64,000 nucleotides of DNA from Nitrosospira multiformis. Its GTDB lineage: Bacteria; Pseudomonadota; Gammaproteobacteria; Burkholderiales; Nitrosomonadaceae. Position 1 is the first letter of the stretch; each line of letters opens with the position of its first letter. A program made the translations under genes and the position numbers. The stretch is taken from contig NZ_FOHI01000001.1 of NCBI RefSeq assembly GCF_900111585.1, positions 186,001-250,000 on the forward strand, in the 5' to 3' direction. Below the pieces are notes generated by a model. It did no database searches and had not been told where the DNA came from. It was given only the letters and a program-made list of their open reading frames with translations. Of the stretch, positions 1 to 64,000 are shown one piece after another.

Positions 1-1
1 A

Positions 2-562
2 CGACGCTATGTCCAGGATGTGGGGTTTCTTACCATCGAATGGGATTCATATAAGGAGAAATTCAGCCATCGAATGATGCTGAATACACGGCAAGCAGTA
101 AAGATGCTTTATTCAGCCTTCAGAATGTTTGTTGATTCGCCCGAATACGATCCGTTACGGTACGAGAGGCTCTCTTACGGCGAAAGTTTTGCTTTGATAC
201 TTTCCAACGCCTCACTCGATGATCTAGCTGCCACTCTTGTCCGGATGAATGCTGACGCAGCAAAAACCTTCCTTCAAGCCCTTGATGAGGCCATTTATGA
301 CCGACATATGAAGGGGCCGAAGCCGAGCTGGCCAATTGAGTACTTTCATAGAGCAACGGAACCCGTCGAACCTTCGAACCAGTATAACGCCTGGATTGAT
401 CCTGAGTGGGACAACTGGGATATAGAACAACGAATGAATCAATTGAAAGAGTTGTTCAGTTGGAGTGTCAGGAGCTGGCATGGGGAAAATTTGCGTGAAA
501 TGCGATCGAAGTTGATTGAAGATTGGCTGTCGTTACCTGAAGCTGTAGCTGTCCACGATTAA
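2..562 (+). CDS. Hypothetical protein, probably 5'-truncated by the window edge
   Basis: The reading frame is open from base 2, so the gene may begin upstream; the first in-window start is a GTG at base 20 (180 aa). The protein is acidic and rich in Trp, Tyr and Glu, with no signal peptide or membrane segment. I recognise no domain. A terminator-like hairpin follows the stop, so it seems to close a transcription unit coming from the left. It lies just outside the Zorya operon on the same strand, so a defence-island passenger is possible but unsupported. Confidence 0.55.
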   Translation, partial: RRYVQDVGFLTIEWDSYKEKFSHRMMLNTRQAVKMLYSAFRMFVDSPEYDPLRYERLSYGESFALILSNASLDDLAATLVRMNADAAKTFLQALDEAIYDRHMKGPKPSWPIEYFHRATEPVEPSNQYNAWIDPEWDNWDIEQRMNQLKELFSWSVRSWHGENLREMRSKLIEDWLSLPEAVAVHD

Positions 563-587
563 TGTTATTTGAGGGCGCTAATAATGG

Positions 588-635
588 AATTGCGGACTGT
601 AGTCCACCTGTACCGCAGGACCTCAATTATTTTTT
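588..635 (+). terminator. Probable intrinsic terminator
   Basis: An imperfect stem (AATTG-GG near 588, pairing with CC-CAATT near 621-628) is followed directly by a run of T at 630-635. It sits about 25 bp after the stop of the first gene. The inner part has mismatches, so strength is uncertain. Confidence 0.5.
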
Positions 636-757
636 CATGGAACCGAGACTGACACCGAAGTTTTCGATCTCTACCAGCCCACAGAAAGACGTAGGCTCGC
701 TTTTGGGGATAGGAGGATAGGCTGGCGAGGGGATACTGAATTTTCTGGAGATGTTGA

Positions 758-1267
758 ATGGTCTTTGATGAGGAAGATTGGAAGAGAAGATTGGGAAAGG
801 CCCAGACGCAGGAAGAATTATCAGCGCTGATAATGGAGTTGCCGGAAAGAGGGTCTCCTGAGACACAAAAAGAATTCGAAGAAGACGGCAGAGAGTTTTA
901 CTTGCTCGAAGGGAGAACGCCAGTTCGCTGTTATGACGAACGGGAGGTCGATTTCTTCGTTCCAATCTACGACAAGATAGGAAAAGACTGCATACAAGGG
1001 ATACAGATTACAACAATGTTTGTTTTCATGGACCAGCGATATAACGGAAGGACGCATTGGCTTGGAAAAGATGGACCTTTACTTTTTGCGTCGATAATCC
1101 GCCCTACGGTTCTCTCTAGGGGAACGAAGTCGCTTAGCATGCTGTGCGGTACTTACGAGGAAGCCGAACAAATGCATCAGATAGCAGTAGAGCGTGTACG
1201 CACCACCCCGTTTGAGGAACTGGCAAACGTCTATCCGAATATGCATGTGGGTGCAACGATTCGGTGA
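758..1267 (+). CDS. Hypothetical protein, 169 aa
   Basis: ATG start; 169 aa, soluble, acidic at the N-terminus. The first 30 residues look like a short helix rich in E, L and A, followed by a mixed alpha/beta body. I recognise no family. The pattern resembles small immunity-type or SMI1/KNR4-like proteins only loosely, and I make no assignment. It is the last gene before the Zorya operon and shares its strand, but about 630 bp separate it from zorA, so it need not be part of that system. Confidence 0.55.
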   Translation: MVFDEEDWKRRLGKAQTQEELSALIMELPERGSPETQKEFEEDGREFYLLEGRTPVRCYDEREVDFFVPIYDKIGKDCIQGIQITTMFVFMDQRYNGRTHWLGKDGPLLFASIIRPTVLSRGTKSLSMLCGTYEEAEQMHQIAVERVRTTPFEELANVYPNMHVGATIR

Positions 1268-1897
1268 CTATTAAGTGAGGCTATCAGGAACAGTTCACGG
1301 AACCTTGTTTCTACTCCCGAACGTTACGCTGGTCGCGCACTCAGGCTTGTTGAATTTAACAAATAGAGGGCGCAATAAATCTTAACTCGAAATCTTTGGG
1401 GATAACTTGATGATCCCCATCGCTCTAGATTCCCACCTATTACTTGAGCAACAGGGCCGCTTACTGTCGGGGAAATTGCCCGCCATCGAGTACCTGATTT
1501 ACCTTCACTACGATGATTTCCATCGCCTTTTCTTGATTGCATAGAACGTGGTAAGTAGACGCATATATTACGAGCGCGACAAGCAAAAGGAACTGTTTTA
1601 CAGGGACAAGTAATCAGTGTTTCAAAAACGCGGGGGACTAAGGCTGCTTACTGACCTCGTGGAAATATCCATACTCGCTGTTCGGTGTACCTAAGTCCAA
1701 TTGCTGGCTCAAAAATACGCACTTAGAATGACTGCGACCGCGAACACAGGTTCTTTTCCCAATCTGTTCATGGCAAAAGAGTGTGTTTTTTAAGTGTACC
1801 TGCTACTTGCCTTACTTGTTACCACCGATCGAGTATTTGCGAGCGGAATGGATTACAGGTCGACAAGCTGCTCGATTTAAATAGAGAAAAAAAGCAA
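1268..1897. other. Gap before zorA, no gene seen
   Basis: The stretch has no convincing reading frame on either strand. The zorA frame stays open back to 1781, but no good start with a ribosome binding site lies between 1781 and 1898. The Zorya promoter is expected here; I cannot pick clear -35/-10 boxes. Confidence 0.5.
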
Positions 1898-3895
1898 ATG
1901 ACCTGGCTAGCCAACTATCTAGGACATCCCTCTCTTGGCAACATGAGCGGTGTCCCGTTATGGATGTTCATCTTAGTTTTATTTCTGACCATCGTTTTCA
2001 TCCTTGGTTATCTCATCCAAGGCCTACGAGTCTGGTTCCAGCTCTGGTCGCCCGTGCGACGCATTCAGCTTTTCGAAAAAGAGAAACAGCCGGTTAAGCC
2101 CTCCGAGCTCAGAGAAATCTTCCGGTGGGAGCCGCTTAAACACCTTTGGGATGAATATACAGATACGCTGCATGAACTGAAAAAGGCAACAAATGGGACG
2201 CTAAGCCTAACCGAGATTCGGGCAACTGTTCCTGCCGAAACGTTCTTTACTCGAGACGTTCTTGTTGATGGACGCCTGTTTGATGACTTCACTAGACATT
2301 TGCCTGGAGTTCTGACTGGCCTTGGCATCATCGGGACATTCGCTGGACTTCTGGAAGGCTTGGGAAAGTTTGACCCTTCGTCCACCACTACGGCGGTTTC
2401 AGGGCTCGGCCCACTTATGGCGGGCGTAGAGCATGCTTTTATGGTTTCTGCCATTGCTATCTCCTGCGCGATGGGCGTCACTTTTTTTAGCAAGCTTGTG
2501 CTTGCTTGTTTTTACCGTCTCGTCGAGAAACTTAACCACGGTATTGACGCGCTCTACTCGACTGGTGCTGGCGAAGAGTATCTGTCTCGGCTGGTTCAAG
2601 CGTCAGAGAAGAACGAAGCACACACCGCCCAGTTGAAGGACGCGTTGGTCGAGGACCTTACGAAGCTCATGACCAACCTGGTAGACCGCCAGATCCAGGC
2701 GCATGCTGATGCTTCGAAATTACTAGGTGATCGTATCGGCGAAACCATTTCTGGATCACTTGCGGCACCTATAGAACGAATGACTCAGGCGATGGAGCAA
2801 ACTAATCACGGCAACAATGAGGCCGTAACGGGTATGCTGGAAACGATGCTTGCAGGGTTTATGGCAAAACTCGAGGATACGTTCGGAGGGCAGATGCGCG
2901 GCCTCAATGAGCAGATGCAGCGCTCCATGGATTCGATGTCTTTCGTGCAATCAGCATTACAGCAGTTGCTTGCTGATATTGCTAAGGCGAATGAGCAGGC
3001 GACCAATCGGATGAGTGGAAAACTGGAAGATGCTATGAAGCAAGCTGCCTCTAATCAGGCATTACTAACGGACCAGATGAGAGAGTTTGTCACGGAGTTC
3101 CGGAAACTTGTAGCCGAAGAGCAAGACAAGTCTCGGGGAGCCATGGATCAGGCAGTTGCGGCTGTTTTCGAGAAAATCACCCAAGCCGTCGATCAGCTTG
3201 AGGTCGTGCGAATTGCTGCTGCAAGCCAGGAACAAGCACGTGGGGAGCAATTGGCCAATGAAACGAAGCAACTTGTAGGTGGGCTCTCTGATCAGGTAGA
3301 TGCTCTGCTGAACAGGGTTGTTGAACAGATGCAACAAACTCAGCGAAATATTGATCAGCTCAGTAGTGTCTCTTTGCGGGCCATTGATGGAATGAACCAA
3401 GGCGCGTTGACAATGGGTAATGCGGCTCAGCGTTTTGAAACAGCTGGTGGTGCTGTGAGTACGGTTTTTGAACGTTCGTCCACGATAGCTGACCACTTGG
3501 TTACGACCGCGGCTACCCTACAGACCACGGCAAACGCGGTTCGACAAGGGTTCGAACAATACGACACCACCCGCAAGAATGTCGATAGCCAAGTGGCTAC
3601 GCTGACATCCCTTATTGAAAGCGCGAAGAAAGAAGCTGGGCTTTCAAAGGAACTGATGGGAGATTTGGAGCGTATCGTTGAGCAATTACGAAGGGCAGAA
3701 ATGCAGAGCAAGGAGTATCTGGAACAGGTGAACGAGGCCCTTACCAACGCCTTTATGGCCTTTGGTACTGCACTAACAAATCAGCTGAAATCGACAATTG
3801 CGGAGACCGATCGGCATCTGGCAGGTGGGGTAGGGCATCTTAACGGCGTCGTGCAGGAGCTGGCCCATGCAGTTTCACGCATGAAACCAAACTGA
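1898..3895 (+). CDS. zorA: Zorya anti-phage protein ZorA (MotA/ExbB-like channel with long coiled-coil tail)
   Basis: ZorA is the inner-membrane stator-like subunit of Zorya, forming a proton-driven motor with ZorB that senses phage at the envelope. Visible here are a first membrane helix (about residues 17-42), then a MotA/TolQ/ExbB-type channel block with LTGLGIIGTFAGLLEGL near 139 and a second hydrophobic pair near 175-205. About 450 residues of heptad-rich, Gln/Ala-rich helix follow, which is the long cytoplasmic tail typical of ZorA. I chose the ATG at 1898 (665 aa) because it puts the first membrane helix close to the N-terminus; the frame is open to 1781. The stop is 2 bp from zorB. 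The family assignment rests on fold, length and gene order together. Confidence 0.9.
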   Translation: MTWLANYLGHPSLGNMSGVPLWMFILVLFLTIVFILGYLIQGLRVWFQLWSPVRRIQLFEKEKQPVKPSELREIFRWEPLKHLWDEYTDTLHELKKATNGTLSLTEIRATVPAETFFTRDVLVDGRLFDDFTRHLPGVLTGLGIIGTFAGLLEGLGKFDPSSTTTAVSGLGPLMAGVEHAFMVSAIAISCAMGVTFFSKLVLACFYRLVEKLNHGIDALYSTGAGEEYLSRLVQASEKNEAHTAQLKDALVEDLTKLMTNLVDRQIQAHADASKLLGDRIGETISGSLAAPIERMTQAMEQTNHGNNEAVTGMLETMLAGFMAKLEDTFGGQMRGLNEQMQRSMDSMSFVQSALQQLLADIAKANEQATNRMSGKLEDAMKQAASNQALLTDQMREFVTEFRKLVAEEQDKSRGAMDQAVAAVFEKITQAVDQLEVVRIAAASQEQARGEQLANETKQLVGGLSDQVDALLNRVVEQMQQTQRNIDQLSSVSLRAIDGMNQGALTMGNAAQRFETAGGAVSTVFERSSTIADHLVTTAATLQTTANAVRQGFEQYDTTRKNVDSQVATLTSLIESAKKEAGLSKELMGDLERIVEQLRRAEMQSKEYLEQVNEALTNAFMAFGTALTNQLKSTIAETDRHLAGGVGHLNGVVQELAHAVSRMKPN

Positions 3896-3897
3896 AA

Positions 3898-4605
3898 ATG
3901 CTTAGCCGGATTATTCTCAAGCGGGGTGCGAAACCGGAGGGAGAAAGTCCATTCTGGATTTCCTTCTCCGATCTTATGACGGCTCTGATGACGCTGTTTC
4001 TCGTTGTTATGGCAGTTACACTTATTGCTGTAACTAAAAGTGTGACTGCCGAAGAAGAAGCAAAAATTCAGCGAGAAAAGGATATTCGTGAACTCATGTC
4101 TCAAATTAAGGAGGCTTCGCGCGAGTTCAGAGAGGTCAAGGTCAACGAGTCCACTTACCGCATAGACCTTGGGGATGTTGTTCGCTTCGACAGTGGGCGA
4201 TATGACATTCAGGATCGAGAAGCGAAGTTTCTTCGAAAGTACATACCGGTGCTTCTAAAAGCACAGGAGTCACAAGTTGGTCGACGATGGATCCGACGTA
4301 TCGTTGTCGAGGGGTTTACGGATCAGGATGGTACCTACCTCTACAACCTCGGTCTTAGCCTCAACCGGAGCCGCAGCGTGGTATGCGTAATGTTTTCGCC
4401 ACAAAAAGCTGATGAGAAACAGCTTACTGATCACCAGAAGCGCCAGATTCGCGATCTCTTCTTGGTGGGAGGTTATTCCTTCAACTCGGTCCGAGCAAAG
4501 AAGGAGGAAAGTCGGCGTGTTGAGCTGAAGCTGGAATTCTGGGCTCTAAATGAAGACCCTGTCGTCAGCCCACTCATTGAGAATAAAGAGTTTGGCCAAT
4601 GCTGA
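3898..4605 (+). CDS. zorB: Zorya anti-phage protein ZorB (MotB/OmpA-like)
   Basis: ZorB pairs with ZorA, carries the ion-binding aspartate and anchors the motor to peptidoglycan. The 235-aa protein has a single membrane helix at about 24-45, with Asp25 in FWISFSDLMTALMTLF, the position equivalent to the MotB/ZorB channel Asp. The periplasmic part from about 85 onward is OmpA-like, including VEGFTDQDGTYLYN and an LSLNRSRSV segment typical of the peptidoglycan-binding fold. The gene starts 2 bp after zorA and overlaps zorC by 7 bp, so the three are translationally coupled. Confidence 0.9.
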   Translation: MLSRIILKRGAKPEGESPFWISFSDLMTALMTLFLVVMAVTLIAVTKSVTAEEEAKIQREKDIRELMSQIKEASREFREVKVNESTYRIDLGDVVRFDSGRYDIQDREAKFLRKYIPVLLKAQESQVGRRWIRRIVVEGFTDQDGTYLYNLGLSLNRSRSVVCVMFSPQKADEKQLTDHQKRQIRDLFLVGGYSFNSVRAKKEESRRVELKLEFWALNEDPVVSPLIENKEFGQC

Positions 4606-6338
4606 CTTTGCCGTCCATCGAATTACTTACGCATCAGCTTAAAGCTGCTATTGCCTCCATAGATTTTTCTGCAGAAGGGCTGGGAATGTCTCAGCTCGTA
4701 GAGAAGGCCTGTGCTGAATCAGAAAGGCTGTTCCAGGGATATGCGAAAGCCAAACCCTCTAAACAGGATGCGTATGCAGCAGCGCTAGCATTTATGCGTG
4801 GCCAGCAACTTGACATCCGTCAGCTCGATATGATCGCCAGTGCTCTAAGTGAGCCCATACGTGAGCAAGGAGGGGGGAGACCACTCGGTCACCAAAGGCT
4901 CCCCTCTCTACTCAAGCATTACGAGGCGGAAGCAGAAAAAGGAAACCTTTGGCGCCTCACTTGGTACGGGCTACTCAGTTCGTATTTCAGTTTTGAGCCA
5001 CAACGTGCTTTGGATGCAGAACTCTTGGGCTGGGAGCAGCTGCGTTCCCTGTTACACAAAACCTGGCCTCTAGTTGACAAACATGCGGGCGGGAATCTAG
5101 TTCCAGATTGGATTGCTGTTATGCGACGAGAGCCTCAGCTACTTACCAACCAACCGACCGACAAGTATGCCCAAGATTTCCTACAGGGACAAACTGAAGC
5201 GGTTGAGAGATTCGTAACAGATCTAGGTATTCCTCAAACAAGCTGGTTTTGGCATACACTCGTGCTAAGCGCAGTCGGTACAGCAACGAGGGCCAGCGAT
5301 AACGCATTCAGCAACCATATCCCTAGGCTCATCCAGCTCATCGAAGAAAGGCCTGTGTTCAGAGATGAGGCAATCGAGAAAATTCTCATTCGCTACCACA
5401 AGAGTGCTGTAACGCCTGTACATGAGCGCCTGAAGGACTACGTGATTCGCAAGGATGTCTGGAGAAACCCCAAGCTCAAGGCAGCGGGTATCGCCACAGC
5501 TTGGAATCGAGTACCAGACCCAGTCTGGCAAATGGTCCTCGAGTGGGTGAACGAACGCAGCCTTCGAGACTTCTTCGATATCCTCGCAGCCCGCAATGGG
5601 GCCGATGAAGGCCGTTTGTCGTTCTGGTCGAAATACCTGAAGCAAATAACTTGGACACGGCTAATCTTCAGTTCCGATACCTTAATCCTTGCACGCCAGC
5701 AGCAGAGTATTCGAGATCTTATTGCCCGTGAAGAAGGGTCATACGCTACCCTTACTTCGAAGCGAGATGTCGATGCATTCATGATGCAAATAGGAAAATA
5801 CATTGTCATTGAATTCAGTAAGAAGCCAAACGCATGTTACGTGTACTCCTTAGAGAGTCTAAAGTTTGACCGTAACGCAAGGCGTTACTCAGGCACAACA
5901 GATGATTTGGCCTACGGCTTCCATGGGGGAGCGGAGGCGCGCATTATTCACAGAAATGGTTGGCAAAATCAGGCCCGCTATGAGCTTGAAGCTCTTGGGA
6001 TCCGACCTGATACCTTGGCCACTCGGCATGCTGGAGATAACGTGCAACACCCTGGCTCTGCGCAGACTCTCAGGGGGAACTACAGTGAGGCGTCTCTCTC
6101 CTATGGCACAAGCAGGAGTCCTCGACGCGAGCCTCCTGGGACTCCTTTTTCCATGAACGAGCTTGAGCGTTTAGTCGCCCGATATAGAGATGCTCGTATC
6201 AAAGACAGGCGAGGAGTCAGCGGTGGCCGACTGTGGGTCGAAGATCCTTCACAACACAGCACACTTGCAACTCAACTTCAGGCGTATGGTTTCCGGTGGG
6301 GGAATGCGCGCGCAGCTTGGTATTACCCGGAAAGCTAA
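4599..6338 (+). CDS. zorC: Zorya type I protein ZorC (EH-signature domain)
   Basis: ZorC is the cytosolic effector-side protein specific to type I Zorya, with an EH_Signature domain, and is reported to bind DNA. The 579-aa product is soluble and helical. The central block from about 205 to 365 (WFWHTLVLSAVGTATRAS, then DEAIEKILIRYHKSA and FWSKYLKQITW) has the conserved His/Trp/Glu spacing I associate with this family. The last 90 residues are Arg-rich. Gene order and overlap with zorB (7 bp) and zorD (shared A of TAATG) strongly support the call; the domain match itself is from memory. Confidence 0.85.
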   Translation: MLTLPSIELLTHQLKAAIASIDFSAEGLGMSQLVEKACAESERLFQGYAKAKPSKQDAYAAALAFMRGQQLDIRQLDMIASALSEPIREQGGGRPLGHQRLPSLLKHYEAEAEKGNLWRLTWYGLLSSYFSFEPQRALDAELLGWEQLRSLLHKTWPLVDKHAGGNLVPDWIAVMRREPQLLTNQPTDKYAQDFLQGQTEAVERFVTDLGIPQTSWFWHTLVLSAVGTATRASDNAFSNHIPRLIQLIEERPVFRDEAIEKILIRYHKSAVTPVHERLKDYVIRKDVWRNPKLKAAGIATAWNRVPDPVWQMVLEWVNERSLRDFFDILAARNGADEGRLSFWSKYLKQITWTRLIFSSDTLILARQQQSIRDLIAREEGSYATLTSKRDVDAFMMQIGKYIVIEFSKKPNACYVYSLESLKFDRNARRYSGTTDDLAYGFHGGAEARIIHRNGWQNQARYELEALGIRPDTLATRHAGDNVQHPGSAQTLRGNYSEASLSYGTSRSPRREPPGTPFSMNELERLVARYRDARIKDRRGVSGGRLWVEDPSQHSTLATQLQAYGFRWGNARAAWYYPES

Positions 6339-9300
6339 TGGGTCTCCTTGGTCTTTTCCGGCGCAAAAAGAAAGGCGGTTCCACTGCAACACTCACCTCT
6401 GTATGGACTCCACAAGGGATACAAATAAGTTTTGTTTCGCCCTTGGCTGAGGCCTCTCCGGAAGCGCTGCTAGATGCTGTCCATGGAGCACCGGCAGAAG
6501 ATGCGTTACTTGGGGCGTATTTGGCTCAGCTAGCCATCGAGGGGCTATGCCAAATACAAGCCGACACTGTGCTGCTTCCTTGGAAGCAAGTGTACGATCT
6601 CTTGAAGTCTCCTGAGCATGAAGGCGCGATCCAGTTTCTCGCGCTTCCACCACAACGAGCTCTTCGCCCCATCCTAAGCCATGAAGCGAGCCTATCAGAT
6701 TCAAACTTTGAGCTTCATATTGATGGGTGGGTCGAAGACCAAGACCCGGTGATGTTCAGCCAATTACAAGGTGCTGTCGCATTGGTGGATGGTGAATCTT
6801 GCTTGCTGTCAGAAGCCGCCTGGACGATTTCCGATGCTGTTAGATTGTTTGGTCTCCGTGGTCCGGAAATGCGTTCCCAGCATGAGAATGAATTGGCTTG
6901 GGGAAGGATTCGAGCAATGGCGGAAGCCGTGGACGCATTTTACGCAAGTCCATATCTTGAAAGCACGTATGTTCTTACACCGCAAACCCTTAGATTGCCA
7001 TTGATTAAGGAGGAAACATCATTCGGGCGTGTATTCACTGTTTCACCAACATTTGAAGATGCACCTGAGGGATGGCTAAGGGCATTCGATGGATTCAATG
7101 CTGTCCAACCTCATTACGATCTGACACGTGGAGGTAGGGGGCGAATACGCATTGTTATTTCAGAACCGGTTCAGAAAGTTCTGCAAGTCATCAAACGTGA
7201 TATGCCTGGGCGACGTGTTTCAGGGTCCAGGGCAGAGAAGTTTATTCACAATCCTTGGGCTTTCCTTGGAGACGCGGCTCATGAAGTTCTTCGAGAAGAA
7301 GATTTCATGCAGGACAAAGCGGAAGCTGGCGCCGTTGCCGCGATCTTCACTCTTGTACCTCGCATGTCAAATGAGCGTATAGAACACGTCGATTTGGTGG
7401 TAACAGAATCTTTCGGAAATGGCTCATCATGCACAGATGTGAAGAGTTTTGAGAGGGCCATGCAGCTCGAGGAATTCTTGAAGATGCTGGAAACGGCTCT
7501 ACGCGAGGACCGAGAACGTTTCCCATGGAATGAATATGATTTAACGATTGATGCAGAATCAACGCTCCAGCTTGAGCAAGGAATGCAATTGGCTTTCCTT
7601 TGGAGAAACCAGCCTGCCGGGCACATTTCGTTCGAGGATATATATCAGCTGGAAGGTTACAGCAACCGGATCGAAGGGATTGGTGTAGCCAAACCTATCT
7701 ACGTACCCATTCTGCAAAAACCGAACGTAGGGGATGAGAGCAAGCAGGGTTGGTTGCCTGGCGACCTTACCCCCATGGTTCGAGTAATGCTTCAGGGACA
7801 CGAAGGTCAAGTAATAATACCGCTTAGTAAGATTTGGGTAGACGAGTTTGAGAGTCAGATTGTCCGTGCGGAGAGGGCGGGGGTATCCGAGGTCAGAAAC
7901 GAGGCCCTTCCGACGCTCATCTCTACCATTCAAGGGCGCAACCTTGTCGATACTTTCCGAACCATGCTCGGGGTGCAGGACCGAGTAAAAGGAGATGGTT
8001 CATCTAAGCCCAAGAACAAACGTCTCTCTCGCGAAACCTTGCTAGTCAAAACTAATTTTCATGGTGTTGACTATCAGGAAGAGCGTAGGGTGTCGCTCGC
8101 TCTGCCTGAAGGAACTAAAGCACAACTGCCAGTATCGCTGCGAACTAATATTGGGCTAAAGAAGCACCAGTTGAATGGGGTTGCCTGGTTCCAGCACTTG
8201 GTGTCTAAAGCTCCTCATGACTGCCGTGGAGCGCTGCTCGCCGACGATATGGGGCTGGGAAAGACGCTCCAGCTCCTGACTCTATTGGGTTGGTATTATG
8301 AGCAGCATTGCAATGCCACACCTTCAATCATCTTTGCTCCGAAGAGCCTGCTCGAGAACTGGGCTAATGAGGCAAAGAAGTTCTTTACACCGTCTTTCCC
8401 GGAAATCCTGGTTCTATATGCGGACGAATTGAGGGAGCGCAAGCAACCTCCTGGTTTAATAGACGAACAATTGCATTCCAAGGGGGTGGTGGATTTGCTA
8501 AGGCCGCGATGGGTGGGTGACGCGAAAATTATCGTCAGTACCTACGAAGTTCTCATCAGCTACGAGTTCTCCTTAGCTAAACAACCTTTCGCTTTTGTCA
8601 TCTGCGATGAGGCTCAACGTATCAAGACGCCGGGGACCCAAGTGACCTTGGCGGCAAAGAAGCTCAAGGCGGATTTTCGTATCGCTTGCACCGGTACACC
8701 TGTAGAAAACTCCTTAGCTGATCTCTGGTGTCTGTTCGACTTTGTTCAGCCTGGGCTACTCGGGGCACTTGAGGAATTTGGTAAAACTTATCGACGGCCC
8801 ATCGAGTGCGAAACGGAGGAACAGAAGCAAGCTTTGGCTAGACTGCAATCCCTTATAGCACCTCAGACCCTACGCCGCACTAAAGCCGATATTGCTGATG
8901 AACTGAAGAAAAAACTGTTTGGATGGAAAACAGCCCATACCAATGTATTGCGGTTCAAGGAGGGACTGGGGCAGCACGAACGTCTGGAAATTGCTATTTC
9001 AGAATATCAACGCATTCTCTACAAGGGCGGCCTGAAAAAGCTACAGGAAGCAAACAAAGAAATTGATGGGAAAAAGCGAGCACGGCTTTCGTTTGGTGCG
9101 CTTCACTTAATGAAAGCTGTATGCGCAGAACCTTATTGCTTGCCAGGCACAAAATTTCTACCAGAAAAGCTAGGACGTGATGTGCACCTCACTAATTCAC
9201 CTAAGCTGCAATGGGTACTTGAGCAACTGGAGCAAGTCAAAGCGGCTGGCGAGAAGGCAATCATCTTCACTGAATTGCGGGAAGCGCAGGCAGCCTTGTA

Positions 9301-10189
9301 CTACTTCCTTCGAGAAACCTTCAGTTTGAAGCCTTTTATTATTAATGGTGATTCGCAGGGGCGACAAGGATATATCGATCGCTTCTCTCAAGCTCCAGGC
9401 TTTGGCGTCATTATCCTTTCTACCTTGGCAGCCGGTGCTGGGCTAAATGTTACAGCAGCAAATCATGTTTTTCACTTTACGCGAGCATGGAACCCAGCCA
9501 AGGAGAATCAGGCCTCGGACCGAGCCTATCGTATCGGTCAGGAACGGGATGTCTTCGTTTATTGCCCTACCGTAGTTGCGGATGACTTCCACACTTTCGA
9601 ATTTCGCCTTGATGAGTTACTCAAGAAGAAGGCAGGGCTTGCTGATTCCACCATAGATGGCGGCGGAATGGCTTCGATGCTTAATGGTTCTGGCCGTGAT
9701 GCCACATTTAGCGATTTTATTGATGAAAGTGGAGATGGGGCAGCAATTCCTCGTCGGATTCTCAATATCGATGATGTAGATCGCATGGATGGCTTTAGCT
9801 TCGAGGTGTTTTGCAACCTCCTCTGGTCGAAGCAGGGATATCAGTCATTCATTACTCCTAAACAAGGGGGTGACGGCGGCATTGATGTGGTTGCATTGAA
9901 GGGACGTGAAGGCGAACTGCTGCAATGCAAAAGCTCCATCAATAGTGAAGTTGGCTGGGATGCCATCAAGGAGGTAACTGCGGGAGCGGCTCTCTATCAA
10001 GCTCGTTTCGCAGGTACTCGCTTCAGAAAAATTGCCCTTACTAACCAGAGATTTACGTCCGGAGCTATAACTCAGGCCGAAGCAAACAAGGTTCAGCTAA
10101 TTGTTCGCGATCGGCTTGACGAGCTATTAAAGGCTCACCCCATCACTAATCATGAATTCGATGAAGAGTTGATCGTGTGGAGCCATTAA
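6338..10189 (+). CDS. zorD: Zorya type I protein ZorD (Snf2 helicase fused to Mrr-like nuclease)
   Basis: ZorD is the nuclease/translocase that degrades phage DNA after ZorAB signalling. The 1,283-aa protein has an N-terminal half of about 600 residues without named motifs. A Snf2/SWI2 ATPase follows: Walker A DDMGLGKT near 640, box II DEAQ near 756, and a C-lobe with ILSTLAAGAGLN and QASDRAYRIGQ. The last 110 residues are an Mrr-like PD-(D/E)xK domain with Asp near 1182 (GGIDVVA) and QCKSS near 1195. The ATG at 6338 overlaps the zorC stop as TAATG; the frame is open 105 bp further up, but the coupled start is preferred. Confidence 0.92.
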   Translation: MGLLGLFRRKKKGGSTATLTSVWTPQGIQISFVSPLAEASPEALLDAVHGAPAEDALLGAYLAQLAIEGLCQIQADTVLLPWKQVYDLLKSPEHEGAIQFLALPPQRALRPILSHEASLSDSNFELHIDGWVEDQDPVMFSQLQGAVALVDGESCLLSEAAWTISDAVRLFGLRGPEMRSQHENELAWGRIRAMAEAVDAFYASPYLESTYVLTPQTLRLPLIKEETSFGRVFTVSPTFEDAPEGWLRAFDGFNAVQPHYDLTRGGRGRIRIVISEPVQKVLQVIKRDMPGRRVSGSRAEKFIHNPWAFLGDAAHEVLREEDFMQDKAEAGAVAAIFTLVPRMSNERIEHVDLVVTESFGNGSSCTDVKSFERAMQLEEFLKMLETALREDRERFPWNEYDLTIDAESTLQLEQGMQLAFLWRNQPAGHISFEDIYQLEGYSNRIEGIGVAKPIYVPILQKPNVGDESKQGWLPGDLTPMVRVMLQGHEGQVIIPLSKIWVDEFESQIVRAERAGVSEVRNEALPTLISTIQGRNLVDTFRTMLGVQDRVKGDGSSKPKNKRLSRETLLVKTNFHGVDYQEERRVSLALPEGTKAQLPVSLRTNIGLKKHQLNGVAWFQHLVSKAPHDCRGALLADDMGLGKTLQLLTLLGWYYEQHCNATPSIIFAPKSLLENWANEAKKFFTPSFPEILVLYADELRERKQPPGLIDEQLHSKGVVDLLRPRWVGDAKIIVSTYEVLISYEFSLAKQPFAFVICDEAQRIKTPGTQVTLAAKKLKADFRIACTGTPVENSLADLWCLFDFVQPGLLGALEEFGKTYRRPIECETEEQKQALARLQSLIAPQTLRRTKADIADELKKKLFGWKTAHTNVLRFKEGLGQHERLEIAISEYQRILYKGGLKKLQEANKEIDGKKRARLSFGALHLMKAVCAEPYCLPGTKFLPEKLGRDVHLTNSPKLQWVLEQLEQVKAAGEKAIIFTELREAQAALYYFLRETFSLKPFIINGDSQGRQGYIDRFSQAPGFGVIILSTLAAGAGLNVTAANHVFHFTRAWNPAKENQASDRAYRIGQERDVFVYCPTVVADDFHTFEFRLDELLKKKAGLADSTIDGGGMASMLNGSGRDATFSDFIDESGDGAAIPRRILNIDDVDRMDGFSFEVFCNLLWSKQGYQSFITPKQGGDGGIDVVALKGREGELLQCKSSINSEVGWDAIKEVTAGAALYQARFAGTRFRKIALTNQRFTSGAITQAEANKVQLIVRDRLDELLKAHPITNHEFDEELIVWSH

Positions 10190-10496
10190 TACACTAACAG
10201 AGGGGGTATTGACGACGGGCTGAGGTGGGGAGGCGAGAAGGAAGTTATGCTCAAACCGTTCCTAAGGCCGGAATGCACCAAAGTGTGCGGAATAATGGAG
10301 GTCGAATAGGGTGCAATTTAAATCCCATTCCATTCCGTACTCTGTGATCTTCTCGATCTCAAAATGAAGAGCCCTTAGGACAGGAGCTAATATTGTTGAG
10401 ATGAGTAAAATTCCGAGCAGACCCCCTAAGCAGCTCGATAAAGAATGTTTAGGCATGAGGTATACGACACGGTAATGAGAGGAGACAGGGGAATAA
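10190..10496. other. Gap between Zorya and McrBC modules
   Basis: No gene seen. Frames on the minus strand here are shadows. The start region of the next gene has a purine-rich GAGAGGAGA stretch upstream. A promoter for the McrBC unit is expected. Confidence 0.5.
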
Positions 10497-10856
10497 ATGA
10501 GTGAATTAGAGAGCGGTGAAACAATACAAATCGTTATAGAAAACCCTGCTTGGATTACACGGAAGAAGTTTGAAATTTCTTCTATACACCTGAGGTTTTT
10601 TCCGGCAGACGCACTTGGTGCTCGAGGAGAGGCAGACAAAGAAAAGTGGCCGGAGCGTGGCAAACCGGTTGAGTTTGATTATGGCATTGCAAAGAGTATT
10701 AATGATATCGCGACGTGGAAAAGCGGAAAAATGCGTCCCAGAGATAATCGGGTTATGAGAAATTTTTTAGAGGCAAACAAATTTGCCTTGGGCGATATTG
10801 TATGCATCACCCGGACTGATGAACGGAGCTACAAAGTCTCTCTTATTAAACGCTGA
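10497..10856 (+). CDS. Small protein coupled to mcrB (possible DNA-recognition accessory)
   Basis: The 119-aa product has a beta-rich look and ends with a basic block, SGKMRPRDNRVMRNFL, followed by a GDIVCI strand. This layout recalls B3/EcoRII-N-like pseudobarrel DNA-binding domains, but I cannot assign it firmly. ATG start after a purine-rich stretch (GAGGAGA). Its TGA is one base before the mcrB ATG, so the two are almost certainly translated together. I infer an accessory or specificity role in the McrBC system. Alternatively it is an N-terminal domain of McrB that has become a separate gene. Confidence 0.65.
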   Translation: MSELESGETIQIVIENPAWITRKKFEISSIHLRFFPADALGARGEADKEKWPERGKPVEFDYGIAKSINDIATWKSGKMRPRDNRVMRNFLEANKFALGDIVCITRTDERSYKVSLIKR

Positions 10857-10857
10857 G

Positions 10858-13086
10858 ATGGCCCAACCATTTATTGATGAAGTTTGGGGATTTTCCCAAG
10901 TATTAACTCAAGAAGAAATTGCAAATGGAAAGTTGGAGTTCAACCTTAGATATCGAGACCAACTATCAAGGTATCAAGAAAACGAGGGCGTTTTTCGTTT
11001 TCTAACAGATGACGGAATCCTCTTTAACGCAACAATTTCATCACTTGGACTTCCTTTTATTCTCAGTACGGAAATACAAGAATATTTTTTGCGAAAAGAC
11101 GTAAGTGTTGGCACAACTATTTATTTGGAATTCACCGATCCATCAAGAATTATGATTCGCAATTCTCCCCGGGATAAAGCAGTTCAGAAAAATTTTGACA
11201 AAATGGCTGGAAGCAATGGAGTTATGCCTAACGGTGATTTGAATACCATTTTGTATGGTCCTCCCGGAACCGGTAAAACCTACACGACCATAGAGTTGGC
11301 TTTGGAGATTCTCGACCCTGGATTTTTAGCAGATTATAAAGAGGATCGGACGGCGCTAAAGAAACGCTTCGATGCCTTAGTTAGCACCGGGGATGTTCGG
11401 TTTGTAACGTTCCATCAAAGTTTTAGCTATGAGGATTTTGTCGAAGGCCTCAGAGCGAGGAACGATGAGGATGGCAAGCTGCATTATGAGGTCGTGGACG
11501 GTGTGTTTAAGAATATTTGTACGTCAGCCGTCGCACGTGTAACTCAGCAGGCGGAAGCTCCTCTTGATCTTCGAGGCCGACGAATCTGGAAGATGTCTCT
11601 GGGTAACACTCAAGGAGTTGATGCTTATATCTATGATGAATGCATTGAACGGGGTTGCGCGCTTCTAGGCTGGGGAGGAACGATCGATTTTTCCGGGTGT
11701 AGAAGCCGAGAAGAGGTCTATCAGCGATTCACGGCGGCTAAAGAAGTGATTAGCAAGGATTCGTACGCTGTTTCTGCGGTTACCACGTTCCTCCTGAAAA
11801 TCAAACCCGGCGATTTACTCATAGTCAGCGAAGGTAATTTCAAGTTTCGAGCCATTGGTGAGGTAATGGGGGATTACATCTATCTGAATAGAGAAGAGCA
11901 AGGAGATCACTATGGCCAGTGCCGTCGCGTATCTTGGTTGCGGGTCTACGAACCAGCTTTGCCCCTCGATCAACTGATGAATAATCAGTTCAGTCAGATG
12001 ACCCTCTATGAACTCAAGGACACGGCAATTGATATGGCTAAGTTGGAGAAACTATTGACTCGAAGTACATCTGCCCCCATTGATTCAGCTACTGGCACGT
12101 TATTTCAAGTGGGGGAGCGCCTTGGTGGCTATCTCGTCCTCCGAGCGACATCGGAAGTTATTGAACTAGAGAAGCCCAATGGCAAGCACCTGCCCTTTAC
12201 AATCGAATTTCTAGAGACCCTGGCCGGCTACATACGTCAGGGAAAGCTGACTATCAATGATATTCGCGAGAAGCGCGTTTTTGACAAAGTACCAGATACC
12301 CAGCTAGAGCCTTATCTCGTGAATGGATATTACAATGTACTACCGTCTTTGGTTGAGCGGTTGTGCGGCAGTGCAAACGTAGTTGCAGAACCAAACTCGA
12401 TAGGTGAGAAGGGGACGAACACGAAGGTACTTATCATCGACGAAATCAATCGGGGCAATGTCTCTCGTATTTTCGGTGAGTTGATTACACTGATCGAGCC
12501 ATCGAAGCGTCAGGGTAACGATGAGGCGCTGGAAGTCGTCCTCCCCTATTCGAAAGAACGATTCAGCGTTCCGAATAATGTTTATTTAATCGGCACTATG
12601 AACACGGCCGACAGGTCGCTGGCTGGGTTAGACATTGCCCTGCGTCGCCGCTTTACCTTCAAGGAAATACCCCCCGATTACAGCCTCTTCGATGGAGTGC
12701 ATGTTGAAGGTGTCTCGATCGGGGAGTTGCTCCAAACAATGAATCAGCGGATCGAAGCACTGTTGGATCGCGATCACTGTATTGGGCATGCCTATTTTCT
12801 ACCATTGCGGGACAACAGAACTGTCTCACACTTGGCATCTATCTTTCGGCAAAAGATACTTCCGTTACTACAAGAGTATTTTTTCGAGGACTGGGAACGC
12901 ATCCGTTGGATATTGAATGATCATCGTAAGGAGACTGAACACCAGTTTATTACGCAGGGCATTTCCTCCTCACTTGAATTGTTCGGTAATAACGTCGAGG
13001 GCCTTGGTAACGTTAAGTCGCAATGGGAGCTACGTATCGAATCGTTTAATACCATCGAAAGCTACCGGGGCATAATCGGAGTTTAG
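10858..13086 (+). CDS. mcrB: McrB-type GTPase of a type IV restriction system, with an EVE/PUA-like insert
   Basis: McrB is the AAA+ GTPase that recognises modified DNA and drives the McrC nuclease. The 742-aa protein has a beta-rich N-terminal domain (about 1-110), Walker A GPPGTGKT at about 134-141, Walker B VLIIDEINRGN at about 524-534, and the McrB signature MNTADRS at about 581-587. Between Walker A and B lies an unusually long insert. It holds an EVE/PUA-like block from about 240 to 365 (WKMSLGN, LLGWGG, LKIKPGDLLIVSEGNFKFRA) and a second domain from about 420 to 505. An EVE-like pocket would suit reading of a modified base. The gene starts 1 bp after the small upstream gene; mcrC follows 2 bp after its stop. 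Confidence 0.9.
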   Translation: MAQPFIDEVWGFSQVLTQEEIANGKLEFNLRYRDQLSRYQENEGVFRFLTDDGILFNATISSLGLPFILSTEIQEYFLRKDVSVGTTIYLEFTDPSRIMIRNSPRDKAVQKNFDKMAGSNGVMPNGDLNTILYGPPGTGKTYTTIELALEILDPGFLADYKEDRTALKKRFDALVSTGDVRFVTFHQSFSYEDFVEGLRARNDEDGKLHYEVVDGVFKNICTSAVARVTQQAEAPLDLRGRRIWKMSLGNTQGVDAYIYDECIERGCALLGWGGTIDFSGCRSREEVYQRFTAAKEVISKDSYAVSAVTTFLLKIKPGDLLIVSEGNFKFRAIGEVMGDYIYLNREEQGDHYGQCRRVSWLRVYEPALPLDQLMNNQFSQMTLYELKDTAIDMAKLEKLLTRSTSAPIDSATGTLFQVGERLGGYLVLRATSEVIELEKPNGKHLPFTIEFLETLAGYIRQGKLTINDIREKRVFDKVPDTQLEPYLVNGYYNVLPSLVERLCGSANVVAEPNSIGEKGTNTKVLIIDEINRGNVSRIFGELITLIEPSKRQGNDEALEVVLPYSKERFSVPNNVYLIGTMNTADRSLAGLDIALRRRFTFKEIPPDYSLFDGVHVEGVSIGELLQTMNQRIEALLDRDHCIGHAYFLPLRDNRTVSHLASIFRQKILPLLQEYFFEDWERIRWILNDHRKETEHQFITQGISSSLELFGNNVEGLGNVKSQWELRIESFNTIESYRGIIGV

Positions 13087-13088
13087 GC

Positions 13089-14351
13089 ATGAAGGGGACG
13101 GTCACTGTGCGAGAGTATGCTCGCCTAACTCCCGGTCCCACGCGCAACTCCCTCGATGAAGCGACTGTAGCTCAAGTCGACTTCGATTGGCTGTGTTGTC
13201 TAAGCGCTTCCTTTCGAAATCGCGGTGCACCCCTACTTCAAATTGATAACCGTCAATGGTTGCGTCTAGATAATTTTGTCGGGGTCATCGAGATGCCCAG
13301 CGGCGGATCCCTCGAAATTCTTCCCAAAGACTTTGATGCTTCGGCCAATATAGAGACGTCGAGAAAACTGCTGTGCCGCATGATACAGGGGGCCATGGAC
13401 CTTCCGGTCCGAGATGTTGGGGCAGCCGATTTGGCGTTACTTGATGCACCCGTAAGCGAATGGGTTATTCGCCAGTTCTTGCTGGCCGTGGATCGGCTAG
13501 TGAAGCGCGGGTTGAGATTCGACTATGCTCAAATTGAGGAGGAGCAGCGGTTCTTGCGTGGCCAACTCGACGTGGGGCGGCAATTACGTCAGCCAGAAGG
13601 GAGGCAGCACCTCTTCTGGATTAGACATGACATATTCTTGCCGGATGGGCCCGAGAATCGGCTAATTAAATCTGCGTTGGTGATCGCAGGCGCCAATACA
13701 CAAGATGCAGAAAATTGGCGGCTTGCACACGAATTGCTTGGATTGATTGCGGAAATACCTATATCTCAGCAAATCGGAGAGGATTTCAAGCGCTGGCGAC
13801 GTGATCGGCTTATGGCCCATTATAAGCCGGTCCGCCCCTGGTGCGAACTTATCCTACGACAGCAATTACCTTTTGCTGGAAGCGGGGTATGGCGTGGTAT
13901 CAGTCTACTGTTCCCAATGGAGAAACTATTCGAACGTTATGTGGAAGCCAGTTTGAGACAAGCGTTACCTGGGGATATACGATTTATTTCACAGTCGACC
14001 AGCAAATATCTCTGCATTCACGAAGGGCAGGGTTTCTTCCAATTGCGACCTGATATATTGCTTTCAAGACAAACACAGAGCTGGATCCTTGATACTAAAT
14101 GGAAACTTTTGGATACTCTTGATCTGGTCAATCATTATGGCTTAAGTCAATCTGATTTCTATCAGTTGTTCGCCTATGGTCAGAAGTATCTGGGTGGTAA
14201 AGGAGACGTTATTCTAATATTCCCGAAAACAATAAGGTTTTATGAGCCCTTACCCCCATTTTATTTCTCCGAAGCACTTCGCCTATGGGTGTTGCCTTTT
14301 GATCTAGAAAAAAAACAACTAATCGAACCAATTCTTAAATTGTTACCTTAA
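13089..14351 (+). CDS. mcrC: McrC-type nuclease subunit of a type IV restriction system
   Basis: McrC is the endonuclease partner that stimulates McrB GTP hydrolysis and cuts DNA. The 420-aa protein has an N-terminal beta-rich domain of the McrC kind (VREYARLTPG, then WLRLDNFVGVIEMPSGG). A C-terminal PD-(D/E)xK nuclease follows, seen as LRPDILLS and WILDTKWKLL around residues 320-340 (D, then D-x-K). It starts 2 bp after mcrB, so both subunits are made from one message. Length and order match classical mcrBC. Confidence 0.9.
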   Translation: MKGTVTVREYARLTPGPTRNSLDEATVAQVDFDWLCCLSASFRNRGAPLLQIDNRQWLRLDNFVGVIEMPSGGSLEILPKDFDASANIETSRKLLCRMIQGAMDLPVRDVGAADLALLDAPVSEWVIRQFLLAVDRLVKRGLRFDYAQIEEEQRFLRGQLDVGRQLRQPEGRQHLFWIRHDIFLPDGPENRLIKSALVIAGANTQDAENWRLAHELLGLIAEIPISQQIGEDFKRWRRDRLMAHYKPVRPWCELILRQQLPFAGSGVWRGISLLFPMEKLFERYVEASLRQALPGDIRFISQSTSKYLCIHEGQGFFQLRPDILLSRQTQSWILDTKWKLLDTLDLVNHYGLSQSDFYQLFAYGQKYLGGKGDVILIFPKTIRFYEPLPPFYFSEALRLWVLPFDLEKKQLIEPILKLLP

Positions 14352-14661
14352 TCCGGCTGTGACAGAACTCAACGCTCGAGTTTAAACGTAAATACATTGA
14401 TGGGCGAAGTTTACGCTGCTGGAAACATGCAAACCCCTGATTTCCGCTTCAGCCCAGAAGATGACTGTGCAATTCGACTTGCATCTACTCGGGAATGCCC
14501 GCCTACCCGCGAATCATTATTCCTGCACATGCTAATCAAGCAGAGCTCGAGTTCAGCTTCCTTGCTGGCTTACCCCTCCAAATAAGGGGGCCAGTAGGTC
14601 AGCAGGGCTTTAATTATTTCTTGCAAACCAGGTAATCTAGATAAGCCCAGTGCTGCGATAT
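14352..14661. other. Gap between convergent mcrC and the SIR2 gene
   Basis: No gene seen. A short stem, CCCCT with AGGGG around 14573-14590, could act as a weak terminator between the convergent genes, but it has no long T run. Confidence 0.4.
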
Positions 14662-16017
14662 TTAGATCCCATTGACGAGTTTACAAAGGTCGCCATATCT
14701 GTGCTGCTCGGCAAAGCTCTTGAGCTCCTTGACCATTTCACTGGTCAAGTCAGTTTTGCGCCTTACCCAAGTTCGGTAGGCAGAACGAGATTTCCCCCTT
14801 TCCTCGCCTACGTAGTACCCTACCCGTTCAAGGCCATAGGCTACTGTTTGAAATAAAGCTGGAGGAAATCTATCCTGGGGAAAGGAAGTTAATATGTCGA
14901 GAATGATTTGGAGATTCTGGTTATAGCCTTCAAAATTACCATTGGGTGCAGAACGCTCCCAGGTTTCATCAATACATTTATTTAGGAACGATAAGAAGCC
15001 GGCAATTAAATGCATTTCGAATTTCGACAACACTTTGAGTACTTGTTTTCTGTATTTCTGATCGTCGATAAACTTCTTAATCATCCCATCATCAGCGTCA
15101 TCCAATTTAACGGCCAGTTTCTGGAGCTTAGCTTGTTCTTCACCCTCACTCGTCAGTAATTTCGAACGTACTGCAATAAACTCGTCAAAAAAATTTGAAA
15201 GATCGGCCGTTTCAAGAATTACTATACTGTTTCTGTCTCTGTAGGGCTCTTTGCGGGGCTCCTTTGTTCGCAGGATCTGGATAACGTCATGTGGATAATT
15301 GACTTGCTCGCTCTTAAATACGTTTCTTGACCAATCTAGTGCTGTCAAAACATTAACGTCACCTAATCCATAACCTAGCAGTAACGTTGTAGATTCCTTT
15401 ATCGTTAGCGCTAACTTAATCTGTCTATACTGGTTTGGCCGGAATAACGCTACAAAATCCTCTTGAGCTATGATAATTTCTTGAGGATTAGTTCTAATGC
15501 CATGCAAGTGAAATACAGGAATTACCCCTCTTCGAGACGATAAAGCATCATTCGGGCCAAGTGGAGCTGACTTCCCGGTGAGTAGACTTTCGATGACTAA
15601 ATCATAGTTGGTTGTAATAATCCAAGAGGGAGAAAGGACTTCTAGGTACTTCGAGAATTTTTCTCTCTTGGTTTGATTTGGATACCAACTTGTGAGGGTG
15701 GAAATTTTGCTCTTTAGTTGAACAAGTGATTGCCCATACTCGCATCCAGTTGTCTCGCTATGTACTTTGCAAATCGCAGAAGCTATATCCGGATAACTTA
15801 CCCCTTCCTTTCCAATCTCCTTATAGTTAACACTTAATTTCTTAGAGGCTTGCTCTAGCAAATCTCTCCAGGATAGAGCGATTTCTTCAATATCGTCATT
15901 TAGAACCGCTTTAGAAAACCCAGCGCCAATAAATGCCCCTAGATTTCCATAGCTCGCAGACCTAGAGAGGAAATCCAAGACATCGTTTCTGGTTGGTAAG
16001 GTAGGTAGAGTAAACAC
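14662..16017 (-). CDS. SIR2-domain protein, probable anti-phage NAD-degrading enzyme
   Basis: Defence SIR2 proteins break down NAD+ on infection and cause abortive infection. The 451-aa protein begins with a SIR2-like Rossmann domain: GAFIGAGFSK near residue 28 (NAD-binding loop), ITTNYDLVIES near 137, and VFHLHG near 170 giving the catalytic His. The last 200 or so residues are helical with no domain I recognise; in similar proteins this part senses the trigger. The start is a GTG with a weak ribosome binding site. No TIR-domain partner (Thoeris) or Argonaute lies nearby, so it is either a stand-alone system or an orphan. Confidence 0.8.
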   Translation of the reverse strand: MFTLPTLPTRNDVLDFLSRSASYGNLGAFIGAGFSKAVLNDDIEEIALSWRDLLEQASKKLSVNYKEIGKEGVSYPDIASAICKVHSETTGCEYGQSLVQLKSKISTLTSWYPNQTKREKFSKYLEVLSPSWIITTNYDLVIESLLTGKSAPLGPNDALSSRRGVIPVFHLHGIRTNPQEIIIAQEDFVALFRPNQYRQIKLALTIKESTTLLLGYGLGDVNVLTALDWSRNVFKSEQVNYPHDVIQILRTKEPRKEPYRDRNSIVILETADLSNFFDEFIAVRSKLLTSEGEEQAKLQKLAVKLDDADDGMIKKFIDDQKYRKQVLKVLSKFEMHLIAGFLSFLNKCIDETWERSAPNGNFEGYNQNLQIILDILTSFPQDRFPPALFQTVAYGLERVGYYVGEERGKSRSAYRTWVRRKTDLTSEMVKELKSFAEQHRYGDLCKLVNGI

Positions 16018-16489
16018 GATTAAGAATTCTTTGTTTGCTTTGTTACAGCTGCCACGCTCTACCTAACTCATCCGTTAATTGGATGGTATTTGACAGAGCA
16101 GGAACACTTTGAGGTAGATAAGGAGTGGAAGATTACCGAAAACAAAGGCGGGCCCATTCAGCCCTCAAGGCACCTTTAACCTCTCAATCTTTCGGATACT
16201 TGTCTTTAGCCTTGCCTTTCCAGGCTAGCCCCCGTCTTCATGGCCACAGCGGTTGTTACTGCAATAACGTGCGGTGCAGAAGGGGTGGCTGAGTCGGCGG
16301 GCATTTGCCTTGATCCCATAAATTTCGAACAAGCCTAAGAATCTGATTTTCGGCCGCAGCTCGTTTCGAGTCACAGCTTAAGCGCTTGAATCGACCCCCA
16401 CAGCACTTTTTGCAGCTAAGCACATGCGGCAATGTTTGTCTGGCTGGAGGGTATAGTAGAATGCCACCAAATTACCGATTTAATTTATT
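16018..16489. other. Gap upstream of the SIR2 gene, no gene seen
   Basis: Both strands are crowded with stops. The SIR2 promoter must lie here, reading leftward. I see no repeat or RNA gene. Confidence 0.4.
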
Positions 16490-16747
16490 TGAAGGCAAGG
16501 CCTAAGCAATTCGGATAGGCATGACAACTGCTGGCATAAGGTTAAAAAATCTGGAAAGCTGCTGCGGGCTCTGCCCCTGGAAGCAATGAGGCGCAATCTG
16601 CGGTCGAAAGGTGATTCAAGCGAGCTTTCGCCAGCCCCGGAGCAGATGGGTGCGCCTGTAGCAGTCCAATGATGAGTACCTCTCGGTTCCAGCAATCATC
16701 ATTGCAGCGCTGGAAAGGGAATTTGAGCGGCAGAGTAGGAAATTCTG
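16490..16747 (+). pseudogene. Possible C-terminal remnant of an unknown gene
   Basis: One frame reads KLLRALPLEAMRRNLRSKG onward without stops to about 16670. After a single-base shift the coding look continues as NDEYLSVPAIIIAALEREF, ending at a stop just before the methyltransferase gene. The codon use looks coding, yet there is no start and a frameshift is needed. No family recognised. Confidence 0.25.
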
Positions 16748-16756
16748 AGGATATAC

Positions 16757-17428
16757 ATGAAGCGACTCGACGAGAACATTGGCAGGCAAACGGCTGTCGA
16801 ATTTAGTAACTTTGTGGCTGGTCGCAAATTTAAAACTATCCTCGCAGACCCGCCTTGGCAATTTCAAAACCGGACCGGGAAGATTGCCCCAGAGCATGGG
16901 CGCCTTAGTCGGTATGGCACTTTGACGCTCGACGACATCAAAGCGATGCCGGTCGAGTCCGCTGCAGAAGATACTGCACATTTATATCTCTGGGTGCCGA
17001 ATGCACTACTTCCAGAGGGTCTTGCTGTCATGGCTGCTTGGGGATTTAACTACAAGAGCAACTTGGTATGGCACAAGTTGCGTAAGGATGGTGGCAGTGA
17101 CGGCCGTGGTGTCGGTTTCTACTTCCGAAATGTCACTGAGCTTATCTTGTTTGGAGTACGCGGTAAGAATGCACGCACTCTTGCCCCAGGCCGCACCCAA
17201 GTCAACTACATTGGAACGCGTAAGCGGGAACACTCTCGCAAACCCGATGAGCAGTACGACATTATCCAAGCTTGCAGTCCAGGACCGTACCTGGAATTGT
17301 TCGCCCGGGGAGAGCGCCCTGGCTGGACTATCTGGGGCAATCAAGCTGACGAGAGTTACGTTCCTACATGGTCGACTTATTCAAACCATTCGCGCAGCCA
17401 GATTTTCGACTTGGAGCCTACGAAGTAG
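16757..17428 (+). CDS. MT-A70-family DNA adenine N6-methyltransferase
   Basis: The 223-aa protein has the MT-A70 catalytic motif DPPW (ILADPPWQFQNRTGK, near residue 35), followed by HLYLWVPNALL, GFNYKSNLVWHK and GRGVGFYFRNVTELIL. PGPYLELFARGERPGWTIW close to the end completes the SAM-binding fold of this family. MT-A70 enzymes in bacteria often serve as modification subunits (M.MunI type). The ATG has a GAGG ribosome binding site. It converges on a BglII-like endonuclease gene 14 bp away, so it probably protects the host sites of that enzyme. A phage-derived orphan methyltransferase is the alternative. Confidence 0.88.
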   Translation: MKRLDENIGRQTAVEFSNFVAGRKFKTILADPPWQFQNRTGKIAPEHGRLSRYGTLTLDDIKAMPVESAAEDTAHLYLWVPNALLPEGLAVMAAWGFNYKSNLVWHKLRKDGGSDGRGVGFYFRNVTELILFGVRGKNARTLAPGRTQVNYIGTRKREHSRKPDEQYDIIQACSPGPYLELFARGERPGWTIWGNQADESYVPTWSTYSNHSRSQIFDLEPTK

Positions 17429-17442
17429 CGGGGCTAAACATC

Positions 17443-18288
17443 CTAGGATGTTTCAGTATGGCCTGAATCATCCGATAGATCCGCTTCGCTAATTTCGTCT
17501 ACTCGGGCAGCATCGAATTGTACAATTGACGCAGGTAAGCCAATTAACAGGAGCGGGCATGGGTTGCCTACTCCTCGCTCTACGCGGTGAATGAGCTTTG
17601 CCCAATGAGTTGTCGCTGCGCCATATTTGTTTGATACGAAGTTGTCGACCCAGGCGTTTGCAAATGGTATCGGGTCTCGTGTTCGATTTACTCGCTTTTC
17701 AATATTTGCCCGTTGCCGAGGCGTTGGTATAACGCCTGCCGCGGCGAGAGAGTCAAAATCAACAATATTCCGTTCGGTGGCAAAACGCGTAACCATTTCC
17801 GACATTCTCTCTTGGAGGCTTGATCCGCGAGTTATTAAGACTCCAACTGATATTGCGCCTTCTACATGTAAGCGCTTGAAATTCTCAAGGTCCCTATCAA
17901 AAAATGGATCTTTGTTGTTCCATTCAATTTCGCAAGCGATAACTCCTGCCGGGTACCGCTTTACATGGTCAACTTCATGTGAGGTAGCTTCGCGCGGTAC
18001 TCCATCAATCGTTTTCTCGAGAATAAAGTTGTGTTTTCTCCAGCCCAGGCCTGCTAAAGCATGGCGTAGGCGTTGGGTGAACTTGGTTTCCCCCCCGCCG
18101 GAACCGATAACTTCAGTAATGGGTAGATCCATTTCCAATAGAATCTGATTAATTTCAGCGCTTGCGTCGGGAAAGTCGCCCGCCAATATGGCTGCCGCGT
18201 GAGAGACGTAAAGAACCTCGAAACCTCGTCCAGTCAGATCGTGGGACGGTTTGGTAGTGATTGGCTGTGTGCGCTCATCTAAGGCCAT
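17443..18288 (-). CDS. BglII/BstYI-like type II restriction endonuclease
   Basis: The 281-aa protein matches the BglII-family layout. A central PD-(D/E)xK-type core reads HEVDHVKRYPAGVIACEIEW (Asp, then Glu-x-Glu), followed by NNKDPFFDRDLENFKRLH and GAISVGVLITRGS. BglII and BstYI cut inside GATC-cored sites, so a similar target is a reasonable guess, but specificity cannot be read from sequence. I chose the ATG at 18288, which has an AGGAGG site just upstream, over a TTG 57 bp earlier. It converges with the MT-A70 methyltransferase, forming a restriction-modification pair with separate promoters. Confidence 0.8.
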   Translation of the reverse strand: MALDERTQPITTKPSHDLTGRGFEVLYVSHAAAILAGDFPDASAEINQILLEMDLPITEVIGSGGGETKFTQRLRHALAGLGWRKHNFILEKTIDGVPREATSHEVDHVKRYPAGVIACEIEWNNKDPFFDRDLENFKRLHVEGAISVGVLITRGSSLQERMSEMVTRFATERNIVDFDSLAAAGVIPTPRQRANIEKRVNRTRDPIPFANAWVDNFVSNKYGAATTHWAKLIHRVERGVGNPCPLLLIGLPASIVQFDAARVDEISEADLSDDSGHTETS

Positions 18289-18804
18289 GTGGCCCTCCTC
18301 TAGCGAAATAAAAATGGAAAACTGCCTCTGACCGAAGTAACTCAATTAGGGGGTAGGAACCAGTACGAGCGGTGGTGGTAGCGAGTCCCCCAAGGTCGAC
18401 GCCGGCACTTATGGCTTCAACGGCAAGGTTTTCGTGCGGCGCTAGTGTCCCGCCATTGCCCCATAGAGCTATACCCTACCGTCTGTAGACCAACCCTCCC
18501 CGGAAAAGAGGCACTCCTACTCTCGGTTGTCTGCAACTTCCAAAAAATTTTCCTAAAAAGATATTTACACTATCTCATCAGTAATCCTGAGTCCATTTCA
18601 TCACTGCCAGAAAATCGTAAAGCGACGTTTAGAGCTAGGGGGGTGTAGTATGATAAAGGAATTTAATGGACGTACAGCGGTAAGGGAAGGCATTTCTGCC
18701 GGGTAGTTTGGCAGAGCGTTAGGGTCAAAACTGGGACTTTGCTAGAACGACCCTGGCACTACTATCGGGGGCGCATCAATATACCCATATTAAATTCCAA
18801 AAGG
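18289..18804. other. Gap between endonuclease and DUF2290 genes
   Basis: AT-rich in its right half. On the plus strand around 18360-18445 a short frame (ESPKVDAGTYGFNGKVF) looks like the tail of a lost gene, but it has no start and no recognised family. Nothing else seen. Confidence 0.35.
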
Positions 18805-19485
18805 TTAAAGTGCGATAGGTAAGTGCCAGCTTAACGAACCAAATAATTTGTCGTCATCGGTTAAGCGATCAGCACTTCCCCAATCTTCCGCTTCACGGAA
18901 ATGAGCAAATTCAGACCAGATTTTTGGGTAAGCAGTTCTAATTATTAGGCGCATAAACCTCGAAGGCTCCAGCGCACGTTGAACTGGCATTCTAAAATTT
19001 TCCGTACCCAAATGAAGATGAGTACAAGAATGATTCTCTGCCTCTTGCTCAGGAGAGTAATCAAATCGCAATGGCGCCTGCATAGAGAGCGTCTCTACTG
19101 GAGAGGTTAAAACTAGCTCATTAATGGTAGCGAATTCCAATTCTTCCGGCGAAAACACAACTGGGCATGGATACCATACAAGTCTGCTTGTTTTGATCTC
19201 ATTTCTTGTGGTCTGGACGTCATAAGACATTTGGATTAGCGACCCGTCTGTCAACATAAATTGAAAGTGCCTCCCCTCAAGGAAAAGCAAATACTCCTTT
19301 ATATTGGAGGTCGAAATATCGGATAGTTCAGGCCTAGTACCAGTAGTTGCCCACGTGATTCTCTGCCTTCCTCGCTCTGAGCGTTCTATTACACTGCCGT
19401 TCCAATCTCTGAGCAAATTGCATTCAGCTAAACGCTGCTTCAGTGATTCAAACGAGCTAAGAATTGCTTTTGGTGTCGCCTTCAT
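18805..19485 (-). CDS. DUF2290-family protein, partner of the upstream helicase
   Basis: The 226-aa soluble protein has the pattern I associate with DUF2290: a mid-region strand pair (FQFMLTDGSLIQMSYDV), then THLHLGTENFRMPVQRALEP, then a C-terminal FMRLIIRTAYPKIW helix. The function of the family is unknown. ATG start, with AAGGCGG just upstream. It begins 9 bp after the stop of the UvrD-like helicase gene, on the same strand, so the two form an operon. I infer that the pair is a defence or repair module because it closes an island of known systems. Confidence 0.65.
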   Translation of the reverse strand: MKATPKAILSSFESLKQRLAECNLLRDWNGSVIERSERGRQRITWATTGTRPELSDISTSNIKEYLLFLEGRHFQFMLTDGSLIQMSYDVQTTRNEIKTSRLVWYPCPVVFSPEELEFATINELVLTSPVETLSMQAPLRFDYSPEQEAENHSCTHLHLGTENFRMPVQRALEPSRFMRLIIRTAYPKIWSEFAHFREAEDWGSADRLTDDDKLFGSLSWHLPIAL

Positions 19486-19494
19486 TTACCGCCT

Positions 19495-21621
19495 TTATTT
19501 AACACCCTTACGAAGCATTTCTGCCAATCCCGGGGGAAGCTCTTCTAATGCTACTTCTCCATTTAGAATTCGCTGCAATAGTCTTTCGGCTGATTTGATT
19601 TCTTTTTTCACAGCTTGCTTTTCTCGGGAAGTACGTTCTCGATACGCTGTCTTAAGCCTTTCAATTTGTTGCTCTGTTGGATAAACGAAGGTTAAATCAA
19701 AATTATCTGCCGCAATTCCACGCATTTCATCTGCGATTAACTGCATCTCTTGCCCAACTCCACACACCCTTACCCAAGCTTTTGCTCTAGTAAGCGCTGT
19801 GAAAAGCATATTGCGTTTCCTGCTTAACTCATATCCACCCTGACAGAATTCAGTGTTAATTACATAAACTAGAGGCGCTTCATTTCCTTTCGCTCTATAG
19901 ATTCCGCTCATAGCAACAGAGTTATCTATAAATACGATATCCAAGCTCCCTGTAACGCCAATAAGATGGCTCTTAATTTCAAACTTCTTAAGTTCGCTTG
20001 AAAGCTTCAATGCAATTTTTGGCGCATTTACCGAATCTGGAATGACAACTAATATGTCATTTGGATCAAGCTCCTGAATTGTTAGCACTCTTTTTATATC
20101 AGCCGCGACCCATGCAGCTTGGGTAACGTCGTCTGGGAAAACATGCCAAGTAACGGAGTCAGCAGGCGTTAAGCACTCATTAAAAAAAGGTGCGCTTCTA
20201 TCCTCTTCGCGTTTAAGTCTTACAGGTGCACCTAAAGCTAGCTGGCCCTGTATAGGCTCATAGCCAATTTCCTTCCAAAAATCCGGCTCCCTGAACATTT
20301 GCACGAACTGGCCACCACGTTTAGTACCCAAGCCAAGACCAAGTGCCAGAGACAACAGCCACGGAGGGTTTCGGTAACAGATAGGCAGTAAGATGTCTTG
20401 TTGTGGCTGTCCCTCAACGTTGTTAATTTCGATTAAAGGATTGCCTTCTTGGTCTACACCGAACAGTTGGTCCAATGTAGGCATCGAGGTGTCATTTAAT
20501 GTTTGAAGCTCGTCATATGCCCAAACAATCCGTTTAGGTGCTTTGGTTGCTGCATATGCCAGTTGAAAAAATGGAGCTGGAAAATCCTGCGCTTCATCAA
20601 TCAACATGTAATCAAAAACTGGCTCGAATGAAGTCCTCGCTAAATGAGCCACTAATTCGGCGCATGCACCGGAAAACGCGTTTGGATAACCGTATTTATG
20701 CCTTGCCACACCAAAAGGCATAGGCGCAGCACCTGCAAGAGCAGCTATCGTTGAATAGACCCCTGCGTCCAGCTCGCCACCCCAAGCATGTAATATTTTT
20801 AGTTTTTCCCAGTTTGGCTCATCGAAAACCTGATCAAAATAGAAGCGTCGTATCAGGCTCTTAAATTGCTGATATAAGGATCTTGTATTAAACGTAACAA
20901 CAATTTCCGCTTCGGGGTCATTCGCGTGTAAATATGCTGCCTTTAAAGCTAAGATAATAGTTTTACCACTACCAGCTAAGCCTCGAATTCTCTGTGGCCC
21001 TTCCGGAGATTCAATTGCTGCGTTTTTTTGCCATCGGTCCAAATTCGCTATTTGTGATTCAAGGAATTTAATGACCGCTCCCATTGAATCTTCTTTGCGA
21101 ACATTTAATCGTTTCTTTTTTGGTTTTAACGCAGCAGTTTTCTGAATTGCCGCATTAAGTGGCTTAAAGAAATGACGTTCTAAAGGAGCAAAGTTAGCTA
21201 ATTCTGCGAGTAAATTATCTCTTGTTACTAGTCTTGGAACATTTACATTCTGTACCTCATACGGTAAGAACGTAATTACTTGTATTGGAAAAGCTAACCT
21301 TATTCCGTCCTCTTCCAACAATTCCTCGTACGCCACTAATCTAGAATTTAATTTTCTTAAAAGTTCTCTTTGACGAGCTTTAATCGCGGCTTCCATGTCT
21401 CCTGGCGGCAAATTAAAGAACTCTTGGGATGAGAGATCAAAGATTACTGCGCCAGTTTCGATAGATGTCAGCAGCGCATCTGTTACTGCCGAGGCGTCTT
21501 CACTACCGAATACGGGATAGCCAACATAAAGTGTTCCCTCCCAGTCTTGCTCGCGCAATAAATCCACAACAGCTTCTACAGCTTGCGGATTGGTTTTTTT
21601 CCCGTAGACGATGTCTAACAT
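19495..21621 (-). CDS. UvrD-like superfamily I helicase of a candidate two-gene defence module
   Basis: The 708-aa protein has SF1 motifs: Walker A GLAGSGKT near 218, motif II IDEAQDFP near 340, ICYRNPPW as motif III/IV, and RNMLFTALTRAKAW near 645 as motif VI. The first 190 residues form a separate domain (PVFGSEDASAVTDALLTS) that resembles a degenerate NERD/nuclease-like fold, without an obvious lysine; that is a guess. A coiled-coil-like basic tail ends the protein. The DUF2290 gene follows 9 bp downstream. Known SF1 defence helicases (for example of Gabija) have other partners, so this pair does not match a system I can name. Confidence 0.82.
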   Translation of the reverse strand: MLDIVYGKKTNPQAVEAVVDLLREQDWEGTLYVGYPVFGSEDASAVTDALLTSIETGAVIFDLSSQEFFNLPPGDMEAAIKARQRELLRKLNSRLVAYEELLEEDGIRLAFPIQVITFLPYEVQNVNVPRLVTRDNLLAELANFAPLERHFFKPLNAAIQKTAALKPKKKRLNVRKEDSMGAVIKFLESQIANLDRWQKNAAIESPEGPQRIRGLAGSGKTIILALKAAYLHANDPEAEIVVTFNTRSLYQQFKSLIRRFYFDQVFDEPNWEKLKILHAWGGELDAGVYSTIAALAGAAPMPFGVARHKYGYPNAFSGACAELVAHLARTSFEPVFDYMLIDEAQDFPAPFFQLAYAATKAPKRIVWAYDELQTLNDTSMPTLDQLFGVDQEGNPLIEINNVEGQPQQDILLPICYRNPPWLLSLALGLGLGTKRGGQFVQMFREPDFWKEIGYEPIQGQLALGAPVRLKREEDRSAPFFNECLTPADSVTWHVFPDDVTQAAWVAADIKRVLTIQELDPNDILVVIPDSVNAPKIALKLSSELKKFEIKSHLIGVTGSLDIVFIDNSVAMSGIYRAKGNEAPLVYVINTEFCQGGYELSRKRNMLFTALTRAKAWVRVCGVGQEMQLIADEMRGIAADNFDLTFVYPTEQQIERLKTAYRERTSREKQAVKKEIKSAERLLQRILNGEVALEELPPGLAEMLRKGVK

Positions 21622-21797
21622 TCTCTTACTATCCCAATTTATGCTGTCAGTAGATAATTTTGATTCAGTTTTTGCTACTACTTAAGCTTCTTAAGAATTT
21701 CCCGCCCTGTAATTTAAGTAAATTGTATAAGTTAAAGTATTTTGGAAACCAAATAATTTGAGTTTCTTCCTTCTGATTAACCTGGAATTACTTACCT

Positions 21798-22620
21798 TGA
21801 ACCGCCCCGGGTTTTGAGGAGGCTCCGACATCTGAGAGAATGGAGCCATGAAGAAATCAAACAAGTTTTCCCCCGAGGTACGCGAGCGTGCTGTGTGCAT
21901 GGTGCTTGAGCACCGTGGCGAGTACCGGTCCATGTGGGCAACCATTGAGTCCATTGCGCCCAAGATAGGGTGTGTTCCGCAGACCTTGCATGAATGGGTA
22001 CGCAAACATGAGGTTGACGCAGGCATGCGTGATGGAGTGGGCAGCACTGAGCGTGAGCGAGTGAAGGCGCTGGAGCGTGAAGTTGGGGAGTTGCGCCGCG
22101 CCAACGAGATTTTGCGGCTGGCCCGCGCGTTTTTCGCCCAGGCGGAGCTCGACCGCCGATTCAAGTCCTGAGAGATTTCATCGACTAGCATCGGGATACC
22201 TACGGGGTCGAGCCGATTTGCAAGTTGCTGCAGATCGCCCCGTCTGGCTATCGACGTTATGCCGCACAGCAGAGGAATCCTGCATTGCGTTGCGCACGTG
22301 CCAAGCGTGATGACATTCTGATGCTCCAGATTGAGTGGGTTTGGCAGGCCAACATGCAAGTCTACGGCGCTGACAAAGTCTGGCGTCAGCTTAATCGTGA
22401 AGGAGAGTGCTTGGCGCGCTGCACAGTCGAGCGGCTTATGAAACGCATGGAGGTGCGCGGCGTGGCAAGATTGTACGTACCACGATTGCCGATACGGCAG
22501 CGCCTTGCCTATTGGACCGGCTCAATCGGCAGTTCAAAGCAAACCGTTCTAATCAGCTTTGGGTCCCAGACTTTACCTATGTTTCGAGTGATCTCTTGTT
22601 TATACGCGACTTAAAATCCC
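21798..22620 (+). mobile_element. Truncated, decayed IS3-family insertion sequence
   Basis: The left end appears at 21798 as TGAACCGCCCCGGGTTTTGA, typical of IS3-family (IS51-like) termini. OrfA (21848-22171, 107 aa) is intact with a helix-turn-helix ([19 protein letters not shown]). OrfB follows but carries a TAG at 22186, a frameshift near 22470, and stops after NQLWVPDFTYVSS near 22600, before the second and third DDE residues. No right end is visible. The element is dead and marks the edge of the defence island. Confidence 0.85.
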
Positions 22621-22916
22621 TTGTACAGAGTAAGAAAAGCGCTTTTAGCTGGGAGGGAGGTTAGCCTTTTCGATTGGTATGAGGCATATAACAAGGAATA
22701 AGAAGCTTTCAGCTATAAATGTGGTCCCCCTCGTCCTAAAGTGGCCGATGTAAGATGGCGAATCGCCATCTAGTCGTTCTGAAGTTCGTCATAACATTTT
22801 CAGGAAGTAAATAGAATCATCGCCAGTTATCGCAGCGGCAGAAAATTCCTTGGCAAGCATGGTTCATCGCTCGGGTTGCTTAGAAGATATTGAGAAATTT
22901 AAAGCGGAGCACTACC

Positions 22917-23257
22917 ATGGTTAAGCATTTGCAGGGTAATGATTTTGTACTACTCCGCGAAATAATTGAAATCTTCGTTGCTGAGCGAGACTGGGATCAA
23001 TTTCATACCCCAAAGAATCTATCTTCTGCACTATGTATAGAAGCTGCAGAACTTGTAGAGCTTTTCAACAGGTTAGAACTGGAAACAAAGATGAGCTCAA
23101 TGAAATACAGTTTTAGCAGATTCGGCATGAAATGGCTGATGTTTTAGTCTATTTAATTTGCCTAGCCGATAAGCTTGATGTCGACCTCATCAGAGCGGTA
23201 ACCGAAAAAATGGCAATTAATCGAACCAAGTACCCTGCAGACAAGGTGCGAGGGTGA
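22917..23257 (+). pseudogene. Frameshifted MazG-like nucleotide pyrophosphohydrolase
   Basis: ATG at 22917, with GGAG upstream, opens a frame reading FVAERDWDQFHTPKNLSSAL and CIEAAELVELF, the MazG-like EExxE region. The frame is lost near 23125. Another frame then gives EMADVLVYLICLADKLDVDL and ends RTKYPADKVRG at 23257, which is exactly the expected C-terminal half with the ExxD motif. One indel thus breaks an otherwise complete gene of about 110 aa. These enzymes clean up non-canonical dNTPs. Confidence 0.8.
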
Positions 23258-23367
23258 CTCGCGTAAATATTCAGAGTACAAGAAAGATTAGGGATAATTA
23301 ATATATCGGACATCATGCCAATCGCCGGCATCCTGTCAGCAGTTTATTCAAAATGACCGCTAGTCTA

Positions 23368-23943
23368 TTAGCTATCGTCAAGTGGAAAACCGGGCCAAGG
23401 GCATGACGTTTTCTCATTAGTTTCTTGGTCGGTAGTGGAGTCCTCCAGGGGGAAGCGTAGAAACCGAGCCAGAAAGAGCGCCTCCTCATGCGAACGGTTG
23501 TGATCTGTACAGTGCAGGTCAATATCTCGTCCCAAATTTCCTACCAGCAGAACAACCCGATATTTGGCCCCACTAAACTCGTCTATCGCATACCGTAGTC
23601 CCACTGCGTGATAATCTCGAAGGCAGACGTCTTCGCGCAGCATCGGAACGAGCAGTCCCCATAGTTTCTGTATCCTTCCCCGACTAATATCGATAATTAC
23701 CCAGCGCCGACTGAACAAGAAGCCAACAACTAAAAAAAAAGCCAGCCCCATACCGAAGCCAACGAGGCGTGGCCATATAACCTCAGCAGTGTTGATGATC
23801 GGTACTATACCTAACCCGATCAGTGTGGAAATCAGCGCAGCTGCCAGGAATGGGATGGCAAGCAGCAGCGACAGGCAGCCTCCGTCCTCGCGGATTTCCA
23901 GCCTATCAGGTGTCGTTTGTCTAAATCGCTTTATTTCTTTCAT
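23368..23943 (-). CDS. Hypothetical inner-membrane protein, 191 aa
   Basis: ATG start. After a charged N-terminus there are two membrane helices (about 22-45 and 55-78), then a short beta-rich cytoplasmic domain (RRWVIIDISRGRIQKLWG) that resembles bacterial PH-like domains, and a polar tail. No family can be named with confidence. It stands alone between two stretches of decayed genes, so it may itself be a survivor of a lost unit. Confidence 0.55.
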   Translation of the reverse strand: MKEIKRFRQTTPDRLEIREDGGCLSLLLAIPFLAAALISTLIGLGIVPIINTAEVIWPRLVGFGMGLAFFLVVGFLFSRRWVIIDISRGRIQKLWGLLVPMLREDVCLRDYHAVGLRYAIDEFSGAKYRVVLLVGNLGRDIDLHCTDHNRSHEEALFLARFLRFPLEDSTTDQETNEKTSCPWPGFPLDDS

Positions 23944-24322
23944 TTGATTCTATTGATTTTTGTTGACGATCACGTGATGTCAACCGTGCCCATCGGCAGC
24001 TTAACCGCTTGATGTTTTTCTCGGTATCTTATCAACACTTCTCCCGCCGACCATTGAGTCCATAGTATGCTCCAGTTCACTGGCGGCCATATAATTGAAA
24101 TGGAGCTCGGTAACCTGTCCGGTTTTATTTTATTTAACTGCTACAATTCAAACTGCCGGTTCTAAAGCAGATAGTAGGCGTGATTTATGAGCAGTCTATG
24201 CACCTTGATTTCAAGAATACGGTCCTCCATGTCTGGCTCCTACCGTAACCGAATTACAGATTTACATCGTTCAGTTTCATCTTTATTTTCCTGCTGAGTT
24301 CACAATGCAAGAATCAATAGGG
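23944..24322. other. Gap, no gene seen
   Basis: Mixed-composition DNA with stops in all frames between the membrane-protein gene and the decayed cheR-like gene. No repeat recognised. Confidence 0.4.
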
Positions 24323-25134
24323 TCAGACTCTTTTGAATATTTGCGAATTCAGCAAAGGCGAGACGAGCCAAATTCCGTCCCCGAGGCGGAGGTGTTCATG
24401 GGCACCGAGGATGAGGCAGCCGCCGGGACCGAGCCGTGCAAGCAGCCCCGTGGTGATCCTTCGCTGCAGAGGTTCGGCGAAATAGGTGAAGGCCAAGTTG
24501 CGGCAAAGAATGAGATGAAAAGAGCCATCCGGCAATTCCTCACACAAATCCCACTGCAGGAATCGGACCAGCCTACGCAATTCGGGACGAAGGCAAAAAT
24601 CCTCGTTGTCCTGCACAAAAGCCCGTGCCAGCCAGTCTGGACGAGCTTCTTTTAGACTGCTTACGGGGTAGCAAGCAATCTTCGCGCGGCGAAGCACGTC
24701 CGCATCAATGTCGGTGGCTAGAATGGACAGATTCAGCGCCGGCCATCGGGTCCGAAGGTCCACAGCAGGCTCACACTGTAAGGTTCCTCGCCGCTTGCGT
24801 AGCCCGCGCTCCATACGCGTAAAGTCTCCTCATCCTTTTTAAGGGCCAGTTCGGCCAAGGCGGGGAGGATGGATTGTGCCAGGGCATGGAACATGCACCG
24901 GTCCCGGAAAAAACGGGAGACGGTTACCCTGAGAGTGGCGCGTAGCGCTGTCCACTCTGCCGGATCCTCTTCCAGCCGTCTGCGATAAGCCGGCATATCG
25001 GCCAGACCCAGTGCATCGACTCGTGCGGGCAGGCGTCTGCAGACCTGGCGTCGCACCCTGCGGTAGCCCTCCCAGCGGTGGTTGAGATGAGGCAGCGCCC
25101 ATTGCAGCAGAGCAGTGCAGTCCCGGTCGCTCAT
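24323..25134 (-). pseudogene. CheR-type methyltransferase, frameshifted (copy 1)
   Basis: The N-terminal half starts at the ATG at 25134 (SDRDCTALLQWALPHLNHR) and holds the CheR helical domain and the SAM-binding start, SAGYASGEEPYSVSLLW. Near 24763 the frame is lost: compared with copy 2, about 7 bases are missing. The second half continues in another frame as LSILATDIDADVLRRA and ILCRNLAFTYF, down to 24323. CheR enzymes methylate chemoreceptor glutamates. The ATG overlaps the stop of a short upstream reading frame as ATGA, a leftover of an operon. Confidence 0.82.
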
Positions 25135-25220
25135 GCCAGATAGTCCACCCCTGTGCCAAGTTTGGCCCAAGGCGCTTTCACGAGCTTCATGCTCACATCC
25201 CTGATGATGATAATCAGTTT
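24733..25220 (-). repeat. Degenerate duplicated segment, copy 1
   Basis: This block is about 90 percent identical by eye to 26245-26755, in the same orientation. It covers the N-terminal half of the CheR-like gene and the tail of the gene before it (ending VDYLA and stop). Differences are scattered substitutions plus a 7-base gap. Confidence 0.8.
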
Positions 25221-25326
25221 ATGCAAGAGAATACCGTTTAACCATCACGCTTCTCCCTCTACCGGCAATCAATATTTAGGATTATGATGGATCAACTCAA
25301 GCTCGACAGGAAAGATTAGGATAACG

Positions 25327-26067
25327 GTGTTAAAGCTTATAAGGAAATTTCACTCGTTTATTAGGGAGTTTCTCTCTCCCTATAAACTTACTGAGATGCT
25401 TAAGAGGAATGGTTTTATAAGTGAAGAGAAAAAAGGGGAATTTAAGGAATCATTTAAGAAATTTCTTGCCGCCTATAAATCCCCTAAGGTGTTGAAAAAA
25501 GACATTACTCTAAGTCAAGAGAAAAAAACGGAACTTCAAGAATATTACAGAACTATTCCTCCTAAGGACTTCGATACGCTTTTTTCCCTGTATCGTGATT
25601 ATCTTAAACATGAAGATGGCCTCATCAATTACAGGGCGACCTGGTTTGTAGGCGTCCAGTCGTTTTTGATTGCAACTTTTGGTTTGTCGTATCAAAAGAA
25701 ATTTGAGGTAGTGGCCCAAGCCATAAAGAATTGTTCAATTGGACAATTGGAAGGATCAATATATTTATATGATATTTCTTTGCTTTTATTAGTAATTGTT
25801 GGAATTTTCTCAAGCTACGCTGCAATAAGTTCGATTCGCGCAGCGGTAGAAGCTATTGATGAATTACAGCGCAAGTGGAAAGAAGAGATTATTCAAGGTC
25901 AGACACTTCATCATCTACCAAATATTATTGGTGGAGGAATGAAGGACACTGTGAAGGATGGGGCTGAACTTGCTCTCAATCTTCCAGTATTCTTCCTTCG
26001 TTTCTGGACGGGGGTAGTTGTCTTTGGTGTCGCTGATGCTTTCCATGATTACTCTCTTTTGAATTAG
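25327..26067 (+). CDS. Hypothetical membrane protein in an AT-rich insert
   Basis: GTG start (246 aa). The N-terminal 95 residues are Lys-rich and helical. Two membrane helices follow, roughly at 108-125 and 140-163, and a third hydrophobic segment lies near 222-240. The block HEDGLINYRATWFVGVQSF occurs in a family of small membrane proteins of unknown function that I have seen in accessory DNA. The gene is clearly richer in A+T than its neighbours and sits between two decayed copies of the same cheR-like segment, so it was probably acquired. Confidence 0.65.
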   Translation: MLKLIRKFHSFIREFLSPYKLTEMLKRNGFISEEKKGEFKESFKKFLAAYKSPKVLKKDITLSQEKKTELQEYYRTIPPKDFDTLFSLYRDYLKHEDGLINYRATWFVGVQSFLIATFGLSYQKKFEVVAQAIKNCSIGQLEGSIYLYDISLLLLVIVGIFSSYAAISSIRAAVEAIDELQRKWKEEIIQGQTLHHLPNIIGGGMKDTVKDGAELALNLPVFFLRFWTGVVVFGVADAFHDYSLLN

Positions 26068-26225
26068 TCTTTGAGCTTATCGATGTCTCGTTCTAAAAAG
26101 CAAGCAAAGTCTTCCTATTTTTCTATAGGCTAATTATAGGTAGGGCTGTAGTATGGCGGTAACTTTGACGGTAACTATAATTAGTCAAACGTGGAAGGCT
26201 TAATAAGCATGAGCATTACGCAGAA

Positions 26226-26660
26226 TTATTCGATTGTCGCCGCCGACAGATCCAGCGCTGGGAATCGGGTCCGCAGGTCGAAGTTCCACAGCAGGCTCAC
26301 ACTGTAAGGTTCCTCGCCGCTTGCGCAGCCCGCGCTCCATACGCGTAAAGTCTCCTCACCCTTTTTAAGGGCCAGTTCGGCCAAGGCGGGGAGGATGGAT
26401 TGTGCCAGGGCATGGAACATGCCCCGGTCCCGGAAAAAACGGGAGACGGTTACCCTGAGAGTGGCTCGTAGCGCTGTCCACTCTGCCGGTTCCTCTTCCA
26501 GCCGTCTGCGATAAGCCGGCATATCGGCGAGACCCAGTGCATCGATGTGTGCGCCTAAGCGTTTGCAGACTTGGCGTTGTACCCTGCGGTAGCCCTCCCA
26601 GCGATGGTTGAGATGAGGCAGCGCCCATTGCAGCAGGGCAGTGCAGTCCCGGCCGCTCAT
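26226..26660 (-). pseudogene. CheR-type methyltransferase fragment (copy 2)
   Basis: The frame is intact from the ATG at 26660 through the helical domain and SAGCASGEEPYSVSLLW to about 26245. There it runs into unrelated sequence and stops, so the catalytic half is missing. It preserves the bases lost in copy 1 (WNFDLRTRFPALDLS). Upstream, a short frame ending VDYLA overlaps its start as ATGA, as in copy 1. Confidence 0.8.
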
Positions 26661-26755
26661 GCCAGATAGTCCACCCCTGGGGCAAGTTCGGCCTGAGGCA
26701 TTTTGACGAACTCCATGCCCACATTCCGTGCGATGATAATCAGTTTATGTAAAGA
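26245..26755 (-). repeat. Degenerate duplicated segment, copy 2
   Basis: Direct repeat of 24733-25220 (see copy 1). It ends next to the metallopeptidase gene; the homology fades after GATAATCAGTTTATG, seen near 25209 and 26735. Confidence 0.8.
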
Positions 26756-26802
26756 GAATGCCGCCAAGTTCACCCCCATTGCCATTTTGCGTTGGGGTTC
26801 CC

Positions 26803-27486
26803 TCATCGGCGCAGGATCGCCAACCAACGGGCCATGTTGAGGAGAGTCATCAGGGAAGCTGCGACATATGTCCATGCCGCAGCGCCAAGCAAGCGCCGGG
26901 CGTGCGGCATATCACCATTGATCAGGTAGCGTTCTCGCTCCAAAAGGGGCAGGGCCCGGTCGAAACTGGCATTCAACTCCATTGGTAAGGTTACCGCGTG
27001 CACGAGCACCGCGCTTCCCAGTGTCAAGATGCCACCGACAAGCAAAAGCAACCCCGCCGCAGGTGAGCGGAATACCGTCATCATTACAGGAGCCAACATC
27101 AGGATACCGGCACCCAGTTTCTCCACACCAGCACTCCATTGCACCAGCCTGGTACGCATGGCAAGGGGTGGATAATTATCGTGATCCTGGATGGCATGGC
27201 CAACTTCGTGCGCTGCAACTGTTATAGCTGTCAGTGAACGGCCGTTGAATTTATCCGGTGTGAGACGGACTGTTTTTTTCAACGGGTCATAATGGTCGCC
27301 CGATTCGGTTACCTCCACGCCTACATGTGGCAGCTTTGCACTGTTCAGCAGGTTGCGAGCCAATTCCGCTCCGGTAAATGAATAGCGATTCGCGGGTTCG
27401 CTATATTTTTCCATTGTATGTTTGACCCAATAGGAAGGCCCGACGATCAGGAGAGCAATGAAACAGATCAATATCAGATAGAGCAT
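26803..27486 (-). CDS. Membrane zinc metallopeptidase of the YugP family
   Basis: The 227-aa protein has an N-terminal membrane helix (about 1-20), then the zinc motif HEVGH at residues 93-97 (ITVAAHEVGHAIQDHDNYPP), two further hydrophobic segments (about 118-160) and a C-terminal domain. Length and motif place it in the neutral zinc metallopeptidase family typified by YugP, of unknown substrate. The gene is intact and alone, surrounded by decayed genes. ATG start. Confidence 0.88.
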   Translation of the reverse strand: MLYLILICFIALLIVGPSYWVKHTMEKYSEPANRYSFTGAELARNLLNSAKLPHVGVEVTESGDHYDPLKKTVRLTPDKFNGRSLTAITVAAHEVGHAIQDHDNYPPLAMRTRLVQWSAGVEKLGAGILMLAPVMMTVFRSPAAGLLLLVGGILTLGSAVLVHAVTLPMELNASFDRALPLLERERYLINGDMPHARRLLGAAAWTYVAASLMTLLNMARWLAILRR

Positions 27487-27588
27487 GCGGAAATTTAATA
27501 AAAAACTACTTTAATCGACTGTCCAGATGACGCTTATCTATAACTCAGCTTCGAAGCGCACTATATCTGTACGTTTGATCAATAATGT

Positions 27589-27792
27589 TCAAAATAATTT
27601 CTTGAGCCCAACCAGACAAAGCCTAAATAGAAGCGTTTGCGTCAGATACCGGCATCCGCCAAACCTGGCGCGCCAAGTGTAGAACGAGGCATCAGAAAAG
27701 CCATGTTGATGGCACAATTCCCCGACCGGAATGCCTCCATCTGCCTGCTTCAGAAATCCAATAATTTGCTCATCCGTAAAACGCTTCTTCAC
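27589..27792 (-). pseudogene. IS3-family OrfA fragment
   Basis: The frame opens with MKKRFTDEQIIGFLKQADGG and FSDASFYTWRARFGG, the helix-turn-helix of IS407-like OrfA. A frameshift after GG (another frame continues MPVSDANAS) and an early stop end it. No OrfB or inverted repeats are visible nearby. Confidence 0.78.
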
Positions 27793-27963
27793 ATCCGCTC
27801 TCCTCTCGAAAAACGAACTTTACTAGATTTCAAATGGCACATTTTTACGGAGCACATCAGGGCTTCTAAAAGCGTTAAAGTTTTGCCGAATAAATCATCA
27901 TTTAATTTAGCGTGGCGAAGCTTTATCCTTATGCCATCGCGCCCATCAGGTATCTGCTTAGAC

Positions 27964-28459
27964 AGGGCGATATCGCAGGCGTAATAGCCATTTGACAAAG
28001 TGCATTTTATCTATGGGAGAGGGAGGGAATATGGCGGATAACAAACAAAGACACGAACTTGTTCCAGTACAACCACGAGTAACCAAACCGCGAGAAACCA
28101 TGACGCGAGTTTATGAGATAGACGGCGTCAGATACGTGGAGACTCAAGAATTCGGTTGCCAGCTGGTTAGTCGGGAGAAGAAGAGGCCCCAAGTCACTAT
28201 TGATAACGGGAGGCAAATCCTGGGGGAGAAGTTTGTTCCTTTGCACTCCCAAAGGTCGGGGTTATTTGAATACAAAGTCTTCTGGTGTCTCCAATCCGTT
28301 AAAGATGATCAGGGACGAAGGATCAGCAAAACACAACTATTCAGAAATTTATTCCTAAGTTAAGGAATTCATGAATGGCTTAAAGTTTGGCTGGCAGTTA
28401 TAAAGCGTGAATTTTTTGGAATCCGGTTCGATTCCAAAAACAGAATCGAATAGTTGAAG
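27964..28459 (+). repeat. Direct repeat around the small paralogous gene, copy 1
   Basis: This segment and 30389-30897 share the upstream leader (AGGGCGATA-CGCAGG), the whole gene, and about 60 bp downstream (CTTAAAGTTTGGCTGGCAGT then TATAAAGCGTGAAT). It is a segmental duplication in the same orientation. Confidence 0.85.
28031..28363 (+). CDS. Small conserved protein, paralog 1 (C-terminus frameshifted)
   Basis: ATG at 28031 with an AGGGAGGG site; 110 aa, soluble, rich in charged residues. The body (TRVYEIDGVRYVETQEFGCQ, then PQVTIDNGRQILGEKFVPLH) is nearly identical to the product of 30462-30806. Near 28315 it has GGG where paralog 2 has GGGG. This one-base loss shifts the last 20 or so codons, so the two C-termini differ (NLFLS against IHKLRNS). 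No domain recognised; a beta-rich fold is likely. Confidence 0.7.
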   Translation: MADNKQRHELVPVQPRVTKPRETMTRVYEIDGVRYVETQEFGCQLVSREKKRPQVTIDNGRQILGEKFVPLHSQRSGLFEYKVFWCLQSVKDDQGRRISKTQLFRNLFLS

Positions 28460-28617
28460 TGAGGTGCGCGCGGCCAGTCGATTTAACGTGGCCTACATGT
28501 TCGCTTCGCAAACGCGGAGCTACATTGATTGCGCGATTGCTTCATCAACCTGCAGGCCGCCGCATGTTCAAGTCATGATGGCCCAGTACACCCGTCGCTC
28601 TTGTCGGGCGGAAGTGT

Positions 28618-30117
28618 CTACAGATATTTTCGCTTCAGGTATGCAACGAAGGGTTTCGACGATAAGTCATGACCGGTCACACGGCGGATCAGTTCTTGCG
28701 GGAAAAGACTTGAGCCATACTGATAAATGTTTTCCTTCAGCCACGAATGAAGGGTGCTGAAATTTCCCTGCATCATCGCCTCCGGAATTTCCGGATGGGC
28801 TTCGAGAGCAGCCTCGAAGCATTGTGCGCTAAAGAGATTTCCAATCGTATAGCCCTGGAACATTCCGCCAACGCCCCCGTAATACCAATGGACATCCTGA
28901 AGGCAGCCCTGCACATCGGACGACGGACGTACGCCAAGGTCAGCCTCATACCGGTCATTCCAGGCCGCTGGCAGATCCTTCACTTGGAGTGAGCCATCCA
29001 GAAGCTGCGATTCGATGTCGAAGCGGATCATGACATGAAGGTTGTAGGTCACTTCATCGGCCTCGGTTCGAATCAACGACGGTTCCACGCGATTAATGCC
29101 GCAATGGAATTCTTCCAGCGAAACATCCCCAAGAGCCTCTGAAAAGTGGGCCTGCAGATGGGGATAAAAATATGTCCAGAATTCCCGGGACCGGCCCACT
29201 TGGTTTTCCCACAGCCGGCTTTGGCTCTCGTGAATTCCGGCGGAAGTGCCGTGACCCAGGATAGTTCCATCCAGGCTTGGCGAAAGCCCCAGTTCGTAAA
29301 AGGCATGCCCGCACTCATGAATGGTGCTGAAAATACCATCACAGAGATTGGTCTCATTGATTCGAGTGGTGATGCGAACATCCCCGGCGCCAAGCTTTGT
29401 CATGAACGGGTGGTGAGTGAGGTCCTGCCGTCCCCGATTGAAGTCATAACCGATATTCCTGGCAAGCCAGTTCAAAAACCCCACCTGCTGGGACTTGGGG
29501 CAGGCCCGTGATAAAAAATCGGTTCGTGGCTTGCTTCGAGACGACAACTCCTGGACCAATGGTACGAGATCATGCCGAAGGTCAGCAAAAAGCGTCTTGA
29601 GAGCTGTCGTGGTCATGCCCGGGTCAGCGTCTTCGATGTGCGGGTCCATCGGATGCGTCCACGCGGTTTCTCCCGTATTGAAGAAATCCGAGAGGGCTCG
29701 TGAGTATGCGACCGTCTTTTCCAGAAAGGGCGCGACGACGTTGAAGTCATTCAATTTTCGTGCGTGGACCCAAACTTCGTAGGTCTCGGCCATGTGCTGA
29801 AAAAATTCGGCCTTGAAACCGGAAGGGATTTTCGACGCGCGGACAAACTGCCGGCGAGCCAGGCGTAGGAACGCGCGATCATCTGCAGACAGCATTGCAT
29901 CGGGTAATGCCCCTGTTTCCTCCAGAAGCCCGGCCAGATCGGGGTCGATGAGTTTTTCGTGAGCGGTCTTTTCAACCGCGGCTATCATGCGGCCCCGGGA
30001 GGCTGTTCCGTCCTGAGGCATGTAGGTGGACATATCCCAATGGAGCACGGAAACGGCCCGCCGTAGGTCATCGATTTCTGCAAACCGGGCCTTCAAAGAC
30101 TGGAGGGCTGGATACAT
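28618..30117 (-). CDS. M32-family metallocarboxypeptidase (carboxypeptidase Taq)
   Basis: The 499-aa enzyme removes C-terminal residues from peptides in the cytoplasm. It matches the family length and shows the zinc motif HECGH at 267-271 (GIFSTIHECGHAFYELG), followed by HESQSRLWENQVGRS with the third ligand and conserved Glu. The C-terminal YYGGVGGMFQGYTIGNLFSAQ block is also typical. ATG start, with AAGGA upstream. It is transcribed against the two small paralogous genes that flank it and is not obviously in an operon. Confidence 0.95.
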   Translation of the reverse strand: MYPALQSLKARFAEIDDLRRAVSVLHWDMSTYMPQDGTASRGRMIAAVEKTAHEKLIDPDLAGLLEETGALPDAMLSADDRAFLRLARRQFVRASKIPSGFKAEFFQHMAETYEVWVHARKLNDFNVVAPFLEKTVAYSRALSDFFNTGETAWTHPMDPHIEDADPGMTTTALKTLFADLRHDLVPLVQELSSRSKPRTDFLSRACPKSQQVGFLNWLARNIGYDFNRGRQDLTHHPFMTKLGAGDVRITTRINETNLCDGIFSTIHECGHAFYELGLSPSLDGTILGHGTSAGIHESQSRLWENQVGRSREFWTYFYPHLQAHFSEALGDVSLEEFHCGINRVEPSLIRTEADEVTYNLHVMIRFDIESQLLDGSLQVKDLPAAWNDRYEADLGVRPSSDVQGCLQDVHWYYGGVGGMFQGYTIGNLFSAQCFEAALEAHPEIPEAMMQGNFSTLHSWLKENIYQYGSSLFPQELIRRVTGHDLSSKPFVAYLKRKYL

Positions 30118-30388
30118 GGCAGCATTGTCCTTTCTAAGTGAGAAGCGCTCAGGAAAAATAAAAGCTTTTTTTCATGGAAATGAAATTACATGGAAATGGT
30201 TAAAGGCGCAATCGGGTGAAACAGGACAAGCAAAATAACTAGAAGGCAATGAGCTGCATTTGATTGCGGGTTACGGATCGAATTTATTCAGGGCTAGTAG
30301 CCTTAGAAGAAAATCACTTCCTTGATGCTCAACATCAGAAAATTTTTGCCCTCCTAAAAAGTTACTCTCTTATACTCTTGCATGGAGA

Positions 30389-30897
30389 AGGGCGATACCG
30401 CAGGACGTAACAAGCCGTTTGAACAAAGTTTATTTTTATTTAAGGGAGAGGAAAGAGATATATGGCTGATAAAGAACAGAAACATGAAGTTGTTCCAGCG
30501 CAACCGCAAGAAACCAAACCGCAGGAAACCGTAACACGAGTTTATGAGATAGGCGATGTCAGATACGTTGAGACTCAAGAATTCGGGTGCCAGCTGGCTA
30601 GTTGGGAGAGGAAGAGGCCCCAAGTCACTATTGATAACGGAAGAGAAATCCTGGGAGAGAAGTTTGTTCCTTTGCACTCCGAAAAGGCTGGGTTATTTGA
30701 ATACAAAGTCTTCTGGTGCCTCGAATCCATTAGAAATGATCAGGGGACAAAGGACCAGCAAAACAAGGCTGTTCAGAAGTTTATTCATAAGCTAAGGAAT
30801 TCATAAATGTCTTAAAGTTTGGCTGGCAGTTATAAAGCGTGAATATTGCAGGAATTCGAACCGAAGTTCCAAAGCAGAAATCGAACAGACTGAATGA
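30389..30897 (+). repeat. Direct repeat around the small paralogous gene, copy 2
   Basis: See 27964-28459. The two copies differ by scattered substitutions and small indels and flank the carboxypeptidase gene. Confidence 0.85.
30462..30806 (+). CDS. Small conserved protein, paralog 2 (full-length form)
   Basis: The 114-aa product has the same body as paralog 1 (VYEIGDVRYVETQEFGCQ, PQVTIDNGREILGEKFVPLH) and keeps the in-frame C-terminus (QQNKAVQKFIHKLRNS), so I take it as the ancestral form. ATG start with GGGAGAGGAAAGAG upstream. The N-terminal 25 residues are Gln/Pro/Lys-rich and probably disordered. Function unknown; no membrane segment or signal. Confidence 0.7.
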   Translation: MADKEQKHEVVPAQPQETKPQETVTRVYEIGDVRYVETQEFGCQLASWERKRPQVTIDNGREILGEKFVPLHSEKAGLFEYKVFWCLESIRNDQGTKDQQNKAVQKFIHKLRNS

Positions 30898-31017
30898 GTT
30901 TGCTTGGGCTCGCTCCTCATCATCTTATACTGCCCCCAACCTGGAACTCCAAGTGAACTCCAGAACCCAAGCTGATTGGATTTAAAAGCTCTGTAAAATC
31001 AGAGGAAAAAACGCTGA

Positions 31018-31053
31018 ATGGTGGAGGTTATAGATTCCCCCTGCTTCCACCAT
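31018..31053 (+). other. Hairpin resembling the 3' end of a tRNA-like RNA gene
   Basis: ATGGTGGAGG at 31018-31027 pairs with CTTCCACCAT at 31044-31053. The enclosed sequence (GATTCCCCCTGCTTCCACCA) looks like the 3' end of a tmRNA or tRNA, and an intrinsic terminator follows 13 bp later. No matching 5' half is present, so at most it is a fragment such as an attachment-site copy. Confidence 0.3.
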
Positions 31054-31065
31054 TTATTTACCCAC

Positions 31066-31092
31066 AGCCCAACTGTTCTCGTTGGGCTTTTT
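31066..31092 (+). terminator. Intrinsic terminator
   Basis: Perfect 8-bp stem AGCCCAAC/GTTGGGCT with a 7-base loop, followed by TTTTT. It ends whatever transcript arrives from the left, most likely that of small paralog 2. Confidence 0.8.
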
Positions 31093-31402
31093 GTTGCCTG
31101 GAATGCCGGTGCTTCGCCCAGATTCATGGGGGAAATGGTCCCGGTCCACCAAGTGCCTTCTTCAATGCGCAATAGCTATTCTATTTGCCGCCCCGCAGTC
31201 GGGATGACTTGCCCGAATATTCTGAGCCTCCACCTGAGGTTCTTGATTCTCAACAGGAAAATCAGGAGAGTGACTGCTGCAGATCGGTAGAACCTGGATT
31301 GTGAACTCGATATTTGAATAATTCCTGCCTGTAGCCAATTGCCTGCCGGTTCCTAATCGGAAGATCGCTTCTCCCATGGGGAAGCGTTGCAAAAAGGGGC
31401 GG
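31093..31402. other. Gap, no gene seen
   Basis: No supported frame or repeat in this stretch, which leads into the duplicated regulatory segment at 31403. Confidence 0.4.
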
Positions 31403-31577
31403 GGTTCCATTATGCGTGAGACAGGCGCAGACACATCCATAGCGCTGCGTAATTTTCCTCTCATCGGCAGCACCAACTCGCACCCGTAAGCGTCTACGCA
31501 ATTCTGCGTAGCTGGCGTACGTATTCCTGCGCTTTTCCGGGCATTCATTCAGGCGTGTAATACCTCAATCCGAGCCT
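31403..31577. repeat. Duplicated regulatory segment, copy A
   Basis: Starts GGTTCCATTATGCGTGAG and ends near AATACCTCAATCCGAGCC. It matches 36162-36397, the upstream region of the sensor kinase gene, in the same orientation but without about 60-75 bp of the middle. It contains TACGCA-ATTC-TGCGTA (31495-31510), a perfect dyad followed by GTACGTAT. Here no kinase gene follows on the minus strand; a lipoprotein gene begins 52 bp to the right. Confidence 0.8.
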
Positions 31578-31628
31578 GGTTCACAGAATACAACTACTTA
31601 GATCAACTTAAAAATAAGGGGAAAAGCA

Positions 31629-32030
31629 ATGATCTCAAGAAAATGGACAACCTTTGTTTGCGTGCTGACATTGGTTTTTAGCTCTGGATGTTCAGTCTTC
31701 ATGGCCGCCAAGCAGCCAGACAAGAAGAATGTTGATTTATTCCGGATAGGTACTCCTCGGCCCATGCTTTTGGGAGAGTTTGGCGCTCCTGCAACAAGCG
31801 AGATAAGAAACGGCAGGAAACATGAAATTTTCAAGTTCGTCCAAGGCTACAGCACGGGGGTAAAAGCTGGCAGGGCACTTTTCCACGGAGCAGCCGATGT
31901 AATGACCTTGGGCCTATGGGAGGTAGTGGGTACCCCAGCCGAAGCGGTCTTTAGTGGCGACGAAATGGCATTCGAGGTTTCGTATGACCGGAATAATCGG
32001 ATCGATCAGGTAACGACAATAAAGAAATAG
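31629..32030 (+). CDS. Predicted lipoprotein, 133 aa
   Basis: ATG start with AAGGGGAAAAGC upstream. A lipoprotein signal peptide ends at the lipobox SSGCS, with Cys21 as the lipidation site. The mature part (MLLGEFGAPATSEIRNGR, GADVMTLGLWEVVGTPAEAV) resembles small envelope lipoproteins that contain a conserved GTP-AE segment, but I cannot name a family. It stands just right of the duplicated regulatory segment, which may control it. Confidence 0.75.
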   Translation: MISRKWTTFVCVLTLVFSSGCSVFMAAKQPDKKNVDLFRIGTPRPMLLGEFGAPATSEIRNGRKHEIFKFVQGYSTGVKAGRALFHGAADVMTLGLWEVVGTPAEAVFSGDEMAFEVSYDRNNRIDQVTTIKK

Positions 32031-32153
32031 CTGAAATCTTTAATAGCCCATTCTTCATTCAGCTTTGAAGCTTTTTTCATATAAAAAGCGATGTTCCTGA
32101 GGCATTTTCCGAAAAAATTGAATTCGGCCTTTAACTATTCCACATCGAAAATC

Positions 32154-32849
32154 ATGCGAAATAAATCTTTTTTTACTTCCGTTCTCATTGCAGCTGCTTT
32201 GACCCTCACCGGTTGTGCTACGCCTCAGCGGCATGTTTCTCTTTCTGAAAGCACATTACCCTCAAAAACCCAGCGGGTTGGTGTCGCCATGACGCCGCTG
32301 CCAAAAGTGGACATGCAGTTGCCGGGAGCCAACTGTTTGCTCTGTATCGCTGCCGCGACCCTGGCAAATTCCTCACTTATCGATTACACACGCACATTGC
32401 CGCACGAGGATCTACCGAAACTCAAGGACAGTCTGGCTGAGCTGCTTCGCAAAAAGGGTTTCAATGTAATCGTCATCTCCGAAGACTTGGATATCAGCAA
32501 GCTGCCGGATTACAGTGGCAAAGGCATTGACATCGCCGAGAAAGATTTTTCGCCACTGAAGCAAAAATACGGCATCGACAAAGTTATTCTTATCCAGATC
32601 ACAGACTTGGGGATGCTTCGGCCTTATTCCACCTATTTTCCCACGAGCGAGCCTAAAGCAATATTGAAAGGAGTGGGGTCTATGGTCACTCTTAACAACA
32701 ACGCTTACGAATGGTACATGCCAGTGGATCTGGCGAAGGGTTCAGAGGGTCCATGGGACGAGTCTCCGAATTTTCCGGGTTTAAGCAACGCCTACTTCCA
32801 GGTATTGGAAATGGGCAAAGATGCCTTTCTCAAGCCATTCAATAATTGA
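32154..32849 (+). CDS. Predicted lipoprotein, 231 aa
   Basis: I start at the ATG at 32154, which gives a proper signal peptide with lipobox LTGCA; the frame is open to 32091. The mature protein has an alternating alpha/beta pattern (ELLRKKGFNVIVISEDL, YGIDKVILIQITDLGML) and a Cys pair near the N-terminus (CLLCIAA). This recalls envelope lipoproteins that sit near CsgG-like factors, but I make no assignment. The next gene starts 32 bp downstream on the same strand. Confidence 0.75.
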   Translation: MRNKSFFTSVLIAAALTLTGCATPQRHVSLSESTLPSKTQRVGVAMTPLPKVDMQLPGANCLLCIAAATLANSSLIDYTRTLPHEDLPKLKDSLAELLRKKGFNVIVISEDLDISKLPDYSGKGIDIAEKDFSPLKQKYGIDKVILIQITDLGMLRPYSTYFPTSEPKAILKGVGSMVTLNNNAYEWYMPVDLAKGSEGPWDESPNFPGLSNAYFQVLEMGKDAFLKPFNN

Positions 32850-32881
32850 TGGCATGCTTATAGTCGAGGAGACTTTCATTC

Positions 32882-33820
32882 ATGAGACCTACATTGGCAC
32901 GACAAATGATACAAACGGCATTAGCTGCCGCAAGTGTCCTCATACTCGTTATCGTAATGTCCCCAGCAGAGGCTGGTAGTGATGCACAATCTGGGGAGAG
33001 AATAGCCCCTGTAAGGTTGGGCACAGAACAGAATTGGTCTGTCCGCCTGCCGGAAGTCGACAAGGTGGTCTACAAGGGCGAGCTCATTCAAGACAATAAG
33101 AACGTTGAGGCAAACGGGATCCATTCCATCGATGTTCTTTACTCTCTGGCGTTTGTCACCGGGAAGTACATCAAGGAATATGGAAAAGATGAGGAACTTC
33201 AGGCTGAAGCCGACAGAGTACTCCTCCCATACCAAACTGCACTGGGCGATTTCACATATAGGGAATTGGTGCAACGAGGATTGAATAAGACATCGGTGGG
33301 TGGTAGCAAGAAATGGGTTGAGTTCAATACTCCATCCGTAGCTGAATGGGTAGTTGAAGTAACGCCATTCTTCACCCTTACTCAAGACCAAAGTGCCATC
33401 GTTCTGAATAACCACCTTTCCATCTATGCTCCCGGCTCACCTTCAGAGCCCCTTTATAAGAATCTCATCAGGATTGTTTCCGACCCAAGAGATGAACCGG
33501 ACCCTGCTGGTTTCTGGATGATGGGCGGGGGTGAAAGACTGAAAGAGGAGAGCGCTAATCTCTTCGCACGATCTTTAGAAATCGCCTGGGGGGAAATAGA
33601 TAGTGCTTCCCGCAAGGATGACCCAGCCCGTCCAAAGACGATACGGTATCGCCAGGGAAAATCCGAAAAGACGGAACGGGCCGGGGTAATTGATATGAAA
33701 TGCAGTCGCGCGCTGGTCAGGAGCTTGAGGGGTTGGCTCATGTCTGTTCCTTTGGCAGAACCAAGGGAGAACGCAACTGGGAACGAATGTGCCAATAAAC
33801 TCAGCAAGAACCTTCATTGA
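32882..33820 (+). CDS. Secreted hypothetical protein, 312 aa
   Basis: The signal peptide covers about residues 1-31 (LAAASVLILVIVMSPAEA). The mature part is mixed alpha/beta with no domain I recognise, and two Cys residues near the C-terminus could form a disulphide. ATG start after GAGGAGACTTTC. It follows the second lipoprotein by 32 bp and is probably co-transcribed with it, so a joint envelope role is likely. Its 3' end overlaps the convergent kinase remnant by about 20 bp. Confidence 0.7.
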   Translation: MRPTLARQMIQTALAAASVLILVIVMSPAEAGSDAQSGERIAPVRLGTEQNWSVRLPEVDKVVYKGELIQDNKNVEANGIHSIDVLYSLAFVTGKYIKEYGKDEELQAEADRVLLPYQTALGDFTYRELVQRGLNKTSVGGSKKWVEFNTPSVAEWVVEVTPFFTLTQDQSAIVLNNHLSIYAPGSPSEPLYKNLIRIVSDPRDEPDPAGFWMMGGGERLKEESANLFARSLEIAWGEIDSASRKDDPARPKTIRYRQGKSEKTERAGVIDMKCSRALVRSLRGWLMSVPLAEPRENATGNECANKLSKNLH

Positions 33821-34236
33821 AGGCTGAATTTACGCAGGTGGCAGTGGGCGAGAAAATGATTTCAAATTTCCCACCCACTGATTCAACACGTTCTTTCATG
33901 CTGCATAACCCGCTGCTCTGGTCAGGATTTCTTGAAACAAGGGCAACGTCAAAACCTACACCGTCATCACAGATCTCAAAGATGAGCAATCGCGCGCTTG
34001 GCAATTTCTACGTAGCTCTTCAGTTCCACGTCCTTCGTGGCAAGATATGCTGGGTTAATAATGGATTGCTGCTGCTGCTGCTGCGCGAGCGATAGTGCGT
34101 GGTGCCGTACTGTGATGGCGATCATCCCAAGCGCTATCGCTAGGGGATGAAACGTCCAGCCATGCCTTTCATGGCGAAACTCATTCCATTGGATACTCCG
34201 GGCAGCGCAGGCGGTATTCCACGCCGAGGATGACAA
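33801..34236 (-). pseudogene. Deleted sensor histidine kinase, sister of the neighbouring kinase
   Basis: The right part encodes a membrane helix, then SLAQQQQQQS and INPAYLATKDVELKSYVEIA, matching the start of the cache domain in the intact kinase (EPAYLTSKQDELRSYLTLA). The left part encodes only the end of the ATPase domain (ICDDGVGFD, SSGLCSMKERVESVGGKFEI). About 900 bp between them are missing and the frame shifts at the junction. A CTG run near 34070 gives the Gln stretch. It overlaps the end of the response-regulator gene. Confidence 0.85.
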
Positions 34237-34825
34237 GCAGATTGGGGTTGCTCGTTTCTGCTTCCGGAAGGGTCGCCTTCAGTTTCTGCCAGATATTGTG
34301 CCGGTGGGTATTTACAGTGGCCTCGACTATCTTCATTCTGGCTGCAATCCTGGCGGTGTCGTATTCGCGGTGACCAGTGAGCCACAATACCACCCGCTCG
34401 CTCCCGGTAAGCAGCAGTTCGGGGCAGGATATCTCGGGAAGAATCTTTTTCCCCGCCATGACCGTATGAATCGCATTAAAGATGGGCTCCGGATCAGCGG
34501 TTTTCACCACGTATCCACTTGCTCCTGCCGCCGTTGCGCGGCGGATGTACGCGTCCCCATCATGCATCGTGAGCATGAGTATGGCGAGCTTCGGATAACG
34601 GGCGCGAAGCCGCGAGGTCAGTTCAATGCCGTCCGTGCCCGGCATGTTGATATCCAGCAGCACGAGATCGATATCCGTTTTCTCCAGATGACGCCACGCT
34701 TCCTTTGCATTCCCCGCTTCCGCCATTACCCTGAAGCAGACTTGAGTTTCGAGCAGGTCCCGCATGCCGTGACGGAATGCGGGGTGATCGTCCACAATCA
34801 GTATCTTAATGGGGAGGTTTGGCAT
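34181..34825 (-). CDS. NarL/LuxR-family response regulator
   Basis: The 214-aa protein has a receiver domain (acid pair Asp12-Asp13, phosphorylation site Asp58 in LVLLDINMPGTDG, Lys near 108) and a C-terminal LuxR-type helix-turn-helix (LLTGSERVVLWLTGH, then IVEATVNTHRHNIWQKL). It acts as a DNA-binding transcription factor under control of the kinase whose gene overlaps its start by 20 bp. The dyad in the duplicated segments 31403-31577 and 36162-36397 is a plausible target, since this family binds short inverted repeats. Confidence 0.93.
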   Translation of the reverse strand: MPNLPIKILIVDDHPAFRHGMRDLLETQVCFRVMAEAGNAKEAWRHLEKTDIDLVLLDINMPGTDGIELTSRLRARYPKLAILMLTMHDGDAYIRRATAAGASGYVVKTADPEPIFNAIHTVMAGKKILPEISCPELLLTGSERVVLWLTGHREYDTARIAARMKIVEATVNTHRHNIWQKLKATLPEAETSNPNLLVILGVEYRLRCPEYPME

Positions 34826-36161
34826 GATTTTTGGGTATCAGTCGTTGTAAAAAGGGTCGGGGAAGAGTGGCGGTCACCTTTGTGCTGCCCGGCTTCGAGG
34901 TAATGGTCAGCCGTCCGCCTGCCTCTTCCACGCGGGCATTCATACTGCCCAAGCCGAGGCCGCGCATCCAGTTGCGTTCTAGGCTGCCGGCATCGAATCC
35001 GGTGCCGTTGTCCCATACGGTGAGTCGCACTGTCCCCCTGTTCCCTGTCAGGCGCAGCGCTGCCCTGCTGGCACAGGAATGCCGCTTGACGTTGGAGAGG
35101 CACTCCTGGGCGAGCCGATAGAAGACGAGGTTGGCGTCACCGGGAAGCCCTTCGACCAGGCCCCGGCTGCGGAACCGAATTGAGGTTGCGGCATTTTCCA
35201 TGTCATGCGCAAGGTGCCGCAGCGCCGCCGCGAGCCCGAAATCCCTGAGGATCATCGGATGCAGTCCATGCGCGATTTCCCGCGTCTCCTGCAGGACATC
35301 TTTCAAATCTTTCTCCAGATACCGAAACGTGGTTTGCGCCGCGATATGGGATGACGGCACGCCCGCCAACTGGATGAGGCCGGTTTGTGTGTGCAGCTTC
35401 GCTGCCACCAGCCGCTGGCAGATGCTGTCGTGCAGCTCGCTCGACAACCGGGCGCGCTCCGCTTCCTGTGCCTCGCGGCGGCCCCTAATGTTTAGCATCA
35501 GGCCGCAGACGATGATGACTGTCATGCCCAGGGACGCAGCCAAGCCGATCCACAGCAGGGTGTCGTAGTTGTTGACTGCCACCTGCTCGTCGACCTTTGC
35601 CAGTACGCCGTGGACATCGTCCAGGTAAATGCCCGTGCCCAGCACCCATCCCCAGTTAGGGAGAAGGACGGAATAGGTAAGCTTGGTAGCGGGTTTCCCG
35701 GTGGAAGGTTTTTCCGTCGCATATTGGACAAATCCGCCGCCCTCGCGCGCCTTTCTGATCAGCATCTCAACGGTGGGGTAGCCATTAATGTCACGGTAAT
35801 TCAACCGGTTTATCCCAATCAGCTCCGGTTTGCGCGAGTGCACGAGCAAGGTTCCCTGCAGGTCGTACACAAAAAAATAACCATCATTTCCGTAATCCAG
35901 GCGGTGCAGGATCGCCTTTGCTTCCGACAATGCGGCTTCGTCCGTGCGGCCTGATCCGTGAAGCGGGGCAATGGCATGCTGCGCCAGCGTCAGGTAGCTC
36001 CTGAGCTCGTCCTGCTTGCTGGTGAGATATGCCGGTTCGATCACGTCGCGCTGCTCTTTGGCCAGTTCGACTGATTGGTGGTTGACCATGACGGCCACCG
36101 TGCAGAGCACCAGTACAAGCGGCGCCAAGGCCAGCAGGATGAGTTTTCGCCTGAGTTTCAT
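34806..36161 (-). CDS. NarX-type sensor histidine kinase with cache domain
   Basis: The 451-aa membrane kinase has a membrane helix (about 7-27), a periplasmic single-cache domain (about 40-190, with GNDGYFFVYDLQGTLLVHS), a second helix (about 202-223), and a HisKA_3 dimerisation domain with His244 (SSELHDSICQRL). The HATPase domain shows WDNGTGFD and GLGLGSMNARVEEAGG. It should phosphorylate the co-transcribed regulator in response to a small ligand outside the inner membrane. ATG start. Its upstream region exists in two copies in the window. Confidence 0.93.
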   Translation of the reverse strand: MKLRRKLILLALAPLVLVLCTVAVMVNHQSVELAKEQRDVIEPAYLTSKQDELRSYLTLAQHAIAPLHGSGRTDEAALSEAKAILHRLDYGNDGYFFVYDLQGTLLVHSRKPELIGINRLNYRDINGYPTVEMLIRKAREGGGFVQYATEKPSTGKPATKLTYSVLLPNWGWVLGTGIYLDDVHGVLAKVDEQVAVNNYDTLLWIGLAASLGMTVIIVCGLMLNIRGRREAQEAERARLSSELHDSICQRLVAAKLHTQTGLIQLAGVPSSHIAAQTTFRYLEKDLKDVLQETREIAHGLHPMILRDFGLAAALRHLAHDMENAATSIRFRSRGLVEGLPGDANLVFYRLAQECLSNVKRHSCASRAALRLTGNRGTVRLTVWDNGTGFDAGSLERNWMRGLGLGSMNARVEEAGGRLTITSKPGSTKVTATLPRPFLQRLIPKNHAKPPH

Positions 36162-36397
36162 GGTTCCATTATGTGTGAGCCAGGCGCATACGCATCCATA
36201 GCGCTGCGTAGATGAGCTACATACATTTACGTTTTTCCTTCTTTTTCGTTATCTGTTTTGCCGGAAAACAGTTTCCCTCTCATAGGCGGCACCAGCTGGA
36301 TGCTCGCCAATAGAATACGTAATTCTGCGTAGCTGGCGTACGTATTCCTGCTCTTTCCCGGCATTCGTTCAAGCGCTTAATATCTCAATCTGAGCCA
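36162..36397. repeat. Duplicated regulatory segment, copy B (kinase upstream region)
   Basis: Homologous to 31403-31577. It holds TACGTA-ATTC-TGCGTA at 36316-36331 followed by GTACGTAT, and further CGTA/TACG words around 36180-36235. It lies between the divergent kinase gene and the CRP-like gene, so it is expected to contain the kinase promoter. The conserved dyad could be the site of its own response regulator. Confidence 0.75.
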
Positions 36398-36750
36398 TGG
36401 ATGCTTTTGTCGAAACTACCAACCAGGCCGAATGAGCCAACTCTCAATTCTAAATGAGAACGATATGACTCAGCCATAAGAGGGAAGGGTGCAACCCATG
36501 AAGATCGTGGCGCGGAACGCGCTGATGGGGAGAACCGAAAGCCTGGGCATGATGCTTGCGGAGCTTGCGCTGCCGGGCAACATCGCCTGACCTCTATCGA
36601 AGAACTGAATCTGGAACCCACTGTTGCGCTCATACAATGTTTGAAAATCTATCAAGAACCGCGTCGATTGAGGAACTGACAATATCAGGCAGTTGCCGTG
36701 CCGGCCGCAGCGGTGGCGCACTCAACGGTTCAAAAAAGCAAGAGGTGGGA
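36398..36750. other. Gap before the CRP-like gene
   Basis: No gene I can defend. A 30-codon frame from an ATG near 36498 (ending ALPGNIA) is too short and has a weak ribosome site. The CRP-like frame is open back to 36556, but its best start is 36751. Confidence 0.4.
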
Positions 36751-37461
36751 ATGGGCGCGGTAAATACATCAGTTGAACGAGGCGGCGCGTCACTTGCAGG
36801 TATCAAAGAACTTCGAAATCTGTCAGTTGCGGAGTTGGAAGCAGTGACTGACTGCTGCCGCACCCGTAGATATGCGGCGGGGGAAACTATTATCAGGCAT
36901 CAGGATGATACAAATAGTACTTTTTTTATTGTGGAAGGCATGGTACGGGTTACCTATAATTCCTGCAAAGGTCATGAGGTTATTTTGTGCGACTTATCAA
37001 GCGGAGACATATTTGGAGAGCTGGCGGCAATTGACGGCCATACTCGCTCGGCAACTGTGACTGCTAAAAAAGATTCAGTGGTGGCCTCTCTGCCGACACA
37101 ATCTTTCCTGGATCTCATTTATTCCAACAAGGAAATATATTTAGTTGTTCTGAAGCGATTGACAAGTCAGGTAAGGCATCTTATAGACCGGGTTTATGGC
37201 CTTAGCGCACTGAAAGTTCCGAACCGTATTCGTGCGGAGCTTCTGCGCCTTGCGAAAACGCATTCAGCAGCATCAAATCGGGGCCTAATCTCCCCGGTAC
37301 CCACTCACGCGGAGATAGCCATCCGTCTCAACACCCATCGTGAGACCGTAACTCGCGAATTGAATGCATTAGCTAGACAAAAGGTGATAGCGCGGACAGG
37401 ACGTGATCTGCACATTCTTGATATGACCCGCCTGGGACAAATGGTAAATGGTAATGATTGA
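36751..37461 (+). CDS. CRP/FNR-family transcription regulator
   Basis: The 236-aa protein has a cyclic-nucleotide-binding fold (GETIIRHQDDTNSTFFIVEG near residues 45-65, then GDIFGELAAIDG near 85-97) and a C-terminal Crp-type helix-turn-helix (THAEIAIRLNTHRETVTREL near 185-205). No Cys cluster of the FNR kind is present at the N-terminus, so oxygen sensing by an iron-sulphur cluster is unlikely. I prefer the ATG at 36751, which has AGAGGTGGGA upstream. The gene converges on the type I secretion operon. Confidence 0.92.
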   Translation: MGAVNTSVERGGASLAGIKELRNLSVAELEAVTDCCRTRRYAAGETIIRHQDDTNSTFFIVEGMVRVTYNSCKGHEVILCDLSSGDIFGELAAIDGHTRSATVTAKKDSVVASLPTQSFLDLIYSNKEIYLVVLKRLTSQVRHLIDRVYGLSALKVPNRIRAELLRLAKTHSAASNRGLISPVPTHAEIAIRLNTHRETVTRELNALARQKVIARTGRDLHILDMTRLGQMVNGND

Positions 37462-37511
37462 AGCGATATGCGGTTCTTTCCGCTAGATCGCCTTCCGCCT
37501 TCTACCTCCCT

Positions 37512-38930
37512 TTACCTGGAAGTATATGTAATCGAGCTATTAGCCGTTTCCATTTTGTTTCCCGTGGTTAACGCCATATCTATTGATACCGGGGAGGTAT
37601 CGCTGGAGGTGAAATAGGTCGCGATATCATGCAAATCGCTGATCCCGACTATTCCTGCGGCCTTCCGTAACCGAAGATAGGCAAGTAGATAGCCATAACG
37701 CGCCTCAGCGAGATCCCGCTTTGCTTCAAATAACCGCTGTTGGGCATTAAGGAAATCGAGATTTGTTCGTACCCCGCCCTTGATGCTTTTCATGGTGGCT
37801 TCCATCAGAAAGCTTGCTGAATCGACAGATTTTACTAGAGCGGCAATACGAGAAGTGCTTGTCAAAGCAAGATTGAACTGTTTACGCAATTCCACGGTTA
37901 TTTGATTCGTTTTCGTCTCCAGATCAGCTTTCGCTTTTTCGTAGTTGGATTTTGCCTGGCTCGTCATGGCGCTTACATTGCCACCGGAATACAAAGGCAA
38001 GCTTACTTGCACGCCTATGCTTTGCGTAAGCGCATCGATGCCAACCAGGAGAGGGTTATCGGATTTGTTGCGCGCGATCGCTGCCACAGCTTCCACCCGC
38101 GGGAAGTGGCCTGCCTGCTGCTTGTTGATCTCCTCCCGCGCCACGTCCACCGCGTGACGCCGAGTGGCAATTTCGGGATTATTTTCCAGGGCGATTTCCT
38201 TCCAGTCGTCAAATCGTCCTGGCTGCAGGGGTTTGACCCGAAAAGCATCCGATAATGGATCAAGTTCCGTGACTTCTTCGCCCATGATGGAGGCCAGCAC
38301 ATCCCGTGCGTTCGCGAGACTATCCTGTGCTTCGAGTACCTGGGCTTCCGCGAGATCATGTCTTGCCTGTGTTTCCAGGGCATCAGTTTTTGTACCCTCA
38401 CCTTTTTCCAGCATGCGCTCGTTTGCCCGGCGCTGCTCCTCCAATGCTGTCCGTTGTGCAGTCACTAGCGCCAACTGATCTTCGGCGTACTTCACATTAA
38501 TATAGGCTCCTACAAGACGCAGGATAAACTCTTGACCCTGGTTGGAGAATTCGGCGTTGCTCTGGTTCGTTTTTGAAACCCCTTGTTTATAGCCTGCGAA
38601 CGCTCCCAGGTTGATAAGAGATTGTCTTAGCTGAATCGTAGCCGTTTGACTTTCATAGCTTCGTTGGAGGCTGATGGCTTGACGGGTAAAATCCTGCTGG
38701 TTCTGGTTTATCGCAAAACTTGCGGAGAGGGAGGGGAGCAAGGCGGATCGTCCAATCGCCGCAAATTCCTGGCCCGCCCTGTTTTCGTGAATCGCCGCCT
38801 GATAGGCGGAGTCGTTCGCCAAAGCTGTTTCGTAGACCTGAACCAGCCCTGCTGCCAATGCCTGCTTCGGTGGAAACAGCGCGAGCAGGCCCAGTGCTGG
38901 AATAATCAGACGGTGCGCGCGAACAGACAT
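37512..38930 (-). CDS. TolC-family outer-membrane channel of a type I secretion system
   Basis: The 472-aa protein forms the outer-membrane and periplasmic tunnel through which the passenger leaves. It has a signal peptide (about 1-26), then two repeats of long alpha-helical segments between beta-hairpins, typical of TolC (ALANDSAYQAAIHENRAGQE near 35 and GGVRTNLDFLNAQQRLFEAK near 395). The gene starts 1 bp after the adaptor gene stop, so it is the last gene of the secretion operon. ATG start. Confidence 0.93.
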   Translation of the reverse strand: MSVRAHRLIIPALGLLALFPPKQALAAGLVQVYETALANDSAYQAAIHENRAGQEFAAIGRSALLPSLSASFAINQNQQDFTRQAISLQRSYESQTATIQLRQSLINLGAFAGYKQGVSKTNQSNAEFSNQGQEFILRLVGAYINVKYAEDQLALVTAQRTALEEQRRANERMLEKGEGTKTDALETQARHDLAEAQVLEAQDSLANARDVLASIMGEEVTELDPLSDAFRVKPLQPGRFDDWKEIALENNPEIATRRHAVDVAREEINKQQAGHFPRVEAVAAIARNKSDNPLLVGIDALTQSIGVQVSLPLYSGGNVSAMTSQAKSNYEKAKADLETKTNQITVELRKQFNLALTSTSRIAALVKSVDSASFLMEATMKSIKGGVRTNLDFLNAQQRLFEAKRDLAEARYGYLLAYLRLRKAAGIVGISDLHDIATYFTSSDTSPVSIDMALTTGNKMETANSSITYTSR

Positions 38931-38931
38931 C

Positions 38932-40284
38932 CTAATCCTCCGTCATGGCCATTTTTAAATGATCCAGTATCGGCTTCAGGATGTAGTTCATCATCGTACG
39001 CTCACCCGTCTTCACGAACAGATCAACCGGCATTCCCGGCTTGATCTGCAGGGCGGCGATCATTTTTATCCCTTCAGGCGCTACCCGGGCTTGCAGTTTG
39101 TAGTAGGGCTCTCCCGTGTTTTCATCAACAAAGCGGTCCGCAGACACCTGAGTCACTATTCCCGGTATATGAGGCGTCAGATTGCGATTGAATGCGGTAA
39201 ATATAAGTTCCACGGGAAGATCGGGATGGATTTTATCGATCAGATGAACTGGCAGGCGACCTTCAACCATCAATGGATCATCTCGGGGTACAATGTCCAT
39301 AATCTTAAAACCGGGCGCGATTACACCGCCTCGGGTGAAGACGTTCAAGCCGACTACTGTGCCATCAACCGGCGCTTTGACCAGCACGTTTGCGAGGTCA
39401 TGATCCAGAGCGCTTAGCTTGTGAGCAAGCGCCTCTGCTTCTTTTTGCACATCCGACAACTGAGAGCGTACTTCCTTCTGGTATTCCTGCTGGCGTTGGA
39501 TACGGCGCAGCTTCAATTCGGCAATTTGCCGCTGTCCTCGCCCGATGTTGCCAATGTCTTCAGAAACTGCCCCCCTGATCTGTACATACATTCGCTCCAG
39601 TTCCAGCAATCGATTGCGCGCTACGTAACCTTCGGAGGCCAGCTCACGCATCCCACCCAACTGTTCTTGTAAAAATTCCAGTTGCTGTTTTTTACTATCC
39701 CGTGATTCCTCCAGGCCACTGGTTTGCAACTTCAGGCCGGAAATACTCTCATCCATTGCGGACAACTCACTCTGTATTCCCAATAGCCGGGAGCTGAATA
39801 GATGCTGCTGCAGGGCGATATAGTTGGCAACAATCGGGTCGCTTTTCATCTTTTCCAGCTCTATGGGAAAAACAATGGCCTTTTTTCCATCACGCTCAGC
39901 AACCAAACGAGCTTCTGCTGCACGCGCAGCAAAATATTGGACTCGCATCGTTTCGGCGTTAGCTTTGACTTGCACGCTATTCATGCGGACCAGTACAGTT
40001 CCCGCCTCAACCACATCTCCTTCTCTCACGAGGATGTCTTCAATTGTTCCCCCCGCTTGATGCTGAATTGCTTTCCTGTTGGTCGCCACCGTAACAGTTC
40101 CGCTAAGTGGGACCCCTTTATCAAGCGGAGCCAATGAACCCCACAGTAAAAAACCTCCGATACCCGCGACGACGATTCCCCAGCCGAGGCGGATGTATTG
40201 GAGAGCATCGTCGTCTACTCCTGAAAGGGGCGATTCGTGGGGGTCGCCATAGGTACTGCCGCTGCTCTGCAACTTCATCTGCAT
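38932..40284 (-). CDS. HlyD/PrtE-type membrane fusion protein of a type I secretion system
   Basis: The 450-aa adaptor joins the ABC exporter to the TolC channel. It has one membrane helix near 32-52 (GWGIVVAGIGGFLLWGSLAP), a lipoyl-like half-motif (HQAGGTIEDILVREGDVVEA), a long coiled coil from about 110 to 290, and a second lipoyl half with the beta-barrel domain (VKAPVDGTVVGLNVFTRGGV). All are hallmarks of HlyD proteins. It lies 82 bp downstream of the exporter gene and 1 bp before the TolC-like gene. Confidence 0.94.
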   Translation of the reverse strand: MQMKLQSSGSTYGDPHESPLSGVDDDALQYIRLGWGIVVAGIGGFLLWGSLAPLDKGVPLSGTVTVATNRKAIQHQAGGTIEDILVREGDVVEAGTVLVRMNSVQVKANAETMRVQYFAARAAEARLVAERDGKKAIVFPIELEKMKSDPIVANYIALQQHLFSSRLLGIQSELSAMDESISGLKLQTSGLEESRDSKKQQLEFLQEQLGGMRELASEGYVARNRLLELERMYVQIRGAVSEDIGNIGRGQRQIAELKLRRIQRQQEYQKEVRSQLSDVQKEAEALAHKLSALDHDLANVLVKAPVDGTVVGLNVFTRGGVIAPGFKIMDIVPRDDPLMVEGRLPVHLIDKIHPDLPVELIFTAFNRNLTPHIPGIVTQVSADRFVDENTGEPYYKLQARVAPEGIKMIAALQIKPGMPVDLFVKTGERTMMNYILKPILDHLKMAMTED

Positions 40285-40366
40285 TTCATCACTCCTACGA
40301 TCTCATACTCGTCAGGCAGACTTTGAATTCTCTGATAGACATTCTCTCTTTACTTCCGGTCAATTT

Positions 40367-42094
40367 TTATCTTGATTGCACCTGCTGTACCTGCTGTACT
40401 GGTTGTGGACGAGGTTTTCTCAACCTGTCCAGAACTTGAGCAGTCGGGCCAAACAATTGCGCTTTTCCATCCACTAACAGCAACAACTTGGTTGTGGCAG
40501 CCAGTACACTGTTCTTGTGACTGATTATTACGATGGTTTTACCCTGCTTGCGCAGATCCTCGATTGCCTCGATCAATGCCTGCTCACCCACTTCGTCAAG
40601 GTTTGAGTTGGGTTCATCCAGCATAATCAGGGAGGGGTCGCCGTACATTGCCCGCGCCAGGCCGAGACGCTGCTTTTGACCGCCCGATAATCCTGCTCCG
40701 CCGTCTCCAAGAGGGGTGTCGTAACCTTGGGGGAGGCGCAAGACCATTTCATGAATTCCCGCGCGCTTGGCTGTCATTACCACGTTTTCTGAATTGATCT
40801 CTCCAAACCGGGCGATATTCTCCGCAACCGTTCCCGCAAACAGCTCGATATCCTGTGGCAGGTAACCGATGTGCGGGCCGAGCTCATCCTTGTTCCAGTA
40901 ATAGACATCTGCCCCATCCAGACGTACTTTACCCATTGCGACCGCCCAGACCCCCACCAGCAAACGCGCTAGTGTCGATTTTCCCGAACCACTGGGGCCG
41001 ATGACTCCCAATACATCACCGGGCACAATCTTAAAACTCAAGTTTTTAAGAACGCTGACTGTAGAACCCGGGGGAGCGGCAGTCACAGCTTCCACCGACA
41101 CTTCCCCAAGCGGTTTTGGCAGCGGCATTCCTGTTTCACACACGGGATTCGCCACCAAAAGTTCGTTCAGACGCTGGTAAGCACTCCGCGTGCTACTCCA
41201 GCTTCTCCACACACTTATCAACTGCTCCACCGGGCTCAATGCCCTGCTCAGTAGAATCATGGCGACGATCATCATTCCGGGCGTAATTTTCCCTTCCAGG
41301 ACAAGCAGGGCTCCCAGACCCAATATGAGCGACTGCATCGAAATCCGGACGAACTTTGTAATTGAACTGATCTTTCCCGCCTTTTGGCTGGCTTCCGCTT
41401 GCAGTTGCAGAACTCTGTCATTGAGTCTTAACCAGCGTGCCATCAGGTCGGGCAGCATACCCATTGCGGCAATGACTTCCGCATTCCGCAAATTGTTGGT
41501 TGCGAGACTGCTTGATGTAATCGCTACCGCATTTGCTTCCTCAAGTGGTTTTTTGGATAAGGCCTGGTTGGCAAAGGCCAAAGCAATGAGCACCGCGGCT
41601 CCAGTCAAGGCAAACAAGCCTAGCAGCGGACTAAACAGGAAAATGACAGTCAGATATATTGGGAGCCATGGAACATCAAAAAAAGCAAACAGCCCTTGAC
41701 TTGTTAAAAACTGACGGATGGTGGTGAAATCCTGCAGCGCCTGCCCCGCGCTACCCCCTGCGCGCTTCAGATTTTGTTCAAACGCAGCTGTATAAATGCG
41801 TTTATTCATCTTCATATCAAGCTGCGCCCCGATCCGGATCAGAACAAAGCTTCGTACAAGCTCCAGAGCGCCAATGAACAGAAAGGCTCCGAGCGCCATC
41901 AAAGTCAGCATCAGCAAAGTAGTTTCGTTCCGGCTTGCCAGAACTCTGTCATACACTTGCAGCATGTACAGGGATGGAACCAGCATCAACAAGTTGATAA
42001 TGGCGCTGAAGATTCCTACCGTTCTGAATGCCCCCTTGAAGCTTAGAAGGACTTGCGCAATTTCTGTCTTGGGAAATTTCAATTTGTAAGTCAC
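40367..42094 (-). CDS. PrtD/HlyB-type ABC exporter of a type I secretion system
   Basis: The 575-aa protein has an N-terminal six-helix transmembrane domain (about 20-310) and a nucleotide-binding domain with Walker A GPSGSGKST near 365, the signature LSGGQKQRLGLARAMYG near 472, and Walker B LIMLDEPNSNLDE near 492. It lacks the C39 peptidase-like domain of HlyB, which places it in the PrtD class that exports RTX proteins with uncleaved C-terminal signals. The tail is Gln/Val-rich (PQPVQQVQQVQ). The RTX gene lies just upstream. Confidence 0.94.
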   Translation of the reverse strand: MTYKLKFPKTEIAQVLLSFKGAFRTVGIFSAIINLLMLVPSLYMLQVYDRVLASRNETTLLMLTLMALGAFLFIGALELVRSFVLIRIGAQLDMKMNKRIYTAAFEQNLKRAGGSAGQALQDFTTIRQFLTSQGLFAFFDVPWLPIYLTVIFLFSPLLGLFALTGAAVLIALAFANQALSKKPLEEANAVAITSSSLATNNLRNAEVIAAMGMLPDLMARWLRLNDRVLQLQAEASQKAGKISSITKFVRISMQSLILGLGALLVLEGKITPGMMIVAMILLSRALSPVEQLISVWRSWSSTRSAYQRLNELLVANPVCETGMPLPKPLGEVSVEAVTAAPPGSTVSVLKNLSFKIVPGDVLGVIGPSGSGKSTLARLLVGVWAVAMGKVRLDGADVYYWNKDELGPHIGYLPQDIELFAGTVAENIARFGEINSENVVMTAKRAGIHEMVLRLPQGYDTPLGDGGAGLSGGQKQRLGLARAMYGDPSLIMLDEPNSNLDEVGEQALIEAIEDLRKQGKTIVIISHKNSVLAATTKLLLLVDGKAQLFGPTAQVLDRLRKPRPQPVQQVQQVQSR

Positions 42095-42197
42095 CTCAGA
42101 GCCAGGTCCAGGCGTAACTGTATGAGTGGGAACGAACTCTTTGCGGGACCTGAATGATTATGGTCTGGGGAAGAGGAACTCGCTTCCTCCCCAAAAT

Positions 42198-42226
42198 CTA
42201 CCAGGTCACGCTGCGTGACCCAGTAG
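42198..42226 (-). terminator. Stem-loop between passenger and exporter genes
   Basis: CTACTGGGTCACGC pairs with GCGTGACCTGGTAG (two mismatches, one-base loop) in the minus-strand transcript, followed by ATTTT. It starts 19 bases after the RTX stop. I infer partial termination or RNA stabilisation, so that more passenger than exporter is made. Confidence 0.65.
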
Positions 42227-42244
42227 AAGATGAGTTATCAGCGG

Positions 42245-43075
42245 TTAAGCGATAACATCCAGGCTTGGATTAAATCCTGAGGCACCGATCAGGGCGATCT
42301 GAAGGTCCGCGCCTCCGTACACATCGGCAGTCAATAGGCCTGAGGAGGGGTTATACGATAATTGGCTGGAACTGAAACTTTGATTGCCAGTCGCCCACCA
42401 GTTCACGTCTGCATCGATTGCGGAAAGATCAATCGCATCCCCTTCCCACCATTTGAAGTCGGAGATGGTATCGATTGCTCCCCAGGCTGGACTCTCGGTT
42501 ACCGAGTTGAAGACGAACGTGTCCGCTCCAGTGCCGCCCGTAAGAAAATCCTTTCCGGCTCCGCCGACGAGTGTATCGTTACCGGCTCCCCCGTCGAGGC
42601 TATCGTTACCACCCCAGCCGTACAACTGGTCGTTGCCGCCATATCCATAGAGAGAGTTGGAGTAACCATTGCCGGAGATAAAATTACTGAGGTCGTTGCC
42701 GTCTCCAAAATAGGCAGTACCGGTCAGAGTCAGGTTCTCGACATTGGCGGGCAACCATTTGTAATTGGTGCTGACCGAGCTGTAGATATGGTCAACGCCT
42801 TGGTTGTAGTACTCGATTACTTTGTCTGTCGTCGTATCCACGTAGTACACATCGTTGCCAGTCCCACCGTACATGGAATCCGTACCTGTCCCACCGTCTA
42901 GCGTATCGTTACCAGAGTATGCGTAGAGGTTGTCATTTCCCCCATAACCATAGATGTAGTCGCTGCTGCTTGTGCCTATCAATGACGGAAAGAATTTATA
43001 TTCGGAAAACCATCCGTTCCATGCCCACTGCGACGTGCCGTTATCATGAAACTGGGTTCCATATATTGCTGCCAT
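42245..43075 (-). CDS. RTX (glycine-rich calcium-binding) secreted protein, 276 aa
   Basis: I start at the ATG at 43075, which has AGGAGA upstream. There are two blocks of GGxGxDxxx nonapeptides, about 40-75 (GYGGNDNLY, GGTGTDSMYGGTGNDVYYV) and about 150-195 (GWGGNDSLDGGAGNDTLVGG). A serralysin-like C-terminal module follows (DTISDFKWWEGDAIDLSAI) carrying the export signal. No catalytic domain is present, so it is a structural, adhesive or calcium-binding surface protein rather than a protease. It is unusually rich in Trp and Tyr. As first gene of the type I operon it is the obvious passenger. Confidence 0.9.
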   Translation of the reverse strand: MAAIYGTQFHDNGTSQWAWNGWFSEYKFFPSLIGTSSSDYIYGYGGNDNLYAYSGNDTLDGGTGTDSMYGGTGNDVYYVDTTTDKVIEYYNQGVDHIYSSVSTNYKWLPANVENLTLTGTAYFGDGNDLSNFISGNGYSNSLYGYGGNDQLYGWGGNDSLDGGAGNDTLVGGAGKDFLTGGTGADTFVFNSVTESPAWGAIDTISDFKWWEGDAIDLSAIDADVNWWATGNQSFSSSQLSYNPSSGLLTADVYGGADLQIALIGASGFNPSLDVIA

Positions 43076-43145
43076 GACATTCTCCTCAGTAGAAGTTAAA
43101 GACAAGCGTGTAGTTACCACGCAAGTAGAGAGTAATTGTGTCAAG

Positions 43146-43416
43146 TGGAATAATCTGTGAGAAAAATCACATGAGGGTCATGGCTTCAACGCAGACTCTC
43201 TCTCACTGCTTTTTGCAGGAAATGCCCCAATCTTTCGATTACCAAGCTTCAAACGGGAGGATTCTGGAAAGTATTAACGGAGGCTTTTTGTACGTTGGAC
43301 CGGGAATGGGCCTTTACCTACGTGATAAGGGAGTGGGAAAGCGGCTATGTCGAATATGGAGCGATCTTCCGGCCTGAGTGATCGAAAGGAATTCAAGGAA
43401 GCGATCGGCCACTTAG
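43146..43416. other. Gap upstream of the RTX operon, no gene seen
   Basis: A plus-strand frame at 43138-43377 has no support. The RTX operon promoter should lie near 43080-43200, reading leftward; no clear boxes were picked. Confidence 0.35.
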
Positions 43417-43545
43417 TTATTCCTCGTCACTATTTGAAGCGGCTGCCACTGGATTGGGTAAAAATCGATCGTCATTTATGAATGACGTGTTGACGGAAAG
43501 TAATAACGCTACCCTTGGGCGCGCTACTCTGCTTTTGGCCCGGGA
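43417..43545 (+). pseudogene. Remnant of an EAL-domain (c-di-GMP phosphodiesterase) gene
   Basis: In three short frames linked by single-base shifts the DNA reads YSSSL, then YLKRLPLDWVKIDRH, then NDVLTESNNATLGRATLLL. These are consecutive parts of the EAL domain core. No start, no upstream or downstream continuation. Confidence 0.6.
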
Positions 43546-43826
43546 ATAGAATTATCCCTCAAGAGAATTACCCCTCAAGGCCATCCCTTCAAGCAAATTT
43601 TGACAGGATTTGTGCCTGTCAGAAGCTTATCTCCAATGTTTCCCCCAGCTTGACAACAGCCGTCTGTTAACATATTCTTCACAAAAAAATAACAAAAAGA
43701 TCACAAAATTGAGGAGAGAAACGGAATCAATCCGTTATGTTATATGGCTAGGTTGAGCTGCTCGCTACAAAGCGGGTTTTGTCGTTTCCAAGATTGAATA
43801 ACTGAATACCTTCTTTGAGGAAAAAA
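43546..43826. other. Gap with no recognised gene
   Basis: AT-rich near 43680-43735 (runs of A). Nothing else identified. Confidence 0.35.
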
Positions 43827-43937
43827 ATGATTGAATTGATTGAGTTTTTGAAGCCGGCTCTTTTTGGAGCCCCGTTGATGACCGTGCTTTATGGAATCAT
43901 GCAGATATGGGAGGAAGCCCCGGATCAGTCTACCTAA
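43827..43937 (+). CDS. Possible small hydrophobic protein, 36 aa
   Basis: ATG at 43827 preceded by GAGG at 43817-43820. The predicted peptide has one hydrophobic segment (LKPALFGAPLMTVLYGIMQI) followed by an acidic tail. Size and start signal fit a small membrane protein, but no homologue is known to me and chance remains likely. Confidence 0.35.
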   Translation: MIELIEFLKPALFGAPLMTVLYGIMQIWEEAPDQST

Positions 43938-44215
43938 GTAGATATTCGAGAAGGCATGCACGTACCTCACAGGGGCATATTCCTGGTATGCCAGCCGAGT
44001 ATGCCTGTCCGCATGCATCTATCGCTTTATGCTGTCTCCGAGCGTGGAGTTCAGTCTCCGCCAAATCCAGGCTCCTCTGATTTTCAATCCTGAAAACAGG
44101 GAAAAAGATACCCTGGATAGAAATCTGTCCAATTTCCTCTGCATTTTGCAACAATCGATCGACAGTCGACATTGGAATACCGGATTTGCCCCGCTGATTA
44201 CCTGCTGATTGAAGG
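43938..44215. other. Gap, no gene seen
   Basis: Frames on the minus strand (43740-44172) have no domain or start support. Confidence 0.35.
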
Positions 44216-44239
44216 GAAGGGCTTCAACAGAAGCCCTTC
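44216..44239 (-). terminator. Hairpin after the YegP-like gene
   Basis: Perfect 10-bp stem GAAGGGCTTC/GAAGCCCTTC with a 4-base loop, 19 bp past the stop. There is no U tract on the minus strand, so termination may be weak. Confidence 0.45.
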
Positions 44240-44257
44240 AAGCTGAAAACCCCGAGT

Positions 44258-44641
44258 TCAGACTGCTGCTTCGGCTGGTGGAGTGCCGGGTGCGATTTTC
44301 CCGGTCGGCTCTGTCATATCGATAATGACGGCGGTTGGGGCGTTTTTCTTGACTGATTCTATTCCGCCATCCCGTGCTTTTTCCGTCTCATAGGATTCAC
44401 TGGTACCAATCACCTGATTATTGCCTGATTTGAGATTGAACCTGTATTTGCCGCTTTCAGTGGTTTTCCGTTCATACCGGACGTCATCAGGCGCATTTTT
44501 TCGGACAGACTCCACTCCGTTCATGCATCCCGCTCTGGCCTTGTAGCCTTCACTGGCAAGAATGGTTTGCCCATTGGTGGCTTTCAATCTGAACCGAAAC
44601 TCACCTGCCTTATCCTTGTAGATTTCGAATTTTGCGGCCAT
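44258..44641 (-). CDS. YegP-family protein (two DUF1508 repeats)
   Basis: The 127-aa protein consists of two copies of the DUF1508 unit: residues about 3-48 (FEIYKDKAGEFRFRLKATNG, ending VESVRKNAP) and about 53-100 (YERKTTESGKYRFNLKSGNN, ending IESVKKNAP). The C-terminal 25 residues are Pro/Ala-rich. YegP-like proteins are small, cytosolic, and of unknown role, often linked to stress. ATG start with GAAAGGAAA upstream. Not part of an operon. Confidence 0.9.
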   Translation of the reverse strand: MAAKFEIYKDKAGEFRFRLKATNGQTILASEGYKARAGCMNGVESVRKNAPDDVRYERKTTESGKYRFNLKSGNNQVIGTSESYETEKARDGGIESVKKNAPTAVIIDMTEPTGKIAPGTPPAEAAV

Positions 44642-44991
44642 GAAATTTCCTTTCGTATTATGTTAAGTCGTATCAGCTTCTTGATCTTTTCGATTCTTTT
44701 ACGAACGGCAGTATCCTTACAGCTTGCAAGCTGCCGCATTGTTTAACGCAGAGAAAGAGCTGGCGTTGACCTGCTATCATTCAGGAGCAACCTGCCATTC
44801 AAGAGAGATTGAAAAGAACATCCGTGCGAGCAGCCAGGATGGTAATCAGTGACAAAGCAATTTAGGATGCGCCTATCGGTTGCTATTGCTTGAATGGAGC
44901 GTTTTGTTTTGTTTGGCTTATTGCATTGAGGTGATGCATAGGCTGAATTGAGGCTAGCGAGTCCCTCATTAACCTTCCAACTGCCTAGACG
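44642..44991. other. Gap before the P450 gene
   Basis: Divergent promoter region for the YegP-like gene and the P450 gene. No gene or clear repeat seen. Confidence 0.4.
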
Positions 44992-46338
44992 ATGGCGCAT
45001 AACAAAACAGTTCCACAGGTCAAGGGCGATTTTCTGCTGGGTAATTTAAGGCAGATGATTGCGAGCCCCCTTCAAGCCTTTTATAACTGGCAGCAGGATT
45101 ATGGGGATTTGGTCAGCTTCAGATTGGCGGCTCGCCAATTTTATTTATTCAGCCACCCAAAACTGGTTGAACAAGCCTTGATCAGGCAAAGCGATGTTTT
45201 TGTAAAAATCTACAATCCTGAAAAACCAACCGGTCTGGCATTGATTTTAGGCCAGGGATTAGTAACAAGTCAGGGCGATTTATGGCAAAGACAACGGCGC
45301 TTGATGCAGCCCGTTTTTCAGAGAAGTAATGTAACCACGCTGCTGCCGCAAATGGCTACCGCAGGTAACAACATGCTGGGTCGATGGCGGCAGATGGGTG
45401 AAGGAGCGCACATCAACCTGTCAGGTGAAATGATGCGGCTTACATTGGAGGTCATCACCCAAACCATGTTCAGCACCAGTGTCCTCGATAAAATAGAACA
45501 GATCGCTCCGTCCTTGGAGATTTTATTGAGATATGCCGCTAAAACCATCGCAAATCCTTTGACTCTTCCGTTATATGTGCCCACTCCGGCGAATCGAAAA
45601 TTCAAGCAGGCATTGGGAATAATCGATGATGTCATTTACGGGATCATCGATCAACGCCGCACTGCGCCCTCGGATCAGAATGACCTGTTGGATATGCTGT
45701 TAAAAGCGCGTGATGACAACAGCGGTGAGAAGATGACCGATAGGCAGGTTCGTGATGAAGTTATTACCATTTTTAGCGCGGGCCATGAAACAACCGCGAA
45801 TTTACTAAGCTGGACTTTATATTTACTCGTCCGCCACCCAGGCGCGCTCGCTCGGCTGCGTGAGGAACTTGATCGATTGTTGCAAGGAAAAATACCGAAC
45901 GCCGAAGATTTGCAGCAGCTTGTTTATACCAGGGCCGTACTCAGTGAATCGATGCGCCTCCGTCCACCTGCCAGCTTTTTGCTGCGTAAAGTCAGTAAAG
46001 ATACCGAGGTTGACGGTTATTTTTTAAAAGCCGACAGGCTTGCGATATTCAGTATTTTCAATCTTCATCATCATGCCGACTTTTGGCCACAACCAGAGCA
46101 GTTTGACCCCGAACGATTTCTGGTATCCCAAAACCGGAGATATTCGTTCATACCTTTCGGGACAGGTGAACGCATCTGTATCGGCAGTCATTTTGCATTA
46201 ATGGAGAGCCAGCTTTTGCTATGCATGATAATTCAGCACTGTGATTTACAGTTGCTTGATCCAGAGGAAGTCGAGATTGAGATGGCAATAACCCTGCGAC
46301 CCAAAGGTGGAATTCCGGTCCGCATAAAGTGGCGATAG
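44992..46338 (+). CDS. Cytochrome P450 monooxygenase
   Basis: The 448-aa haem protein has all core P450 motifs: AGHETT in the I helix at 263-268 (oxygen activation), ExxR at Glu319-Arg322 (ESMR), and the haem loop FGTGERICIG with ligand Cys396. It has no membrane anchor, like soluble bacterial P450s of the CYP102/CYP4-like shape. Substrate cannot be told. The ATG at 44992 has only a weak ribosome site. No ferredoxin or reductase gene is adjacent, so redox partners must come from elsewhere. Confidence 0.95.
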   Translation: MAHNKTVPQVKGDFLLGNLRQMIASPLQAFYNWQQDYGDLVSFRLAARQFYLFSHPKLVEQALIRQSDVFVKIYNPEKPTGLALILGQGLVTSQGDLWQRQRRLMQPVFQRSNVTTLLPQMATAGNNMLGRWRQMGEGAHINLSGEMMRLTLEVITQTMFSTSVLDKIEQIAPSLEILLRYAAKTIANPLTLPLYVPTPANRKFKQALGIIDDVIYGIIDQRRTAPSDQNDLLDMLLKARDDNSGEKMTDRQVRDEVITIFSAGHETTANLLSWTLYLLVRHPGALARLREELDRLLQGKIPNAEDLQQLVYTRAVLSESMRLRPPASFLLRKVSKDTEVDGYFLKADRLAIFSIFNLHHHADFWPQPEQFDPERFLVSQNRRYSFIPFGTGERICIGSHFALMESQLLLCMIIQHCDLQLLDPEEVEIEMAITLRPKGGIPVRIKWR

Positions 46339-46392
46339 GATCAATCTTCGATTCTGTGGCTCGGCATCGGCCAAGCTTTCCAGAGGGGGGCA

Positions 46393-47454
46393 TTAATGAT
46401 TGGCGGATGGTAGTCGGCATTCGATCCCGTTCTCTCCACTCTTTATGAAGGCACTGGCCGCATGGCCGGTAATGTCAATTCTCTGGGCCCGCTCTTGCAG
46501 GGTCAGGCCGAAACCGCCGCGTTCCTTTTCCGTTCCGTTGTCGGTGCATTGCAGTTCGAGCAAGTAGGTAAGCCCCTTGCAGATACGGTGTCGATAGCAT
46601 TCGGTCCGCTTATCGTCTAAGTTGCATACAATCGCATAAGCCTCGTTGAGGCCCTCAAGGGCGCAGGCCACTTCCACTGAAACCTGCTGTGCCGGGTGGC
46701 GCTCGACGTTCTCATAGAAGTCCCGCTCCATGATCTGGTCGTGCATCCGGCAGAGGTAGTCGGCGACATCCTTCTTGATCTCCGTACTCTGCGTGCACTC
46801 GAACAAGAGGCGGCACGCCTGTGATTGCCAGTTGGCGAAGAAGACAAGGATGTTTCCCGCAACCCGATGGCATCGAAAGTACTGCGCATCATAATAGGAG
46901 AAGGCGAGTTCCACGCTTTGGAGGCACCGGGCATCCTGCAACTGCCGGTAGGTTTCCAGAAGAGCGAGCATTGCCTCGCCAGCGTACAGTTCTTCTCCGT
47001 GGTCGGGCAGATCATGGAAATACACCTTGTACGAGCCATCCGGCCTCTGCTGATGGAGTATCCCCTCGGCGAGAGCAGTGATCTCCTCCATCCGACGGGG
47101 GGATAGGGCGTGCAGCAGGGCGAGAATCATAAAGGCACTGTGGGCGATCGATGAAGGCTCCTCCAACCGATCCGGGTCGAGGATCAGGTGACTGTCGCGC
47201 TCCACGAGGTAATTCACGTAATGCCGCAGCGACTTCCGGATCAGTGACCGAAGCTCATGCTTGTTCAGAAAATCGCTGAGCATTTCCACGTCCCACACAG
47301 AGGCAATATCCCGGATGGGAGATTTTTCGCGCACGAATGTGTCAGTCTCGGGGATGTAGAGGTACTCAAGCATTCCTGTATCCCGGTTGACCATGCCCTG
47401 GTACCACCGGTAGACGAGTTTCAAGCGCTGCTTCAGTAATTCTGCTGTTTCCAT
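46393..47454 (-). CDS. Predicted alpha/alpha-barrel protein of unknown function
   Basis: I start at the ATG at 47454 (353 aa), which has GGGAGAGAC upstream. The sequence is a series of paired helices (IAHSAFMILALLHALSPRR, LYAGEAMLALLETYRQLQDA, AFSYYDAQYFRCHRVAGN). A QRPDGSYKVYF segment lies between them, as in six-hairpin glycosidase-like, epimerase or terpene-cyclase-like toroids. I cannot choose among these. It has no signal peptide. It converges on the P450 gene with a 54-bp gap. Confidence 0.65.
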   Translation of the reverse strand: METAELLKQRLKLVYRWYQGMVNRDTGMLEYLYIPETDTFVREKSPIRDIASVWDVEMLSDFLNKHELRSLIRKSLRHYVNYLVERDSHLILDPDRLEEPSSIAHSAFMILALLHALSPRRMEEITALAEGILHQQRPDGSYKVYFHDLPDHGEELYAGEAMLALLETYRQLQDARCLQSVELAFSYYDAQYFRCHRVAGNILVFFANWQSQACRLLFECTQSTEIKKDVADYLCRMHDQIMERDFYENVERHPAQQVSVEVACALEGLNEAYAIVCNLDDKRTECYRHRICKGLTYLLELQCTDNGTEKERGGFGLTLQERAQRIDITGHAASAFIKSGENGIECRLPSANH

Positions 47455-47679
47455 GGTTTGTCTCTCCCAGAGATTTAACCGGAGTGTTTGCATGCAAAAG
47501 TATGACAATCAATAGGTCATCCCTGATCGAGCTATCCCTTGTAGGGGAGAGAACGGACGCGGCTATCAGCAGGCATTTTGACAAAAAGCATTTCGAGTCC
47601 TACCCTTGATTGATGCCATAATCCCTGCGGAATCTGCAATGCCTGCCAGCGATACGGATATAAAGTCGGGCCACACTCA

Positions 47680-48186
47680 ATGACAGCAAGACTTCATGCC
47701 ATTCGTGGTGATATTACAAAACTGGAAACAGATGCAATCGTGAATGCCGCCAATTCATCATTGCTGGGCGGCGGTGGCATTGATGGCGCTATCCATCGGA
47801 CTGCTGGTCCAGAGTTGCTGGAAGAATGCAGGTTGCTTGGCGGTTGTAAAACCGGTGACGCAAAGATCACAAAAGGCTACCGTTTAAAGGCAAAGCATGT
47901 CATTCATACCGTTGGTCCGGTTTGGCGTGGGGGAAAAAGCAATGAACCGGAACAACTTGCCTCCTGTTATCGGCGGAGTCTGGAAATTGCCGCTGCCAAT
48001 GGTTTGAGTTCGATTGCGTTTCCATGCATCAGTACAGGTGCATATGCTTATCCGCGTGAAGCAGCCGCTGAAATAGCGGCCAACACTGTGCGGCAGTTTA
48101 TTGAAACTGAGACTTCGCTCAAAGAAGTGATATTTTGCTGTTTCTCCGAGCAAGACTTTCAGTTATATCAACGAGCACTGGATTAA
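47680..48186 (+). CDS. Macrodomain protein, probable O-acetyl-ADP-ribose deacetylase
   Basis: The 168-aa protein is a single macrodomain of the YmdB/TARG-like kind. It shows the ADP-ribose loop [20 protein letters not shown] (about 23-42), the motif [14 protein letters not shown] (about 73-86), and the phosphate loop [13 protein letters not shown] (about 118-130). Such enzymes hydrolyse O-acetyl-ADP-ribose or remove ADP-ribose from proteins. ATG start with a weak ribosome site. It is a single gene. Confidence 0.93.
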
Positions 48187-48286
48187 TAGGTGTCTCGATT
48201 GATCTTTTGAGTCGAGATGGAGTGAGATGGGGCACTGCACTCCTGGATTGGCTCTCAGCGACGATATTTTCAAAAACCCTTGCTTC

Positions 48287-48622
48287 TCAAACTGTCGGCA
48301 ACTTGAGTGGGTCCTTCAGGAGCAAGATGTGGTGTTCTTCCGCAGTATCCACCACCTCGATGCTGTAGAGGCCTTCGGCATCCTGTTCGACGTAAATCTG
48401 CTTCGGATGTCGGATATTGTGTTCAATCCCCTCGACTATCACTGCCAGAACGTCTCCCTTGGGGTCGTAGCTCAGTCCAATCAGTGGCAACCAGTCCACC
48501 TCAACCTGGTCCCCGAGTTCAAGTCCTGTGACCTCTATTTCCACCAGCTTCGCACCCAGCACCTTGGAAACGCCGTCGAAGTAATTCTGCCACTCGGATT
48601 TTGGAAGTTGTGTCAATGCCAT
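48287..48622 (-). CDS. DUF5335-like protein, 111 aa
   Basis: A small soluble protein with the pattern I associate with DUF5335: an N-terminal helix (LPKSEWQNYFDGVSKVL), three strands (AKLVEIEVTGLELGDQVEVD, LIGLSYDPKGDVLAVIVEG), and a C-terminal acidic strand pair. Function is unknown. ATG start at 48622 with AAGGAGC upstream. It converges on the macrodomain gene. Confidence 0.7.
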   Translation of the reverse strand: MALTQLPKSEWQNYFDGVSKVLGAKLVEIEVTGLELGDQVEVDWLPLIGLSYDPKGDVLAVIVEGIEHNIRHPKQIYVEQDAEGLYSIEVVDTAEEHHILLLKDPLKLPTV

Positions 48623-48933
48623 GTCTTAGCTCCTTCGATGCCATAAAATCGAGCAGACTATCGTCCAGGTGTACCGTCTTCATGATTGACTTCAGCACCG
48701 GCATGCATGAACTGGAGGTTGACGTTAATTCATCCAATCATGATTATTCAACATAGCAGCAGTTTCTGGTTCAATCCAGTGATGTGTCACCGGTATTTTT
48801 AGAGAATTGAAGATTTACTGCCGTGTGAGCCTCGTATCACCGTTAACGGAAAAAGTACCGCTTGGGTTCTCAATGATTCCCCAACGAATTACGATGTTCG
48901 CCTTCTGTCTTTCTTACTCTTGGATCTGTTTAG

Positions 48934-49935
48934 ATGACGATACACATGCGCGGAAATACTGGGAATGAGTCGCCGATCCGGCTCGTGATTCACGGAGGTG
49001 CCGGGGCCGTGAAACCCGGCCAGCGGCGAGAACGCGAGCAGGCTTACAGGGAGGCGCTCGCACAATCGCTGATCGCTGGCCATGCGGTGCTTGCAGCAGG
49101 CGGCAGCAGCATCGATGCGGTGATTGCGGCCATTGCGGTGATGGAGGATTGCCCCTTGTTCAATGCCGGCAAGGGCTCCGTGCTGACCCACGATGGTCGT
49201 AACGAACTGGAAGCTTCAATCATGGAAGGGGTCACCCGCGCGGCAGGCGCCGTTGCGGGAGTGACGACGATTCGCAATCCGATTCGCGCCGCACATGCGG
49301 TAATGACGAAAAGCCCCCACGTGATGCTCATCGGTCAAGGTGCGGAAATTTTCGCTGCAAAGCAGGGTCTGGAAATCGTGGATTCGTCCTATTTCTATAC
49401 CCAGCACCGGTGGAATCAACTGCAAAAAGCTATCGCTAAAGAAAGTATTCTGCTCGACCATGATGCGGGTCTGGATACATTGCCGGGTGAGGATGAAAAA
49501 CGCGGAACCGTCGGTGCAGTAGCGGTGGACTCCCATGGCAATCTGGCGGCCGGCACGTCGACCGGTGGGCTCACGAACAAGCACTCCGGCCGAGTGGGAG
49601 ACTCGTCCATTATTGGTGCGGGAACCTACGCGGACAATCGCTCGGTTGCAGTATCCACGACTGGCACAGGCGAAATGTTCATTCGTACCGCTGCCGCTTT
49701 CAACACCGCAGCGCAGGTGCGATTTCTGCATGCCCCCATTACCGAGGCAGCCGATAACACGCTGGAGGAAATCGCCGCGATTGGTGGGGATGGCGGCCTG
49801 ATCGTCCTGGATGCGGACGGCAATTATGCGATGCGTTTCAATACTGGCGCCATGTTTCGCGGCACAATCGGGGGGGATGGCATAGCACGGACAGGTATTT
49901 TTTCTGGGCCTGAAACACCGGCTATGTCAAGTTGA
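48934..49935 (+). CDS. Isoaspartyl peptidase / L-asparaginase (Ntn hydrolase)
   Basis: The 333-aa precursor belongs to the plant-type asparaginase family. These self-cleave before a Thr to form two subunits and hydrolyse isoaspartyl dipeptides or asparagine. The cleavage site is RGTVGAVAVDSHGN with nucleophile Thr192, and GTSTGGLTNKHSGRVGDSSI gives the following conserved region. The N-terminus has IRLVIHGGAGAVKPG, also typical. ATG at 48934 (another at 48946 is possible). It is followed after 187 bp by smbP, probably separately expressed. Confidence 0.94.
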   Translation: MTIHMRGNTGNESPIRLVIHGGAGAVKPGQRREREQAYREALAQSLIAGHAVLAAGGSSIDAVIAAIAVMEDCPLFNAGKGSVLTHDGRNELEASIMEGVTRAAGAVAGVTTIRNPIRAAHAVMTKSPHVMLIGQGAEIFAAKQGLEIVDSSYFYTQHRWNQLQKAIAKESILLDHDAGLDTLPGEDEKRGTVGAVAVDSHGNLAAGTSTGGLTNKHSGRVGDSSIIGAGTYADNRSVAVSTTGTGEMFIRTAAAFNTAAQVRFLHAPITEAADNTLEEIAAIGGDGGLIVLDADGNYAMRFNTGAMFRGTIGGDGIARTGIFSGPETPAMSS

Positions 49936-50122
49936 CAAGCTGCCGCCTTCTACGAGCCAAATATCGCTGCCGCGTATGAGGATGAACCGGTTACGGCAAA
50001 GAGGAGAAAGATAGCCTATACTTTGAGAGACAGACTTCGGCTGTTGCAGGCTAAAAGTGCTGGCAGGTGCCAGCAAAGCGTGCTGTCAATAAAAACTATC
50101 CAATGGACTTGTGGAGGCTCTC

Positions 50123-50464
50123 ATGAGATACATACCAGCAGGTTTTGCCATCGGTGTTTTGGGCGTTCTTCTGGCGCCCCCGGCGATTGCCGATCATCAC
50201 GCTGCCCAGGCGATCGAACATGCCGCGATGGCAAAGGCACATGGCGAGGACGGTCACGCAAAAGTGCTGCTCAAGCACGCGGAAGAGAGTCTGACCCATG
50301 CTCAGGCATCGGAGAAACAGCACGCCGAACAACATAAGCATATGACGGACTCCATCAAGGAACTGAAGCAGGCAATCGAGCATGCCAAAGCAGGACACGC
50401 CGATGTTGCTACCAAGCATGTTGACGAAGCCCTGATGCACATGCGTAAGTCAACAAGCGACTAG
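50123..50464 (+). CDS. smbP: Small periplasmic metal-binding protein SmbP
   Basis: The 113-aa precursor has a signal peptide (about 1-23, ending PPAIA) and a mature four-helix-like protein very rich in His at regular spacing (HHAAQAIEHAAMAKAHGED, KHAEESLTHAQASEKQHAEQ, HKHMTDSIKEL). Nitrosomonas SmbP binds copper and other divalent metals and helps with copper supply or detoxification in ammonia oxidisers. I start at the ATG at 50123, with GGAGG upstream, four codons inside the longer frame. A long inverted repeat follows the stop. Confidence 0.92.
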   Translation: MRYIPAGFAIGVLGVLLAPPAIADHHAAQAIEHAAMAKAHGEDGHAKVLLKHAEESLTHAQASEKQHAEQHKHMTDSIKELKQAIEHAKAGHADVATKHVDEALMHMRKSTSD

Positions 50465-50471
50465 ACCCGGG

Positions 50472-50543
50472 GTCAGGCTTGATTGATTCTATCCCTGGCA
50501 GAAGGATCTCAATCTGGAGGGATCGGATTCAATCGAGCCTGAC
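50472..50543. repeat. Long imperfect inverted repeat after smbP
   Basis: GTCAGGCTTGATTGA at 50472 pairs with TTCAATCGAGCCTGAC ending at 50543, and the arms continue inward (ATCCCT / AGGGAT). The total arm is about 24 bp with few mismatches. It has no T run, so it may be a small mobile or REP-like repeat rather than a plain terminator. Confidence 0.7.
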
Positions 50544-50638
50544 ATGATGCAGGACCGTGGTCTTTCGAATACCACGGGGACACCGAATGAGTAGGAGCGG
50601 TTTTGTACACGCCGATATTCTCCTGTCCCCACTACCGC

Positions 50639-51037
50639 TCAGAACTCCCCGGACTGTTTCTCAAAATAAGCAGCAGCATCGAGAACCGGCTTCGGGTCGC
50701 AGCCTTGCTCCACGATCATCTTTGCAGTCTCCCTGTAGCCCTTTGCCAGTGATTTCGCCTGTTCCGGAAATAACGCCTCGCGCTCCCTCAGTTTGAGATC
50801 GTTCACTTGCTGCGTCTTTTTTCGATTCTCATCTTCCGCCTGCTCTGTTGTTTTGGCTGTCTCGTCAGTCTTTTCCGCAGCCGCATTTGCCAAATCGGCG
50901 GCGCCACCCGCACCTGGAAAGGAAAACACAAGCAACAGGGAGAGGAGAATACCGCTCAAGCGAATGCCGTTTATTCCCGGAATTCCTTCTGGTTCCTCCT
51001 GATTGCCTAAAAAAACCTGGCGGTCGCCAACGTTCAT
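50639..51037 (-). CDS. Hypothetical exported protein coupled to the deacetylase-like gene
   Basis: The 132-aa product has a hydrophobic segment near 27-47 (LSGILLSLLLVFSFPGAGGA), probably a signal peptide or anchor, then an Ala/Glu/Lys-rich helix and a short Cys-containing C-terminus. Its ATG overlaps the upstream stop as ATGA (51034-51037), so it is translated together with the Agd3-like protein. No family recognised. A shorter start after the membrane segment is not supported. Confidence 0.6.
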   Translation of the reverse strand: MNVGDRQVFLGNQEEPEGIPGINGIRLSGILLSLLLVFSFPGAGGAADLANAAAEKTDETAKTTEQAEDENRKKTQQVNDLKLREREALFPEQAKSLAKGYRETAKMIVEQGCDPKPVLDAAAYFEKQSGEF

Positions 51038-53166
51038 CGAGTCAACCCTCTATCGACCTCGTACATGGTGGCCTTCGTATCCACGCTGATGTTTCCGATA
51101 AGCTGGCCGCCATAAATCTCCCCTCCGGAAAGACCAGTGACACGAAGGTGAGGCACCGCTTTGTTTGCCGATAGAGTAACCCGATTGGTTGTCCGATTCC
51201 ATATTGCATCGATCTTTGCAGACCTGGCGTTGAGGCTTTCCGCAGTATGGTCGCCGATTTTATAGTAAGGAAGATTTTTGACCGGCAGGGTGAACAATCC
51301 CTCATATTCAGTGAAGACTGCATCGAGCCAGTCAAACTGGAGCGTGCTGCCGTTTTCATCATATCGAGCAAGATTCGACTGATGAAAAAAATGTGGCCAG
51401 CGGCTAAAGCTCAACATGTGCCGCACTGTGGTATCCGCTTCGAGTGCGAGGATTTCGCGGTAGCTCCGGGGAGAGCAAGCCCTTGCCTGTGCCTCGCATG
51501 GATTTTGTCCCGCATTGACAAACCGATAATAATATAAGTAGTTATACTCGTCCTCCAGCTGGGAAGGATTTGTCACGTTATAAAAAATGTCGGTTGGCCA
51601 GCGTGGCAGCATGAGTCGATCCGTTTTGCTGCCATCTTCATACTGGGTTATATACTGTTCAACGTTTTGAGCTTTTTGTGACGTATCGGCAGCAAGATAT
51701 TCCACGCCTGCGGTGGCAGCCGCCTGAAGCAATAGCGGATTGGCGCCACCTGCATCAAAGGCTATGTCGTCAGCCTGAAGATTGAACATAGCCGGGTGTA
51801 AGGCTGGATCATCCGTGCATTTCTGATCTTTCAGGCCGGAATGGGCGCCGGTAATGAGCACGCGATTGTTCTCGTTTCTCTCGGGAAGATCCAGTAGCGC
51901 CCACACGTTCTGGTTGGCAGTGATTTCAGCCCTGATTGCCTCTGCATTCGTAAAAGTGCGGTAATCGCAGGGCGCATCAGCCGGAACCGGTGACTTATCC
52001 ATGTCTGCATGCGTGAAGGTGTGGTTGATAAAGCGGAAATGCGTTTTATTGGCCACTATTGCTGCTACCAGATCATCTTTCCAGTTTGCAGCGAGCGGCA
52101 TTGCCTGTGGATTCACCACCGCTCCCGCACCATTGAATGCGAAATCCAGCTTGAAATTCCCCGCCGTCGGATGTGCGGCCCGGAGGGCAGCCTGTTTGCT
52201 CACCGCATTGGTTATATCAGCGCCGGTCAGGCGATAAGTGCCATTCTCCTTATCGAGAGCAGAGTTCCATTGAATGTTGGTACGAAACAGATCATCCACA
52301 TGCGCAGCCAGATGGATGAAGCGCGCACCGATGAAAACTCCCTGGGTTGCCCAGTTGACGAACTCATAAGCCAGAACTTTCGAATGCAGGAGGAACGACC
52401 CGTTCGTAACCGTCGAAATCAGCACTTCGCGCACTGGCATCTTACGGGCAGGCTTCATGTACCGTACGATGGACAGCAGTGCTTCGCCCTGTCCGGTTCG
52501 TAATAGCGGTTCGACATAGGGTATCGAGCCGTCTTTCAGCCGGTTCATATCGTTTCGGGGATGGGTCGCAAAGGCAAGGGATGTAATTGGAAGCGGATTA
52601 TTCCTGTTTACGTATTCAAAGACTTCCTTGCTGTACCTCCCCGGTATTGTCCAGCGCGCATCATAATTGTGTCCGCTTGAGGAGTAGACGAGACCATAAT
52701 CCAGATAGGTGTCGTGAGGCGGCTTCGAATTCGCATACGTGGCCGGCCACCCTGACAATACCGCTTCCCGGATCCGGAAATTCTTCTCGTAATTGTGCAA
52801 TATGTCCCATTCGGCCGGGGTGAAGCCTGGAATCAGGTCCGCGTCGGTGAGGATGACTCCATTGTAGTTGCCAACACACCCTGCCTCCTCGGCCTTGCAG
52901 GCCGTTCCCTGCGAAGAAGCAGCCAGGAACGCGGGCGTCAGATTCTGCACCCTGGTATTCAGCACGACATATGGAACGCCCATTTCATCGAGGACAGGCT
53001 TGATATAGGCCAATCCCAGGTCTTCCGTCACCTCTCCCGTGGAAACGACCAGTATTCTCAATTTGACGGCATTATCAGCGTGCACCGGGGCCACGGCAAT
53101 TATGGTAAGCAGCATGGCTATTGCTGCAAGAAGAAGCTTGCGCTTCATGCCATGATTGCGCTTCAT
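51034..53166 (-). CDS. Agd3-like exported polysaccharide deacetylase
   Basis: The 710-aa protein has a signal peptide (about 6-31, ending APVHA). An N-terminal beta-rich domain follows, then a deacetylase-like barrel with HLAAHVDDLF (Asp-Asp) and RFINHTFTHADMD (the H-xxx-H metal motif). This combination is what I know from the Agd3 family, which deacetylates cationic exopolysaccharide in fungi and is scattered in bacteria. I start at the ATG at 53166 with AAGGAGA upstream; the frame is open 156 bp further. It overlaps the next small gene by 4 bp. Confidence 0.75.
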   Translation of the reverse strand: MKRNHGMKRKLLLAAIAMLLTIIAVAPVHADNAVKLRILVVSTGEVTEDLGLAYIKPVLDEMGVPYVVLNTRVQNLTPAFLAASSQGTACKAEEAGCVGNYNGVILTDADLIPGFTPAEWDILHNYEKNFRIREAVLSGWPATYANSKPPHDTYLDYGLVYSSSGHNYDARWTIPGRYSKEVFEYVNRNNPLPITSLAFATHPRNDMNRLKDGSIPYVEPLLRTGQGEALLSIVRYMKPARKMPVREVLISTVTNGSFLLHSKVLAYEFVNWATQGVFIGARFIHLAAHVDDLFRTNIQWNSALDKENGTYRLTGADITNAVSKQAALRAAHPTAGNFKLDFAFNGAGAVVNPQAMPLAANWKDDLVAAIVANKTHFRFINHTFTHADMDKSPVPADAPCDYRTFTNAEAIRAEITANQNVWALLDLPERNENNRVLITGAHSGLKDQKCTDDPALHPAMFNLQADDIAFDAGGANPLLLQAAATAGVEYLAADTSQKAQNVEQYITQYEDGSKTDRLMLPRWPTDIFYNVTNPSQLEDEYNYLYYYRFVNAGQNPCEAQARACSPRSYREILALEADTTVRHMLSFSRWPHFFHQSNLARYDENGSTLQFDWLDAVFTEYEGLFTLPVKNLPYYKIGDHTAESLNARSAKIDAIWNRTTNRVTLSANKAVPHLRVTGLSGGEIYGGQLIGNISVDTKATMYEVDRGLTR

Positions 53167-53563
53167 GAATGAAGTCTCCTTATCGCAAAACAAAAATGTA
53201 ACGATTTGACAAATCCTCTTGTTGTTTAAGTTCTCTTTGCAGTCATCTTCATACATCATCACTGCGCTAATCAACCATAAGATAAGATCGCTTGATGCAT
53301 GCGGACATCTTGAGGTGGACATTTATAAGCAAGTCCATTTATAAGCAAGTCTTGAGAACAGTGCAAAGCGTGCAGCTCAAAATATGGAACTATTAATTCA
53401 GAACCGGTTGAAACAGGAGACGGGGATAATCTTTTTTTAACGGGGTCCCTGGTTCCGGTTCTTGTTGTTCCGGTTGTTTTAAGAAGTTTGAAAAGCATTT
53501 CCCTTGCAGATGGAATCTGTTACGGTTCCGATCCTCAACCTGAATAACAGCCGGGAGGTAAGC

Positions 53564-54067
53564 ATGCAAAGCATCCGAAGGATTACCCCGTGTTTGTGGT
53601 TTGATAATCAAGCCGAAGAGGCAGCAGAATTTTATGCGGGTATCTTCAAAAATTCCAGAATTGGCAAAATGAGCCGCTATGGTGAAGCCGGGCACGAGGT
53701 TCATGAACAAGCGGCGGGAACGGTAATGACTGTAGCATTTGAGCTCGATGGGCAGGGATTTGTCGCTCTCAATGGCGGCCCCACGTTCAAATTCAATGAG
53801 GCCATCTCGTTTCAGGTCAATTGCGAAACCCAGGAAGAAGTGGACTACTACTGGGAAAAGCTTTCCGAAGACGGAGACGAAAAGGCGCAGCAGTGCGGCT
53901 GGCTCAAGGACAAATATGGCGTTTCCTGGCAAATTGTCCCCACGGTTTTATCCGGGATGATCAGTGATCCCGATTCCGAAAAATCCGGGAGAGCGACGGA
54001 CGCAATGCTTAAAACGAAGAAAATCGACATCGACAAACTCAAGCGCGCATTTAATGGGACCCTTTGA
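53564..54067 (+). CDS. PhnB-like VOC-fold protein
   Basis: The 167-aa protein has the opening [20 protein letters not shown] and the closing [13 protein letters not shown] typical of PhnB-like proteins in the vicinal-oxygen-chelate fold, often annotated as 3-demethylubiquinone methyltransferase homologues. The enzymatic role of such stand-alone copies is usually unknown. I start at the ATG at 53564 with GGGAGG upstream; the frame continues 60 bp further up. It is a single gene. Confidence 0.9.
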
Positions 54068-54387
54068 ACTCCACTTGGCGAGAGAAGGAACGGACCGTCC
54101 ATTGGGCATCGCCTATATTGACTGACTGATAGATTCCAGATATGGAAATATGAAAGAAAGGTAACCGGAAGACCAAGGTCAGCGCTATTACGTTCCGTTT
54201 CGTGCGCTGCTGATAGTTCTGTTCAGGCGTCTCCTGCAAGACGTAACAATCTGGAATTACCCCATCTTCGACGCGCCGCCCGGCTGGGCACCATCCCCGT
54301 GCGGGATATGATGAGCAGGGGCCCAGTCCAACGCCGTGCGATCTCCGCCTGTTTGTCCACCTGAAACAATTTTTTGAATCACGGACT
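54068..54387. other. Gap, no gene seen
   Basis: Between the convergent VOC gene and the HTH pair. Minus-strand frames overlapping this stretch lack support. Confidence 0.4.
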
Positions 54388-54609
54388 TCAGCCTGTTCTG
54401 AGCTTGACCGAAAAATCCGCGATACCGATTTTGAAGAGCAATTTGGCTGCGGCATCGAGTGTCTTGAATCCGCGCGTTTCGCGTTTGGAGGTCTCAAGGG
54501 GCTGGCCGTCGATCACGACCATGTATCCGGCCGACATCACCGCGTAATGCACCTGTACACGCTTTATCGCATTAGCATTAAGCAGAAGCTTCACTTCGCG
54601 CTCTATCAT
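54388..54609 (-). CDS. Small hypothetical protein, second gene of an HTH operon
   Basis: The 73-aa protein has a strand-helix pattern ([18 protein letters not shown], then [20 protein letters not shown]). Its ATG overlaps the stop of the HTH gene as ATGA, so they are co-translated. I recognise no family; the size is compatible with a toxin, co-regulator or plasmid-type accessory protein. It should share the control of the HTH promoter. Confidence 0.65.
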
Positions 54610-54875
54610 GCTTTCTTTCCTTTTGCCAAAGCATCGGTAAGATCCGATGGAGCCTGTGTTTCAAACAGGTCCGGCTGATCGATCGTCACAAGCAAATCGC
54701 CCGGCTTCACCTGCAAAAATCTGCAAAGTTTTTCCAATACGACACGATCGAAACTGTTCACACGGTCGTAGTAGTAGCGATCCAACGTAGCGCGAGCGAT
54801 ACCCGTTCCACGGCACACATCCGCGACCTTGATGCGCTTGGCGCCGAGGATGACAGAAAGTCGACAACTGATCAT
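54606..54875 (-). CDS. Cro/CI-type HTH regulator, likely autoregulated
   Basis: The 89-aa protein is an Xre-type helix-turn-helix of the HTH_26 kind: VADVCRGTGIARATLDRYYY holds the recognition region, followed by LEKLCRFLQVKPGDLL. The N-terminus starts directly with the DNA-binding domain. A perfect inverted repeat lies 6 bp before the start codon and next to a TATAAT box, so it should repress itself and the following gene. It could be the antitoxin of a small toxin-antitoxin pair, though the order (regulator first) is only suggestive. Confidence 0.85.
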   Translation of the reverse strand: MISCRLSVILGAKRIKVADVCRGTGIARATLDRYYYDRVNSFDRVVLEKLCRFLQVKPGDLLVTIDQPDLFETQAPSDLTDALAKGKKA

Positions 54876-54881
54876 TTAGTA

Positions 54882-54920
54882 GTATTATTTGCTCTGAATC
54901 GAGCAAATAATACCATTATA
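54882..54920 (-). promoter_or_regulatory. Promoter and operator of the HTH pair
   Basis: GTATTATTTGCTC at 54882-54894 and GAGCAAATAATAC at 54901-54913 form a perfect 13-bp inverted repeat with a 6-base spacer. On the minus strand TATAAT lies at 54915-54920, just upstream of the repeat, so a bound dimer would block transcription. No good -35 was identified. Confidence 0.8.
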
Positions 54921-55147
54921 GAAGTAAGATGCGCTAACGACTCATTCAAACATCACAATGCTACAGCCACCCATCATGCTGGAGAGGAACCATGGTCAGA
55001 GCTACTACCTGAACTTGATAATCTGGGGTGGCGAGCAGTGCGTGGTTACCCTTCGCTACGCACAGATATTGCAATTTTAGCAGCGGGGATCCCAACAATG
55101 ATCGCGCTCCGCTACGACCCCAACGGCCGACTGCAGGGTTGCAGCCC
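54921..55147. other. Gap, no gene seen
   Basis: Plus-strand frame 55038-55226 has a GTG start but looks like a leftover; not annotated. Confidence 0.35.
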
Positions 55148-55207
55148 ATCAGACATGCGCCACGATCTGCTGGCTGAATCAGACATGCGCCACGATCTGC
55201 TGGCTGA
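55148..55207. repeat. Perfect tandem repeat, two 30-bp units
   Basis: Units 55148-55177 and 55178-55207 are identical (ATCAGACATGCGCCACGATC then TGCTGGCTGA). Since 30 is a multiple of 3, the repeat keeps the frame of a short open frame on the plus strand, but no gene is established there. Confidence 0.9.
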
Positions 55208-55282
55208 ACCAGGAAGCGCGGTTTAGCCGTGGCAATAAAAAACAACTAACCAGAATCTACAACCCTTGGAGTGAGGTACATC

Positions 55283-55678
55283 GTGAAATTCGTCACCCTT
55301 GCCCTACTTGCCGTATTCATTTCCCCCCTAGCCCAGGCTGATCCACCAGCCCTCAGAGACAGGCAAACCGGAAAATATCTAGGTAATCTCAGCGCGAATC
55401 CCTACGATTCCAATTCGGTCAATAATCCCTTCGGGCGCTACGGAAGTCCATACAGTGCGGATTCCATCAACAATCCCTACGGGCAATACGGCAGTCGCTA
55501 CAGCAACGACAGCCCCAACAACCCCTATGCGACCAATGGCCGGGAATATATGGGAGTGGTGGAGACGACCGCGGCTATTAGCGATGGAAAATGCTACTCT
55601 GCCTGGACAAGACAAGTTATCAATAGAACTGGATTTAATATGTTCTGGGAATCGTGGGAGATACTCCCATCCGGATAA
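55283..55678 (+). CDS. Small secreted protein with Asn-Asn-Pro-Tyr repeats
   Basis: I start at the GTG at 55283, with a GGAG/GAGGT site upstream; another GTG lies at 55271. A signal peptide of about 20 residues ends SPLAQA. The mature part has four degenerate repeats of about 16 residues (NPYDSNSVNNPFGRYG, SPYSADSINNPYGQYG, SRYSNDSPNNPYATNG). A short C-terminus with Cys and Trp follows. Repeat proteins of this kind are common in bacteria, and the function is unknown. Confidence 0.75.
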   Translation: MKFVTLALLAVFISPLAQADPPALRDRQTGKYLGNLSANPYDSNSVNNPFGRYGSPYSADSINNPYGQYGSRYSNDSPNNPYATNGREYMGVVETTAAISDGKCYSAWTRQVINRTGFNMFWESWEILPSG

Positions 55679-55805
55679 GCCTACATGCCAACGCCATCAC
55701 GCTACTAATTGCCGATGTGTTTTGGGTGATTGTGACTACGAGTTTTTTCCATACGCATCATGGCGACTTGGCGGAACGGTGTCCTTGACAGGATTTGTTC
55801 CGAGC

Positions 55806-55839
55806 CCGTTCGCACCTTCGACAAACTCAGGGCAAACGG
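55806..55839. repeat. Dispersed REP-like palindromic element
   Basis: CCGTTCGCACCTTCGACAAA followed by CTCAGGGCAAACGG. This wording, with CCGTTCGC/GCAAACGG arms and the TTCGACAA-CTCAGGGC core, is a well-known dispersed repeat in many proteobacteria. Confidence 0.75.
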
Positions 55840-55912
55840 AGACGAAAGGGGCTCAAGGCAAACGGGATGGTTCGATCAAGAACGATTATCCTCTTCATCA
55901 TTGATCGTCCGT

Positions 55913-56152
55913 CTATGCCAGATCGCCGTTCCTGTACACTTCCCTGATCCGGTGAAGGGGGACTTCGCGAGTACGTCCTTCCTGATCGTTAAAATGGAAA
56001 AAGAAATGATCATTGGGTGTGAGTTGCATCTGCTGTAGCGGAACCTGGATAATTTCCCCGGTCTTGCGATCGTAGTATCCGATCACGAAATTACCTTTTC
56101 CGAATGACTCATCCCAGCGAATCTGGCTGAGCAGGTCTTGTATGAGAGTCAT
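55913..56152 (-). CDS. MJ1316-domain (DUF504) protein, RNA-end recognition
   Basis: The 79-aa protein is a single MJ1316 domain: LLSQIRWDESFGKGNFVIGY, YYDRKTGEIIQVPLQQM, and a closing VPLHRIREVYRNGDL. This domain has been proposed to recognise 2',3'-cyclic phosphate or related RNA ends and is associated with RNA repair genes. It is divergent from rtcA, with about 145 bp between the two starts, which supports a shared role in RNA 3'-end processing. ATG start. Confidence 0.88.
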   Translation of the reverse strand: MTLIQDLLSQIRWDESFGKGNFVIGYYDRKTGEIIQVPLQQMQLTPNDHFFFHFNDQEGRTREVPLHRIREVYRNGDLA

Positions 56153-56296
56153 GAAGCTTCCTTTTCAGGCAGATGGCCAACTGCGTCAGCTTCCCGAAAG
56201 AATTGTGTTCATTCCGGTCATGCGACTCTTGATGCTACATTGAATTGTAGGTCGAAAAACCTATTGTTCCCGGCTCTATCAACCAAAGAGGTCAGA

Positions 56297-57358
56297 ATGC
56301 GGGAAATCGATGGTTCCTATGGAGAAGGAGGCGGCCAGTTGCTCCGCACGTCGGTTGCGCTTGCGGCGATAACGGGACAATCGGTTCATGTGTACAACAT
56401 TCGTGCAAAACGTTCCAACCCTGGTCTTGCGCCTCAACATCTGACCGCCGTAAAGGCGGTGGCAGCGCTTTGCAGGGCGCAGACGGAAGGGGTGGAAGTC
56501 AAATCGCAGGAAGTCATTTTTCGCCCTGGCCCGTTGCGCGGGGGGGAATATGATTTTCCGGTAGGCACGGCAGGCAGTGTTACCCTGGTGCTCCAGGCAG
56601 CGCTTCCGGTTGCTATGGCATGCGGAGAAAAGGTGCGGATGAACATTTCCGGTGGTACCGATGTTCGCGCTGCGCCACCCCTGGATTACTTCCGCTACGT
56701 ATTGCTGCCGCTGGTTTATAGCATGGGTGCCAGGGCGAAGATCGAAGTGTTGCTGCGGGGGTATTATCCCCGCGGCGGAGGAAAGGTGGTGGTGGACGTA
56801 GAACCATGCCTGCCTCTGCGTCCGCTGGTCCTGAACACATCGGAAGGGCTGGAGGGTATAACCGGTTTTGTACACATTTCAAACCTGCCCAGGCACATCG
56901 TCCACCGTATGGCTAATGCAGCACTGGCGGAACTTTCGACTTTCCCCACGCCAGCCATTGGTCTGGAGGTATTCGGGAAGGATGAAGCAATAGGTGAGGG
57001 CGGAGCAGTGCTTCTGACCGCGCATAAGGAGCATAGCCGTCTGGGGGCGTCTGCCGTGGCAGAAAGAGGCGTGCCAGCCGAACGCCTCGGTGCTGAGGCG
57101 GGGCGGTGCTTGCGCGAGGAAATCCTGTCCGGCGCAACGCTGGATATTCATGCGGCAGACCAGGTATTGATCTACCTCGGTCTGGCGAGCGGCGTGTCCT
57201 GCTTTCTCACGAGAGAACTCTCCTCCCACGCCGCAACCACCATTTGGCTGCTGGAACAGTTTCTGCCGGTACGCTTCCAGGTCACACAGGAAGCGCATTT
57301 GATTTGCGTCCGCGCTAAGCCGGAATTTAATAACATGTCAAGCTTTTTGTGGCGATAA
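56297..57358 (+). CDS. rtcA: RNA 3'-terminal phosphate cyclase RtcA
   Basis: RtcA uses ATP to convert an RNA 3'-phosphate into a 2',3'-cyclic phosphate. The 353-aa protein matches the family length. It has EIDGSYGEGGGQLLRTSVAL at the N-terminus, LRGYYPRGGGKVVV near 148-160, and the C-terminal LSSHAATTIWLLEQFLPVRF with His311, at the place of the catalytic, AMP-carrying His of E. coli RtcA. The ATG at 56297 follows AGAGGT; the frame is open 160 bp upstream. It is divergent from the MJ1316-domain gene; no rtcB lies in the window. Confidence 0.96.
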   Translation: MREIDGSYGEGGGQLLRTSVALAAITGQSVHVYNIRAKRSNPGLAPQHLTAVKAVAALCRAQTEGVEVKSQEVIFRPGPLRGGEYDFPVGTAGSVTLVLQAALPVAMACGEKVRMNISGGTDVRAAPPLDYFRYVLLPLVYSMGARAKIEVLLRGYYPRGGGKVVVDVEPCLPLRPLVLNTSEGLEGITGFVHISNLPRHIVHRMANAALAELSTFPTPAIGLEVFGKDEAIGEGGAVLLTAHKEHSRLGASAVAERGVPAERLGAEAGRCLREEILSGATLDIHAADQVLIYLGLASGVSCFLTRELSSHAATTIWLLEQFLPVRFQVTQEAHLICVRAKPEFNNMSSFLWR

Positions 57359-57504
57359 GAGGATTTACCGGGCGGAGCCCGCCCTGCTACTGTTATTCGA
57401 GCCGTGCCTGCTTGGTTCCCTTGCCCTAAGCCTCCAAGCTAGATGGGCTCGACTTCAACGCCGGCTCCGGTAGAAGTCTGAGGACAGAACTGAGGATCTG
57501 ATGC

Positions 57505-57939
57505 ATGCGACATTCTACATCTGGCTTGTTGATGTTCATGCTTTACGTGTTGGCCGGGTCGGCGCTTGGCTCTTCTGGCATTTTTGATGAAAACACCTAT
57601 ATTGAAAACACCAGCTCATCGAGCGGCCAGCTTTTAGCTTGGAACAATACAATGTGCGGGGGAAAAATGGCGGAGCAGCGTGAAACTTATAAAGGTCGGG
57701 AGATTGTTGTTCGAACAGGGGAAGACGCACCAGCAGAAGGCGCCGCGGGATTGGAGGCCGCGGGAGCGGGAAGGGCAGCAGGTGGAGAGGCAGTAGACGT
57801 GAGGATTGATGGAAAGAACGTTTTCGTTATAAGGAATTCATCCGGCTCGTATATCGCATCCGGCTTCGCTTTCGATCCGCAACCTTCGCCTATGGACTTG
57901 GCGCGGAAAATTATCGATTACCGTGAAGCGGGGAGATAA
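57505..57939 (+). CDS. MelC1-like tyrosinase cofactor (copper chaperone)
   Basis: The 144-aa protein has a hydrophobic signal peptide (about 6-24, no twin-arginine motif). The mature part has ETYKGREIVV, an Ala/Gly-rich linker, then VDVRIDGKNVFVIRNSSGSY, and PSPMDLARKIIDY at the end. This is the pattern of Streptomyces MelC1, which delivers copper to its tyrosinase and helps to export it. The tyrosinase gene begins 2 bp after its stop, which makes the call much stronger. In MelC1 the typical core is IDGRELHVMRN with a P-LARAAVD end. Confidence 0.75.
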   Translation: MRHSTSGLLMFMLYVLAGSALGSSGIFDENTYIENTSSSSGQLLAWNNTMCGGKMAEQRETYKGREIVVRTGEDAPAEGAAGLEAAGAGRAAGGEAVDVRIDGKNVFVIRNSSGSYIASGFAFDPQPSPMDLARKIIDYREAGR

Positions 57940-57941
57940 AA

Positions 57942-59429
57942 ATGGGAACCCGAAAGAATCAATCCACGTTGACAGCCGCGGAGAAGGCAGCCTTTGTTGC
58001 GGCGGTAAAAGCACTCAAGGCAAATGGCGCCTATGATATATTCGTGGCCCAGCACCGTACCGCCTTTCTTGCCGGTGTGAACGATCCGGCACATGGCGGC
58101 CCTGCCTTTCTGCCTTGGCACAGGGAGTATCTCCGCCGGTTCGAGCGTGCCCTTCAGCAGATCGATCCCAGTGTTTCCATCCCGTATTGGGACTGGACAG
58201 TTGATCGCACGACGAACGCCTCCATCTGGAATGCGAATTTCATGGGTGGAAATGGAACGGGCCCTGGCGGACGTGTGATGACGGGTCCGTTCGCCTTTTC
58301 TACAGGAGAGTGGACGCTTACTGTTCTAGACCCCGGTGACACAGATAATTTTCTCACCCGTGCCTTCGGCGCCATGGGGGCGCTGCCCACCCAACAGGGG
58401 GTGAATACCGCCATCAATATCGTGCCCTATGATTCAGCGCCCTGGAATCGTAACAGCAGCATGAACACGAGTTTTCGAAACCATCTCGAGGGGATTATCC
58501 ACAATCCCGGCCATATGTGGGTAGGCGGCTCGATGATGGCAATGTCATCCCCCAACGATCCGGTGTTCTGGCTGCATCATTGCAATATCGATCGGTTGTG
58601 GGCAGTATGGCAGCGGGAAAATCCTGGGCAGAATTATCGTCCACCGAGCGGCACGGCGGGCGTGGTGAACGGCCACGGACTGGATGACCCGATGCCGCCA
58701 TGGAACAATGAAGCTTCGCCACCTACGCCCCGGGATGTTCTCGATCATCATGCGCTTGGCTACACCTACGATGACGAGGAAGAAGAACCTCCGCAGATCG
58801 TACCGCTGACCGTTGATGCGGCTCCGTTTGCCGCTTCCATAGGCCAGGCGGGAGAAGTGGACGCATACAGCTTCGTTGCCCCAAGCCAGGGGAATTATGT
58901 CATCGAAACCGAGGGTTCCACCGATGTGGTGGCAGCCCTGTATGGTCCGAATGATGCCAACGCACTCATTATCGAGGATGACGACAGCGGCGCCGGGCAG
59001 AATTCGCGCATTGCACGAGACCTGGGGCCGGAAACATATTATGTTCGCATAAGGCACTATAGCGGCTCATCCACTGGAAGCTACCGTATTTCAGTGCGAG
59101 GGTCAGGAGGGCCCCAGCCGGGTATTCAGACTATTGAGATAAATGGCCCGGCACTGCAGGGCACACTCTCCGCCAACGAGAGGGACCTGTACACCTTTAC
59201 TGTCAGCACGTCCGGCTCATATACGATAGAAACCGCGGGTAGCACTGATTGCTTCCTCACGTTATTCGGTCCCGACAGTCAGACCACCGTCATTGCCCAG
59301 GATGACGACAGCGGTCCGGGAACCAATTCGCGGATCGTGCAAAACTTGGGGGCCGGTGTCTATTATGCTCAGGTCAGGCATTACAGCCCGACCGGTACAG
59401 GGGCGTATAGCGTTTCCGTCAGAACATGA
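57942..59429 (+). CDS. Tyrosinase with two C-terminal PPC domains
   Basis: The 495-aa copper enzyme oxidises phenols to quinones. The type-3 copper site is complete: CuA His38, His51 and His60 (AQHRTAFL, PWHREYLRRFE), and CuB His187, His191 and His213 (IIHNPGHMW, FWLHHCNIDRLW). The spacing is like Streptomyces MelC2. From about 285 two pre-peptidase-type (PPC) beta domains follow (DAAPFAASIGQAGEVDAYSF, then LQGTLSANERDLYTF). It has no own signal peptide, in keeping with export on a MelC1-like partner. It starts 2 bp after the partner gene. Confidence 0.95.
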   Translation: MGTRKNQSTLTAAEKAAFVAAVKALKANGAYDIFVAQHRTAFLAGVNDPAHGGPAFLPWHREYLRRFERALQQIDPSVSIPYWDWTVDRTTNASIWNANFMGGNGTGPGGRVMTGPFAFSTGEWTLTVLDPGDTDNFLTRAFGAMGALPTQQGVNTAINIVPYDSAPWNRNSSMNTSFRNHLEGIIHNPGHMWVGGSMMAMSSPNDPVFWLHHCNIDRLWAVWQRENPGQNYRPPSGTAGVVNGHGLDDPMPPWNNEASPPTPRDVLDHHALGYTYDDEEEEPPQIVPLTVDAAPFAASIGQAGEVDAYSFVAPSQGNYVIETEGSTDVVAALYGPNDANALIIEDDDSGAGQNSRIARDLGPETYYVRIRHYSGSSTGSYRISVRGSGGPQPGIQTIEINGPALQGTLSANERDLYTFTVSTSGSYTIETAGSTDCFLTLFGPDSQTTVIAQDDDSGPGTNSRIVQNLGAGVYYAQVRHYSPTGTGAYSVSVRT

Positions 59430-59476
59430 CAGGAAATGCGGCCGGGATTCTTTTGATTTCCTGACGGCGGCCTCGG

Positions 59477-59776
59477 GTGAAAAGTGTTCTGGCGCTCATC
59501 GTTTTTCTTCTTGCCGGCTGCAGCTCGATAATCGCACCCAAACCCCGCGGAAACGGTGACAGTCCAGGCGTTTATACCATCACAAATTTATATGATGGCA
59601 GCCAGGCATCAAAAGAGCGACTTGCGGGATGGATGGATACCGAGGCGCAGAAGGTATGCCATTCCCCCTATTCACTGATTTCGGAAGAGTCGGTTCCGAC
59701 CATCAACCGCCTGGGCGAAGCGACGTTTTCACGCCTTGTCTGGAAAATCAGGTGCCGGGGACAGACGAGCGAATAA
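59477..59776 (+). CDS. Predicted lipoprotein, 99 aa
   Basis: GTG start at 59477. The signal peptide ends in the lipobox LAGCS (Cys15). The mature part is small, with an invariant-looking WKIRCRG end and two Cys. No family recognised. It lies 47 bp after the tyrosinase on the same strand and may belong to that transcript. Confidence 0.7.
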   Translation: MKSVLALIVFLLAGCSSIIAPKPRGNGDSPGVYTITNLYDGSQASKERLAGWMDTEAQKVCHSPYSLISEESVPTINRLGEATFSRLVWKIRCRGQTSE

Positions 59777-59944
59777 GGTTGAAATTGTTTTCAGGGGCTG
59801 TCTTCTCGTGCCTGATTTGAGGCAGTCCGATTTATTTCAGGATATTCAAAGCACCTGTCAGCAGCCTTCATCCGTTTTCTGAACCGTTTACAAAATTGCT
59901 TCCCGCCCAGTCAGGGGGCATTCCGCCTGCCCCTATGCTGTCTG

Positions 59945-61582
59945 ATGTATGATGCCATGCTTCGCCTTACCCACACAGCGATGCCAGGCAAACTCCAGAA
60001 AACTCTCCCGATAAAAAACCTCCCGCTGATACATCAAATACTGCCCGTATTTGTGCTGACTGCTTTCGCTGTGCTTGCGCCCTTTCTGTGGCAGGGGCAC
60101 AAGGGATTCAATCTGTGGGATGAAGGTTACCTATGGTACGGGGCTCAGCGGGTATTGCTGGGGGAGGTGCCTCTGCGCGATTTCATGTCCTACGATCCTG
60201 GCCGTTATTACTGGTCGGCAGCTCTGATGAGCTTGTGGGGCGACAATGGCATTATGGCTTTGCGTGGCGCGGTGGCGGTGTTCCAGACGATAGGCTTGTT
60301 CACCGGTCTGCTGCTGATTGCACAAAAAAGCCCCCTGCACTTCAAGTTTCCGGGTTTTCTCTACCTGTTGCTTTCGGCCCTCACTCTCATGGTGTGGATG
60401 TATCCGCGCCATAAGCTGTTCGATATTTCCCTGTCCATTCTTCTCGTTGGCGTCTTGAGTTTTCTGGTTCAACATCCGGCGAGACTACGCTACTTCGTAT
60501 GCGGTCTGTGCATCGGTCTGGTGGCTGTTTTTGGCCGCAATCACGGTGTGTATGGAGCGGTGGGCAGCGCCGGAGTGATGGTTTGGTTAGCGATCAAACC
60601 TGGTGGGCCAAGGGATCAGCCGGGGTTCGTGGAGGGATTATTGCTCTGGGCAGCAGGAGTGGCGGCTGGCTTCACGCCGCTGCTTGCGATGGTGCTGCTT
60701 GTGCCTGGTTTCGCTGGCGCATTCTGGGAAAGCATCCGCTTTTTGTTTGAAGTGAAGGCGACCAATCTTCCTCTGCCCGTTCCGTGGCCATGGAAAGTAT
60801 CCTTCGATTCGATATCGAGCGAGGAAGCAATTCGCGGCGTGTTGGTCGGCGTATTCTTCATCGGAATACTGATCTTCAGCCTGGTCGGAATTGCATGGAT
60901 CCTTTTCCAAAAATTTCATAACAAAGCTGTTTCGCCCGTGCTGGTTGCGTCGGTGTTCCTCGGGTTGCCCTATACGCATTATGCATATTCCCGCGCCGAT
61001 GTCGGGCATCTTGCCCAGAGCATCTTTCCGTTATTGATCGGCTGCCTCGTACTGCTGGTCGCGCAGCCTGCGAAAATCAAATGGCCTTTCGCAGTGGCGT
61101 TATGCACCATGAGTTTGTGGGCAATGCATGCTTTTCATCCGGGTTGGCAATGTCATGCCAGCGGCCAATGCAAGGCCATTGAAATTTCGGGTAACCAACT
61201 CATGGTTTCGCCGGAGGTGGAAAGCGATGTTCGTCTGCTTAGGAAACTGGCCAAGGAATATGCGCCAGATGGCGGAAGCTTCGTCGTGACTCCATTCTGG
61301 CCGGGCGCCTATCCACTGCTGAATACCAAGTCTCCGATGTGGGGGATATATGCTCTTTTTCCCCGAAATGAGGATTTTCAGCAAGAGGAAATCAAGCGCA
61401 TTGCAGCGGCCAGCCCGGGCTTTGTTCTGATATACGATCTGCCCCTCGATGGACGGGAGGAATTACGCTTTCGTAATACCCATCCTCTTATTTACCGCTA
61501 CATCATCGAACACTTTGACCGAGTGTTTGATTCACCCAATCCTGTCTACCGGATCTACACGAGCAGAAAGCCGCCAGAGTAG
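59945..61582 (+). CDS. Multi-spanning membrane protein, GT-C glycosyltransferase-like
   Basis: The 545-aa protein has about ten membrane helices, starting near 30-48. The first outer loop has DEGYLWYGAQRVLLGE, the acidic motif of polyprenyl-phosphate-dependent (PMT/ArnT-like) transferases. A soluble C-terminal part from about 400 onward follows. I infer transfer of a sugar from a lipid carrier at the outer face of the inner membrane, with acceptor unknown. It has no clear operon partner, but a second glycosyltransferase gene lies 1.1 kb away. Confidence 0.8.
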   Translation: MYDAMLRLTHTAMPGKLQKTLPIKNLPLIHQILPVFVLTAFAVLAPFLWQGHKGFNLWDEGYLWYGAQRVLLGEVPLRDFMSYDPGRYYWSAALMSLWGDNGIMALRGAVAVFQTIGLFTGLLLIAQKSPLHFKFPGFLYLLLSALTLMVWMYPRHKLFDISLSILLVGVLSFLVQHPARLRYFVCGLCIGLVAVFGRNHGVYGAVGSAGVMVWLAIKPGGPRDQPGFVEGLLLWAAGVAAGFTPLLAMVLLVPGFAGAFWESIRFLFEVKATNLPLPVPWPWKVSFDSISSEEAIRGVLVGVFFIGILIFSLVGIAWILFQKFHNKAVSPVLVASVFLGLPYTHYAYSRADVGHLAQSIFPLLIGCLVLLVAQPAKIKWPFAVALCTMSLWAMHAFHPGWQCHASGQCKAIEISGNQLMVSPEVESDVRLLRKLAKEYAPDGGSFVVTPFWPGAYPLLNTKSPMWGIYALFPRNEDFQQEEIKRIAAASPGFVLIYDLPLDGREELRFRNTHPLIYRYIIEHFDRVFDSPNPVYRIYTSRKPPE

Positions 61583-61787
61583 TGGGCAGTCGAGTCCAAG
61601 CCTGTCTCTCCCGATCTGTGCAATGGCGTACATACCAATTGAATCGTTTCACCTATTGTAATTCATGGTGTTATTTCGGCTCTATGGATGAATTCCCGCT
61701 TTCCGGCTCGCATTTCTGCCTTAACGCCTACCTGAACAGGAGCGCAGAGGACAGAAAGGGAAGGAAGGGGGAAGAGAGGAGGACAGC

Positions 61788-62744
61788 ATGAATATCAAGG
61801 AGGTAGAGGCTCTCGTCAAAACTTCTTTTTCGTCCTGGCTGGACGATTATGCTCCCAGCATGGGTGCGGCACTGGCCTACTACACCATGTTTTCGATCGC
61901 TCCGCTTTTACTGATCGTCATTTCGACGGCAGGACTTGTCTTTGGCGAAGAAGCAGTGCGTGGGGAAATCTTCGGACAGTTGCGCGACTTGATGGGGGAT
62001 CAGGGGGCGGCCGCGGTGGAAGGCTTGCTGGCAAGTGTCAGCGAGCCGGAAAAGGGCGCGGCAGGCGCCGTGGTCGGAACAGTTTTACTCCTGATTGGTG
62101 CAACCACTGTATTTGGCGAGCTGCAGAACGCATTCGACCGTATCTGGCGCGCACCCGGAAAAGACAAGAACGGCGGGATATGGGAACTCATCAGAACCAG
62201 ATTGCTATCGTTTGGAATAATACTGGGAATAGGCTTTCTAATGATGGTATCCCTTGTTTTCAATGCCGCTGTGTCCGCATTGGGAAAGTGGTGGGGCGGA
62301 TTTTTCTCGGGGCTTGAAATTCTGGTAACGAGCCTGAATTTCATATTCAGCTTTGTTTTTACCACCGCTGTTTTCGCGATGCTTTATAAATTTATGCCCA
62401 AAGTGAAAATTCAGTGGAGGGACGTGTGGGCCGGAGCAGTTGTTACCGCGCTGCTTTTTACCATTGGTAAAACTCTGATCGGTCTTTACATTGGAAAAAG
62501 CGCGATCAGCTCCGGATTCGGTGCAGCAGGATCGCTGGTTGTCGTGTTGGTATGGGTTTACTACTCAGCCCAGATTTTTTTACTCGGCGCTGAGTTTACC
62601 TGGGTATATTCTCATGCTCGTGGATCGCGAAAAAACCAGGAGATTCCACCCAAAACCCCCTCTGCTATCCCGTCAGCGGCAGGCAAGGTTGGAGCAATGG
62701 AAGACTCTCTCCCGAAGAACCCTCAGGAACGCGCTTTTCGATAG
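61788..62744 (+). CDS. YihY/BrkB-family inner-membrane protein
   Basis: The 318-aa protein has the YihY/BrkB pattern: SMGAALAYYTMFSIAPLLLI at the start of the first helix pair, then about five further helices, including GSLVVVLVWVYYSAQIFLLG near 240-265 and AEFTWVYSHARGS as the C-terminal signature. The family is once named as ribonuclease BN by error, and its role is unknown. ATG with GGAGGACAGC upstream. Its end overlaps the convergent glycosyltransferase gene by about 22 bp. Confidence 0.93.
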   Translation: MNIKEVEALVKTSFSSWLDDYAPSMGAALAYYTMFSIAPLLLIVISTAGLVFGEEAVRGEIFGQLRDLMGDQGAAAVEGLLASVSEPEKGAAGAVVGTVLLLIGATTVFGELQNAFDRIWRAPGKDKNGGIWELIRTRLLSFGIILGIGFLMMVSLVFNAAVSALGKWWGGFFSGLEILVTSLNFIFSFVFTTAVFAMLYKFMPKVKIQWRDVWAGAVVTALLFTIGKTLIGLYIGKSAISSGFGAAGSLVVVLVWVYYSAQIFLLGAEFTWVYSHARGSRKNQEIPPKTPSAIPSAAGKVGAMEDSLPKNPQERAFR

Positions 62745-63886
62745 CCTTTTGCCGTATCCGCATCGCTTCCTTTGATACCACTCTGGGGAAGCGACCGCAA
62801 TAATTGCGCGGTTTGGGCGACGATGTCGTTCAGATCGAACTTCTCTTCGACTCGTTTTCGGGCTGCTTCCCCCATCCTGATACGGATCGAATTGCTCGTC
62901 ATCAGGGTGACGACATCATTGGCCAGGCCTTCCGTATCTCCGGGTTTTTTCAGCAGACCGGTACCGCCTACCTCGACAATATCGACCACGCCCCCGACAT
63001 TCGTAGCCACCACCGGAAGGCCTGATGCCATCGCTTCCACAATCACTAGGGGCATTGCTTCAGAATACGAAGTTGACACAACGAGATCAAGGCAGGGGTA
63101 GATTTTTGTCATGTCCCGCTGGAGACCTGCCATATGAATGTGATCTGTCAGATCGTGCTCGTCGATTTCGTTCTGGAGCTCTCGCCGCATCGGCCCTTCG
63201 CCCACCAGTACGAAATGGCAGTTCTTGAGCCTCTTATGGGCTAGCTGCGCCATGCGAACGAACATTTCCGGTCCTTTCTCGGGCGAGAGGCGACCGATGA
63301 AGCCTACGAGGGGTGCTTCCGGAGGGATCTTGATCAAGGAATGAAGGTAATTGGACTTAGGAGCCGGATAGAAGATCTTTGTATCAATTCCGTTAGGAAT
63401 GAAGCGCAGTTTGGTGCTCGTTACGCCCAGGGTCAACGCTTGGAAGTAGGCGGTTTTTGCAACCACGCTGATATGGGTATTCATGAGCTTGTGCACTTCA
63501 AAATCACGCATGCTCAGGTAGCGTCCGTGGATAGTGGCTATTGCCGGAGTGTCGGTTAGCCTGCTCAGGATGCCTGCAAGCGAGTGCGCATTTGGAAGGT
63601 GTGCATGGATGACGTCGATCGCATCCGCCCGGATAAGGCTGGCGCCAAGCAGGATAGACTGCCAGTCAGGCTCATCGGTGATAGGGGTGATGTGAACACT
63701 GCAACCGATATCGCGTAATTGGGATGTCAGTTTACCTTCCGCCACACAGAGGCAGGTGACACGAAAAGTATCCTGCGGGAGCCGTTCGAGTAACCTCAAG
63801 ACGTAAGTTTCCATTCCACCGACGATGGAAGCCCCTATGATCTCAAGAAGATTGATAGGTCGTTCGGCGGTTGAAATGATTTTCAC
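62723..63886 (-). CDS. GT4-family glycosyltransferase
   Basis: The 387-aa protein has the two Rossmann domains of GT-B enzymes. The N-terminal part has GGMETYVLRLLERLPQ and IHAHLPNAHSLAG. The C-terminal part has VGFIGRLSPEKGPEMFVRMA, FVLVGEGPMRREL, and EAMPLVIVEAMASGLPVVAT, with the family's E-x7-E motif. It transfers a sugar from a nucleotide donor, probably in surface polysaccharide synthesis. GTG start. It begins 1 bp after the stop of the next gene to the right, so they are coupled. Confidence 0.94.
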   Translation of the reverse strand: MKIISTAERPINLLEIIGASIVGGMETYVLRLLERLPQDTFRVTCLCVAEGKLTSQLRDIGCSVHITPITDEPDWQSILLGASLIRADAIDVIHAHLPNAHSLAGILSRLTDTPAIATIHGRYLSMRDFEVHKLMNTHISVVAKTAYFQALTLGVTSTKLRFIPNGIDTKIFYPAPKSNYLHSLIKIPPEAPLVGFIGRLSPEKGPEMFVRMAQLAHKRLKNCHFVLVGEGPMRRELQNEIDEHDLTDHIHMAGLQRDMTKIYPCLDLVVSTSYSEAMPLVIVEAMASGLPVVATNVGGVVDIVEVGGTGLLKKPGDTEGLANDVVTLMTSNSIRIRMGEAARKRVEEKFDLNDIVAQTAQLLRSLPQSGIKGSDADTAKGYRKARS

Positions 63887-63887
63887 G

Positions 63888-64000
63888 TCAGCTTATCCCC
63901 AACCAGGCTGCGGCTGTCCCTCCCATGATCCGGTCGCGGCTGGATTTATCCACTTCGAGACGTTCCAGCAGCGTCAACACATCGTCAATTCGGCTTTTTA
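63888..64000 (-). CDS. C-terminal end of an amidohydrolase-like protein (partial)
   Basis: The frame open from the window edge ends RIDDVLTLLERLEVDKSSRD then RIMGGTAAAWLGIS. The segment RDRIMGGTAAAWLGI is the usual tail of amidohydrolase-2 (TIM-barrel metal-dependent hydrolase) proteins. Only 36 codons lie in the window, so the call is tentative. It is upstream of, and coupled to, the glycosyltransferase gene. Confidence 0.6.
   Translation of the reverse strand, partial: KSRIDDVLTLLERLEVDKSSRDRIMGGTAAAWLGIS

Follow-up and report, generated by a model that had tools for sequence, protein, structure and literature searches.

A divergent Helicase + DUF2290 anti-phage system in Nitrosospira multiformis, and a hypothesis for its mechanism

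The anti-phage system known as "Helicase + DUF2290" was assayed against phage T7 by Rousset et al. 2022, in a survey of hotspots in P4-like satellites, and a pair homologous to the one that we describe here conferred resistance (PMC9122126). Later publications use the names helicase-DUF2290 (as in PADLOC) or Rst_HelicaseDUF2290 (as in DefenseFinder) (PMC10855318, PMC11811056, PMC12390725), and both families of the system are present in PADLOC-DB (PDLC03002 and PDLC02998). PA1372/PA1371 from Pseudomonas aeruginosa PAO1 were described as a Helicase + DUF2290 pair as well (PMC11637435). In that strain, the loss of PA1372 abolishes the SOS response that is induced by a plasmid, along with the plasmid's fitness cost (PMC4410645). 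We treat PA1372/PA1371 as the same system because of how the literature describes them, not by sequence, and their phenotype is a conflict with plasmids, not with phages. In the papers on DUF2290 that we consulted, its mechanism is unexplored.

We analyzed 64,000 nucleotides from the genome of Nitrosospira multiformis (the window), which include a helicase gene and a DUF2290 gene (Table 1). An earlier note on this sequence had proposed that these genes form an undescribed defense system, unless the pair was already listed under a name. It is listed: since the pair is named in PADLOC and by Rousset et al. 2022 (PMC9122126), we reject the idea that the system is new. Instead, the window contains an intact but divergent member of a named two-gene system, and what we add is a testable hypothesis about the mechanism of that known system.

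The evidence for membership is straightforward. PADLOC's helicase model (PDLC03002, "Helicase") matches the window's protein across its full length (675 bits, E = 2.2e-203, residues 1-705 of 708 aligned to positions 1-702 of 707), and the Pfam models UvrD_C_2 (44.6 bits) and ResIII both match above their cut-offs. The other protein matches Pfam's DUF2290 (PF10053) with 95 bits (E = 5e-27; the cut-off is 25) and PADLOC's PDLC02998 with E = 6.7e-29. The two genes are adjacent and on the same strand, with the helicase first, as in the described system. The earlier note's description of a clean two-gene operon was accurate: both reading frames are intact, with no stop or frameshift inside either gene, and they are 9 nt apart. 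The match to both PADLOC families, the location in a defense island, and the published assay of the same kind of pair against T7 all bear out its view that this is a defense operon. The window's copy lies on a divergent branch, with about 36-48% identity to most relatives; only Massilia sp. TS11 and one MAG have copies with 70% identity. The GC content of the pair is 0.43-0.44, while the mean for the window is 0.50.

Table 1. Features of the Helicase + DUF2290 pair and of the neighboring defense island, in window coordinates.
Feature	Position	Strand	Evidence
Helicase of the pair, SF1 (UvrD-like), 708 aa	19495..21621	minus	ORF with ATG start
Helicase N-terminal domain, about residues 1-188, predicted degenerate PD-(D/E)XK / NERD-like fold	21058..21621	minus	AlphaFold2, VIA-align, residue table
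Helicase Walker A, GLAGSGKT, residues 214-221	20959..20982	minus	sequence
Intergenic segment of 9 nt, AGGCGGTAA, with Shine-Dalgarno-like AGGCGG ahead of the DUF2290 ATG	19486..19494	minus	sequence
DUF2290 protein, 226 aa, ATG start; proposed effector enzyme	18805..19485	minus	ORF, Pfam, PADLOC
DUF2290 residues 140-165, invariant R140-x-D/E142...H152...H156...R165	18991..19068	minus	conservation in 36 sequences
Zorya I ABCD	1781-10189		ZorA-D, best model for each at E of 1e-100 or lower
McrB-like AAA_5 NTPase and McrC-family protein	10783-14351		McrBC Pfam 6e-97
SIR2_2 protein	14662-16017		matches PADLOC candidate PDC-S25; LmuA and ThsA more weakly
MT-A70 adenine methylase, convergent with BglII-type endonuclease	16757-18345		endonuclease Pfam 3.6e-26

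The other intact units from zorA to the pair were said to be defense systems, and this holds in substance. Besides Zorya I, there is an McrB/McrC-like pair, which is probably a type IV restriction system; a SIR2_2 protein, which is a candidate single-gene NADase defense; and the methylase and BglII-type endonuclease, which form a probable restriction-modification pair. (PADLOC has no match for this endonuclease.) About 200 nt upstream of the helicase's start is a truncated IS3-family element, at 21848-22664, in which OrfA (HTH_Tnp_1) is intact and OrfB is cut.

Two other defense systems, Gabija (the OLD nuclease GajA and the UvrD helicase GajB) and Hachiman (the nuclease HamA and the helicase HamB), share the two-gene logic of a nuclease or other effector along with a helicase. 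For Hachiman, the helicase has been shown to be the sensor (PMC12278908). However, the helicases of Gabija and Hachiman belong to other subfamilies, and DUF2290 is neither an OLD/TOPRIM protein nor a DUF1837 protein. GajB models match the window's helicase weakly (1e-4), and PADLOC found no match for GajA at the pair, where the partner is DUF2290.

The two families are tightly linked. In one draw of 398 genomes from the phylum, 9 genomes encode DUF2290, and the same 9 have a strong match to the helicase (E below 1e-100). If relatedness is ignored, the probability of such an overlap arising by chance is 1/C(398,9), or about 1.6e-18, far too small for coincidence. The two genes are adjacent in all 8 of the genomes where this could be tested; in the ninth genome, the halves are on different contigs, near contig ends. 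Similarly, among 14 relatives of the helicase from IMG/VR, all those with a readable flank have DUF2290 directly 3'. (Using tblastn, we found no matches to DUF2290 in phage genomes.) In 35 of 35 pairs that we fetched, the order and the strand are the same. The spacing in the fetched pairs ranges from -32 to +43 nt, with one exception at 260 nt: a disrupted copy from Acinetobacter, in which the annotation splits DUF2290 into two parts.

The system is also patchy in its distribution. Within the genus, 2 of 23 genomes have it, and the second copy, which is from a sister species (L115:7648-10548, in G890), is a much more divergent pair that adjoins a probable gltX. Other pairs are found on viral contigs and on plasmids of many phyla, including an E. 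coli plasmid (CP057903). In one locus (L058:602-17619, on G766:C9), the pair lies within a complete DISARM operon, between DrmMI and DrmA: the order is DrmD, DrmMI, the helicase, DUF2290, DrmA, DrmB, and DrmC, and the reading frames all abut or overlap. In another (L100:330-14112, on Thioflavicoccus mobilis plasmid pTHIMO01), the pair lies within a BREX operon, with the methyltransferase on one side and a TA pair and PglZ on the other. The flanks of 12 relative loci include some type I RM genes, mad3, DndC, and DinG, along with mostly ordinary metabolism, and most of the 127 ORFs that flank chromosomal relatives are outside of PADLOC's families. Because most of the flanking genes have ordinary metabolic roles, the evidence from gene neighborhoods outside the window is modest.

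We then considered what the two proteins might do. The helicase seems to have an intact ATPase: besides Walker A, it has a Walker B motif, DEAQD (residues 342-346), and G-x-GKT and DE-x-QD are invariant across an alignment of 18 helicases. The N-terminal domain, which was correctly noted as distinct, has no match to a Pfam model, yet its fold is predicted with confidence. An AlphaFold2 model of residues 1-188, built with 14 relatives, had a pLDDT of 83. Foldseek did not find any matches to this model at E <= 0.001, and the list of matches from VIA-align was overwhelmingly PD-(D/E)XK proteins, including Can2, Card1, EndoMS, Bax1, TnsA, McrC, BspD6I, and VRR_NUC. So, the N-terminus of the helicase is predicted to have a PD-(D/E)XK fold. 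As for the catalytic residues, D48 is retained, and the (D/E)xK site reads D62-L63-S64. Because the lysine is replaced by S64, we do not classify the domain as an active nuclease.

The top matches from VIA-align were the linker domains of human group III Schlafens: SLFN14 (Z = 8.9 over 135 residues), SLFN5 (8.7), and SLFN11 (8.5), with Z of 8.2-8.9 over 121-135 residues across matches to this group. The order of domains is the same as well, in that the Schlafen linker domain directly precedes an SF1 helicase (PMC9482658, PMC8789055), and by a simple offset, the conserved D48 would lie close to the D in SWAVDL, a motif of Schlafens. However, the window's protein begins at the linker-like domain and lacks the Schlafen core RNase. 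Furthermore, Can2 and VC1899 score within one Z unit of the Schlafen linker domains; because Can2 and other nucleases score so similarly, a specific kinship with Schlafens is not supported.

Other relatives are single proteins. Using tblastn against plasmids, we found full-length relatives of the helicase that do not have a DUF2290 neighbor, from Haloarcula, Gloeocapsopsis (WP_105221024), Deinococcus, and Leptolyngbya. They have an N-terminal PD-(D/E)XK domain followed by the same SF1 core. Several are annotated as "nuclease-related domain-containing DEAD/DEAH box helicase," and three of these unpartnered proteins have matches to NERD. In a joint alignment, the unpartnered helicases read PD..ECK or PD..EVK at the positions of the PD-(D/E)XK motif. 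In contrast, the partnered helicases retain the D, with few exceptions, and have lost the (D/E)xK. Overall, the triad D...ExK is present in 10 of 12 unpartnered helicases and in just 1 of 36 partnered helicases. (This count excludes L062, which ends at a contig end.) The sole partnered helicase with the triad is L061, and its near-identical sister L062 lacks the K. The window's helicase follows the pattern, with the K lost and DUF2290 present.

This contrast is clean, but it reflects one historical event, not many: in a tree of the helicase core, a single split with 100/100 support separates the partnered and unpartnered classes, so only one change is needed. Also, loss of the triad is not exclusive to the partnership with DUF2290, because two unpartnered helicases from haloarchaea, which are close relatives of each other (L102 and L108), lack the triad as well. 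Upstream of both of these, about 57-59 nt away, is a conserved protein of 243 amino acids (L102:2570-3301 and L108:1620-2351) that has two hydrophobic N-terminal segments and no match in Pfam. It may be another replacement partner. Another unpartnered NERD-helicase, on a plasmid of Haloarcula sp. CBA1115 (L091:3899-10031), is beside a Hachiman-like pair of DUF1837 and a DEAD/DEAH helicase.

DUF2290 itself is conserved in a way that suggests catalysis. Although many of its 36 members are near 20% identity to the window's protein, R140, H152, H156, R165, F177, and Y186 are invariant in all 36; position 142 is D or E in all 36; and D80 is conserved in the 35 of 35 rows that have a residue there. 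In the predicted structure (pLDDT 84), which is an antiparallel sheet flanked by helices, the charged and histidine residues lie on neighboring strands and resemble an active site. For this model, Foldseek searches of PDB and BFVD had no matches at E <= 0.001, which does not by itself mean that the fold is new, and comparing the sequence to PDB gave only chance-level matches. We considered if the model resembles a known nuclease fold and rejected this: the best matches from VIA-align (Z = 6.2) are to an actin-capping protein and PcyA, which are unrelated. By eye, DUF2290 and the TumE (DUF6516) toxins have colinear motifs (DG[AS]xIQ, RLA[FY], R[FY]D, DH..H, and P..F). However, comparing DUF2290 to TumE (PF20126) with hhalign gave P of about 0.2, even when 14 TumE sequences were used, and in a permutation test against the TumE profile, z ranged from 0 to 3 depending on the gap cost and was significant only if gaps were nearly free. 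We do not propose that DUF2290 and TumE are homologous, because comparing their profiles does not support it. Because the model does not match any known fold, describing DUF2290 as a nuclease rests on the conservation of these residues and on the argument that it was swapped in for a nuclease domain.

Our preferred explanation, in which we have moderate confidence, is that the helicase serves as both sensor and motor, and that DUF2290, a separate enzyme that is most likely a nuclease, took the place of a nuclease that was once built into the helicase. The degenerate N-terminal PD-(D/E)XK domain (of the NERD type), ahead of the intact SF1 ATPase core, probably grips nucleic acid or the partner protein. 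The helicase would engage the DNA ends or forks that go along with replication of an invading phage or plasmid and would activate or recruit DUF2290, with its R-D-H-H-R-type center. DUF2290 would then supply the effector activity, most likely as a nuclease, that the single-protein relatives would obtain from their own intact NERD domain. In other words, we infer that DUF2290 is catalytic, a nuclease, and controlled by the helicase, with replication-linked DNA as the trigger. SOS induction and stalled replication in PAO1 favor DNA as the target. More tentatively, the Helicase + DUF2290 system might have arisen from a one-protein NERD-nuclease helicase, with the effector role moving to DUF2290, a new enzyme whose fold would be undescribed and whose active site would be R/D/H/H/R. 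In that case, the two genes would form a portable cartridge of sensor and effector that also fits into BREX and DISARM operons.

If DUF2290 is the effector, it might instead act on something other than nucleic acid, such as a nucleotide, NAD, or a protein, and lead to abortive infection once the helicase senses phage DNA. Effector chemistry varies among two-gene sensor/effector systems and differs freely between them, and the DUF2290 model does not match any nuclease fold. But the part that was swapped out is a nuclease domain, and the phenotype in PAO1 (SOS and stalled replication) points to DNA, so we consider a different kind of target unlikely. The roles could also be reversed: the helicase might itself be toxic, by unwinding or blocking replication forks, with DUF2290 holding it in check as a regulator or inhibitor, as an antidote would. 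The helicase is the larger protein and has intact ATPase motifs; the compensatory loss mutations in PAO1 fall in the helicase, PA1372 (PMC4410645); and the strict linkage of the two genes suits a toxin-antitoxin logic. We still think that this is quite improbable. An R/D/H/H/R set that is invariant down to about 20% identity looks like it is for catalysis, not binding. Also, DUF2290 is encoded second, with an overlapping stop and start in fetched pairs, so it would be made after the protein that it is supposed to restrain, and the single-protein relatives manage without any DUF2290.

Finally, the pair might have no role in defense: it could be an operon for DNA repair or another housekeeping function that lies in the island by chance. 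Its SF1 UvrD-like core would fit such a role, as would the finding that most of the 127 ORFs flanking chromosomal relatives are not from PADLOC families. But a housekeeping operon would not be expected to be so patchy (2 of 23 genomes in the genus and 9 of 398 in the phylum), to be carried by plasmids and viral contigs, to be inserted in BREX and DISARM operons, or to have a GC content of 0.43-0.44 in surroundings of 0.50. This reading is also contradicted by the T7 assay, in which a homologous pair was reported to give resistance (PMC9122126). We consider a housekeeping role to be very improbable indeed.

The Helicase + DUF2290 system is widespread: it is in 9 of the 398 genomes that we drew from the phylum, as well as on plasmids and viral contigs. 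The proposed mechanism for it, in which a separate DUF2290 enzyme takes the place of a built-in nuclease, offers tests at the level of residues, both in the helicase's dead nuclease domain and in the R-D-H-H-R residues that are invariant in DUF2290. This may also account for how the homologue in P. aeruginosa makes a plasmid costly, via DNA damage signaling.
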